A DNA stretch of 30,192 bases from a virus. Where the stretch lies: IMG/VR virus record IMGVR_UViG_3300029258_004408, positions 1-30,192 of that record, one strand, 5' to 3'. The notes under the pieces were generated by a model. That model did no database searches. It had not been told where the DNA came from and worked only from the letters and a program-made list of their open reading frames with translations. How positions within the stretch are numbered: position 1 is the first letter of the stretch; each line of letters begins with the position of its first letter. Below, piece after piece: positions 1 through 30,192 of the stretch. Both the position numbers and the translations under genes were made by a program.

Positions 1-689
1 TTATAAACAGGCATTGTTGATGGATGCGACATGCTATTAAATCTCCAGTTTCCTGCTGCTTGTCGCCGCATTGCATTATAGAATGCGCTTGTCGTACTTC
101 CTTCAACACTTAAATAAATTGCTGCATTTCCTGATGTATCATCGCCGCCAGAATTTCCATAGAGAAAGAAACAGTGTTCGTAAGCTATGTTTGTTGGTAC
201 GTGATTTGAAAGGTCAATGGATGTCCAACTTCCAGCCGTACCTCCAGAAAGAACAAAATGCTGCCCGTAGTAAGTAACCCTTTGATTGTTCTGTGCAAAG
301 GCAAGAAAATTACTGCTTCCATCATTTCTCACACAACCAACAAGCCGTTTCTTCGTATATCCACTTGGCATTGTCGGGCTGCTCTGACTGACTGAAAACA
401 AACCCGCAACCGTATTTGTTGTCGGGTTGTAAATCATGTAGATGTAATACCATGTACTACTTGCTTCGCTTCCAGTATCAAGACCGTTTGCCCCGCTTGC
501 TGTAATGTCAACCGTGATTGGACTACTTACTTCCATAATAACAGAACCATCATCAGAACCCACAATACAGGAATTGATGTCTACCTGATACGTTGGATTT
601 GTATTGTTGACTCTGATTTCCAAATACTGCAACAGTCTTTCTGTCATCAAAGCTTCAACACTATGTGCCGGAACCATTGTTTTTGTCAT
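1..689 (-). CDS. Tail fibre-type protein, C-terminus beyond window
   Basis: An open frame runs from an ATG at 689 to the window edge, so at least 229 residues are present and the C-terminus is missing. A Shine-Dalgarno-like AGAGGG lies just upstream. The protein starts MTKTMVPAHSVEALMTERL. Its middle resembles a domain common in phage tail fibres and baseplate-attached spikes, with a GANGLDTGSEA stretch, a WYYIYMIYNPTT strand and a GYTKKRLVGCVRNDGSSNF strand. The role is probably a structural or host-attachment component of the virion. It is the last gene of the tail-fibre run and follows a small zinc-binding-like protein by 12 bases. Family assignment rests on remembered sequence style, not on a search. 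Confidence 0.7.
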   Translation of the reverse strand, partial: MTKTMVPAHSVEALMTERLLQYLEIRVNNTNPTYQVDINSCIVGSDDGSVIMEVSSPITVDITASGANGLDTGSEASSTWYYIYMIYNPTTNTVAGLFSVSQSSPTMPSGYTKKRLVGCVRNDGSSNFLAFAQNNQRVTYYGQHFVLSGGTAGSWTSIDLSNHVPTNIAYEHCFFLYGNSGGDDTSGNAAIYLSVEGSTTSAFYNAMRRQAAGNWRFNSMSHPSTMPVY

Positions 690-701
690 TGTTCAAACCC
701 T

Positions 702-932
702 CTATTCGGTCTTTGCAGCAGCCAAATCAATTGCCATTGCAGTACCACCCGATGTGGGATAAAAACTTGTACAATCACACGAGCCATTTGAACATGGAAC
801 TATGATTGTAGTACTCTTCTCATCATAAGAAAGTTCAGTGTTTACGTTTACGTCTTGCTGAAACGTACCACATTTATCACAACGAAAATCAGCAAGATGA
901 GTCTCGATTCTGATATTTTCCGCTTTGACCAT
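702..932 (-). CDS. Small cysteine-rich protein in tail-fibre cluster
   Basis: This 76-residue protein has a CDKC pair near residues 18-21 and a CSNGSCDC cluster near residues 47-54, a spacing that suggests a zinc ribbon or knuckle. The N-terminus (MVKAENIRIETHLADF) reads like a beta strand. The start has an AAGGAGAACCAAA leader. It sits between two tail-fibre-like genes with short gaps, so it is probably co-translated with them and may be a small virion or chaperone-like component. I do not recognise the family; metal binding is inferred only from the cysteines. Confidence 0.75.
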   Translation of the reverse strand: MVKAENIRIETHLADFRCDKCGTFQQDVNVNTELSYDEKSTTIIVPCSNGSCDCTSFYPTSGGTAMAIDLAAAKTE

Positions 933-943
933 TTTGGTTCTCC

Positions 944-1975
944 TTAGTATTCAGCATCAGCGGTTATTGTATCGTCAGCAGAATTTGCAAAAAACAGACA
1001 CGTTGTTGTACCCGTGGCATAAGCATAAATATAATACCCATAAACAGAAGAGCTTCCAACAGCAGGCTGACCGCAATTTGATACTCCCCAAGTTCCATTC
1101 TTAGTCAATGTTGGAGCCGCCCGTTTTTGAACAATAAATGGAACACCATAGCCAAACGGTTGTGCATTTTGAGCATACGCAGTCAAGGTTGGAACTGTTT
1201 GTGTAACCCCTCCATGTACTTCATAATAACGCTGACACAATGCAAGCTCCTGAGCAATATGTCTTTGGTCAAATTCTGTTGCTGCTGAACCCTCTTCAAC
1301 CTGAACTTGAGCAATATCAGTATTGCCAGTACCGCCCCAAGCAAATCCGCCAGTTTGACCAAGACGAGCATCAAAACCAGAACCAGCTTGAAAGAAAATG
1401 TCCAACCACAACACACTGTCATTGTTGGTGCCCAATGTCTTTCCTGAAATCGAAGGAATGGATACATTTTCAAGAATACATTTTTGCCATGAGGTAGTCA
1501 AAGTAAATTCTTTGTAGCCAAAACCACTTACTATACTTGAAGGAGAGCCACCCGTACCAAAATACTGAGCCAACTCAACCACTATTTTCTTGCTTCCTAT
1601 TGTTGACCTTGCATAGAATGAAAAGCTTGCCGTTCTTCCTGCAAGAGTCCTCACGTCTTCCATACTCTGCCGAAGCTGATGATAAGAATTGACTCCCAAA
1701 GAAGCTCCTGCGGTCGAGTTTGCCATTCTCCAAAAATACGTCGGCTCATTTGGAACATCAGTTTGACCAAGTGTAAAAGCTTGACGAGAAATAGTACCAG
1801 CAGCACTTGTTCCTCCATGCGCATAAGCCCAATAAACATATCTGTCTGCATTATACACCGTATTGCTGGCAGCACCAGCAACCGCAAAACTTGTATCACG
1901 CTGCCAGATGTCAAAATTGCCATTGATGAGCTTATTTTTGAATCTTGTAGCATCAGGAATTGTTACTGTTCCCAT
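944..1975 (-). CDS. Tail fibre / receptor-binding protein
   Basis: The protein has 343 residues. It opens with NKLINGNFDIWQRDTSF and continues through ADRYVYW, RQAFTLGQ and YFWRMANS, then later QVQVEEGSAATEFDQRHIAQ followed by ELALCQRYYE. This order is a recognisable phage tail-protein pattern thought to form a carbohydrate-binding jelly-roll near the fibre tip. The likely role is recognition of the host surface. It starts 12 bases after the large repetitive fibre gene stops, behind a GGAGAAG Shine-Dalgarno site, so the two are likely one transcript. The C-terminal 100 residues are Gly/Ala/Tyr-rich and could be the variable tip. Family assignment is from motif memory. Confidence 0.8.
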   Translation of the reverse strand: MGTVTIPDATRFKNKLINGNFDIWQRDTSFAVAGAASNTVYNADRYVYWAYAHGGTSAAGTISRQAFTLGQTDVPNEPTYFWRMANSTAGASLGVNSYHQLRQSMEDVRTLAGRTASFSFYARSTIGSKKIVVELAQYFGTGGSPSSIVSGFGYKEFTLTTSWQKCILENVSIPSISGKTLGTNNDSVLWLDIFFQAGSGFDARLGQTGGFAWGGTGNTDIAQVQVEEGSAATEFDQRHIAQELALCQRYYEVHGGVTQTVPTLTAYAQNAQPFGYGVPFIVQKRAAPTLTKNGTWGVSNCGQPAVGSSSVYGYYIYAYATGTTTCLFFANSADDTITADAEY

Positions 1976-1987
1976 TATTACTTCTCC

Positions 1988-4789
1988 TTACACGACAGTC
2001 CATGTACCAAGTGCCGAAATTGCAATCCATTGTGTGTCATCAACAGCAACAAATGTTACAGCACTTCCTATAGTCGTCGAACGAGCATAACCAGCAGCAG
2101 CACTTACGTCGCCAACAATTCGTACTGTATCGCCAGCAGCTGCTGTTACTCTAATCCCATTTGCGTCTTCACAAATGAACGTGAATCGCAAACCAGCCGA
2201 AGCAGAAGGCAACGTGTTGTAATTTTCTGCTGGCGTTCCAACATTCGAAATCGTTTTACCACTTTCAGAAGCCAACAAGATATTCGGGCTACCCACGCCT
2301 GCTGTGCTTGCTTCATACGGATGCAAGCCTGTCGGATAGTCACTGTGGTAATCAATGTCGTGTGCTGAAAGTTCAGTATCACCATTCAGTACGCGAAATA
2401 CCAGCTTGTCGCCAGCCAATGCTCCTGCCGTCAATGTTACTGTATCGCCATCGGTTTCTACATAATCATCTGTAATTACCAGCAATTGACCATTTTTGAA
2501 AACCAACAATGAGTGAGTACCAGTCGGATAACTACCGCCTACCAGATTGAAAACTGTTTGTCCCCCAGCAGCTGTATGCTTTTCATACAACCCAACTGTT
2601 CCAGCTTCATTGGCTCCAACTCTCAAAATGGTAACATTCTCATTCAATGCACGACCGACATTGAATGTAACAGTATCGGAATCTGTTTCTACATAGTCGT
2701 ATGCTCCACCAAGACGCTGGATCAAACCACCCGAATAAACCTGAATGTCTTGGTAACCTGGACGATAAGTAAATGATAGATCAAAAGCAGTCTGTCCAGC
2801 TGTAGCTGTGAAATCTGCACGTGCTGTAATGACAGATTTTGCACCGCCAGAAAACTGGATAAAAACTACTTCGTCACCAACATCCAAACCTGCATTGAAC
2901 GTGACTGTGTCAGAATCAGTTTCAACGTAATCATTCGATGCACCAACAGTCTGCCTGTTTCCATTACGGAAAACTTGAAGCGCGTTTACACCGGTATCAT
3001 ATTGGCTGGAAAGGTTGAAAACTGTTTGCCCAGCCGTTGCAACATGACGCTCATAAATTGTTGGTGCACCAGTACCAATAGCTGCGACTTCTTTCCATAC
3101 AGTCCCAGTGTCAACAAACAACTGATTGGTATCAGTTGCTCGATACCAGCGTCCTTCAATACCGGGTGAAGGTCTGCTTGCTAATAACCCTTCAGAGTAG
3201 TGATCATGGTCATTCAATGTATCTAACGCTGCTTGGACATTTTGATCCGATGCAGAAAGGATATTGTCAAAGTTATCTGTATATGCAGAAACAGCTGTTG
3301 CAGCTCCACCAACACCTATCCACAACGAACCATTATCAACTGCCAATACTGCGTCGTCAGTCGAACGATACCAACGCCCATTGATATTAGCAGCTGGGCG
3401 ACTTGACAATAACCCCTCAGAATAGTGAGAGTGGTCATCCAACGTATTCAGAGCTTTTTGTGCTGTATCATCAGCAGCAGAAAGGATATAGTCAAAATTA
3501 GTCGTATCGACATGTACACTTGCTGCAACCGCTGTGGCGGATTCTGTATCACCATAAGGAATGCGGAAAATCAAAACGTCATTGAGGTTTGCGGGATTTA
3601 CAAGCGTAACCGTGTCACCGTCAGTTTCCGTATAATCTGCTGTAAGTGATTGAAGCATCCCATTTTTGAAAACCAACAACGCATTAGTACCAACAGGATA
3701 AGCACCAGCTAAATCAAAAACTGTTTGTCCAGCCGTTGCAACATGGCGCTCATACAACCCCACAGTACCAGCGTCATTTGCACCAACTCTCAAAACAGCA
3801 ATCTGCTCGTTGAGTGCACGGCCAGAATTGAACGTAATCGTTGTCTCATCAGTTTCTACATAGTCATAACTTGCGCCAGCTCGTTGGAGTACGCCTGACG
3901 AATAAACAAGGATATCTGCATGGCCAATTCGGTAACTAAAGCTCAAATTGAAAACTGTTTGACCACCTGTAGCTGTAAAATCTTGACGTGCTGTAATAAC
4001 GTTTTTCGAACCGCCAGAATGTTGGAGGAAAATTACTTCATCACCAGCATCCAAACCGACATTGAACGTAATTGTATCGTCATCGGTTTCAACATAGCTA
4101 TTTGACGCACCAACAGTTTGCCTGTTTCCATTAACATAAACTTGGAGTGCATTATAGCCTTCAGTGTACTTACTGGAAAGATTGAAAACTGTTTGTCCAG
4201 CTGTTGCTACATGACGTTCATAGATCGTTGGGGAACCTGTTCCAACTGCGGCAATTTCACGCCATTGTATTCCGTTGTCAACGAAATACTGATGAGTATC
4301 TGTTGCATAGTAGCGATAGCTTTCGTTACCAGGTAAAGGCCGATTATCACGAAGTCCTTCCTCATACTGGTCATTGAATGTATCTCTGACTGCTTTTTCA
4401 GTAGGAACCCTGGTATGCAAACCTGGATTGCCAACTGTCGTAACAAGCACTAAACCGTTGGTTAGCTGCTTTCCTGTGACATCTTGGTATTGGGGGATGT
4501 TTCCTGCTGTTGTGCTTGCAGTAGGAGCAAGCACATAATTCCCAAGGTCGTTAACTATTTCATCAATAGCATCTTGGACATCATCAGCTGACAAACCAGA
4601 AACTGAATTGTCATAAGACACTGCTGATGCAGCAACAGCACCTCCCGCACCAGGAAGGGCATTATCAATCCCTTTTAGGTGTGCAGAAACCTTATTTGTC
4701 GATTCACTCCAAACAGGGTCAGGAGTGTAATTTGTCGGCGTGTAAGTAAAGCCTACCTTCTCTGCTCTTTGAGAACCTGTCAGTCCCAT
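1988..4789 (-). CDS. Large tail fibre with tandem beta modules
   Basis: The protein has 933 residues. It contains two tandem units (about residues 142-425 and 535-830). Each starts with a GRWYRATDTNQLFVDTGT-type segment and continues with three beta modules built on AGQTVFNL, a central LQVYVNGNRQ-type strand, a YVETDxDTxTF strand and GDEV. In total about six to seven copies of the module are visible. Such modules form elongated fibre shafts in tailed phages. The C-terminus (TTIGSAVTFVAVDDTQWIAI) resembles a fibre-end domain. The start has a GGAGATGAGAA leader and follows a 190-base structured leader. The two units are close enough in DNA for recombination to change fibre length. Confidence 0.85.
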   Translation of the reverse strand: MGLTGSQRAEKVGFTYTPTNYTPDPVWSESTNKVSAHLKGIDNALPGAGGAVAASAVSYDNSVSGLSADDVQDAIDEIVNDLGNYVLAPTASTTAGNIPQYQDVTGKQLTNGLVLVTTVGNPGLHTRVPTEKAVRDTFNDQYEEGLRDNRPLPGNESYRYYATDTHQYFVDNGIQWREIAAVGTGSPTIYERHVATAGQTVFNLSSKYTEGYNALQVYVNGNRQTVGASNSYVETDDDTITFNVGLDAGDEVIFLQHSGGSKNVITARQDFTATGGQTVFNLSFSYRIGHADILVYSSGVLQRAGASYDYVETDETTITFNSGRALNEQIAVLRVGANDAGTVGLYERHVATAGQTVFDLAGAYPVGTNALLVFKNGMLQSLTADYTETDGDTVTLVNPANLNDVLIFRIPYGDTESATAVAASVHVDTTNFDYILSAADDTAQKALNTLDDHSHYSEGLLSSRPAANINGRWYRSTDDAVLAVDNGSLWIGVGGAATAVSAYTDNFDNILSASDQNVQAALDTLNDHDHYSEGLLASRPSPGIEGRWYRATDTNQLFVDTGTVWKEVAAIGTGAPTIYERHVATAGQTVFNLSSQYDTGVNALQVFRNGNRQTVGASNDYVETDSDTVTFNAGLDVGDEVVFIQFSGGAKSVITARADFTATAGQTAFDLSFTYRPGYQDIQVYSGGLIQRLGGAYDYVETDSDTVTFNVGRALNENVTILRVGANEAGTVGLYEKHTAAGGQTVFNLVGGSYPTGTHSLLVFKNGQLLVITDDYVETDGDTVTLTAGALAGDKLVFRVLNGDTELSAHDIDYHSDYPTGLHPYEASTAGVGSPNILLASESGKTISNVGTPAENYNTLPSASAGLRFTFICEDANGIRVTAAAGDTVRIVGDVSAAAGYARSTTIGSAVTFVAVDDTQWIAISALGTWTVV

Positions 4790-4979
4790 TTCTCATCTCC
4801 TTAGAGCGTTATTGACTGCAAATCCCAAGCAGAGTGGATAGACTTTGGGCAGGGATAAAGAGAAGTATCATAGCTGTCTTCTCTCACGGTCTCCCTGCGG
4901 CAAGAAACATTGTTGGTTATCGCTGAAACAATGTTTCGCTCTCAAAACTACTGAAAGCTCACCGCACCACAACACTTGG
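4790..4979 (-). ncRNA. Structured leader upstream of tail fibre gene
   Basis: No protein gene fits this 190-base gap. It holds several perfect inverted repeats. An 11-bp stem pairs 4904-4914 with 4927-4937 around a 12-base loop. A 7-bp stem pairs 4849-4855 with 4892-4898 and encloses a second 7-bp stem, 4859-4865 with 4878-4884. A CCCAA/TTGGG pair joins 4824-4828 with 4845-4849, which would compete with the 4849-4855 stem at one base. The order suggests a folded RNA in the untranslated region between the glycosyltransferase stop and the fibre start. No U-tract follows any stem on the minus strand, so a simple terminator is not supported. A processing site or translational control element is possible. 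Confidence 0.45.
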
Positions 4980-6101
4980 TTATAGGACTTCAGCCAATCC
5001 CGATTCAATTTTTTCTACACAACTTTTCAGGGATAAACTTTTATCTGTTACTAAATCCCTTGACTGCTTTTGCAACTTACTCCACGTTTTCTTATCCTGC
5101 CACTTTTGATAGATATCTCTCAACGATCTATCAAGCTCATCTGGGTCTTCAATACGACAATGAAAAATTGCCGCTTCTGTTCCATGCCTTGCAAGAACAG
5201 GACAACCACAAGCTGAAGCTTCAATCACCGTTCTCGTATCATCACAAGAAGGTGTAATCAACAAATCTGCTGCTCGATGGACTGAAGCAATGTCAGCGTG
5301 AACTGCATAAAACCCACCGAGCGTATGCTCCAATTCTTCGCTGATGCCATGTATAATTGAATTCCAAGGATGACGCAAATCCCTGACTTCTTCTTTTGGC
5401 ACAGCATATAAATGGATTCTCGAATTTGTACTCTTGCAAAACTTTCTTGCGCCATGCAAAATTTGAAACGGGTCTTTGAAAGCCGTATAACGCCAATGGT
5501 CAGCAAAGGTGATATTCATACCACCATTTTCTGCTGGCCTTTGAACGTAGTCAGCTTTATCACCTTCCGGCTTGAATTTCTCCAAGTCGCAAAAGTGGTT
5601 GCCAAGAATGACTTTTTTGAAATACGGCTCCCAATATGGCTTATGTCTACGCCATAATGTAATAGCTGCTTTCATCCAATCATACTTAGCAATCTGAACA
5701 ACTAATCCCCAACTTCCAAAGAACGGCGTTGCGTTTTCCAGTTTCTTCTTTCTGATTTCTTCGCTTACTGCAACTTCACGCATAATCTGAGAATACAGCG
5801 TATATTCCGGCATTCCATGCGCAAAGTAAACCGTCGGTTTTGTACCTTCTATCTCTTTAGGAATTCCCGTATGAAGAAAAAACACATCAGCTCTTCTTGC
5901 CCATTTCAAATCAGCAAGAGGAATTCCTCTTTCTTCTTTTTGTTTCGTAGGTTCTCCACTACCAGTACAGATGCCCGTTACATCTACCATGCGGGCATTC
6001 CACTTCAAATACTCGATCTGACCTTTACAAATTTCACGCGTCGTTTCGTAAAGACCACTCCTACACGGAGCCACCTGAACAAAATGCACTACTTTAAGCA
6101 T
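4980..6101 (-). CDS. GT4-like glycosyltransferase
   Basis: The 373-residue protein reads as a GT-B glycosyltransferase. It has an N-terminal Rossmann-like start (LKVVHFVQVAPCRSGLYE), a VFFLHTGIPKE segment, and late in the protein ADLLITPSCDDTRTVIEASA followed by CGCPVLA. The last part matches the E-x7-E nucleotide-sugar site of family GT4, though the first position reads D/T-rich here. A FADHWRYTAFKDPFQILHGA segment resembles the start of the donor-binding domain. Phage enzymes of this type can modify phage DNA, virion proteins or host surface sugars. Its place among tail-fibre genes favours virion or host-surface glycosylation, which is inference. The start follows GAGGAAAACG, 13 bases after the previous gene ends. 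Confidence 0.75.
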   Translation of the reverse strand: MLKVVHFVQVAPCRSGLYETTREICKGQIEYLKWNARMVDVTGICTGSGEPTKQKEERGIPLADLKWARRADVFFLHTGIPKEIEGTKPTVYFAHGMPEYTLYSQIMREVAVSEEIRKKKLENATPFFGSWGLVVQIAKYDWMKAAITLWRRHKPYWEPYFKKVILGNHFCDLEKFKPEGDKADYVQRPAENGGMNITFADHWRYTAFKDPFQILHGARKFCKSTNSRIHLYAVPKEEVRDLRHPWNSIIHGISEELEHTLGGFYAVHADIASVHRAADLLITPSCDDTRTVIEASACGCPVLARHGTEAAIFHCRIEDPDELDRSLRDIYQKWQDKKTWSKLQKQSRDLVTDKSLSLKSCVEKIESGLAEVL

Positions 6102-6114
6102 CGTTTTCCTCTTT

Positions 6115-6423
6115 TCATGTAATATTGTCCGATGGTATCGTATTCACCGGGAAATCATCACCTTCAACCAAAATGCGAAATTCAGGCCATTTGTTATCTG
6201 TCAAATCCCCAACTTCTTTTATAGGATCATCATGTTGCGATGGCCTAAATACTACCGCAAATTCAGCTTGATCGATGATTTTCTTCTTTTGCGCATTAAA
6301 AGAATCAATCGCAATCGTTGGTTCTTTTGTCGAACGCAAAAGTCGAACAGTCATCAGCTTTTGTCTTGCCGATTCCTGTCCTATTATACAAAACTTGCAG
6401 CCGTACTTTTTTTCTTTTTCCAT
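6115..6423 (-). CDS. Hypothetical 102-aa protein
   Basis: A 102-residue protein starting MEKEKKYGCKFCIIGQESAR. The early CKFC pair (residues 9-12) could bind metal, but no second pair is visible. It starts 11 bases after a 12-bp perfect hairpin and has an AAAAGG Shine-Dalgarno-like run. It ends 13 bases before the glycosyltransferase start, so the two are probably translated from one message. I do not recognise a family. Confidence 0.7.
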   Translation of the reverse strand: MEKEKKYGCKFCIIGQESARQKLMTVRLLRSTKEPTIAIDSFNAQKKKIIDQAEFAVVFRPSQHDDPIKEVGDLTDNKWPEFRILVEGDDFPVNTIPSDNIT

Positions 6424-6433
6424 ATTGTAAGCC

Positions 6434-6469
6434 TTTTAGGGAAGGCCATATTTCAGACCTTCCCTAAAA
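6434..6469 (-). other. 12-bp perfect hairpin between fibre and small gene
   Basis: Positions 6434-6445 (TTTTAGGGAAGG) are the exact reverse complement of 6458-6469, with a 12-base loop. It lies between the stop of the coiled-coil fibre gene and the start at 6423. On the minus strand the stem is followed by UAAAAGG, not a U-tract, so it is not a textbook terminator. It may slow polymerase, act as an RNase processing site, or hold the downstream Shine-Dalgarno site next to its base. Confidence 0.55.
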
Positions 6470-6494
6470 AAGCTTTCCCGCTCCTCACGCAGCC

Positions 6495-9155
6495 TTAGAC
6501 ATCATAGCAAACTGCAATTGTCGAACCCAAAAGGCCCGTGAGTGTAAGTGTGTCTGCTCCGTTGTCCACCTTACCAAGCAGCATGACTGTGAATGGCAAC
6601 GTCCCCATCTCGTTGGTATTCTTATATTGACCAGAACGCCAACGTGTGGTTTTGCTTGTGCCTTCCGAAACGGTTGTGCCTGGAATATCTTCTGCGCTCG
6701 TGACTGTTGCAGAAGAACCCGTAACAACCATCCATTTGGACTCACCTGTATTGGCATCCATCTGTCCCGACCAACCAAGGTCCAACTCAACATCTCTGAC
6801 TGTCTTGGTTCCCGGTTCGGGTGCGGTGAGTGTAAGGTAACCATAGATAGCCGCATCCACATAGGCTGTCTGCTGCTTACCACCAAGTGACGTCTCGGAA
6901 TAGTCGTTGCCACCATCGGCAAGACTTACGCCAATTGCCGTCGTGTTCGTCCAGATATAGGCCGTGAATTCACCTTTCTGGAGCGACGTACTGGCCTGCG
7001 TTGCCAAACTGTCAATCTTGCTGTTGGTTGTAGACAAGTCAGTCCCGTTGAAGCCACTGACAACTCTGCTATCGACGGTTGACAACTCATTATCGACAAC
7101 AACAATTCTCGAATCGACAATCGTGACTCTGGAATCAACTGTCGAGAGCTCTGTGTCGATAACGTCAACCTTGGAATCAACTGTCGATACCTGCACTCCA
7201 ACGGAAGTGACTTCGGAATCAATGACATCAACAACAGAATCGACTGTCGAGAGTTCTGTGTCAATGACATCGATCTTGCTGTCAACAGTGCTAAGGTCAG
7301 TTCCAACACTGTCAACCTGAGAACCAACGCTCTGGACTTCAACTTCCACACTGTCAATCTTGCTGTCAGTAACAACATGCGCAGACAGCACCTTGCTATC
7401 CAGAGTAGACAACTCATCATCGACAACAACAACACGAGAATCGAGCGTCGAAATCTCGGTGTCAATGACATCGATCTTACTGTCAACGGTTGACAACTCA
7501 TTATCGACAACAACAATTCTCGAATCGACAATTGTAACTCTGGAATCGACAGTTGAAAGCTCTGTGTCGATAACATCAACCTTGCTATCGACAGTACTGA
7601 CCTGAGTCCCAACGGAAGTGACTTCGCTGTCAATAACGTCAATAATCGAGTCAACAACAACAAGTCTCGAATCGACGGTACTGACCTGTACTCCAACGGA
7701 AGTAACTTCGCTGTCAATGACATCAACAACAGAATCAACAACCGACAGCTCTGTATCGATAACGTCAACTTTGCTGTCAACTGTCGAAAGTTCTGTGTCA
7801 ATAACATCGATCTTACTGTCAGCAGTTGACAACTCGTTATCAATGACAACAACACGAGAGTCAACCACCGTAAGTCTGGAATCGACAGTGCTAACCTGTG
7901 TTCCAACACTATCCACCGAAGACGAGATATCAGGGTCAGTATCAACAACCTCGGTGTAACGACTTTGGTAAATCGTCGAACCCGTCAGTTGATAATCGCA
8001 GACAATCTGATAGGCTTCAAGTGCTTGACCAGTTGCAACTGTCCAATCCCTGTAGTAACGACCAACGTCACTACGAGTCATCAAGCCACGAGCAAGTGCA
8101 CTACTTCCATCTTCGTAGAGTATTTGCAAGTAAGCTTGATTGCCATCGGGGTCTTCCATCAAGCCATTTTGGTCATACAAGTACAACCAGATTCTGATGG
8201 TTCTCGCCGATGTTTCATCACGCACAATAACCGGTGGAACAATAACCTTGGCCAACACATTGTTGTCCAAAGCATCGACCATACCAGTCAATGTACTGAT
8301 GGCACCTGACTGCACATCCATCTTGCTATCAACAGCCGACGTTTGTGTCCCAACAGAATCAACCTTGCTATCGGTCACAACGTGCGCACTCAACACCTTG
8401 GAATCCAGCGTTGATATCTCGTCATCAATGACAACCACACGAGAATCAACCACTGTAAGACGTGAGTCAACTGTCGAAAGCTCTGTGTCAATGACATCGA
8501 TCTTGCTGTCAACGGTGCTGACTTGCGTTCCTACGGAAGTAACTTCGCTATCAATGACATCGATGATCGAGTCGACAACAACAAGTCGAGAATCAGTCGT
8601 TGAAACCTGAACTCCAACCGAATCTACCTTGCTGTTAGTGGTGCTAAGACTCGCACTTGTCGGAATGTCATCAATCTTACTTTCGATAGTACTGAGATCA
8701 GTCCCGTTGAAGCCGCTGGTAACTTTGCTATCAACAGTAGATAGCTCGTTATCGACAACAACAATTCTCGAATCGACAATCGTGACTCTGGAATCAACTG
8801 TCGAAATTTCTGTGTCGATAACGTCAACCTTGGAATCAACTGTCGATACTTGAGTCCCAACAGATGTAACTTCGGAATCAATGACATCGACAACCGAATC
8901 GACGACGGATAATTCGGTATCAATTACATCTATCTTACTGTCGACAACTGATACTTCGTTGTCGATGATAACGACTCGCGAGTCAACAATCGTAACTCGT
9001 GAATCCGTCTGCACTACATTGCTGTCGACAATGACCAATCGTGAATCTACCGTCGATATTTCACCATCGACCACTGTCAACTTTGAGTCAATAGTGGAGC
9101 ATTGTACCCCTACACTATCAACTCTCGATCCGATTAATCGTTCCCTAAATGACAT
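6495..9155 (-). CDS. Heptad-repeat fibre shaft protein
   Basis: The protein has 886 residues. Nearly the whole chain is a 7-residue repeat of the type STVDSKV / DVIDTEL / VVVDNEL, with hydrophobic residues at positions 3 and 7 and Asp at position 4. This is an a/d heptad pattern and suggests a long parallel (probably trimeric) coiled-coil or related shaft. A globular insertion at about residues 305-410 (VPPVIVRDETSARTIRIWL start) interrupts it, and a C-terminal domain (about 720-886, from GEFTAYIWTNTT) ends the chain. The likely role is a tail fibre or whisker. The start follows an excellent AGGAGG site. Repeated codons create long shadow frames on the opposite strand. Confidence 0.8.
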   Translation of the reverse strand: MSFRERLIGSRVDSVGVQCSTIDSKLTVVDGEISTVDSRLVIVDSNVVQTDSRVTIVDSRVVIIDNEVSVVDSKIDVIDTELSVVDSVVDVIDSEVTSVGTQVSTVDSKVDVIDTEISTVDSRVTIVDSRIVVVDNELSTVDSKVTSGFNGTDLSTIESKIDDIPTSASLSTTNSKVDSVGVQVSTTDSRLVVVDSIIDVIDSEVTSVGTQVSTVDSKIDVIDTELSTVDSRLTVVDSRVVVIDDEISTLDSKVLSAHVVTDSKVDSVGTQTSAVDSKMDVQSGAISTLTGMVDALDNNVLAKVIVPPVIVRDETSARTIRIWLYLYDQNGLMEDPDGNQAYLQILYEDGSSALARGLMTRSDVGRYYRDWTVATGQALEAYQIVCDYQLTGSTIYQSRYTEVVDTDPDISSSVDSVGTQVSTVDSRLTVVDSRVVVIDNELSTADSKIDVIDTELSTVDSKVDVIDTELSVVDSVVDVIDSEVTSVGVQVSTVDSRLVVVDSIIDVIDSEVTSVGTQVSTVDSKVDVIDTELSTVDSRVTIVDSRIVVVDNELSTVDSKIDVIDTEISTLDSRVVVVDDELSTLDSKVLSAHVVTDSKIDSVEVEVQSVGSQVDSVGTDLSTVDSKIDVIDTELSTVDSVVDVIDSEVTSVGVQVSTVDSKVDVIDTELSTVDSRVTIVDSRIVVVDNELSTVDSRVVSGFNGTDLSTTNSKIDSLATQASTSLQKGEFTAYIWTNTTAIGVSLADGGNDYSETSLGGKQQTAYVDAAIYGYLTLTAPEPGTKTVRDVELDLGWSGQMDANTGESKWMVVTGSSATVTSAEDIPGTTVSEGTSKTTRWRSGQYKNTNEMGTLPFTVMLLGKVDNGADTLTLTGLLGSTIAVCYDV

Positions 9156-9171
9156 GTCTGTTTACCCTCCT

Positions 9172-10146
9172 TTAGTTTGTGACCAAGAGTTGTCTAATTA
9201 TGAAATCACCAGTATGTGTATCTGAAACGTTTGTTCCCAAACGTGTTAAACGACATTCTATTTCCACCGTATTTGACGTAATTCTCGCTGCTGGAATCGC
9301 AACCGTGTTCACGGTCGTTAAATTTGCAGTATTTGGTGTCGAAATCGTATACTGCGAACTATAAACCGAACCACCATTATAGGCTTCATTCTTGTCATGC
9401 ACAACATAGTCAAATTTCAAAACGATATTTTTGGAACTTTCTGCTGTTGACATAAAGTAGACCAAAAAAATCGTTGCTCCATTTGCATCCATATTGGCAA
9501 GTTGTGAAGCCAGCTTAAAAATTACGTCATGATCCTCACTTGCAACAAAATCTGCTGAGTCATAGAAATGATAGACATCAGCATCAGCCATAAACGGAGG
9601 ATTGTCGCCTTCAAAATAATCCAAATCACGATTGAGAACAAAGCCTGCCCCGCCGCCAGAAGCCAAATCCCAAGCAGTTCCAGTATCAATAAAAAGTTGC
9701 TGTGTATCTGTAGCCCAAAATGCCCTGCCTTGAACACCGAAAGCAGGTCGATTCGCCAGAATGTCAACAATAACAAGTGCGCCAGTTGCCAGATGTTCAA
9801 GCGCATCCTTAACAGTTACGCCTGTAACAGCTGAATCGTTATGAACATCGCTGGCTTCAAGAATTCCATCTGGACCAGTTAAATCTAATGCACTTTCGGG
9901 TAATTCTTGAATAAAAACAATATAAGCTACATGGTGAACATGAACCAAACTTTTGAACCAACCAACAACATCGTCATCATCGTAGTTAAACTTTGTGAGA
10001 AGTGTATTTGACGGGTTACTGCTGTCTGGCGCATCTGTTAAAACGATTTTTGACTGTTCTTCATATTCGTAAAAATATGCACCTGCTGGTATTGACCTCT
10101 TCAACGGCCCCGCAAAAAACCGTTGAGTTACCTTATATTTGAGCAT
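9172..10146 (-). CDS. Tail fibre-associated structural protein
   Basis: The 324-residue protein begins MLKYKVTQRFFAGPLKRSIP. It has a central RPAFGVQGRAFWATDTQQLF segment that matches the RPSPGIEGRWYRATDTNQLF segments of the 933-residue fibre. The shared module suggests both are adhesion or fibre proteins of the same tail structure. The C-terminal half is rich in beta-forming sequence with DYVVHDKNEA and EIECRLTRLGTN. The gene is the first of the tail operon, behind a GGGGATATACC leader and a candidate promoter about 130 bases upstream. The exact structural role is unknown. Confidence 0.75.
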   Translation of the reverse strand: MLKYKVTQRFFAGPLKRSIPAGAYFYEYEEQSKIVLTDAPDSSNPSNTLLTKFNYDDDDVVGWFKSLVHVHHVAYIVFIQELPESALDLTGPDGILEASDVHNDSAVTGVTVKDALEHLATGALVIVDILANRPAFGVQGRAFWATDTQQLFIDTGTAWDLASGGGAGFVLNRDLDYFEGDNPPFMADADVYHFYDSADFVASEDHDVIFKLASQLANMDANGATIFLVYFMSTAESSKNIVLKFDYVVHDKNEAYNGGSVYSSQYTISTPNTANLTTVNTVAIPAARITSNTVEIECRLTRLGTNVSDTHTGDFIIRQLLVTN

Positions 10147-10216
10147 GGTATATCCCCACGAGGATAATACGAGAACTTTCGCACTTCTACCATAATGAAG
10201 AATATAAAAAAATCTA

Positions 10217-10306
10217 AATAAGGTGGGAGAAAAAACCCTCTACAGACAAAATTCTATAACCTTATTCCACATAGTTGGTTATGCAAAGTTATGAAAAATT
10301 TGGCAA
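10217..10306 (-). promoter_or_regulatory. Promoter and hairpin leader of tail operon
   Basis: On the minus strand TTGCCA (10306-10301, 5 of 6 matches to a sigma70 -35 box) is followed after 17 bases by CATAAC (10283-10278, 4 of 6). Transcription would begin near 10270, just after the terminator of the tRNA operon. The leader contains an 8-bp perfect pair, 10259-10266 with 10217-10224, enclosing about 34 bases. Rated from consensus matching only. Confidence 0.45.
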
Positions 10307-10335
10307 AAAAATTTTTTTGAAAACCAATTCTGTCC

Positions 10336-10362
10336 ATAAAAAAAGGCACAATAAAGTGCCTT
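10336..10362 (-). terminator. Rho-independent terminator of the tRNA operon
   Basis: On the minus strand a 7-bp stem AAGGCAC/GTGCCTT with a TTTATT loop is followed by a run of seven U. It sits 23 bases after the last tRNA (Thr-CGT) and closes the stable-RNA operon. Confidence 0.9.
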
Positions 10363-10384
10363 AACTCATTGTCTTACAATAAGT

Positions 10385-10461
10385 TGGAGCCACCTGTGGG
10401 ATTCGAACCCACAATCTCCTCATTACGAGTGAGGCGCTCTACCAATTGAAGCTAAGGTGGC
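10385..10461 (-). tRNA. tRNA-Thr(CGT)
   Basis: Acceptor GCCACCT pairs with AGGTGGC, discriminator T and an encoded CCA follow. The anticodon arm CCTCA-CTCGTAA-TGAGG gives anticodon CGT. It is the last tRNA before the operon terminator. Confidence 0.95.
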
Positions 10462-10463
10462 AA

Positions 10464-10538
10464 TGGAGCTGCCGATGGGATTCGAACCCATGGCCTCCTC
10501 CTTACCAAGGAGGTGCTCTACCACTGAGCTACGACAGC
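10464..10538 (-). tRNA. tRNA-Thr(GGT)
   Basis: Acceptor GCTGTCG pairs with CGGCAGC (one G-U), discriminator T, encoded CCA. Anticodon arm CCTCC-TTGGTAA-GGAGG gives GGT. The upstream small gene uses bases 8-10 of this tRNA (TAG) as its stop codon. Confidence 0.95.
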
Positions 10539-10687
10539 TTACAACATTCAATTTCTCGATCCAACTCTATACAAATCCTAAGACAATCCTCGTCAGATAC
10601 CTCAAAAGGCACCACGATAGAATAGCTCGGATCAATAAAGCTTTTCCGCATTTCTCTCCTAAAATAGACTTCCTGCTCTTCCGTCAT
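10529..10687 (-). CDS. Small acidic protein, stop codon inside tRNA-Thr
   Basis: A 52-codon frame starts at ATG 10687 behind GGAAAGGAATA and ends at TAG 10529-10531. The protein begins MTEEQEVYFRREMRKSFIDP and ends with EIECCKLS. Strong Shine-Dalgarno, sensible amino-acid content and exact fit between two tRNAs support a real gene. The last 10 bases overlap the 5' end of tRNA-Thr(GGT), so 5' processing of that tRNA by RNase P would cut the message near its stop codon. Function unknown. Confidence 0.7.
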   Translation of the reverse strand: MTEEQEVYFRREMRKSFIDPSYSIVVPFEVSDEDCLRICIELDREIECCKLS

Positions 10688-10707
10688 TATTCCTTTCCTC
10701 TCTAAAT

Positions 10708-10794
10708 TGGTGGCCGAGGAGGGACTTGAACCCTCACGTCCCGAAGGACATGTGATTTTGAATCACACGCGTCTGCCAGTTCCACCACTCGGCC
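10708..10794 (-). tRNA. tRNA-Leu(CAA)
   Basis: Class II tRNA with acceptor GGCCGAG/CTCGGCC, discriminator A, encoded CCA and a long variable arm closed by a UUCG loop. Anticodon arm TGTGA-TTCAAAA-TCACA gives CAA. Confidence 0.95.
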
Positions 10795-10797
10795 ACA

Positions 10798-10830
10798 TGG
10801 TAGGCGAGGCGGGATTTGAACCCGCTTGGA
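10798..10830 (-). pseudogene. 3' fragment of a tRNA
   Basis: A complete T-arm (GCGGG-TTCAAAT-CCCGC), an acceptor 3' strand CTCGCCT, discriminator A and CCA are present, but there is no 5' half. It lies in the 41 bases between two tRNA-Leu genes. It looks like the remnant of a tRNA removed by recombination between repeated tRNA genes. Confidence 0.75.
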
Positions 10831-10835
10831 AACGT

Positions 10836-10923
10836 TGGTGCGGTAGGCGGGATTCGAACCCGCATGGACTATGAGTCCACTTGATTTTAAGTCAAGCGAG
10901 TATGCCTGTTCCTCCACTACCGC
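10836..10923 (-). tRNA. tRNA-Leu(TAA)
   Basis: Acceptor GCGGTAG/CTACCGC, discriminator A, encoded CCA, long variable arm. Anticodon arm CTTGA-CTTAAAA-TCAAG gives TAA. Confidence 0.95.
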
Positions 10924-10966
10924 TTTCTGCTCCTTGATCAAGATGTCTACCTGTCCCATCACTCGC

Positions 10967-11041
10967 TCAAATCCTTACAAATCGAACAGCATGGGTAGGA
11001 TTTTCACCTGTTTTAACGCCTATAACGCACATGCTGCCCAT
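10967..11041 (-). CDS. Possible 24-aa peptide
   Basis: ATG at 11041 directly follows the TAA of the preceding gene, and the frame runs 24 codons to TGA. It reads MGSMCVIGVKTGENPTHAVR and ends FVRI. The initiation context (TTGGGAATAA) is weak and may depend on translational coupling. It could be chance. Confidence 0.3.
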   Translation of the reverse strand: MGSMCVIGVKTGENPTHAVRFVRI

Positions 11042-11251
11042 TTATTCCCAATCCTCACTGTCAGCACGCCACTCGGCAAAAATCGCAATTACCATTCGAG
11101 TTTCTTCACTCAAATCAAACCAAATTTCACGAAAATTGCTCGGAATATAATTGCGCCAATCATGCACTTTTTGAGCGCTCTCAAACTGCGGATTGTTGAC
11201 ATCGCAGTTATAAAAGAAGTTTGTTTCTTGAAACTGTTGTCTGACATCCAT
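11042..11251 (-). CDS. Hypothetical 69-aa acidic protein
   Basis: A 69-residue protein beginning MDVRQQFQETNFFYNCDVNN and ending FAEWRADSEDWE. The start has AAGGAGTTGTAA, a strong site that begins 14 bases after the CCA of tRNA-Arg(CCT). It is aromatic and acidic, with no membrane segment. I do not recognise the family. It is one of many small protein genes wedged between tRNAs in this operon. Confidence 0.75.
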   Translation of the reverse strand: MDVRQQFQETNFFYNCDVNNPQFESAQKVHDWRNYIPSNFREIWFDLSEETRMVIAIFAEWRADSEDWE

Positions 11252-11264
11252 TTACAACTCCTTT

Positions 11265-11341
11265 TGGTACTCCCGGCGTGACTCGAACACGCAACCTCCG
11301 GTTTAGGAAACCAGCGCTCTATCCTGTTGAGCTACGGGAGC
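11265..11341 (-). tRNA. tRNA-Arg(CCT)
   Basis: Acceptor GCTCCCG/CGGGAGT (terminal G-U), discriminator A, encoded CCA. Anticodon arm CTGGT-TTCCTAA-ACCGG gives CCT, which reads the rare codon AGG. Confidence 0.93.
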
Positions 11342-11351
11342 TCTTTCAAGT

Positions 11352-11428
11352 TGGTAGCGGTGACTGGAATCGAACCAGTGGCCTTCGGGGTATGAATCCG
11401 ATGCTCTATCCATCTGAGCTACACCGCC
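11352..11428 (-). tRNA. tRNA with CAT anticodon (Met elongator or Ile2)
   Basis: Acceptor GGCGGTG/CACCGCT, discriminator A, encoded CCA. Anticodon loop TTCATAC gives CAT; the stem TCGGA/CCCGA has an A-C mismatch next to the loop. Whether it is elongator Met or a lysidine-modified Ile tRNA cannot be decided by eye. The initiator form is a separate gene at 19300. Confidence 0.9.
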
Positions 11429-11438
11429 TTATCAAAAG

Positions 11439-11514
11439 TGGCAGGGGATGGAGGACTCGAACCCCCAACACAAGTTTAGAAGACTCGTATGATATCCAGT
11501 TTCACCAATCCCCC
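11439..11514 (-). tRNA. tRNA-Arg(TCT)
   Basis: Acceptor GGGGGAT/ATCCCCT, discriminator G, encoded CCA. Anticodon arm CGAGT-CTTCTAA-ACTTG gives TCT (reads AGA/AGG). The T-stem holds a G-U pair. Confidence 0.92.
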
Positions 11515-11521
11515 GTAAATC

Positions 11522-11597
11522 TGGTGGATGCGGTGGGACTCGAACCCACAACTTCCTGATTAAGAGTCAGGCTTTCTACCAGTTGAATTACGCATCC
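11522..11597 (-). tRNA. tRNA-Lys(CTT)
   Basis: Acceptor GGATGCG/CGCATCC, discriminator A, encoded CCA. Anticodon arm CCTGA-CTCTTAA-TCAGG gives CTT. It is the first tRNA downstream of the RNase P-like RNA. Confidence 0.95.
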
Positions 11598-11600
11598 AAT

Positions 11601-11678
11601 AAAGGAAATGGATGTTCAGGTTCGCACGTGCAATAATCCCCCGAACACAGATGAAATTTTCATCCTTCCATTTCCTTT
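11601..11678 (-). other. Three-way hairpin linking RNase P-like RNA to tRNA-Lys
   Basis: A perfect 12-bp helix pairs 11667-11678 with 11601-11612. Inside lie a 7-bp hairpin (650-656 with 658-664 of the 11,000 block) and a 5-bp pair GTTCG/CGAAC (11642-11646 with 11620-11624) containing a GCACGTGC palindrome. Its CCTGAAC (minus strand, 11620-11614) is also the exact complement of GTTCAGG in the P4 5' strand at 11864-11858, so it could compete with P4 before processing. The helix ends three bases before the tRNA-Lys start. Confidence 0.6.
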
Positions 11679-11689
11679 CACAATCAAAA

Positions 11690-11876
11690 CTCTCATCGAC
11701 GAGTTCTAAGTAGTCAGGATTCTGTTTTCCAACTCGTCATTCATCTTTGCCACAACCCGCTCCTTCCTGCTGCTCACCCAGTCCAAATGGAGCCTATTTG
11801 TGTTGCATCCTCGGTAGTGCAAACGACCTCCTTGTCTCCTACCTTCAGCAGTGATGTCCTGAACTTCCTATGAGAG
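11690..11876 (-). ncRNA. rnpB: RNase P RNA-like ribozyme, circularly permuted
   Basis: No protein frame fits here, but the minus strand carries the bacterial RNase P RNA core. CR-I appears as AGGAAGTTCAGGA (from 11869). Its AG-U-UCAGGA (11865-11857) pairs with UCCUGACU (11719-11712), forming P4 with the conserved bulged U. CR-V ACAGAA (11725-11720) directly precedes the P4 3' strand. The J18/2 sequence GATGAATGAC is at 11745-11736, and CAACACAAATAGG matches the conserved CCAAAUAGG region. P5 is CATC/GATG. P2 pairs GACGAGTT (11738-11731) with AACTCGTC (11705-11698), which lies 3' of P4, and P3 pairs CTCTCAT (11876-11870) with ATGAGAG (11696-11690). In standard RNase P these P2 and P3 strands lie 5' of P4, so the order is circularly permuted. 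P1 is replaced by the linker ACTTAG. The specificity domain is very short. Catalysis of tRNA 5' maturation is inferred. Confidence 0.85.
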
Positions 11877-11882
11877 CCAGAA

Positions 11883-11958
11883 TGGTAGCCCTGAACGGAA
11901 TCGAACCGTTGTCTCTGGCGTATCAGACCAGCGCTCTATCACATTGAGCTACAGGGCT
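11883..11958 (-). tRNA. tRNA-Ile(GAT), copy 1
   Basis: Acceptor AGCCCTG region pairs CAGGGCT, discriminator A, encoded CCA. Anticodon arm CTGGT-CTGATAC-GCCAG gives GAT. It lies immediately upstream of the RNase P-like RNA, so its 3' processing would help release that RNA's 5' end. Confidence 0.94.
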
Positions 11959-11961
11959 GTA

Positions 11962-12038
11962 TGGTGGACGTGAGTGGAGTCGAACCACCGGCCTCTCGCT
12001 TATCAGGCGAACGCTCTGACCAACTGAGCTACACGTCC
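11962..12038 (-). tRNA. tRNA-Ile(GAT), copy 2
   Basis: Acceptor GGACGTG/CACGTCC, discriminator A, encoded CCA. Anticodon arm TTCGC-CTGATAA-GCGAG gives GAT. Its anticodon stem is identical to that of the permuted tRNA at 18201-18278, so the two may share origin. Confidence 0.95.
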
Positions 12039-12044
12039 AAAAAC

Positions 12045-12122
12045 TGGTGAGCGCGGTGGGATTCGAACCCACGACCACCGGATTAAAAATCCGATGCTCT
12101 AACCGGACTGAGCTACGCGCCC
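12045..12122 (-). tRNA. tRNA-Lys(TTT), copy 1
   Basis: Acceptor GGGCGCG/CGCGCTC, discriminator A, encoded CCA. Anticodon arm TCGGA-TTTTTAA-TCCGG gives TTT. Confidence 0.94.
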
Positions 12123-12134
12123 GTTCTGCAAATG

Positions 12135-12143
12135 TCAAAGAAC
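12135..12143 (-). promoter_or_regulatory. boxA-like element upstream of tRNA-Lys
   Basis: Minus strand GTTCTTTGA followed by CA, so TGTTCTTTGACA, close to the rRNA antitermination boxA consensus TGCTCTTTAACA. The TGA inside it is also the stop codon of the upstream cysteine-rich gene. One of four copies in the operon. Confidence 0.5.
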
Positions 12144-12362
12144 ACTCCCTACTGCATGACATTTGTTTTCATGTTCCGTTTGGCAACTGCCACAAACAGG
12201 TGCATAACAAAGCAAATTATGTGTCGTTACACCGCATTCGTGTGTTGCCTGAGCTCCGCACATACAACACTCAACTCCTTCGTGGTCATTACAATAACCA
12301 CTCCCATTGTCATCGTACGGGCATTGCTCAGAGTTAACCTTTATCCACGCACATCGAGCCAT
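12135..12362 (-). CDS. Cysteine-rich zinc-ribbon-like protein, 75 aa
   Basis: I start it at ATG 12362, behind CAGGAGAGAATA, because the longer upstream frame only translates tRNA-Gln. The 75-residue protein begins MARCAWIKVNSEQCPYDDNG and has about eleven Cys plus several His (CCMCG, THECG, CYAPVCGSC). That spacing points to two small zinc-binding knuckles. Such proteins often bind nucleic acid or partner proteins, but no family is recognised. Its stop codon lies inside a boxA-like element. Confidence 0.78.
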   Translation of the reverse strand: MARCAWIKVNSEQCPYDDNGSGYCNDHEGVECCMCGAQATHECGVTTHNLLCYAPVCGSCQTEHENKCHAVGSVL

Positions 12363-12376
12363 TATTCTCTCCTGTT

Positions 12377-12451
12377 TGGCTGCCTCGCGAGGATTTGAAC
12401 CTCGACCAACTGATTCAGAGTCAGTCATGCTACCAATTACACCACGAGGCA
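12377..12451 (-). tRNA. tRNA-Gln(CTG)
   Basis: Acceptor TGCCTCG/CGAGGCA, discriminator G, encoded CCA. Anticodon arm ACTGA-CTCTGAA-TCAGT gives CTG. Confidence 0.94.
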
Positions 12452-12452
12452 A

Positions 12453-12746
12453 CTACCTAACACTTACTTTACCAGCAGGTGTATGTTTTCTAACCCAAAG
12501 AACGAACTTCGCAATTTCCGGGTGAGCTTTGAGCAACTCCAGCGTATTATACTTCAACGCCAACTCTTTTTCCGGTATCGTTACGTGAACCATTTTATGA
12601 CAATTACGACACAAGCTAACTTTGCGTCTCTTCATCTCATCCCTACTAAACAATTTTCGAACACGCTTATTGCTATGCACTGTCCGAGGAATAAGATGGT
12701 GCTCATTAACATCATCTCGCTCTTGTCCGCACAGTTCACAACGCAT
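12453..12746 (-). CDS. HNH endonuclease, 97 aa
   Basis: The 97-residue protein starts MRCELCGQERDDVNEHHLIP and later has CRNCHKMVH. The CxxC...HH...CxxCH order is the zinc-bound beta-beta-alpha metal site of HNH nucleases. Such small HNH enzymes in phages are usually free-standing homing endonucleases or packaging accessories. Its position inside the tRNA array fits a mobile homing gene. It overlaps the preceding gene's end by 11 bases and ends one base before the tRNA-Gln gene, so it is probably coupled in translation. Confidence 0.85.
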   Translation of the reverse strand: MRCELCGQERDDVNEHHLIPRTVHSNKRVRKLFSRDEMKRRKVSLCRNCHKMVHVTIPEKELALKYNTLELLKAHPEIAKFVLWVRKHTPAGKVSVR

Positions 12747-13080
12747 TCATAAATTCCTCAATATCCACTCGGTCCAGATACCACTGGAACGAATGAGGAA
12801 AAGGCAAAACACAAATACCATACTCCAAAATCGGACAAAAGTCGTCATTCAAAATCTCGTTGGCCATTTCTTCAGCAACTTCCAATGCTTTCTCTGCATT
12901 ATTATAAACAGTTGTTCCAAAGTAATAGCGAACAATTTCTTTCGGATTTCCTTCACCCGGCTTCTTTTCCTCCCAGTTCAAATTCTCAATCGCTTGAGCA
13001 TGAATCACTCGGTACTCAAACTTGTTAGCGCCTTCTGTTACTGGCGTCTTCAAAACATAGATGCCATTGTCTGCTGACAT
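12736..13080 (-). CDS. Conserved phage-type hypothetical, 114 aa
   Basis: The 114-residue protein begins MSADNGIYVLKTPVTEGANK, a start I have seen in several phage hypothetical proteins. It continues with EYRVIHAQAIENLNW and ends with FPHSFQWYLDRVDIEEFMNAL. It is soluble and acidic. Initiation is by a GAGGAGCAAAG leader just downstream of tRNA-Ser(GGA). It overlaps the HNH gene start. No function is known to me. Confidence 0.82.
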   Translation of the reverse strand: MSADNGIYVLKTPVTEGANKFEYRVIHAQAIENLNWEEKKPGEGNPKEIVRYYFGTTVYNNAEKALEVAEEMANEILNDDFCPILEYGICVLPFPHSFQWYLDRVDIEEFMNAL

Positions 13081-13094
13081 CTTTGCTCCTCAAA

Positions 13095-13183
13095 TGGCGG
13101 AAGCGGCAGGACTCGAACCTGCAACTCTCAAAAGAGAGCACCTGACTTCCAATCAGGCTGGCTACCAATTACCACACGCTTCC
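13095..13183 (-). tRNA. tRNA-Ser(GGA)
   Basis: Class II. Acceptor GGAAGCG/CGCTTCC, discriminator G, encoded CCA. Anticodon arm CCTGA-TTGGAAG-TCAGG gives GGA; long CTCTCTTTTGAGAG variable arm. Confidence 0.95.
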
Positions 13184-13187
13184 TTGA

Positions 13188-13276
13188 TGGCGGAGGTGGA
13201 GGGACTTGAACCCCCAAGCCTCGAAAGAGGCCACCCGATTTCGAATCGGGCCGAATACCAATTATCGCACACCTCC
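13188..13276 (-). tRNA. tRNA-Ser(CGA)
   Basis: Class II. Acceptor GGAGGTG/CACCTCC, discriminator G, encoded CCA. Anticodon arm CCCGA-TTCGAAA-TCGGG gives CGA. The upstream membrane-protein gene ends inside its 5' end. Confidence 0.95.
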
Positions 13277-13483
13277 TTCTGAATCACTAAACAACCAACA
13301 CACAAAAATGAACAACCAAAAAACACTTCGAAAAATTGCTACTACCCAACTCACCATTTTGTAAACCGAATCATGACGGTGTCGTTTGGGCGGTTCTTCA
13401 TCGCACATCTTTCTGTATTCAACAGCAAAGACTCCCAACGCAATAACAGCGTAGATTCCTAATACACCCAGTATCCAATGCAT
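13262..13483 (-). CDS. Small two-helix membrane protein
   Basis: Starting at ATG 13483 gives 73 residues: a first hydrophobic helix in HWILGVLGIYAVIALGVFAV, a charged loop (RKMCDEEPPKRHRHD) and a second hydrophobic stretch (VVAIFRSVFWLFIFVCWLF). It is thus a predicted inner-membrane hairpin. There is no clear Shine-Dalgarno site; the ATG lies only five bases after the CCA of tRNA-His. The longer frame upstream only reads tRNA-His, so I reject it. The last 15 bases, including the TAA, lie within tRNA-Ser(CGA). Possible roles such as holin or superinfection exclusion are guesses. Confidence 0.6.
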   Translation of the reverse strand: MHWILGVLGIYAVIALGVFAVEYRKMCDEEPPKRHRHDSVYKMVSWVVAIFRSVFWLFIFVCWLFSDSEGGVR

Positions 13484-13488
13484 CTTAA

Positions 13489-13564
13489 TGGGGTGGCATA
13501 CGGGAATCGAACCCGTACTTCGACATCCACAGTGTCGTGTGCAAGCCGCTACACTAATGCCACC
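13489..13564 (-). tRNA. tRNA-His(GTG)
   Basis: Acceptor GTGGCAT/ATGCCAC with the His-specific extra G at -1 facing C73, then CCA. Anticodon arm CGACA-CTGTGGA-TGTCG gives GTG. Confidence 0.95.
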
Positions 13565-13626
13565 ACAAACGCTGCCAATGCAATTACAATCCAAATGAGA
13601 CAACCAAATGTCCCGTCAAACTTCAT
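13549..13626 (-). CDS. 25-aa membrane peptide, stop inside tRNA-His
   Basis: ATG 13626 follows a strong AAAGGAGAAAA site. The 25-residue product starts MKFDGTFGCLIWIVIALAAF and ends VVALV, one hydrophobic helix. Its TAG (13549-13551) lies in the D-arm of tRNA-His, a 16-base overlap. The strong ribosome site and clean helix support a real gene. Function unknown. Confidence 0.65.
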   Translation of the reverse strand: MKFDGTFGCLIWIVIALAAFVVALV

Positions 13627-13644
13627 TTTTCTCCTTTCAATAAG

Positions 13645-13719
13645 TGGCTGGCCCGCCAGGACTCGAACCTGGAATACAAGGACCAAAACCTTGTGTGTTG
13701 CCAATTACACCACGAGCCA
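13645..13719 (-). tRNA. tRNA-Gln(TTG)
   Basis: Acceptor TGGCTCG/CGGGCCA, discriminator G, encoded CCA. Anticodon arm CAAGG-TTTTGGT-CCTTG gives TTG. Confidence 0.94.
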
Positions 13720-13720
13720 A

Positions 13721-14059
13721 TTATTCGTATCGCGCTTTCAGTTTTTTAAGCAATGCTCGTTCTTTCTTCTCCTTTTCACGCTTCCGTTTTGCAGCAGCTT
13801 TTTTTGCTGCTTTGCTACGCTTTAAGCGTCTTGCAAGCTCTGCATTCGTCTCCAATCGTTCGCCCCAAAATTCAAAATGGCAACTATCATAATCTATTTC
13901 GTGAACCATCCTGATATTACGAAAGCCTTTTGATTCACAATACTTTTTTACAGCTCTCAACATCTTGATAATGTCATCAATGAGTTCTGTTTCACAAAAC
14001 TCATCAAACATTTCCAACGTTACAGGAATTTCTTTCTTGACCCACTTCTTCTTTTCCAT
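13721..14059 (-). CDS. Hypothetical 112-aa protein with basic tail
   Basis: I start at ATG 14059 behind CAGGAGAATAGAA, because the upstream frame reads tRNA-Arg. The 112-residue protein begins MEKKKWVKKEIPVTLEMFDE and has an alpha/beta-looking body (FRNIRMVHEIDYDSCHFEFW). Its last 40 residues are very Lys/Arg/Ala-rich and likely a charged helix or nucleic-acid-binding tail. The initiation sequence is identical over 17 bases to that of the caspase gene. No family recognised. Confidence 0.8.
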   Translation of the reverse strand: MEKKKWVKKEIPVTLEMFDEFCETELIDDIIKMLRAVKKYCESKGFRNIRMVHEIDYDSCHFEFWGERLETNAELARRLKRSKAAKKAAAKRKREKEKKERALLKKLKARYE

Positions 14060-14077
14060 TTCTATTCTCCTGACAAA

Positions 14078-14155
14078 TGGCACGCCCGGCAGGACTCGAA
14101 CCTGCAACAGTCCTGATCCGTAGTCAGGTGCCCTATCCAATTAGGCGACGGGCGC
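14078..14155 (-). tRNA. tRNA-Arg(ACG)
   Basis: Acceptor GCGCCCG/CGGGCGT, discriminator G, encoded CCA. Anticodon arm CCTGA-CTACGGA-TCAGG gives ACG, which in bacteria needs A34 deamination. Confidence 0.94.
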
Positions 14156-14156
14156 A

Positions 14157-14288
14157 TTACCAATGAAAGTCAGGTTTCCAAAAACGCATCAACCACTGCG
14201 TAATTCTCAACACAATCCACAATGGCTGCATCAATACCATCAAAGACACAAAAACAACAATACACACTCGGTCTTTCCGCGTCTTCAT
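14157..14288 (-). CDS. 43-aa membrane peptide
   Basis: ATG 14288 gives MKTRKDRVCIVVFVSLMVLM followed by another hydrophobic stretch (PLWIVLRITQWLMRFW). One or two membrane segments are likely. The ATG lies six bases after the CCA of tRNA-Ser(TGA) and has no Shine-Dalgarno site, as for the 73-residue membrane gene. The stop is one base before tRNA-Arg(ACG). The hydrophobic pattern and fit between tRNAs support it, but the start is uncertain. Confidence 0.5.
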   Translation of the reverse strand: MKTRKDRVCIVVFVSLMVLMQPLWIVLRITQWLMRFWKPDFHW

Positions 14289-14294
14289 AGTGTA

Positions 14295-14386
14295 TGGCGG
14301 AGAGTGAGGGATTCGAACCCCCGGTGACATTACTGCCACTCTGGTTTTCAAAACCAGTGCAATAAACCTGACTCTGCCAACTCTCC
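14295..14386 (-). tRNA. tRNA-Ser(TGA)
   Basis: Class II. Acceptor GGAGAGT/ACTCTCC, discriminator G, encoded CCA. Anticodon arm CTGGT-TTTGAAA-ACCAG gives TGA. Confidence 0.95.
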
Positions 14387-14545
14387 TTATCCTATCAGTT
14401 CTTTCATTGCAACAGCGTGCTCATAAAGCTGTTTGACTTTTTGGTCGTTCCCATCCAACTTTTTCAATAACTCAAGGTCTTCCAAAACGTTGACCATTCT
14501 CTTTTCAATCCGCTCCAACTTCCTCACCTTCTGAGCTTGTGACAC
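14387..14545 (-). CDS. 52-aa helical peptide with GTG start
   Basis: GTG 14545 follows AAAGGAGAAGTCG, an excellent site. The product begins with VSQAQKVRKLERIEKRMVNV (first residue Met in the protein) and ends HAVAMKELIG. It is a charged helix with regularly spaced Leu/Val, probably a coiled coil. The stop codon abuts the first base of tRNA-Ser(TGA). No family recognised. Confidence 0.75.
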   Translation of the reverse strand: MSQAQKVRKLERIEKRMVNVLEDLELLKKLDGNDQKVKQLYEHAVAMKELIG

Positions 14546-14568
14546 CGACTTCTCCTTTCATTTGCTTG

Positions 14569-14658
14569 TGGCGGAGAGAGTGGGATTCGAACCCACGGAG
14601 GTTTTACCCTCACAGCATTAGCAATGCTGCGCAATAAACCTGGCTCTGCCATCTCTCC
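14569..14658 (-). tRNA. tRNA-Ser(GCT)
   Basis: Class II. Acceptor GGAGAGA/TCTCTCC, discriminator G, encoded CCA. Anticodon arm CAGCA-TTGCTAA-TGCTG gives GCT. Confidence 0.95.
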
Positions 14659-14698
14659 ACATTAACCCTCTCGTGGTTCATCAGCATATGGTGCTAAA

Positions 14699-15130
14699 TC
14701 ATGACCTACTCTTCATAAATTCATCAACCCACTGCTTCCAAAGTCCATCTAAAACACTTGTCGACCAAATGTTTGTTCTTGGGACAAGCACTAACTTTGC
14801 ACCAATCTCCTTACATGTAGGTGCCTCGGGACAGTCGTACCCGTACTCTTTGCCCGTACAGTGTACCTGTGGTTGAACTTTCTTGATAAACTCTGACGGG
14901 TTCGACTCCTCAAAGACAATAATATCTTTGATAAAACCCAAAGCAAGCAAAGTTTCTCTGCGTTTCTCAGCCGTGAAAAAAGGCTGTTCACGTTTCTTTC
15001 TCCTGATATAGTCGTCACAGTTGATCCCGACAACCAGCTCGTCACCTTGTGCATAACAGTAACCCAAATAGAAAAGGTGGCCAGGATGGATTCCATCAAA
15101 ACATCCATTACAAGTAACGGTTGTCGTCAC
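14699..15130 (-). CDS. Cytidylyltransferase-family nucleotidyltransferase
   Basis: The 143-residue protein has the hallmark of the HxGH nucleotidyltransferase superfamily: GCFDGIHPGHLFYLGYC near the N-terminus (HPGH at residues 15-18) and a late RTNIWSTSVL that corresponds to the RxxxxSTS motif. Length and order fit TagD/RfaE-C-type enzymes, which transfer a nucleotide to a phosphorylated sugar or polyol. In a phage it could feed modification of nucleotides or surface glycans; the substrate is unknown. It starts with GTG at 15130, overlapping the stop of the upstream 54-residue gene (GTGA), so translation is probably coupled. It is the only recognisable metabolic enzyme in the tRNA operon. 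Confidence 0.82.
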   Translation of the reverse strand: MTTTVTCNGCFDGIHPGHLFYLGYCYAQGDELVVGINCDDYIRRKKREQPFFTAEKRRETLLALGFIKDIIVFEESNPSEFIKKVQPQVHCTGKEYGYDCPEAPTCKEIGAKLVLVPRTNIWSTSVLDGLWKQWVDEFMKSRS

Positions 15131-15291
15131 AGCTGGACCCTTTCCGGTTGTTTGTGAGCGTGAATGCGTTGCAGCTTAGCATCCAGCTGGTCAACGCTGT
15201 GAAACTTGAGAAACTTTTGTGCACGCTCACGCGCTTGAACATCATCAATTGCTGTAAGACGCAGCTTTACTGTAACGAGGTACTGTTTCAT
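15127..15291 (-). CDS. Small 54-aa protein coupled to nucleotidyltransferase
   Basis: ATG 15291 follows AAAGGGGGTGCTAA. The product begins MKQYLVTVKLRLTAIDDVQA and ends HAHKQPERVQL, with a beta strand and then a charged helix (REAQKFL-like). Its TGA overlaps the GTG start of the nucleotidyltransferase. Good ribosome site and coupling support a real gene; the function is unknown. Confidence 0.75.
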   Translation of the reverse strand: MKQYLVTVKLRLTAIDDVQARERAQKFLKFHSVDQLDAKLQRIHAHKQPERVQL

Positions 15292-15310
15292 TTAGCACCC
15301 CCTTTCTTTT

Positions 15311-15386
15311 TGGTGGACGCGGACGGACTCGAACCGTCAACTTCCTCCTTGTAAGAGAGGTACTCTACCAATTGAGCTACGCGTCC
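15311..15386 (-). tRNA. tRNA-Val(TAC)
   Basis: Acceptor GGACGCG/CGCGTCC, discriminator A, encoded CCA. Anticodon arm CCTCT-CTTACAA-GGAGG gives TAC. Confidence 0.95.
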
Positions 15387-15388
15387 AA

Positions 15389-15595
15389 TCAGTCCACCCA
15401 TTGAATCTTAATGCCAGGCCCAAAAGTTCTTTCGAGTACTTTTTCTACCATGCTGAAAACTGCGTATTCTTTTTTCTGCACAGGTTCGCCTTTCGGCTGA
15501 ATCTTATAGCTTGGCCAACCTTCGCCAATGCTATAGATGTACGCAACCGTTTTTTCTCCGACATCCGCACGAGCACAGACTTTCACTTCATCCAT
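15389..15595 (-). CDS. Hypothetical 68-aa protein
   Basis: A 68-residue protein starting MDEVKVCARADVGEKTVAYI and ending FGPGIKIQWVD, with AAAGGGGGTTTATA before its ATG. It looks like a compact beta-rich domain (AYIYSIGEGWPSYKI). Its start overlaps the stop of a possible 16-residue leader peptide (TAATG). No family recognised. Confidence 0.75.
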   Translation of the reverse strand: MDEVKVCARADVGEKTVAYIYSIGEGWPSYKIQPKGEPVQKKEYAVFSMVEKVLERTFGPGIKIQWVD

Positions 15596-15645
15596 TATAA
15601 ACCCCCTTTCTTATTTATATAACTGTGCTCCATGGATTTTTGCAT
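15595..15645 (-). CDS. Possible 16-aa leader peptide
   Basis: ATG 15645, with AAAGAGGG directly in front, encodes MQKSMEHSYINKKGGL. Its TAA overlaps the ATG of the next gene. It may be a coupling leader rather than a functional peptide. Confidence 0.35.
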   Translation of the reverse strand: MQKSMEHSYINKKGGL

Positions 15646-15654
15646 CCCTCTTTT

Positions 15655-15731
15655 TGGTGGGCGATAGTGGATTCGAACCACTGACTTCCAGCTTGTCGAG
15701 CTGGCGCTCTTACCAGCTGAGCTAATCGCCC
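15655..15731 (-). tRNA. tRNA-Val(GAC)
   Basis: Acceptor GGGCGAT/ATCGCCC, discriminator A, encoded CCA. Anticodon arm CCAGC-TCGACAA-GCTGG gives GAC. Bases 8-10 (TAG) are also the stop of the upstream gene. Confidence 0.95.
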
Positions 15732-15889
15732 TTTTTGAGATTCTTTTCTTCCTTTTCCAAAAACCTGATTGCCGGATTCACGTATTTTTCAACATCCGCA
15801 ATCTGTATGTGTGGGCAATAACCCATATGATCACACTTGTTTTTCAAACTTCTCAATTCTCTCAAGGCTCTCGTAATATTGTGCATCAT
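15722..15889 (-). CDS. 55-aa helical protein, stop inside tRNA-Val
   Basis: Two adjacent ATG codons (15889 and 15886) follow CAGGGAGCGTA; the second has the better spacing. The product starts MMHNITRALRELRSLKNKCD and ends FLEKEEKNLKKGD. It has a CDHMGYCPH cluster that could bind metal, then a charged helix. The TAG stop is formed by T8-A9-G10 of tRNA-Val(GAC), a 10-base overlap. Function unknown. Confidence 0.72.
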   Translation of the reverse strand: MMHNITRALRELRSLKNKCDHMGYCPHIQIADVEKYVNPAIRFLEKEEKNLKKGD

Positions 15890-15905
15890 TACGCTCCCTG
15901 TAAAG

Positions 15906-15992
15906 TGGTGGCGCTGGAGGGAGTCGAACCCTCACGAGCCGAAGCTCACTACACCCTGAATGTAGCGCGTCTGCCAGTTTCACCACAGCGCC
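15906..15992 (-). tRNA. tRNA-Leu(CAG)
   Basis: Class II. Acceptor GGCGCTG/CAGCGCC, discriminator A, encoded CCA. Anticodon arm CTACA-TTCAGGG-TGTAG gives CAG. Its first base is the last base of the upstream stop codon. Confidence 0.95.
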
Positions 15993-16357
15993 TAAATGAT
16001 TCTCCTTACGATAATGGGTGGAGTTTTTGCTACCCATTCTGCTTTTCTTCTTTTGCACTCTTCACACACACAACCAAACCACCAATAGTCCTTATCCGGC
16101 ACTATCTCTTCAGCATCTTTCTGGCTCATTTTGAACTTCCAACGAATATGCCGAATGATTTTGTCGTCATCCCAACCTTTCCTGTGCAATCCGAATGCGA
16201 TTGTTTTTGGGAGCCAACATTGTCTGTCTTTGTATGGCTCATCCAAAGAAGTAGGCGGAATGGCTCTTTTACGAACTCCATTCCTTACAGCACGTCTGTG
16301 TCCACCCCGAACCAGCCTAAACGGATTTGGGCTGTACTTCTTACGCGTTCTACTCAT
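15992..16357 (-). CDS. Hypothetical basic 121-aa protein
   Basis: The 121-residue protein begins MSRTRKKYSPNPFRLVRGGH and is strongly basic at the N-terminus. A middle part (WKFKMSQKDAEEIVPDKDYW) is followed by FGCVCEECKRRK, a possible zinc site. It ends exactly at the first base of tRNA-Leu(CAG). Its ATG lies in the 3' strand of a perfect 10-bp hairpin with the AAGGAG site in the loop, and two mini-frames precede it, so translation may be regulated. Basicity suggests RNA or DNA binding, and autoregulation is conceivable. No family recognised. Confidence 0.78.
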   Translation of the reverse strand: MSRTRKKYSPNPFRLVRGGHRRAVRNGVRKRAIPPTSLDEPYKDRQCWLPKTIAFGLHRKGWDDDKIIRHIRWKFKMSQKDAEEIVPDKDYWWFGCVCEECKRRKAEWVAKTPPIIVRRII

Positions 16358-16388
16358 GTTAGGTCTCCTTATTTAAGAACCTAACATG
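16355..16388 (-). promoter_or_regulatory. Translational operator-like hairpin over the start codon
   Basis: Positions 16355-16364 and 16379-16388 are perfect 10-bp complements (CATGTTAGGT/ACCTAACATG). In RNA the AAGGAG ribosome site is in the 14-base loop and the AUG of the 121-residue gene is in the 3' stem. A protein or the RNA fold could block initiation here. Confidence 0.6.
16373..16387 (-). CDS. Mini-ORF MLGS before the basic protein
   Basis: ATG 16387 after a perfect AGGAGG encodes MLGS and stops at TAA 16373. Its ATG lies in the 5' strand of the hairpin. Ribosomes on it would open the hairpin. It may be a leader peptide. Confidence 0.3.
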   Translation of the reverse strand: MLGS

Positions 16389-16413
16389 GCGTACCTCCTA
16401 CTGAGCGAGTCAT
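16381..16413 (-). CDS. Mini-ORF MTRSVGGTPC before the basic protein
   Basis: ATG 16413 after AAAGGAGAGAATT encodes a 10-residue peptide ending at TAG 16381, inside the 5' strand of the hairpin. Strong ribosome site and overlap with the next mini-ORF suggest a leader arrangement. Confidence 0.35.
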   Translation of the reverse strand: MTRSVGGTPC

Positions 16414-16431
16414 AATTCTCTCCTTTGAAAA

Positions 16432-16505
16432 TGGAGCCGCCTATCGGAATTGGACCGATATCTGAGGGTTACAAAGCCTCTGTTCTGCCATTGAACTAAG
16501 GCGGC
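16432..16505 (-). tRNA. tRNA-Thr(TGT)
   Basis: Acceptor GCCGCCT/AGGCGGC, discriminator T, encoded CCA. Anticodon arm GAGGC-TTTGTAA-CCCTC gives TGT with a C-C mismatch. The T-loop reads TCCAATT instead of TTCRANT, which is unusual. Confidence 0.88.
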
Positions 16506-16513
16506 CCATCATC

Positions 16514-17086
16514 TTATCGTCCTTTACTCAAACATATTCGACACTTTTCTTGCTTCAAATTTCTACTGATTTCTTTCCCACAACACACACAACGCTTATA
16601 AACAGGTTCTTTTTTCCTCTGTCCTCTCGAAAAAGTCGGCTGTTGGCTATCACAATTAGGACAAAGAAAACGCAAATTTTTCAACCTGTTGTCATTATTG
16701 ACTCCATTAGCATGATCCAAAATCAAATTCAGCGGTTTCCCTCTCCAAATTGGTTTCAGACCACATATGGCACATTCATACTTCAATAATCCCTCTTCAA
16801 GAATTCGAACTTTTAGCAAACCTCTCGAATAACTCGAATCCCTAACCAGTATTTCTTTTAACGGTTTTCTCTTTTTCCAACTCCAACCGTGTGTTTTTCC
16901 ACGCAGATGTCCTTGTCCTAAAAAATGCGAAACATCTAACTGAAGTCTCTCTATGTGTTTTTTGACCGTTCCATAATTTCCAGCATGATTTTTGTTCAAG
17001 CCAAGCTTTTCAATCACCTGTGCATATGAAATCGATTTTTTAACTGCTTGAACAAGTTGCACATCTGCCCATTTCCTTCTTGCCAT
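16514..17086 (-). CDS. HNH homing endonuclease, 190 aa
   Basis: The 190-residue protein has an N-terminal helix-turn-helix-like part (SYAQVIEKLGLNKNHAGNYG) and then a zinc HNH core: CAICG near residue 105, LILDHANGVNNDNRLKNLRF with the catalytic DH-N, and CPNCDSQQPTF. The C-terminus has another CxxC...CxxC (CVCCGKEI, KCRIC). This is a common type of phage free-standing homing endonuclease that cuts related genomes to copy itself. It sits between tRNA-Leu(GAG) and tRNA-Thr(TGT). The AGGAGG site directly follows the CCA of the upstream tRNA. Confidence 0.88.
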   Translation of the reverse strand: MARRKWADVQLVQAVKKSISYAQVIEKLGLNKNHAGNYGTVKKHIERLQLDVSHFLGQGHLRGKTHGWSWKKRKPLKEILVRDSSYSRGLLKVRILEEGLLKYECAICGLKPIWRGKPLNLILDHANGVNNDNRLKNLRFLCPNCDSQQPTFSRGQRKKEPVYKRCVCCGKEISRNLKQEKCRICLSKGR

Positions 17087-17096
17087 AAAGACCTCC

Positions 17097-17182
17097 TGGT
17101 GTGGGTGAGAGGATTCGAACCTCCACGTCCTTTGGACACTTGGCCCTCAACCAAGCCTGTCTACCAGTTCCAGCACACCCAC
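17097..17182 (-). tRNA. tRNA-Leu(GAG)
   Basis: Class II. Acceptor GTGGGTG/CACCCAC, discriminator A, encoded CCA. Anticodon arm CTTGG-TTGAGGG-CCAAG gives GAG. Confidence 0.95.
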
Positions 17183-17185
17183 ACA

Positions 17186-17395
17186 TCAACCTTGCGTGTC
17201 TGCCAGTTTCACCACTTGCGCATTGTCAAACAATTCACAACCCACACTATGTTCAGGCCAATCAGGAAAAACTCTTCCCATCACTACACAAGCCCATCCT
17301 CGTTTTTCATTCATTGGCTTACCATCCGTACAGGGATGAGAAAACATAGGCCAATGGTTTTTGCACTTGCAACAACATTCATCAATCCCGCACAT
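17186..17395 (-). CDS. Cysteine-rich protein fused to a tRNA remnant
   Basis: ATG 17395 behind GGAGTGGTACA gives 69 residues starting MCGIDECCCKCKNHWPMFSH. The dense cysteines (CGIDECCCKC) suggest zinc binding. After FPDWPEHSVGCELFDN the last twelve residues (AQVVKLADTQG-like) are encoded by a truncated tRNA-Leu, so the original C-terminus was probably lost when that remnant was joined to it. Frame extension upstream reads tRNA-Asn and is rejected. Family unknown. Confidence 0.65.
   Translation of the reverse strand: MCGIDECCCKCKNHWPMFSHPCTDGKPMNEKRGWACVVMGRVFPDWPEHSVGCELFDNAQVVKLADTQG
17187..17220 (-). pseudogene. 5' fragment of tRNA-Leu
   Basis: Acceptor 5' strand GCGCAAG, a Leu-type D-arm (GTGGTGAAACTGGCAGACAC) and the start of an anticodon stem are present. 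The sequence then runs straight into tRNA-Leu(GAG) without anticodon, T-arm or acceptor 3' strand. It is a deletion remnant and forms the tail of a protein gene. Confidence 0.8.
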
Positions 17396-17415
17396 TGTAC
17401 CACTCCAAAAAAAGT

Positions 17416-17491
17416 TGGCTCCACAGCCAGGACTCGAACCTGGAACAAACTGGTTAACAGCCAGCTGCTCTACCAATTGAGCTACTGTGGA
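17416..17491 (-). tRNA. tRNA-Asn(GTT), copy 1
   Basis: Acceptor TCCACAG/CTGTGGA, discriminator G, encoded CCA. Anticodon arm GCTGG-CTGTTAA-CCAGT gives GTT. Confidence 0.94.
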
Positions 17492-17494
17492 ACA

Positions 17495-17586
17495 TGGCTG
17501 ACAGGTGAGGACTCGAACCTCATTTCTCGGTCTACGCAGAGACCCAAGAAAGCTTCCCACGCCCCATTAGGCTTTCGCTCCTGCCA
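17495..17586 (-). tRNA. Atypical tRNA-like gene, anticodon unresolved
   Basis: Acceptor TGGCAGG/CCTGTCA, a normal T-arm (TGAGG-TTCGAGT-CCTCA), discriminator G and CCA are clear, so it is tRNA-like at 92 nt. No normal anticodon arm is found. The visible stems are GAAAGC/GCTTTC with a 17-base loop and GGTCT/AGACC with a 6-base CTGCGT loop. Either the second is an anticodon arm with a shortened loop (then GCG, Arg) and the D-arm is enlarged, or it is a class II variable arm and the anticodon arm is degenerate. Confidence 0.6.
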
Positions 17587-17590
17587 ATAA

Positions 17591-17664
17591 TGGCTCCGGT
17601 ACTTGGATTCGAACCAAGACAGACTGGTTAACAGCCAGCTATGCTACCGTTACATCATACCGGA
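17591..17664 (-). tRNA. tRNA-Asn(GTT), copy 2
   Basis: Acceptor TCCGGTA/TACCGGA, discriminator G, encoded CCA. Anticodon arm GCTGG-CTGTTAA-CCAGT gives GTT, identical to copy 1 in the anticodon arm but not in the acceptor. Confidence 0.94.
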
Positions 17665-17670
17665 ATAAAT

Positions 17671-17742
17671 CCAGCACCAAAAATCGCAATGAGCTTGGGT
17701 TTCCTCAAATGGAAGAAGTATCTCATTGCTGAAGCGTACTGG
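17671..17742 (-). ncRNA. 72-nt hairpin RNA module, copy 1
   Basis: The RNA starts CCAGTAC and ends GTGCTGG (7 bp with one G-U). An internal loop GCTTCAG faces CGATTTTTG, then comes a perfect 7-bp stem CAATGAG/CTCATTG and an apical part with a TTCC/GGAA hairpin. The same outer stem and the same internal-loop sequences bracket the permuted tRNA at 18169-18303, so this is a repeated module. Its function is unknown; I know no matching ribozyme or riboswitch. Confidence 0.6.
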
Positions 17743-17750
17743 ATTTCTTT

Positions 17751-17759
17751 TCAAAGAAC
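17751..17759 (-). promoter_or_regulatory. boxA-like element before module copy 1
   Basis: Minus strand TGTTCTTTGAAAA, which matches the boxA form I recall from Bacillus rRNA operons. It lies between tRNA-Val(CAC) and the 72-nt module. Confidence 0.5.
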
Positions 17760-17761
17760 AA

Positions 17762-17837
17762 TGGTGGGCGATAGAGGACTCGAACCTCTGATCTCTTGGT
17801 TGTGATCCAAGCGTTCTACCAACTGAACTAATCGCCC
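17762..17837 (-). tRNA. tRNA-Val(CAC)
   Basis: Acceptor GGGCGAT/ATCGCCC, discriminator A, encoded CCA. Anticodon arm CTTGG-ATCACAA-CCAAG gives CAC. Its acceptor is identical to tRNA-Val(GAC). Confidence 0.94.
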
Positions 17838-17843
17838 AAATTC

Positions 17844-17921
17844 TGGTCGGTGCGACTGGAATCGAACCAGCATTTATCCACATTAAAAGTGTGGCGCAAG
17901 ACCAATATTTGCTACGCACCG
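17844..17921 (-). tRNA. tRNA-Lys(TTT), copy 2
   Basis: Acceptor CGGTGCG/CGCACCG, discriminator A, encoded CCA. Anticodon arm CCACA-CTTTTAA-TGTGG gives TTT. It differs widely from copy 1, so it is not a recent duplicate. Confidence 0.93.
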
Positions 17922-17931
17922 ATCACTGTAT

Positions 17932-18008
17932 TGGCGGAGCTGACGGGACTCGAACCCGCAACCCTCGGATCGACAGTCCGATACTCTTACCAGTTGAGCT
18001 ACAGCTCC
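17932..18008 (-). tRNA. tRNA-Asp(GTC), copy 1
   Basis: Acceptor GGAGCTG/CAGCTCC, discriminator G, encoded CCA. Anticodon arm TCGGA-CTGTCGA-TCCGA gives GTC. Confidence 0.95.
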
Positions 18009-18009
18009 A

Positions 18010-18086
18010 TGGCGGCTCTGACCGGACTTAAACCGGCTTCCTCTACCTTGACAGGGTAGTGACTCGTTCACTTCGTCTTCAGAGCC
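18010..18086 (-). tRNA. tRNA-Asp(GTC), copy 2
   Basis: Acceptor GGCTCTG/CAGAGCC, discriminator G, encoded CCA. Anticodon arm CTACC-CTGTCAA-GGTAG gives GTC; T-loop TTTAAGT and a D-arm rich in A/G are divergent. One base separates it from copy 1. Confidence 0.88.
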
Positions 18087-18088
18087 TT

Positions 18089-18163
18089 TGGTGACCCTAC
18101 AGGGATTCGAACCCTGAATGCCAGACTGAGAATCTGGTGAGTTGCCAGTTACTCCATAGGGCC
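18089..18163 (-). tRNA. tRNA-Glu(CTC)
   Basis: Acceptor GGCCCTA/TAGGGTC, discriminator A, encoded CCA. Anticodon arm CCAGA-TTCTCAG-TCTGG gives CTC. Confidence 0.94.
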
Positions 18164-18168
18164 AATTC

Positions 18169-18303
18169 CCAGTACCAAAAATCGCAGAGAGAAATTTTAG
18201 CGCTCTACCAATTGAGCTATACACAACCGAAGTTGTGCAACAGGACTCGAACCTGCAACCTCTCGCTTAATAGGCGAAGTAACCCTCCACTGAAGCGTAC
18301 TGG
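18169..18303 (-). tRNA. Circularly permuted tRNA, anticodon ATT, within module copy 2
   Basis: In transcript order this RNA has the module strand CCAGTACGCTTCAG, then a tRNA 3' half (18278-18232: anticodon arm TTCGC-CTATTAA-GCGAG, variable AGGTT, T-arm GCAGG-TTCGAGT-CCTGT, acceptor TGCACAA, C). A UUCG loop follows, then the tRNA 5' half (18226-18201: acceptor TTGTGTA, TA, D-arm GCTC-AATTGGTA-GAGC, G). The module strand CGATTTTTGGTACTGG closes it. The acceptor halves pair 7 of 7 (one G-U) plus a C-G pair that caps the UUCG tetraloop. Joined at positions 26/27 the halves form a complete tRNA with anticodon ATT. There is no intact 5' half in front of the 3' half. Whether it matures to a functional tRNA is unknown. 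Confidence 0.7.
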
Positions 18304-18310
18304 AAAGTTC

Positions 18311-18385
18311 TGGTGACGCTACGGGGACTCGAACCCCGAATTTCAGGCTGAAAACCTGATGTGTTTCCAATTACACCATAGCGCC
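18311..18385 (-). tRNA. tRNA-Glu(TTC)
   Basis: Acceptor GGCGCTA/TAGCGTC, discriminator A, encoded CCA. Anticodon arm TCAGG-TTTTCAG-CCTGA gives TTC. Confidence 0.95.
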
Positions 18386-18399
18386 GTAAAATTTAATTG

Positions 18400-18408
18400 T
18401 CAAAGAAC
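18400..18408 (-). promoter_or_regulatory. boxA-like element before tRNA-Glu(TTC)
   Basis: Minus strand AGTTCTTTGACA, in the gap between the HNH gene stop and tRNA-Glu(TTC). TTGACA could also be read as a -35 box, but the matching -10 would put the start inside the tRNA. Confidence 0.45.
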
Positions 18409-18417
18409 TTCGCAAGC

Positions 18418-18951
18418 CTACGCAATGTATGGCTTCCATTGCGCATATTCTGGCTTTTCCGCATGATGCCTATACAGAATGCCTCGATGCGGCGTAATTG
18501 GCTTTCTCATCAGCTTTTTACCTGTCTGCTTCTCGAACTCGGCAGCCTTCAGGTCATCCTTTTCATTGTTGCATGGCTCACAACAAGCAACCACATTTCT
18601 CCACGTATTTGTACCACCCTTAGCCAGGGGAAATACATGATCGATTGTGCCATTTACTGATGTCAGCTTTCTACCACAATACTGACACGTAAAATTGTCC
18701 CTGATCATTACATTCTGACGAGTCAGCGGCAGAATGTTCGAGTGCGGGTACTTATCCTTGTTATCCAGCAGAATAAGCACTGATGGCAGCTTGAACGACT
18801 GACGCTGAGAATGCACTTCAACATCCTCATGAAACATCAGAGGAAATGCTGTATTGCCACGAAAGTAAGCCAGGTTGATTGCTGTCTTCCAACAAATCAC
18901 ACCCAGCACTCTTCCACCACGTCCAAGCAGTAGTGAATTTCTCAGTCTCAT
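18418..18951 (-). CDS. HNH endonuclease, 177 aa
   Basis: The 177-residue protein has an N-terminal part (VLGVICWKTAINLAYFRGNT) typical of a widespread HNH family, then LTRQNVMIRDNFTCQYCGRK, IDHVFPLAKGGTNTWRNVVA and CCEPCNNEKDD. These give the two CxxC zinc pairs and the H-N-N catalytic set. A free-standing homing endonuclease or a host-like HNH nuclease is likely. The start at ATG 18951 is preceded by AAAGGGG at somewhat long distance, so it could begin slightly later. A terminator lies only about 30 bases upstream, which means the gene needs antitermination or its own promoter. Confidence 0.87.
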   Translation of the reverse strand: MRLRNSLLLGRGGRVLGVICWKTAINLAYFRGNTAFPLMFHEDVEVHSQRQSFKLPSVLILLDNKDKYPHSNILPLTRQNVMIRDNFTCQYCGRKLTSVNGTIDHVFPLAKGGTNTWRNVVACCEPCNNEKDDLKAAEFEKQTGKKLMRKPITPHRGILYRHHAEKPEYAQWKPYIA

Positions 18952-18978
18952 CTGCCATCAACCCCTTTCTTCATCTCA

Positions 18979-19012
18979 TAAAAAAACCGCCAGCTTTTAT
19001 TGCTGACGGTTT
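18979..19012 (-). terminator. Rho-independent terminator after structured RNA
   Basis: On the minus strand AAACCGTCAGC and GCTGGCGGTTT form an 11-bp stem (one mismatch or G-U) with an AATAAAA loop, followed by TTTTA. It ends the initiator tRNA plus structured RNA segment and would reduce transcription into the rest of the array unless antiterminated. Confidence 0.88.
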
Positions 19013-19299
19013 GAATTCCTTTCTCCCCATCAGCTTAGCTTGTATCTTCGTTATTCTTTTGATTCTGCAATTTGGTAATTCTTGACGACATAGCAGACAG
19101 CAAGCCCGTGACGCACGTTCTAACTCGCACGTAGGGCCTGCAACTAAGTCGTCCGGTATGTACTAACGCTATTGGAAACATTTCATCACCTAAAAATGAT
19201 TCTCGCACGGCTCCCATGAGAACTGCGTCGTGTGTCCTCGGAGGCCCGTCCCGCAGAGCGCCCTCTGGTATTTCGGCTTCAGCGAGAACCTTATTTCTC
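19013..19299 (-). ncRNA. Candidate structured RNA downstream of initiator tRNA
   Basis: This 287-base stretch is more GC-rich than its surroundings and lies between tRNA-Met and a terminator. It has nested complements: GGTTCTCGC (19290-19282) with GCGAGAATC (19206-19198), enclosing a CAGAG/CTCTG hairpin at 19254-19267; and GACGAC/GTCGTC (19153-19148 with 19089-19084) enclosing GCAGGCCC/GGGCTTGC (19141-19134 with 19107-19100). A 60-codon frame crosses it (ATG 19217) but the translation looks like that of a structured RNA. It lacks the tmRNA tag and tRNA-like ends, and I cannot name a family. Confidence 0.6.
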
Positions 19300-19374
19300 T
19301 GGTAGCGGAGGCTGGAATTGCACCAGCGATCTTCTGGTTATGAGCCAGACGAGATGCTACTTCTCCACTCCGCG
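19300..19374 (-). tRNA. Initiator tRNA-Met(CAT)
   Basis: The acceptor CGCGGAG/CTCCGCT keeps an unpaired first position (C1 against U72), the bacterial initiator hallmark. GGAGAAGTAGC D-arm features and the anticodon arm TCTGG-CTCATAA-CCAGA fit fMet. Discriminator A and CCA are encoded. The T-loop TGCAATT is unusual. It is the first tRNA of the operon. Confidence 0.9.
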
Positions 19375-19382
19375 TTAGTTGA

Positions 19383-19427
19383 GCTCTTACATCGCAAAAG
19401 ACTTATGTCTTCCATCGCTGTAAGAGC
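19383..19427 (-). other. Leader hairpin before initiator tRNA
   Basis: Perfect 9-bp stem GCTCTTACA/TGTAAGAGC (19427-19419 with 19391-19383), an internal loop, then AAGAC-ATAA-GTCTT. It follows the boxA-like site directly and could act as an antitermination or processing hairpin. Confidence 0.65.
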
Positions 19428-19428
19428 C

Positions 19429-19489
19429 CTTATCAAAGAACAATGAACTACTGTCAATATAATATACGGAGTACGAGCTCGAAAATCAA
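19429..19489 (-). promoter_or_regulatory. Stable-RNA operon promoter with boxA-like site
   Basis: On the minus strand TTGATT (19489-19484), a 17-base spacer and TATATT (19466-19461) form a sigma70-like promoter starting near 19454. About 13 bases further is TGTTCTTTGA (19442-19433), boxA-like. Alternatively TTGACA (19457-19452), 17 bases, GATAAG (19434-19429) is a second promoter reading with a perfect -35 box. Either would transcribe the whole tRNA operon. Confidence 0.6.
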
Positions 19490-19525
19490 GCCTTTTTTTG
19501 AATTTTCTAAAATATTTTTTTGCCG

Positions 19526-19717
19526 CTATTTTTCTTCTGCTTTTGGCTCTTCCTTCTTCTCTTCTGTTTTTGGCTCTTCTTTCTTTGGCTCAGCCTTTGG
19601 TTCTTCTTTTGGAGCTTCAGCTTTTGGTTCTTCCTTTGGAGCTGCTTTTTCTTCAACCTTACCACAGCCACACATCATGACTGCCAAAATAGCAAGTGCT
19701 ATCAAAACCTTCTTCAT
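19526..19717 (-). CDS. Small lipoprotein with KEEPKAE repeats
   Basis: The 63-residue protein starts MKKVLIALAILAVMMCGCGK: a charged n-region, a hydrophobic core and a lipobox ending in Cys near residues 16-18. The mature part is almost only K/E/P/A in repeats of KEEPKAE type, an extended, highly charged chain. It is likely anchored in the membrane by lipid and spans periplasmic space; an o-spanin-like role is possible but not shown. It overlaps the upstream lipoprotein gene by four bases (ATGA), so it is translationally coupled. Confidence 0.8.
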   Translation of the reverse strand: MKKVLIALAILAVMMCGCGKVEEKAAPKEEPKAEAPKEEPKAEPKKEEPKTEEKKEEPKAEEK

Positions 19718-20109
19718 TTACCTTCCTCCTTCTCTCTCTTGTTCTTCTCCGTAGCGTATTCGTTATAAGAACGGACAGTTGCTTCGTTCTTTTTCCCCCA
19801 CTTGATTAGCTTGTCATAATTGTCCTTTATCTTTTTTAAGCCATCCTGCTCATCAGTTTTCGCCTTTTTTGCAAATTCATCAAATTTTTTCTTGTCATCT
19901 CCTTGCAACCTTGATCCAGCAAAAGTAGCTGCATCCCTCCAAGGATGCATTTCCGAACCACTAATATTTTCGAGTTCCGGTTTTTCTACTACCTGATAAA
20001 TTGGATATTCCTCATAAACGTACTGCTTTTCAACCTCTTTAGGCATCTCCACTTTGACATTGATACAACCTATAAATAACAACGGAAGCAAAAACACTAA
20101 CCACTTCAT
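19714..20109 (-). CDS. Predicted lipoprotein, 131 aa
   Basis: The 131-residue protein starts MKWLVFLLPLLFIGCINVKV, with a clear lipobox LFIGC (Cys 15). The mature part begins with a proline- and tyrosine-rich stretch and ends in a long charged helix (KKAKTDEQDGLKKIKDNYDK onwards). Lipidation and export by the host are expected. ATGA overlaps exist with both neighbours, forming a tight operon with the helix-bearing 92-residue protein and the KEEP lipoprotein. A spanin-type lysis set is one possible reading. Confidence 0.8.
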   Translation of the reverse strand: MKWLVFLLPLLFIGCINVKVEMPKEVEKQYVYEEYPIYQVVEKPELENISGSEMHPWRDAATFAGSRLQGDDKKKFDEFAKKAKTDEQDGLKKIKDNYDKLIKWGKKNEATVRSYNEYATEKNKREKEEGK

Positions 20110-20384
20110 TTCTTTTTCTCCTTTTCATCTGTATTTTCACCCTTATTGAACTCGTCAAAACTCAATCCACCATCGGGTGTAGTACTTACATCGGAAGGCT
20201 GATTATCAATTTCTTGGTGCTCTCCATCAACCTTGCCTTCCTCATTTTGTACATTCTGTTGATTCTGCTGCTGTTGTTGATCGACTTGCTGGTTTTGTTT
20301 CCTCCGAAAAAACCAATCAATAAGCTTTTTGAGAATTTCGAAAGCAAAACTTAACCAACTCTTTTTCTTGTTTTCGTCCGACAT
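20106..20384 (-). CDS. Amphipathic-helix protein with Gln-rich linker
   Basis: The 92-residue protein begins MSDENKKKSWLSFAFEILKK and continues LIDWFFRRKQNQQ. This hydrophobic, basic-flanked helix may lie on or cross a membrane. A Gln-rich linker and an acidic tail (EFNKGENTDEKEKKK) follow. It overlaps the downstream lipoprotein gene by four bases. The neighbouring lipoproteins suggest an envelope role. No family recognised. Confidence 0.78.
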   Translation of the reverse strand: MSDENKKKSWLSFAFEILKKLIDWFFRRKQNQQVDQQQQQNQQNVQNEEGKVDGEHQEIDNQPSDVSTTPDGGLSFDEFNKGENTDEKEKKK

Positions 20385-20386
20385 CG

Positions 20387-20818
20387 TTACCTCTTTACGT
20401 TCTTATATTTAAGCATCCCCATCGCTGTAATTGCTGCAACAGCATACTCACGTTTTCCATATTCAACATACGCATCAACAAATAGTACATGTTGCCAACC
20501 ATCATAGAACCATTTTGACGCATCTGGAGAACGAACTTTCACAACAGGTAAATCATCAGCTTTAGACATTTTTTCCAATGTCTTGACATCTCGATCCAGA
20601 TGTCCAGCCAATGTTTTAGCAACAGCAGTGAGTTCTTTTGCATCCCACAATCCGTCGGTCATCCTCATACCAAGACGAAGAACCAACGCATCGAGGGAAA
20701 CGAAATATTGACGAACGTACTGGTCACCAACAAGCGATTTAGCCAATTTTACCAGTCGTTTGGCCAGCTTCTCTTGAACGGGTTCTTGTTCTCTTTGTGT
20801 CAATCTCGTTCTTTTCAT
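20387..20818 (-). CDS. Tagged hypothetical protein, 143 aa
   Basis: The 143-residue protein starts MKRTRLTQREQEPVQEKLAK and goes on with RLVKLAKSLVG, which matches a short amphipathic helix found in three other proteins of this window. The body has a MRMTDGLWDAKE segment and a YDGWQHVLFVDAYVEYGKRE segment. Its start overlaps the stop of the upstream 46-residue gene (ATGA). Function unknown; the helix could be a targeting signal. Confidence 0.8.
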   Translation of the reverse strand: MKRTRLTQREQEPVQEKLAKRLVKLAKSLVGDQYVRQYFVSLDALVLRLGMRMTDGLWDAKELTAVAKTLAGHLDRDVKTLEKMSKADDLPVVKVRSPDASKWFYDGWQHVLFVDAYVEYGKREYAVAAITAMGMLKYKNVKR

Positions 20819-20955
20819 TCTGGCTTCTCCTTTTTAACCTCAACAGCAGCAGGAGCACCAACCTTTTTACCTGCACCCTTCTTTTGCTCACTGGCAGTTT
20901 TTGCAAGAACTCCATTGCTGTGCTTGAAATACTTCTGTTCTGGCTTGGTTTTCAT
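20815..20955 (-). CDS. Basic 46-aa protein
   Basis: I start at ATG 20955, whose GTGAGG ribosome site overlaps the stop of the upstream gene. The longer frame would overlap that gene in a different phase. The product begins MKTKPEQKYFKHSNGVLAKT and ends in an Ala/Lys/Pro-rich tail. It is strongly basic and disordered-looking, perhaps nucleic-acid binding. Coupled to the next gene through ATGA. Confidence 0.7.
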   Translation of the reverse strand: MKTKPEQKYFKHSNGVLAKTASEQKKGAGKKVGAPAAVEVKKEKPE

Positions 20956-20962
20956 TTCAACC

Positions 20963-21361
20963 TCACACTCGATAGCCCAGTGACTCCAAAACCTTTTGTG
21001 CTTCTTCTTCACCACGAAAAACCGGAACATAAATTTCCGCTTTAAGACTTAGCACGTACTCATCTGGGATTGTTATAGAGGGTCTTCCAATTTTCGCTTT
21101 CGCTGCTGCTTTTACTTTCTGCATATCTGATTTGAATATCTTCAAAAGCATTTCTCGCTCTTCATCAGCATAGTCTGTTTCATCTCTCCCTTTAGCAGCC
21201 TTTGACCAGTCCAAATCTATCCCAACTTTCCATCTGACCTGTTTTTGCCTTAAGCTCCCACGTGGAGGGCGAAAATAATACCACTTGCTAATTTTGTAAT
21301 CGTGGTCCAGCGAGGTGATCTCACGAGCAATTTTCAGTAACTCAACAACCACTCGTTTCAT
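20963..21361 (-). CDS. Tagged hypothetical protein, 132 aa
   Basis: Starting at ATG 21361 gives MKRVVVELLKIAREITSLDH, whose first 17 residues fit the shared amphipathic helix. The rest has beta-like WYYFRPPRGSLRQKQVRW and KVGIDLDWSKAAKGRDETDY segments and ends VLESLGYRV. It begins two bases before the caspase gene stops, so the two are close-coupled. An alternative ATG four codons upstream has no better site. Function unknown. Confidence 0.78.
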   Translation of the reverse strand: MKRVVVELLKIAREITSLDHDYKISKWYYFRPPRGSLRQKQVRWKVGIDLDWSKAAKGRDETDYADEEREMLLKIFKSDMQKVKAAAKAKIGRPSITIPDEYVLSLKAEIYVPVFRGEEEAQKVLESLGYRV

Positions 21362-21362
21362 T

Positions 21363-23441
21363 TCAGCCCCCAAATGGTTTAGCGTCTAATCTGTCTTTTG
21401 GACCACTCAATTGAGGCACCTGAGAGAAACCACCCTGAGATAGGTATTTCAGCATTTCTTCATGAATTCTAACCCATGAAGCATCTGGATGCGTATTCAG
21501 TGCACGTAACAACATTGCAGTCATGGCACCTTGGTATTTGCCATCGATAAAAGCATCTGCGCTGGTTTGGTCGTCACGACAACCAGAAATCAGCATATGA
21601 CGCTGATTAGTATAAGAAACATCATTTTCCCCGCGATTTAGACTCCTCCAACCCAACTTGTTTACTTTCATATCCCGACCTCTCGAACGGGCAATAATAT
21701 CGGTTGGAGGCGCAAGAAACCGCTCTTTATTAGGATGAGAATCATTTGACTGAGGTTTCAAATCGCGGTCCATAGTACCACTATGACAAGCGTCACAAAC
21801 AAACGTCAAAAAAGCACCCTCTGGAACCCGCTTGAAATGGTCCGCTAAAATGTCGTCTGACAATGGGTTATCCCAGTCCAAATCATGTGGACAAAGAATC
21901 TCGTCCAAACTGTCCTTCAACTCATCGCCATTACGATCTCTGACTTGACTATTGTGAACAAAAACCCCCGCTGTCAAAGCAAAATTGTGATACTTTTCAA
22001 CAGTTATATCATAAACCGGTATAACTTCTGATTCTTCAACAACTTCAACGATTTTGTGGTTTTTAACCGTTCTTTTTTCTTCAATACAGAATTTACAATT
22101 TGAATCAAATTTATTACGCCGAACATGCCAACGAGTATGGTTAGCTTTTTTGTTTGCCTCCACAAGTTGTAAACGTCTCTCTTCTGAATGGCTTACCAAA
22201 TAAAATCTGCTATTTTCGTCTACAGCAGTTTTCTTAAATGAAGCCACAGCTTTCCTACGTGCAGCTTTTGTATGAGATTTAGAACGATTTTCATGCAATG
22301 CCAAAACACGCAAGTCACTGTTTTTGTCAACAAAAGATGCTTTCAAAGCTTGCACAACTTTTTGACGATATTTTGGATTTTGCCAATCCTTTTTCCTTGC
22401 TCTACTCGATGCAATACCAAGCCTTTTCCTGAACTCTTTATCATTCTTAACTCTTTCTCGAAACCCATTACGATTCCATTCTGCCATCCTTTCAGCATCT
22501 TTCTTTTTACGTTCTTCACTATGAGAATGAATCTTAGCATGTTTTGTCCAAGTCAACAGTTTAAGATTTTCAGGAGTATTATTCGCTTTGTTAAAATCAC
22601 AATGATGTAATACTCCCTTATACCCTTTTTCTAACTCTCCTTGTTCATAAGCCACTAACCGATGAGTATAATAATAGCATCCTGATTCCTCAAAAATCCC
22701 CGATTTTCTCAGCTCGTTTCTATAACTCAGCGAAGGAACATAACACAATTCATAACCATCCAATCGTTCCCCTTCTTGCCTATTGCTCGTTTTACGATAC
22801 AAAGGCATTAATGAATCACCCGCTACTAATTTCGCCGCTTCCTTATAAGTGCCATCCCTAAGCATAAAAAGATGATCAGAAGTACAACTGATCTCTTCCC
22901 CATTATCAACCTTTATTCTAACGGTATTGCTATATTTTGTTACTCGTGGAGAATGGGCCAATCCTGGTACAATTTTTCCATCCTCTGCACACGAGTAAAC
23001 CCAAAATTTTCTGTCATGAAATTCTTTCGTCAACTCCTCAAGTGTCCTCTCAGTTCCATCAAGAAGGCTAATTCTTGTATCTCCAGAAAAACAGCCGTGA
23101 CCTGAATACTGAAAAATCAAAAGTTCGCCCGCCTTAGCATTGTCAACAAGCCACCCAAGTCGTTGTAAGATATTAGCTTGCGTAGCTCGTTCATCTGTCA
23201 ACATGCGTACATTATCTGGGTCAAACCCGTATTTAGTAGTGAGCTTTTCCCACAAGTTGTTAACATCGTTCACACAACCATTTAGGTCTGCTCCAGACAT
23301 CGCATATTTGTTAATTCCAACCAACAAAGCTTTATGTCCTGTTACTGGTTGTGTCACGGGTTGTCCTCCATTATCATTTGGCTCATCATTTTCGCTTGGG
23401 AAAAGCCAACCAAAAAGACAGCCTTTCTTCTCTTTTGCCAT
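21363..23441 (-). CDS. Caspase-family protease (C14) interrupted by an HNH intein
   Basis: Starting at ATG 23441 (AGGAGAATAGAA leader) the precursor has 692 residues. The N-extein carries HKALLVGINKYAMSGADLNG and ends in FQYSGHG with the catalytic His at 115. The intein is residues 117-497: it begins CFSGDTRISLLDG, has HNH-like VLHHCDFNKANNTPENLKLL near 277-297, and ends VYDITVEKYHNFALTAGVFV-HN. The C-extein starts with Ser (SQVRDRNGDE) and has the catalytic DACHSG (Cys 552) and ISGCRDDQTSADAF. Spliced, the protease would be 311 residues with Cys at 171. Metacaspase-like proteases cleave after Arg/Lys or Asp; the specificity is unknown here. Splicing should be needed for activity, because the intein splits the His motif. 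Confidence 0.92.
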   Translation of the reverse strand: MAKEKKGCLFGWLFPSENDEPNDNGGQPVTQPVTGHKALLVGINKYAMSGADLNGCVNDVNNLWEKLTTKYGFDPDNVRMLTDERATQANILQRLGWLVDNAKAGELLIFQYSGHGCFSGDTRISLLDGTERTLEELTKEFHDRKFWVYSCAEDGKIVPGLAHSPRVTKYSNTVRIKVDNGEEISCTSDHLFMLRDGTYKEAAKLVAGDSLMPLYRKTSNRQEGERLDGYELCYVPSLSYRNELRKSGIFEESGCYYYTHRLVAYEQGELEKGYKGVLHHCDFNKANNTPENLKLLTWTKHAKIHSHSEERKKKDAERMAEWNRNGFRERVKNDKEFRKRLGIASSRARKKDWQNPKYRQKVVQALKASFVDKNSDLRVLALHENRSKSHTKAARRKAVASFKKTAVDENSRFYLVSHSEERRLQLVEANKKANHTRWHVRRNKFDSNCKFCIEEKRTVKNHKIVEVVEESEVIPVYDITVEKYHNFALTAGVFVHNSQVRDRNGDELKDSLDEILCPHDLDWDNPLSDDILADHFKRVPEGAFLTFVCDACHSGTMDRDLKPQSNDSHPNKERFLAPPTDIIARSRGRDMKVNKLGWRSLNRGENDVSYTNQRHMLISGCRDDQTSADAFIDGKYQGAMTAMLLRALNTHPDASWVRIHEEMLKYLSQGGFSQVPQLSGPKDRLDAKPFGG
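21951..23093 (-). mobile_element. Intein with HNH homing endonuclease domain
   Basis: The coding segment of the 381-residue intein runs from Cys codon 23093-23091 to Asn codon 21953-21951. Terminal blocks are CFSGDTRIS at the N-end and YHNFALTAGVFVHN before Ser +1. The centre has an HNH pattern (HHCDFNKANNTPEN, then LTWTKHAKIH) and repeated helical segments like SEERKKKDAERMAEWNR that resemble DNA-binding nuclease-associated modules. It should copy itself into intein-free alleles of the same protease gene. Confidence 0.9.
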
Positions 23442-23462
23442 TTCTATTCTCCTGATATAATT

Positions 23463-23522
23463 TGGCGGGCAGGCTTTTGACCCACCCGCCAACAGGTATA
23501 GTCCCAAGTTTTCACTTGGACT
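23463..23522 (-). other. Two hairpins before the caspase gene
   Basis: TTGGCGGG pairs with CCCGCCAA (ends near 23493 and 23463), and AGTCC-AAG/CTTGG-ACT pair around 23500-23522. No U-tract follows, so rho-independent termination is doubtful. The first hairpin ends about 15 bases before the caspase ribosome site and could influence its translation. Confidence 0.45.
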
Positions 23523-23530
23523 TAATGTAT

Positions 23531-24085
23531 TTAATTGCCACGACCAACCTTACGCTTCAGCAGGCTACCATCGTCGATTTTGTACTCGACATCCACACTT
23601 GGCACTTCGGGCAAACCAAATCCGCGCTCTTGACTGTCAGTCATTGGTGGATGATCTTCAAGGTCATAATTGTCAGCACGATACTCAATCCCATTCAATG
23701 CAGCTTTGATACGCTTCAAATTGTCCTTGCCAACCTTTTGGGTATCCACATGAATATTCGATACTGCTGCAAGGATTGCATTGAAGTAGGGTTGGTATTT
23801 TTCAGGAATAAGCTTATCGAGTGCCTTCCTGAATTCGCCCATGGTCAAATCGGCAACATTTCCTGTTTCAAGAAATTTACGAATCTCCTTGACCGTCTCT
23901 TTGATTGCCTTGATGTCGTTTGGAACTTCAACAGTCGGCCTGTTATCAAGAATAGCAGCAACCCCTACTTGCCCACTCCCATGAATCGCCGAACGCTGGA
24001 CATTCAATCCCGTCACATTCACATCCGGCATTTCACATCCAACCAGCAGTACAAAAACCGCTACCACAAACAGCACTCTCTTCAT
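23531..24085 (-). CDS. Predicted lipoprotein, 184 aa
   Basis: The 184-residue protein starts MKRVLFVVAVFVLLVGCEMP, with lipobox LVGC (Cys 17). The mature part has a small N-terminal beta region (VNVTGLNVQRSAIHGSGQVG), a helical middle (KAIKETVKEIRKFLETGNVA) and a C-terminal part ending LLKRKVGRGN. Start site AAAGGAGATTAAG is strong. It lies directly upstream of the caspase gene, so it may be expressed with it. I do not recognise a family. Confidence 0.82.
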   Translation of the reverse strand: MKRVLFVVAVFVLLVGCEMPDVNVTGLNVQRSAIHGSGQVGVAAILDNRPTVEVPNDIKAIKETVKEIRKFLETGNVADLTMGEFRKALDKLIPEKYQPYFNAILAAVSNIHVDTQKVGKDNLKRIKAALNGIEYRADNYDLEDHPPMTDSQERGFGLPEVPSVDVEYKIDDGSLLKRKVGRGN

Positions 24086-24136
24086 CTTAATCTCCTTTCA
24101 TAATACGTTTTGCATGCAAAACGAAAACAACTTCGA

Positions 24137-24400
24137 CTACATTCCTCGCCATTTGGTATTGCCGCTACGCCGTCTTCCTTGCAACTCACTCATATCATAA
24201 CCATAATGGTCATCATGATAAGTGATTTGCCCTTCATTTCCTTGTGTCATGTTTTGACCAGCACCCAAAGGATTGCCGATATTCTTGGTTTTGCTGTCAT
24301 CAAAAACAGGAATAGTCGTGTCAAATTCGGCATCCTCGATGTTTTGCTGGCCTTTGTCTGTAGGATTCTGACGGTAAGTGGGCGATGTAGGTCCTGCCAT
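24137..24400 (-). CDS. Hypothetical disordered 87-aa protein
   Basis: The 87-residue protein starts MAGPTSPTYRQNPTDKGQQN, with a TAGGAGGATAAACC leader. It is rich in Gly, Asn, Gln and Asp and has no hydrophobic core, so it is likely flexible. It may be a virion or packaged protein, but this is a guess. It opens the accessory cluster after the reductase. Confidence 0.75.
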   Translation of the reverse strand: MAGPTSPTYRQNPTDKGQQNIEDAEFDTTIPVFDDSKTKNIGNPLGAGQNMTQGNEGQITYHDDHYGYDMSELQGRRRSGNTKWRGM

Positions 24401-24434
24401 GGTTTATCCTCCTATCTTACGTAAATAGTTTGCT

Positions 24435-24462
24435 ATTATGAACTTGCGACATTTTGATCCAA
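24435..24462 (-). promoter_or_regulatory. Possible promoter of the accessory cluster
   Basis: TTGGAT (24462-24457), 16 bases and CATAAT (24440-24435) on the minus strand, 35 bases before the 87-residue gene. The -10 matches 5 of 6, the -35 only 3 of 6. No terminator was seen after the reductase. Confidence 0.3.
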
Positions 24463-24515
24463 AAGCAAGTCCAATAGCGCTTCGTCATAAAGCAGAATAT
24501 AAAATAATTATGCGA

Positions 24516-27194
24516 TTATCCACAACCGTTATTAAAACCACACTCTGGGCACGTATGACATAACCCTGTACGTCTCAATGGGTAATGACCACAAATCGGA
24601 CACACCAACTCATCACCAACTTTTTCCAGCTCTTGTTTTTTCTCAACATCTTCACCAGATAAATCTGTATTGTGAAAATCTGCTTCTTTGTCTTCTTTCA
24701 AAAATTCATGAGCAACCCAACGGAAAATATAGTCCACTGGCGAACGAGCAAACCCCAATTCTGGAAACTTTGTGTATCCACTTGGTTCAAATCGCATAAA
24801 GCTAAACTTGTCAATGAAATCTTTTAATGGAATCCCATACTGCAATCCCATGCTAACTGCTATGGCAAAAGCATCCATCAGTCCAGAAATCGTACTTCCT
24901 TGCTTGCTCATTTTGATAAAGAGTTCACCTGGCTCTCCATCATCATAAAGTCCGATGTTAAAGTAACCATCGTGTCCTCCAATTTCAAACTTATGCCGAA
25001 CACTTTTGCATGTATCAGGCAACTTATAGCGTTTTGGTGCATGACGAAGCACAGAAATTCCATGCTCTTTTCCTTTTGCCGTCAATGGGGAAATTTTGCT
25101 TCCATTACGGAAAATCGAGACCGATTTCAAACCCATTTTCCATGCTTCAAAAAACATTTTCTCGATTTCATCAGCTGTAGTGCTTTCCGAACAATTTACC
25201 GTCTTAGAAATGCTGCCACTCAAAAACGGCTGAACGGCTGCCAGCATCTTGATATGCCCCCAACAATCGATTGCATTGTCGCCTTCTGCACACGAAAAAA
25301 CTGACAAATGTTTCTTCTTCATTTTTGGAGCACCAACCAATGTTCCAGTCTCCAAAAGGTGCTTTATGATTTCCGATGCATCCTCTTCAGAATAGCCAAG
25401 GTTGTGCAAAGCAGGCTCAACTGATTGATTAACAATTTGGATAGAGCCCCCTTCAATCAACCGCTTAGTCTTAACCAGAGAAAAATCAGGCTCAATACCT
25501 GTCGTGTCACAATCCATCATGAAACTAATTGTTCCTGTCGGCGCAAGCAACGTCACTTGAGCATTTCTGAAAGCTTTTGCTGTAACTACGTACTGCCACA
25601 GTTTGTCAGCCTCTTGAAACAGGTAAGCAAATTTCCCTTTCTTTGTTGTGCATTCTTCATTGTGACTCTTATGGAGCCGCATCACCTTTCTGAATGATTT
25701 CACATTGCTCTCATATCCTCCAAATGAACCAAGCTCTTTGAGAGCGAGATGAGCAGAAACACAATAAGCTCTTGCTGACATCAAACTGCTTATTCCAGCA
25801 GCAAACTCTCGTCCAACATCGCTATCGTAGGGCAACCCCAAAGTCATCAAAGTTGCGCCGAGGTTAGTATACCCCAACCCTAACGGCCTGTATTTGTGAC
25901 TGTTTACCACAATCTTTTTTGTTGGATATGAAGCTCTATCAACAAGGATATCTTGAGCAATTACGAAAATGGTAACCGCTTTTTGGAAGCGTTCTACATC
26001 AAAAGAGAATTCTCCATTCTCATTCTTCAAAAACCGCATTAAATTCAAACTGGCAAGATTACAAGCAGAATCGTTAAGGAAGGCAAACTCCACACATGGA
26101 TTCGTTGCATGAATGTCGCCACTGCTTTTACACGTATTCCACTTGTTGAATATGTCATGAAATTGAATTCCAGGGTCACCACAACAATGACAAGCTTCAG
26201 CCATCCTTTTCAAAATTGCTCTGGCTTTGTGCTTTTCAAATGGCTTACCAGTCTTGACAAGCCTTGTCTCCCACTCCCCGTCATCTTTATACGCTTGCAT
26301 AAAATCGTCCGTTACGCGAACACTGAAATTCGAATTTTGGAACATTACCGTCTTATAAGCTTCTCCCACCATTCCGCTTGAATAACCCTCTCTGATCAAA
26401 GCATGGGCTTTTTTCTCTTCAACCTGTTTAGCTTTGATAAAATCCATAATATCTGGGTGATCTACATTCAACAATTTCATAGCAGCAGCACGTCTGGTTT
26501 TTCCACCCGAACGCACTACCGCACCAATCTGATCACTTATACGCATAAACGAAAGAGGCCCAGATGCCAAACCACCTCCAGAAACACGCTCATGACTTGA
26601 CCTTAGAGAGCTGTAATTGATTCCAACACCAGAGCCATACTTGTAAAGCATAGCTTCAGCATGAGCCGCTTCCATAATCCCATCCATAGAATCTGCAACA
26701 GATATTATGAAACATGCTGAGATTTGAGGGTTTTTCAAAGCATCTTTTGCAATTACAGCTCTGCTCTTCTTTGGATTCCAAATATAGAAATGCCTGGAGC
26801 TTTCGTCTCTGATGCCATAAACGTAGTTCAAACCGCAGTTGAACCAAACTGGACTGTTGAATGAGCCATATTGATGCAAACACAACCATGCTAATTCGCA
26901 ATAAAAAGCATCTCGTTCAATCTTGTCCTCAAAATAACCGTCTTCAAATCCCCAGTCTGCAATTGATCGTGCAACTCTATGGATCAATTGTCTTATGCTG
27001 TTTTCTTTGACTTCATCGCTTTCGCCACCGTAAAAATAGTGGCCCGCTACAATCTGAGCGGCATTATCACTCCAAAACGAAGGTGCTTCTATATCTCCCT
27101 TTTTGTCTTTGATTTGAGAATGCCTCTTTGTCCACTCACATGTTGCAAAAGGATCGCTACTCTCGCAAAAGAAAGGCTCAATCTTGAGTTTCAT
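24516..27194 (-). CDS. nrdJ: Adenosylcobalamin-dependent (class II) ribonucleotide reductase
   Basis: The 892-residue enzyme reduces ribonucleotides to deoxyribonucleotides for phage DNA synthesis. Visible landmarks are FNSPVWFNCG (about 112-120), ISACFII with Cys 161, NPCVEF at 365-370 carrying the catalytic Asn-x-Cys-x-Glu, SACNLASLNL with Cys 378 as partner of Cys 161, and APTGTISFMMDCDTTGIEPD (551-570) for phosphate binding. The C-terminus has a zinc ribbon (CPIC...CHTCPEC, 865-885) and ends FNNGCG. The single-chain layout and lack of a diiron partner gene nearby point to the B12 type. It works in cytoplasm independent of oxygen. The start has GAGGGAATACT. Confidence 0.95.
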   Translation of the reverse strand: MKLKIEPFFCESSDPFATCEWTKRHSQIKDKKGDIEAPSFWSDNAAQIVAGHYFYGGESDEVKENSIRQLIHRVARSIADWGFEDGYFEDKIERDAFYCELAWLCLHQYGSFNSPVWFNCGLNYVYGIRDESSRHFYIWNPKKSRAVIAKDALKNPQISACFIISVADSMDGIMEAAHAEAMLYKYGSGVGINYSSLRSSHERVSGGGLASGPLSFMRISDQIGAVVRSGGKTRRAAAMKLLNVDHPDIMDFIKAKQVEEKKAHALIREGYSSGMVGEAYKTVMFQNSNFSVRVTDDFMQAYKDDGEWETRLVKTGKPFEKHKARAILKRMAEACHCCGDPGIQFHDIFNKWNTCKSSGDIHATNPCVEFAFLNDSACNLASLNLMRFLKNENGEFSFDVERFQKAVTIFVIAQDILVDRASYPTKKIVVNSHKYRPLGLGYTNLGATLMTLGLPYDSDVGREFAAGISSLMSARAYCVSAHLALKELGSFGGYESNVKSFRKVMRLHKSHNEECTTKKGKFAYLFQEADKLWQYVVTAKAFRNAQVTLLAPTGTISFMMDCDTTGIEPDFSLVKTKRLIEGGSIQIVNQSVEPALHNLGYSEEDASEIIKHLLETGTLVGAPKMKKKHLSVFSCAEGDNAIDCWGHIKMLAAVQPFLSGSISKTVNCSESTTADEIEKMFFEAWKMGLKSVSIFRNGSKISPLTAKGKEHGISVLRHAPKRYKLPDTCKSVRHKFEIGGHDGYFNIGLYDDGEPGELFIKMSKQGSTISGLMDAFAIAVSMGLQYGIPLKDFIDKFSFMRFEPSGYTKFPELGFARSPVDYIFRWVAHEFLKEDKEADFHNTDLSGEDVEKKQELEKVGDELVCPICGHYPLRRTGLCHTCPECGFNNGCG

Positions 27195-27260
27195 AGTATT
27201 CCCTCGAAAGGTATTTTAGCATTTGCCACCGATATGAAAACCCACCAAATAGCAAGTATC

Positions 27261-27294
27261 AAAAAATTATACGGCGTTTCCGCCGTACTTTTTT
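27261..27294. terminator. Bidirectional terminator upstream of the reductase
   Basis: TACGGCG and CGCCGTA (27270-27276 and 27281-27287) form a stem with a TTTC loop. TTTTTT follows on the plus strand, and the minus strand ends ATAATTTTTT. On the minus strand it stops transcripts coming from region 2, about 70 bases before the reductase start. Confidence 0.8.
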
Positions 27295-27295
27295 C

Positions 27296-27376
27296 TTATG
27301 GTTCTGTAACTCTTCTTGCAACTACAACTTGCCACGGATAAAAAATTTCTCTTTTCTCGTTGCAAAAAACCACCAC
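27296..27376 (-). CDS. Possible 26-aa peptide before terminator
   Basis: A frame open from 27440 ends with VVVFCNEKREIFYPWQVVVA-RRVTEP and stops at TAA 27296, directly before the terminator. The only plausible starts are GTG codons at 27376/27373 after GGTGAAATA. The composition looks coding, but the start is weak; it may be a decayed gene. Confidence 0.3.
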   Translation of the reverse strand: MVVFCNEKREIFYPWQVVVARRVTEP

Positions 27377-27621
27377 TATTTCACCGACATCCGATTGCAA
27401 ATATACGAAAAGTACCAGACATTTTCTGCCAAAATCACACAGGTGTCATCCATATTATATAGACACGGCCATGCACTATTTATACTTTTTCACAACATCC
27501 AGAAAAACCCCGTTAAAAACAATCTAACCGATTGCTTTCTTTTAGAATAGAAAGAAATTCCTTCTTCATCAGACATGTTCAAAATAACCGTTAATCTATA
27601 ATAAAACCTACCACAGCTATT

Positions 27622-28083
27622 CTATCGAATTAGCTCATGGGCAATTCTAATCAATTCACGTGCTACCTTTTTTATTGCAGGTTTGACCGCTATTGTAATG
27701 TGAAAATTATGATTGCCATGAATTAAAGGCGTTAAGCCGTGCTTCTTGCGTAATCCTTCCAGCTGTGGACTCTTACACTTGACGAACCATACTTTTTCCA
27801 TTTCGTCCCAGTCATCCGGATTGCAAGACTCTATACCATCAACCTCAAACTGAAATTTCTGTCCAACCTCGCTGATGCTTTTTCCTTCCGTTTCATCCTT
27901 GAGAAAAACTGAGATATGAGGAGTATCTTCTGGACGTTGCATCCCTTCTTCTTCAATGGCTTTGTATACTGCTTCGCCAAACTCTTTAGGCACCGTCACA
28001 TAGAAGAAACTCCCATCTTTGCGTAGGATTCCCTCCATTGGAATGTTTTCATATTCTCTAATCGTATCGCCTGCTGTTTTCAT
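27622..28083 (-). CDS. 2H phosphoesterase-like protein, possible anti-CBASS (Acb1-like)
   Basis: The 153-residue protein has two H-x-S/T motifs: PHISVFL (His 56, Ser 58) and FHITIAV (His 128, Thr 130), each in a beta strand. This pair defines 2H phosphoesterases, which hydrolyse 2',3'-cyclic or linear phosphodiesters. Length and motif spacing (72 residues) resemble phage Acb1, which degrades cyclic oligonucleotide signals of CBASS defence; RNA-end repair is the main alternative. The C-terminus KKVARELIRIAHELIR matches the amphipathic helix tag seen at the N-terminus of three other proteins. Its ATG shares one base with the stop of the upstream gene, so they are coupled. Confidence 0.72.
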   Translation of the reverse strand: MKTAGDTIREYENIPMEGILRKDGSFFYVTVPKEFGEAVYKAIEEEGMQRPEDTPHISVFLKDETEGKSISEVGQKFQFEVDGIESCNPDDWDEMEKVWFVKCKSPQLEGLRKKHGLTPLIHGNHNFHITIAVKPAIKKVARELIRIAHELIR

Positions 28084-28760
28084 TAGACTAATTGCTTTGC
28101 GCGTTCGAGAAATGGAACAGCCAACTCAGGATAACCAAGCTTCTCAGCAGCCTTTCCTCGCCTAATCGCTTTTTCCACATCTCTTATGCTTTTAGCCATT
28201 CTTTCAGCAGCTTTCAAAATAGCATCTGGTCCTTTTGGTCCAAAACGTTTTACCATGTCCTCAATACGTTTGATATCTTTCGGAAGTGGTTCAGTTCCTC
28301 CTCTTTCAATAGCCTCCCCTTTTCTCATAGCCTCAGCAATCTCCGAAAGATAGGCACGCAATGTGTTTACAGTTGCATCAGGTTCATACTTCCGAATAAT
28401 ATCCAGCATTCGATCCCCAATAATCGGGATAAGACCATGAAATCCAAACCCACGTTTAATCCCTGACGGTAAATTTCCCATCAGCTGTGTTTTACTACCT
28501 GTTCGTGTCTTAATAGCTGTCCAAAACTCCCATCCCGTTCCTGGTGTGTTTTCCCATGCACCATCAGAAATTTGTCCTGCCAACTCATCATTCCATAAAT
28601 CTTCCATAGCCTTGTTGCGAAAGACAAATACAACATCTCTCGCAGCATCACGCCAATAGCTGCGTTGATTCTCACGCTGAATATCCCACCATGTCTTCTG
28701 GTAAGGTCCCCCTATCAATAGCTTAGCAATCTTGGTTAATTCTCGGGCGATTTTCTCCAT
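28083..28760 (-). CDS. Tagged hypothetical protein, 225 aa
   Basis: The 225-residue protein starts MEKIARELTKIAKLLIGGPY, the shared amphipathic helix. It continues with YWRDAARDVVFVFRNKAMED and a DGAWENTPGTGWEFW segment I associate with recurrent phage hypothetical proteins. Its C-terminal third is helical and charged (RMAKSIRDVEKAIRRGKAAE). The GGAGGTCATGTC leader is strong. It is the first gene after the capsid terminator and is coupled to the 2H phosphoesterase. Function unknown. Confidence 0.8.
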   Translation of the reverse strand: MEKIARELTKIAKLLIGGPYQKTWWDIQRENQRSYWRDAARDVVFVFRNKAMEDLWNDELAGQISDGAWENTPGTGWEFWTAIKTRTGSKTQLMGNLPSGIKRGFGFHGLIPIIGDRMLDIIRKYEPDATVNTLRAYLSEIAEAMRKGEAIERGGTEPLPKDIKRIEDMVKRFGPKGPDAILKAAERMAKSIRDVEKAIRRGKAAEKLGYPELAVPFLERAKQLV

Positions 28761-28788
28761 GACATGACCTCCAAAAATACCTGTTCAT

Positions 28789-28794
28789 ATTATA
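28789..28794 (-). promoter_or_regulatory. TATAAT -10 box before the tagged protein gene
   Basis: A perfect TATAAT lies 29 bases upstream of the ATG at 28760 and about 45 bases after the capsid terminator. The -35 region (TGTAAT at 17 bases) is poor, so it may need another factor. Confidence 0.35.
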
Positions 28795-28835
28795 GCCGAA
28801 TATAAAGAAAAATTACACTCTTCTCATCTTTTCAC

Positions 28836-28870
28836 AAAAAAAAGTTCCGGCCCAAAAGGACCGGAACTTT
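28836..28870 (-). terminator. Rho-independent terminator after capsid gene
   Basis: Minus strand AAAGTTCCGG and CCGGAACTTT form a 10-bp stem extended by a few pairs around TCCTTTTGGG, followed by a run of U. It ends the capsid transcript. Confidence 0.92.
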
Positions 28871-28903
28871 GCATTCGGGTTAGCGACCTTACACCGCAGG
28901 TGC

Positions 28904-29767
28904 TTAAGTGCGTGTGATATTGAGGACTTGGAGCGCGTAAGGGTTATAAGCACCGATTCCAATGTTCTCAAACACCGAGAACCCAATGAGACGATTCTTT
29001 GGATCGTCAGCGCTGAGCACAGTCAACTCTGTACGTACGGGAATGCGCCCGAAAAATTCCGGCTCACCACAGACGTACACCGTGCCTTCCGGCACGATAC
29101 GCGAAACGATCAATTTGGCACCCCAAACAGTCGCCATCAGACCAGTCTTCAACAAGACAGCCTGAGTTTCGATGTCCAAGGTGTCCCGGTCCCACTTACG
29201 AAGGTCCGCATAATCCTTCGCGTTCATGAACACATTAGCAACCCGCATGTCCGTCCGCTCGACATTCGCAAAAGCGTCAGCCAGAGCATTGGCGGTCAGG
29301 TTACCGGTGACCGGAATCGCAGGGTTCGGGTTTGTCGGGTCAGCCGACAGCGCATTCATAACGGCGAAAGCCTTACGGTCTTCTTCCGCTTGAATCTCAG
29401 CCTTCGAAAGATCAAGGGAACGCTCAATCAGATCAAACCGACGAGCTTTGATCTCGGTCAGCTGGATTTCCGGGTTCGAAGCAATTTCGAACAGCGGAAA
29501 CATCACGCGCTTTGGCTTTGCCACGGCCACAATGTTCTCACCTTCTTCGCCGACCACATAAGCTGTGATATTCGGGTCTTTGTCATAAAGCGGCAAAGCA
29601 CCATCTGGAAGCTGCTCGACATAGAATGCCTTGCGGCCAACAGATGAGTAATCACGCCTACGGCGGAGAGGCTGGATCATGGACGCAGCAAGACGTTGGC
29701 GACCCGCAGCAGTCTTAATGTATTGACTGATGATTTCCTGCTTGGTCTGGTTATCCAACTTTGCCAT
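28904..29767 (-). CDS. Major capsid protein (HK97-fold type)
   Basis: I start at ATG 29767 because AAAGGAGAATTGATC precedes it; the longer frame crosses leader hairpins. The 287-residue protein begins MAKLDNQTKQEIISQYIKTA and has LRRRRDYSSVGRKAFYVEQL, then TAYVVGEEGENI, an acidic spine-like helix (DLSKAEIQAEEDRKAFAVMN) and, near the end, VYVCGEPEFFGRIPVRTELT and GFSVFENIGIGAYNP. This order fits HK97-fold major capsid proteins of tailed phages, which form the icosahedral shell. The terminator after it and a dedicated leader fit high expression. The GC content appears higher than in the accessory genes. Confidence 0.82.
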   Translation of the reverse strand: MAKLDNQTKQEIISQYIKTAAGRQRLAASMIQPLRRRRDYSSVGRKAFYVEQLPDGALPLYDKDPNITAYVVGEEGENIVAVAKPKRVMFPLFEIASNPEIQLTEIKARRFDLIERSLDLSKAEIQAEEDRKAFAVMNALSADPTNPNPAIPVTGNLTANALADAFANVERTDMRVANVFMNAKDYADLRKWDRDTLDIETQAVLLKTGLMATVWGAKLIVSRIVPEGTVYVCGEPEFFGRIPVRTELTVLSADDPKNRLIGFSVFENIGIGAYNPYALQVLNITRT

Positions 29768-29976
29768 GATCAATTCTCCTTTTGCTAAACGGAAGTGACC
29801 AACTCGGTCTAAACTTCCTTTTTTCTGAGTGGTTTCACGTTTACCACTCAAGGATATTCTTTTGGCTCTACGGATGAACAGCTGACTCAGCTCGTTCCCC
29901 TTCAACCTCCAAATACCCTTTTGTCTTTACTCTCCATTTATTATACACGCCGAGAGACAAAGCGTGTCCCGCATGC
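29768..29976 (-). promoter_or_regulatory. Structured leader of the capsid gene
   Basis: No gene fits these 209 bases. TGAGTGGT pairs with ACCACTCA near 29826-29850, and GGAAGT/ACTTCC enclose GACC/GGTC near 29790-29818, directly before the ribosome site. AGCTGA-G-TCAGCT lies near 29880-29893. A TATAAT (GTGTATAATAAATG) near 29942-29950 could be the capsid promoter. Confidence 0.45.
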
Positions 29977-30192
29977 TTAGATGCGCATATCGAGGCCAAG
30001 TGTCGGGCTGGCAGTTGTCGGAGCTTTGGTGCACAAACCGATAATAGTATCGATTGAGCCACCAACACCCGACGGCAGTTCATTGGTCAAGAAACCTTGC
30101 GCCGAAGAATACAGCCTGTTACCGACAGCATACGTGATGTCTGCGGTATTGCCTGCATTACGTGTCTCATACACGTCCACTTCCACGCTCGG
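29977..30192 (-). CDS. Virion protein, C-terminal part only
   Basis: An open frame enters from the right edge and ends at TAG 29977 with at least 71 residues: the visible part includes EVDVYETRNAGNTADITYAV, GNRLYSSAQGFLTNELPSGV and ends TLGLDMRI. It lies directly upstream of the capsid gene, where phages often carry a capsid-decoration or head-stabilising protein. The sequence is compatible with a beta-barrel decoration protein, but family is not recognised. The start is outside the window. Confidence 0.65.
   Translation of the reverse strand, partial: PSVEVDVYETRNAGNTADITYAVGNRLYSSAQGFLTNELPSGVGGSIDTIIGLCTKAPTTASPTLGLDMRI

Follow-up and report, generated by a model that had tools for sequence, protein, structure and literature searches.

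The stretch of DNA analysed here, hereafter the window, comprises positions 1 to 30,192 of IMG/VR virus record IMGVR_UViG_3300029258_004408. Its minus strand carries an array of tRNA genes, slightly fewer than the roughly 34 that an earlier note on this sequence had estimated, whether counted with ARAGORN or with Rfam (Table 1). Within the array, between genes for tRNA-Ile(GAT) and tRNA-Lys(CTT) that both encode CCA, is a 187 nt sequence in which all the core elements of bacterial RNase P RNA (P RNA) can be read directly. The encoded CCA of the tRNA-Ile(GAT) gene ends 6 nt before the 5' end of this RNA, which lies in P3. The earlier note's placement of the RNA inside a tRNA array is borne out by both programs, and the letters and coordinates it gave for 11690-11876 are correct, except that it had the 5' strand of P4 following CR-I, when the two actually overlap.

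No promoter- or terminator-like site was seen around the P RNA gene. The minus strand between it and the tRNA-Lys gene (11602-11676) can form a strong branched hairpin, with an 11-bp stem and two inner hairpins (z -3.1). Elsewhere on the same strand of the window are CDSs for a 714 aa caspase-like protein (Peptidase_C14) that is split by an HNH-containing intein (21363-23507), and a class II (B12-dependent) ribonucleotide reductase (24516-27194), for which the nearest INPHARED record is that of the uncultured 485-kb phage LR745208 (41.5%).

Table 1. Position of the P RNA gene, its elements and the surrounding tRNA genes in the window
Feature	Position	Strand	Basis
tRNA array, all on the P RNA strand	10385..19374	-	32 tRNA genes (ARAGORN), 33 tRNA matches (Rfam)
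tRNA-Ile(GAT), directly upstream of P RNA	11883..11958	-	ARAGORN
tRNA-Lys(CTT), downstream of P RNA	11522..11597	-	ARAGORN
Gene for the circularly permuted minimal RNase P RNA (187 nt core)	11690..11876	-	sequence; R1 and RF00010 matches
Same gene, P3 lengthened by two G.U pairs	11688-11878	-	sequence
P3 3' strand CTCTCAT, 5'-terminal in the permuted RNA	11870..11876	-	pairs with 11690-11696; geometry test
A between P3 3' strand and CR-I	11869	-	sequence
CR-I GGAAG	11868-11864	-	sequence; aligned to RF00010 and R1
P4 5' strand AG-(U)-UCAGGA, bulged U	11865-11857	-	sequence; aligned to RF00010 and R1
P5 CATC / GATG	11856-11853 / 11809-11806	-	sequence; R1 alignment
Reduced P7-P9-like arm GGTAG...CTACC, enclosed by P5	within 11806..11856	-	sequence; R1 alignment
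P6 CTGCTG / CAGCAG (3' strand)	11851-11846 / 11772-11767	-	sequence; RF00010 and R1 alignments
GCAACACAAATAGG	11806-11793	-	sequence; RF00010 and R1 alignments
Helix GCTCC / GGAGC	11793-11789 / 11763-11759	-	sequence; RF00010 and R1 alignments
CGGGTT, counterpart of L15 GGU	11759-11754	-	sequence; RF00010 and R1 alignments
J18/2 AGATGAATGAC, running into P2 3' strand	11746-11736	-	sequence; R1 alignment
P2 3' strand GACGAGTT	11738-11731	-	sequence; R1 alignment
CR-V ACAGAA	11725-11720	-	sequence; R1 alignment
P4 3' strand UCCUGACU	11719-11712	-	sequence; R1 alignment
Linker ACTTAG joining former 3' and 5' ends	11711-11706	-	sequence
P2 5' strand AACTCGTC (permuted segment 11690..11705)	11705-11698	-	sequence; geometry test; shuffles
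G between P2 and P3 5' strands	11697	-	sequence
P3 5' strand ATGAGAG (permuted segment)	11696-11690	-	sequence; geometry test; shuffles

Organisation of the RNA

The RNA is bacterial in type, type-A-like and phage-encoded. The features that identify a bacterial RNase P RNA, namely the bulged U of P4, CR-I, CR-V, J18/2 and the L15 GGU, are all present and, together with P2, P3, P5 and P6, are held in common with the type A molecule (RF00010, rnpB). It differs from the latter in being permuted, in lacking P1, in its length, in its reduced specificity domain and in its situation in a phage tRNA array. The arm enclosed by P5, a helix that covaries across the family of phage P RNAs described below, is small, and no P10-P12, CR-II or CR-III was seen in it. 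The L15 GGU pairs with the RCCA at the tRNA 3' end, according to the accessible text of PMC9433436.

The 5' strands of P2 and P3 are found 3' of P4, and a 6 nt linker stands in place of P1; the GG at 11878-11877 could lengthen P3 by two G.U pairs. The junctions, P2-G-P3 and P3-A-GGAAG, are as in standard relatives, and it is only in the permuted order that P2 and P3 are joined to P4 as they are in the rest of the family. Its departure from the standard order P1-P2-P3-P4, which is unnecessary for the fold, makes the RNA a variant. The earlier note had proposed the permuted order, new ends in P3 and a short linker in the place of P1, and all of these are upheld by the sequence, a rotated covariance model and a geometry test taken together. 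MFE folding (z -1.1) is uninformative here since the RNA contains a pseudoknot.

Tests of the permuted order

Against the Rfam model RF00010, the window segment without the permuted strands scored 21.6 bits (E 3.9e-5), and the RNA 25.3 bits when the entire record was searched, both far below the gathering score of 100 bits. Two covariance models were built from ten phage P RNAs of standard order. For one (R1), the RNAs were opened in silico at the P3 loop, deprived of P1 and their halves exchanged, and for the other (R2) they were left unrotated; neither the window RNA nor the only other permuted RNA found, that of record L005, was used in training either of them. R1 matched the window at 11692-11874 over the entire model (1-174 of 174) with a score of 101.9 bits (E 2.2e-24 in 226 kb), as against 91.1 bits for R2, and the corresponding scores for L005 were 101.3 and 91.0 bits. 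The median difference, R1 minus R2, among 59 other P RNAs was -18.6 bits. It was slightly positive in five of these, all of standard order (L151, +8.3; L006, +7.8; L023, +5.3; L155, +1.0; L004, +0.6), hence the difference in score is supporting evidence only, and not proof. L006 and L151, odd by score, are standard in order by inspection, and L004, which at first appeared permuted or split, was rejected as a candidate, as its order is standard and its P3 contains an HNH ORF.

Direct proof of the permutation, which the difference between model scores does not give, is provided by the placement of the 5' strands of P2 and P3. With the geometry fixed, the window RNA has 8+9 P2/P3 pairs on the downstream side and no more than 5 upstream, and the resulting difference (+12) is the largest among 59 phage P RNAs. 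The second largest (+4) is that of L005, with 7+6 pairs downstream and 9 upstream; no other RNA in this test had a comparable downstream excess at the family junction. Nor was any upstream match to P2/P3 comparable to the downstream one found over the 160 nt before the window RNA. When the 3' flank was shuffled with dinucleotide composition retained, using a geometry fixed beforehand from standard relatives, the P2+P3 complementarity of the window was not reached once in 60,000 trials; with a loose geometry it was reached in 14 of 20,000. The pairing in L005 was reached in 109 of 60,000 shuffles and, taken alone, is only moderately significant.

The earlier note had named three outcomes that would refute it: the lack of a covariance model match after rotation, the lack of compensatory changes in P2, P3 and P4 among relatives, and a standard-order rnpB elsewhere in the genome with this region untranscribed. 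The first two were not encountered, as R1 matches the RNA and compensatory changes in P2 and P3 are present relative to L005; nor was a standard-order rnpB found in the window record, although this is a 30-kb fragment; no second P RNA of any kind was found in this fragment or in the L005 record. Of the properties expected of a natural circularly permuted RNA, the swapped order of the segments and the helices are seen, whilst only two sequences, both from metagenomic records, underlie the covariation for the permuted topology. We regard the topology of the window RNA as well supported.

A second permuted RNA in a distant phage

The window RNA and that of L005 are the only permuted examples among the more than 50 phage P RNAs found, and both are opened in P3. 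L005 is the 114,654-base record of a distant phage, against which the proteins of the window gave only three weak local matches, and has an array of about 40 tRNA genes. Its P RNA sits between tRNA-Leu and tRNA-Thr, with the 5' strand of P3 ending three nt before the latter. Both phages have perfect P2 and P3 helices, and the differences between the two phages are two-sided: in P3, pair 1 changes from A-U to C-G and pair 5 from G-C to A-U, and in P2 one pair has been lost on both strands. The bulged U of P4 is kept in both. The linker region of L005 (..TACGTAGAAC..) is similar to the ACTTAG of the window, and a scan with the linker pattern ACAGAANCCNGNNTANNTAGAAC found only L005, besides chance matches in protein-coding sequence. 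The L005 RNA had no blastn match in INPHARED. A tRNA-like hairpin is present at approximately 7755-7815 in L005, on the other side of the P RNA from that on which the branched hairpin is found in the window.

A family of standard-order phage RNase P RNAs

Pattern scans of IMG/VR and genome contigs, followed by covariance models, identified more than 50 distinct minimal P RNAs, around 170-240 nt long, in phages or mobile elements. Nearly all have the order P1-P2-P3-P4 with a closed P3 loop, and in this they (e.g. L003, L009, L014, L023, L136 and L042) are unlike the window RNA; the core and the junctions P2-G-P3 and P3-A-GGAA are identical in standard and permuted forms. The majority are in or near tRNA arrays, with several loci having no tRNA in the stretch examined. 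In an alignment of ten standard members P2 is a stack of seven pairs, individual positions having as many as four pair types, and P2, P3, P4 and P5 were all recovered by de novo covariation. The window RNA matches the model of this family whether it is unrotated (91.1 bits) or rotated (101.9 bits), and its nearest standard-order relatives, L148, L014 and L023, are about 75% identical to it. Within this large family of phage P RNAs, in which the standard order prevails, it is thus a rare permuted exception.

Among the phage P RNAs scored, only L002 passed the RF00010 gathering score, and direct Rfam scans of the loci L042, L136 and L009 listed tRNAs and no P RNA. The family is largely unannotated through the gathering threshold, even in a 735-kb phage genome. 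This genome, LR756501 (735,411 bases), and its duplicate LR756503 were the only records in INPHARED matched by the window RNA using blastn, and it carries a standard-order minimal P RNA at 5978-6183 of L042 (LR756501 175429-187505, reversed). The P4 helix of this RNA, which is missed by RF00010, is compensatorily changed (CGCGA/UCGCG), and a tRNA cluster lies approximately 4 kb away. A search with R1 of 50 whole records related through the class II ribonucleotide reductase of the window (58 loci found) detected no P RNA in any, hence the P RNA is sporadic.

A number of other loci have unusual features. A standard-order minimal P RNA lies beside 32 tRNAs in a 486,889-base contig of Achromobacter anxifer (L165), a bacterial assembly, where it may belong to a prophage or another mobile element. 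A tRNA-like sequence is inserted within the specificity arm of the phage P RNA in L040 (752-993, minus strand), whilst in L037 (3532-3699) the 5' half of the P RNA is replaced by coding-looking sequence, representing a split gene, a junction or a remnant. ARAGORN also identifies tRNA-Pyl (CTA) genes in two P-RNA-bearing phage contigs (L130 3246-3318 and L150 5592-5667), which could be amber suppressor tRNAs.

Origin of the permutation

A tree of P RNA bodies places the window RNA within a 21-row clade (support 96/98) that includes standard-order RNAs about 75% identical to it and excludes L005, which is elsewhere on a long branch. Forcing the two permuted RNAs together costs 10.75 log units and is not rejected (AU p = 0.16). 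A single origin would be favoured by the likeness of their linkers, CTACTTAGAAC and CTTACGTAGAAC. Neither the tree nor the likeness of the linkers decides whether the permutation arose once or twice.

P3 is a tolerant site, as a 185 aa HNH endonuclease ORF is found inside the P3 loop of L004 (11118-11675, minus strand), with the strands of P1, P2 and P3 flanking it, and P3 is long in the L023 RNA; being a peripheral hairpin, it may well tolerate opening. In the window gene the natural ends, at P1, are joined via the 6 nt linker and the molecule is reopened in the P3 loop. Circular permutations usually arise through duplication and subsequent trimming, and we infer that this one may have followed the same route. 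In L025 (4886-5300, minus strand), a complete minimal P RNA is flanked on either side by pieces of another, larger P RNA, an arrangement that suggests recombination or nested insertion.

Proposed function

The segment order, the conserved core, the compensatory P2/P3 pairing relative to L005 and the family membership of the window RNA are matters of observation. Its catalysis, ends and partner are inferred, and we consider it probable that it is a minimal RNase P ribozyme of the phage, circularly permuted in nature, and that it matures phage tRNAs with the host RnpA. The RNA would be transcribed within the tRNA array and released, in part at least, when the flanking tRNAs are processed, perhaps by the RNA itself; with P3 ending 6 nt from a tRNA in the window, and 3 nt from one in L005, such processing would set one end of the RNA. 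Given that P2 and P3 re-form, the usual catalytic core would be expected to form, and may then cleave the 5' leaders of the phage tRNAs. The reduced S-domain need be no obstacle to activity, since the C-domain of type A P RNA is catalytically active by itself, albeit less efficiently, in the accessible text of PMC5839562. RnpA (PF00825) was absent from 20 P-RNA-bearing records, including LR756501 (735 kb) and both permuted records, in a search that was positive for 10 of 14 control genomes. As no phage RnpA gene was found, the host protein is the likely binding partner.

The absence of a phage RnpA gene, which means that the RNA must use or capture the host protein, and the reduction of the S-domain are also compatible with a permuted P RNA that does not mature tRNAs, instead acting on the host RNase P by, for example, sequestering RnpA or shifting its choice of substrate. 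We think this unlikely, however, because nearly all catalytic-core positions (the bulged U of P4, CR-I, CR-V, J18/2 and the L15 GGU) are kept in over 50 diverse phage RNAs, which a decoy would not need, and because the majority of these RNAs are in or beside tRNA arrays. That P RNA genes recombine is evident from the complete copy beside fragments of another in L025, and L037 is without its 5' half; hence the window gene might be a functionless remnant of a scrambled P RNA gene, with the permutation as a recombination scar. This we judge to be very unlikely, as the conserved core positions are all undamaged, the junctions match those of standard relatives, and each permuted phage has perfect P2 and P3 helices, which differ compensatorily between the two.

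It is also conceivable that the permutation is confined to the gene, the transcript being circularised or ligated and re-cut to the standard order, or functioning as two pieces in the manner of permuted tmRNA; there are precedents in tmRNA, tRNA and SRP RNA genes in the accessible text of PMC10085705. In the window there is nothing to excise between P4 and P2, which are separated by a 6 nt linker without P1, hence there are no mature ends to re-create, and P3 can be closed in the linear RNA, making such a route highly improbable. Finally, chance resemblance or an assembly artefact, for which the reliance on a single 30-kb metagenomic record might be cited, is scarcely credible given the E value of 2e-24 with a model excluding the window, the same breakpoint in the distant L005 record and the failure of 60,000 shuffles to reproduce the pairing.

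A permuted ribozyme acting on the phage tRNAs remains the reading we prefer. Much more tentatively, and doubtful as a whole, phages may widely carry miniature RNase P RNAs that at least two lineages have independently re-cut at P3, the permuted enzyme excising itself from the tRNA operon; the idea of self-excision stems from one new end being within a few nt of a neighbouring tRNA in both permuted cases.

Relation to known RNAs and significance

RNase P RNA is one of two ribozymes present in nearly all life and, to our knowledge, the order of its segments has previously been taken as fixed. The type-T RNase P RNA of Pyrobaculum, reported on by Lai and colleagues in 2010 (cited in PMC5839562 and PMC12974513), is said to be a natural miniature with a reduced specificity domain; unlike the window RNA, it is archaeal, cellular and of standard order.

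Natural permutation of structured RNAs, which the window RNA shares, is known in hammerhead and twister ribozymes, group II introns and 5S rRNA, and in tmRNA, SRP and tRNA genes; RNase P RNA goes unmentioned in the 2023 paper that lists these (PMC10085705). Permuted RNase P RNAs with their natural ends joined and new ends elsewhere, as in the window, have been engineered, such as the human H1 RNA-substrate conjugates in the available text of PMC13022451, but these are laboratory-made. Theta ribozymes are likewise phage-encoded, lie beside phage tRNAs and have been proposed to act in tRNA processing, but are HDV-like, self-cleaving and located on the 3' side of the tRNA, as far as the accessible portion of PMC10879173 describes them. 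The text of PMC7162821, in which the largest phage described has the record length of LR756501, makes no mention of RNase P. No report of a phage-encoded P RNA, or of a naturally permuted one, was found in the accessible open literature, subscription papers and preprints not being covered, and within these bounds the natural permutation of RNase P RNA is apparently unreported.

The Rfam gathering threshold misses nearly all the phage P RNAs tested, including that of a 735-kb phage genome. A naturally permuted RNase P RNA implies that evolution is able to re-wire the connectivity of the backbone of this molecule. In the wider family, the RNA half of RNase P is supplied by the phage, which apparently relies on the RnpA of its host, and these RNAs make the independence of phages from their hosts in tRNA maturation directly testable.

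Follow-up and report, generated by a model that had tools for sequence, protein, structure and literature searches.

Two RNAs in a phage tRNA array are probable Y RNAs, one of them with a tRNA-mimic head

Why would a virus carry the same RNA module twice in a tRNA array, once around a permuted tRNA and once with hardly any content? The question is raised by the window, that is the whole stretch of 30,192 nt analysed here from the record IMGVR_UViG_3300029258_004408. On its minus strand, the 5′ strand of the module (CCAGTACGCTTCAG) lies at 17742-17729 in copy 1 (c1) and at 18303-18290 in copy 2 (c2), and the 3′ strand (CGATTTTTGGTRCTGG) at 17686-17671 and 18184-18169, respectively. The first-pass annotation of this DNA had reported such a repeated module, and both copies are present with exact strands where it had located them. 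A scan of the window allowing up to two mismatches found no third copy of these strands. Repetition of the 14-mer alone is not notable because about 3 such repeats are expected by chance in 30 kb, whereas pairing of the 14-mer with the 16-mer downstream of both copies is beyond chance, with an expectation roughly estimated at 0.0015.

Both copies are built around a common core, which consists of a 7-bp outer stem (P1), an asymmetric internal loop (GCUUCA/GAUUUUUG), an 8-bp inner stem (P2; GCAAUGAG/CUCAUUGC in c1 and GUGGAGGG/CUCUCUGC in c2) and the sequence UACUUC preceding the insert. The shorter RNA, c1, comprises 72 nt (17671..17742, minus strand) and is devoid of a tRNA-like module. Its P1 is formed by CCAGTAC (17736..17742) and the 3′ strand GTGCTGG (17671..17677). 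The internal loop has GCTTCA on its 5′ side (17730..17735), kept as GCTYCA in nine copies from the same phage lineage, and GATTTTTG on its 3′ side (17678..17685), also conserved in the lineage copies. The 5′ strand of P2, GCAATGAG (17722..17729), pairs with 17686-17693, and both stems are supported by covariation. The apical region (17694..17721) contains ATACTTC, of which TACTTC is invariant across the lineage copies, and a 21-nt insert predicted from sequence and fold to form a weak hairpin (UUCC/GGAA). The predicted fold of c1 has a free energy of −25.1 kcal/mol and a z-score of −4.7. An initial description of this copy as empty, with a simple 7-bp stem hairpin inside, was accurate with respect to the pairing, but the inner stem has 8 bp and the copy holds an insert.

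The longer RNA, c2, comprises 135 nt (18169..18303, minus strand). Its 5′ and 3′ ends pair as a long interrupted stem, in which P1 is formed by 18297..18303 and GTACTGG (18169..18175), the internal loop by GCTTCA (18291..18296) and GATTTTTG (18176..18183), both conserved in the lineage, and P2 by GTGGAGGG (18283..18290) and CTCTCTGC (18184..18191), again with covariation in both stems. The interior is a tRNA fold in permuted order. It begins with an anticodon-arm-like hairpin, CGC-CTATTAA-GCG, plus AG (18262..18276 together); this AG has its partner in the CT that follows the D arm (18200-18199). Then come a T arm (GCAGG-TTCGAGT-CCTGT, 18240..18256), an acceptor-like stem closed by a cUUCGg loop and without CCA (18220..18239), and a D arm (GCTC-AATTGGTA-GAGC, 18202..18217). 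The T and D arms were recognized in an arm scan and in the alignment of model R1 (see below), in whose training set the acceptor pairs covary. D, T and acceptor arms are all present.

Pairing in the stems is supported by sequence comparison. The 14-base strand led to a close relative, L258 (contig IMGVR_UViG_3300017991_000384), which has a major head protein 97.6% identical to that of the window, a partly collinear tRNA array and both copies of the module. In the four copies of the window and L258, 15/15 pairs are kept throughout and double changes occur at 4 pairs. The compensating change that had been noticed in the outer stem is real: pair 5 of P1 is U-G in one window copy and U-A in the other, and L258 adds C-G. 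Among nine copies from the phage lineage of the window, 98.5% of stem cells are paired and 8/15 pairs show double changes; when the partners were slid by 1-3 columns, at most 58% of the cells were paired.

Further relatives of the permuted RNA were retrieved by structure. A scan of fetched loci for a T arm, a closed acceptor hairpin and a D arm gave the RNA of L258 and one in L150, and a DNA pattern built from these two gave 70 matching stretches from IMG/VR plus 8 from contigs of bacterial genomes. The matches are mostly permuted tRNA folds, and nearly every permuted one has its own outer stem, internal loop and inner stem around it. The D arm and CUAAA were prescribed by the pattern and are therefore not counted as evidence; the stems and the acceptor were left free. 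A conserved CUAAAA after the D arm, considered as the sign of a splice site, was dropped since it was partly forced by the pattern. Seven pattern matches (L311, L312, L340, L369, L371, L373 and L374) were set aside as ordinary tandem tRNAs, and the short patterns GCTTCAG..CGATTTTTG and CCAGTACGCTTCAG gave chance matches, only L258 being real among the matches listed. Altogether, the module recurs and its internal loop is conserved in close relatives; where the first-pass annotation had proposed to look for the conserved strands in other phage tRNA arrays, L258 retains the pair of copies and many phages have the same stem with and without a permuted tRNA-like insert. Among ribonucleotide-reductase (RNR) relatives (about 45% identity), only L150 carried a permuted tRNA-like RNA. 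This 52-kb record, in which neither TROVE nor DUF2828 was found, has three permuted tRNA-like RNAs plus a normal-order tRNA-Phe(aaa) in a similar stem (2368-2880 and 3360-3480). YrlA-like permuted RNAs also occur in bacterial genome contigs with the labels Clostridium puniceum, Lachnospiraceae, Armatimonadetes and Gammaproteobacteria (L370, L372, L375 and L376).

Two covariance models were built from these relatives, with the window and L258 excluded from R1. R1 comprises 19 permuted-tRNA RNAs, 18 from TROVE-positive records and one from L364, which was not screened. R2 comprises 17 short RNAs without a tRNA from the same phage set (L331 was not screened for TROVE); a short RNA at L322:2262 was removed from its alignment, in which it fitted poorly. 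In the R1 training set, 29/38 pairs show double changes and 90% of cells are paired, compared with at most 45% in slid versions; covariation is present in the R2 set as well. R1 matched c2 over the full length of the model (18306-18166, model positions 1-143; 118.7 bits, E 7e-30) and the L258 counterpart of c2 with 113.6 bits, whereas tandem tRNAs reached up to 58.8 bits over part of the model only. R2 matched c1 over positions 1-69 of 69 with 25.2 bits and an E-value of 0.001, which is modest, the E-values of both models being roughly calibrated. With 17.1 bits for c2 and 18.8 bits for the L258 counterpart of c1, R2 gave exactly three matches in the 55 kb of the window and L258, and none in 600 kb of controls.

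The Rfam model of YrlA (RF02553) scored c2 at 33.5 bits, below its gathering cut-off of 69, and scored a normal tandem tRNA pair of the window (11982-12097, minus strand) higher, at 37.6 bits. Sub-threshold matches of RF02553 in tRNA arrays are therefore unreliable. In a test of 36 records, among them Ro60 phages, not one reached the cut-off, and tandem tRNAs scored equally. RF02553 was thus rejected as arbiter of YrlA membership because it also matches tandem tRNAs, and for the same reasons c2 is called YrlA-like here and is not filed under that family.

The neighbourhood of the related RNAs points to a protein partner. In two loci, L376 and L366, the sequence runs on into genes readable as Ro60. 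The arrays of both also include examples of this stem that enclose a short insert in place of a tRNA. A TROVE domain was found in 36/50 records with a permuted RNA versus 1/48 control records, which were RNR relatives (Fisher 4e-14). The lineage of the window was defined by contigs with similar major head proteins, of which 32 were searched: TROVE was present in 8, an R2 match in 8 and both in 7. Head proteins of the 8 TROVE-encoding relatives are 86-93% identical to that of the window, and one protein of the lineage matches TROVE, vWA_Ro60 and the Deinococcus Rsr structure 2nvo. In one relative, G103, c1-like and c2-like RNAs stand in tandem among tRNA genes, another module copy is located directly upstream of the Ro60 ORF some 54 kb from the tandem, and an additional YrlA-like RNA lies at 91.5 kb. 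In G104, two module copies directly precede the Ro60 gene. Most lineage copies read UACGCUYCAG..UACUUC..CGNUUWUYGGUA, which is the module of the window. Outside the lineage, arrays of YrlA-like and short Y-type RNAs were observed directly upstream of a TROVE gene in Xanthomonas phage Olaya (L377:3519-4136) and in 10KY502B (L378:2539-3132). In both, the TROVE gene is annotated as hypothetical protein (FIG00441406); the RNAs of Olaya are without annotation and part of one RNA of 10KY502B is annotated as tRNA-Thr.

Y RNAs are small RNAs that presumably hold on to the ring-shaped protein Ro60 by a stem. Because the same architecture recurs in Ro60-encoding phages and, in the lineage of the window, directly upstream of the Ro60 gene, we interpret c1 and c2 as probable phage-encoded Y RNAs, with a probability of roughly 0.8. 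According to this reading, c2 is YrlA-like with a tRNA-mimic head, c1 is without such a head, and the stem is predicted to be bound by the Ro60/Rsr ring protein. A protein-binding internal loop was among the roles first suggested for the module, and it is the one that the sequence data favour. The stem with its P1-loop-P2 order would tether either RNA to the ring. The tRNA mimic of c2 would be a second, effector module at the far end of a single unspliced RNA and might recruit a tRNA-recognizing partner to Ro60, for instance PNPase as in the bacterial systems studied. Together, such a partner and Ro60 could steer RNA decay or quality control during infection. With only its short hairpin, c1 may occupy or gate Ro60 without recruiting the partner of c2.

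A less probable variant keeps the Y RNAs and exchanges the protein. In a phage lacking Ro60, c1 and c2 could serve a Ro60-like paralogue outside the TROVE family, such as DUF2828/DUF7788, or a host protein. The window fragment gave no match to TROVE, to the lineage Ro60 or to DUF2828, and neither did the L258 fragment; in L406, a 51-kb contig fragment with an identical major head protein, there was no match to TROVE or the lineage Ro60. Moreover, the stem of the window is without the unpaired U and the subsequent 2-bp pairs typical of most relatives in Ro60 phages, and other permuted RNAs are accompanied by DUF2828 instead of TROVE. On the other hand, close relatives have this very variant of the stem immediately upstream of a TROVE gene, so that we regard a non-TROVE partner as unlikely.

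The first-pass annotation had taken the interior of c2 for a permuted tRNA. The fold is there, but on sequence grounds a tRNA mimic is the better reading. The alternative is a circularly permuted tRNA gene, from which a working tRNA would arise by cutting of the flanks, joining of the ends between positions 28 and 29 of the anticodon stem and excision of the acceptor loop. The tRNA core is good, U33 is present in 32/37 non-redundant related RNAs, and joining at 28-29 would restore the anticodon stem, since positions 42-43 find their partner in the CU that follows the D arm in 37/37, and in the contiguous 5′ bases in only 22/37. The tRNA fold thus opens within the anticodon stem, where the Y stem takes over. 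However, the pairing of positions 42-43 is expected equally for an unspliced mimic, with which the opened anticodon stem is compatible and which does not require ligation. What speaks for the mimic is the closed acceptor with its short loop (some relatives have only 5-6 bp and a GNRA closing loop), a CCA that is almost never encoded (2/37), and serine anticodons that some relatives bear on bodies with a short variable loop. No bulge-helix-bulge was found in the flanks, and the identical type of flank occurs without any tRNA. A permuted tRNA gene is thus very improbable; a self-splicing permuted tRNA had been a working idea and was abandoned once the neighbouring genes of related loci were read as Ro60. 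Even harder to credit is that the module acts as a self-cleaving or self-ligating ribozyme or as a ligation scaffold, as had also been proposed. A conserved asymmetric internal loop between two covarying stems would suit such a function, but a relaxed Rfam scan (up to E 5) returned no ribozyme family on c1 or c2, the module accompanies a protein gene in related phages, and in its copies without a tRNA there is nothing that could be joined.

Another kind of permuted tRNA-like RNA, distinguished by ACAGCAA in its 5′ strand, was seen in phage records without TROVE that encode DUF2828/DUF7788 (L361, L306, L315, L316, L317, L327, L337, L345 and L360; L317 and L360 were not screened for TROVE). DUF2828/DUF7788 was detected in 9/12 tested records with this RNA type and without TROVE, and its vWA part resembles Ro60 (hhalign probability 98%). 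In L361, the RNA (7885-8019) ends just before the DUF2828/DUF7788 ORF (8032-9459). Judging from these sequences, the pair is possibly a parallel Ro60-like system; no paper naming DUF2828 in this context was found in the literature searched.

Y RNAs without a tRNA-like domain exist in Deinococcus. Like these and the short RNAs of Ro60 phages, c1 has a stem, an internal loop and a short apical hairpin and stands in tandem with or near a YrlA-like RNA; it differs in its variant internal loop and in lying on a fragment without a Ro60 gene. YrlA of Salmonella (PDB 6CU1), as outlined in PMC8394870, combines a Ro60-binding stem with a tRNA-like domain, in which D, T and acceptor arms are present; the effector domain of bacterial YrlA binds PNPase, and the RNA is a substrate of DusA and TruB (PMC8394870). 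The likeness of c2 to YrlA (RF02553) lies in the stem formed by its 5′ and 3′ ends and in the three tRNA-like arms, and its length falls within the 90-150 nt given for YrlA (PMC8394870). Unlike YrlA, c2 is below the RF02553 cut-off, resides in a phage tRNA array, retains an anticodon-like hairpin and has no Ro60 gene on its fragment. Circularly permuted tRNA genes are known in algae and archaea (PMC3978253, PMC3218864). With these, c2 shares a 3′ half placed before the 5′ half and the acceptor end as the joint; it departs from them in the missing bulge-helix-bulge, in Y-type flanks that are also found without a tRNA and in giving no sign of a mature tRNA.

Phage Y RNAs have already been reported. 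They are described for mycobacteriophages (Chen et al. 2014, as cited in PMC12282133), Listeria phage CKA15 has an Rsr-like protein and putative Y RNAs (PMC12282133), and some jumbo phages encode TROVE proteins (PMC7824862). The lineage studied here has in common with them a phage-encoded Ro60-type protein and/or Y RNAs. It is a different phage lineage, however, its RNAs reside inside an array of 33 tRNAs, and the array copies of G103 are tens of kb away from the Ro60 gene. To the reported cases, the present RNAs add a variant stem and the placement in a tRNA array.

Work on Ro60 and Y RNAs has covered very few bacteria so far. In our data, YrlA-like RNAs accompany Ro60 in many phages, and the predicted binding stem is re-used with different heads. 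As a tentative and rather doubtful extension, a modular Ro60 system might be common in large phages, with a single binding stem that was copied many times and fitted with varied effector heads, among them tRNA mimics of several isotypes. In the lineage of the window, extra copies would have moved into the tRNA array, with a possible role in tRNA decay or in protecting the tRNAs of the phage against anticodon nucleases. R1 and R2 provide a means of finding such RNAs, and the lineage supplies matched pairs of Ro60 and Y RNAs. tRNA finders overlook or misname YrlA-like RNAs, parts of which are labelled tRNA-Thr, -Asn or -Glu by ARAGORN and in one phage record.

Some minor observations were made along the way. 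A tRNA-like gene with an odd D-arm and anticodon region lies unannotated between two tRNA-Asn genes of the window (17499-17590, minus strand) and was missed by ARAGORN and Rfam. Another tRNA-like gene, in the 331-kb phage record L126 (5115-5260), has its D arm and variable loop separated by a long insert and may be an interrupted tRNA. At 21363-23507 (minus strand), the window encodes a caspase-like protein (Peptidase_C14) that is split by an intein with an HNH domain; its homologue in L258 has 336 aa and is apparently intein-free.
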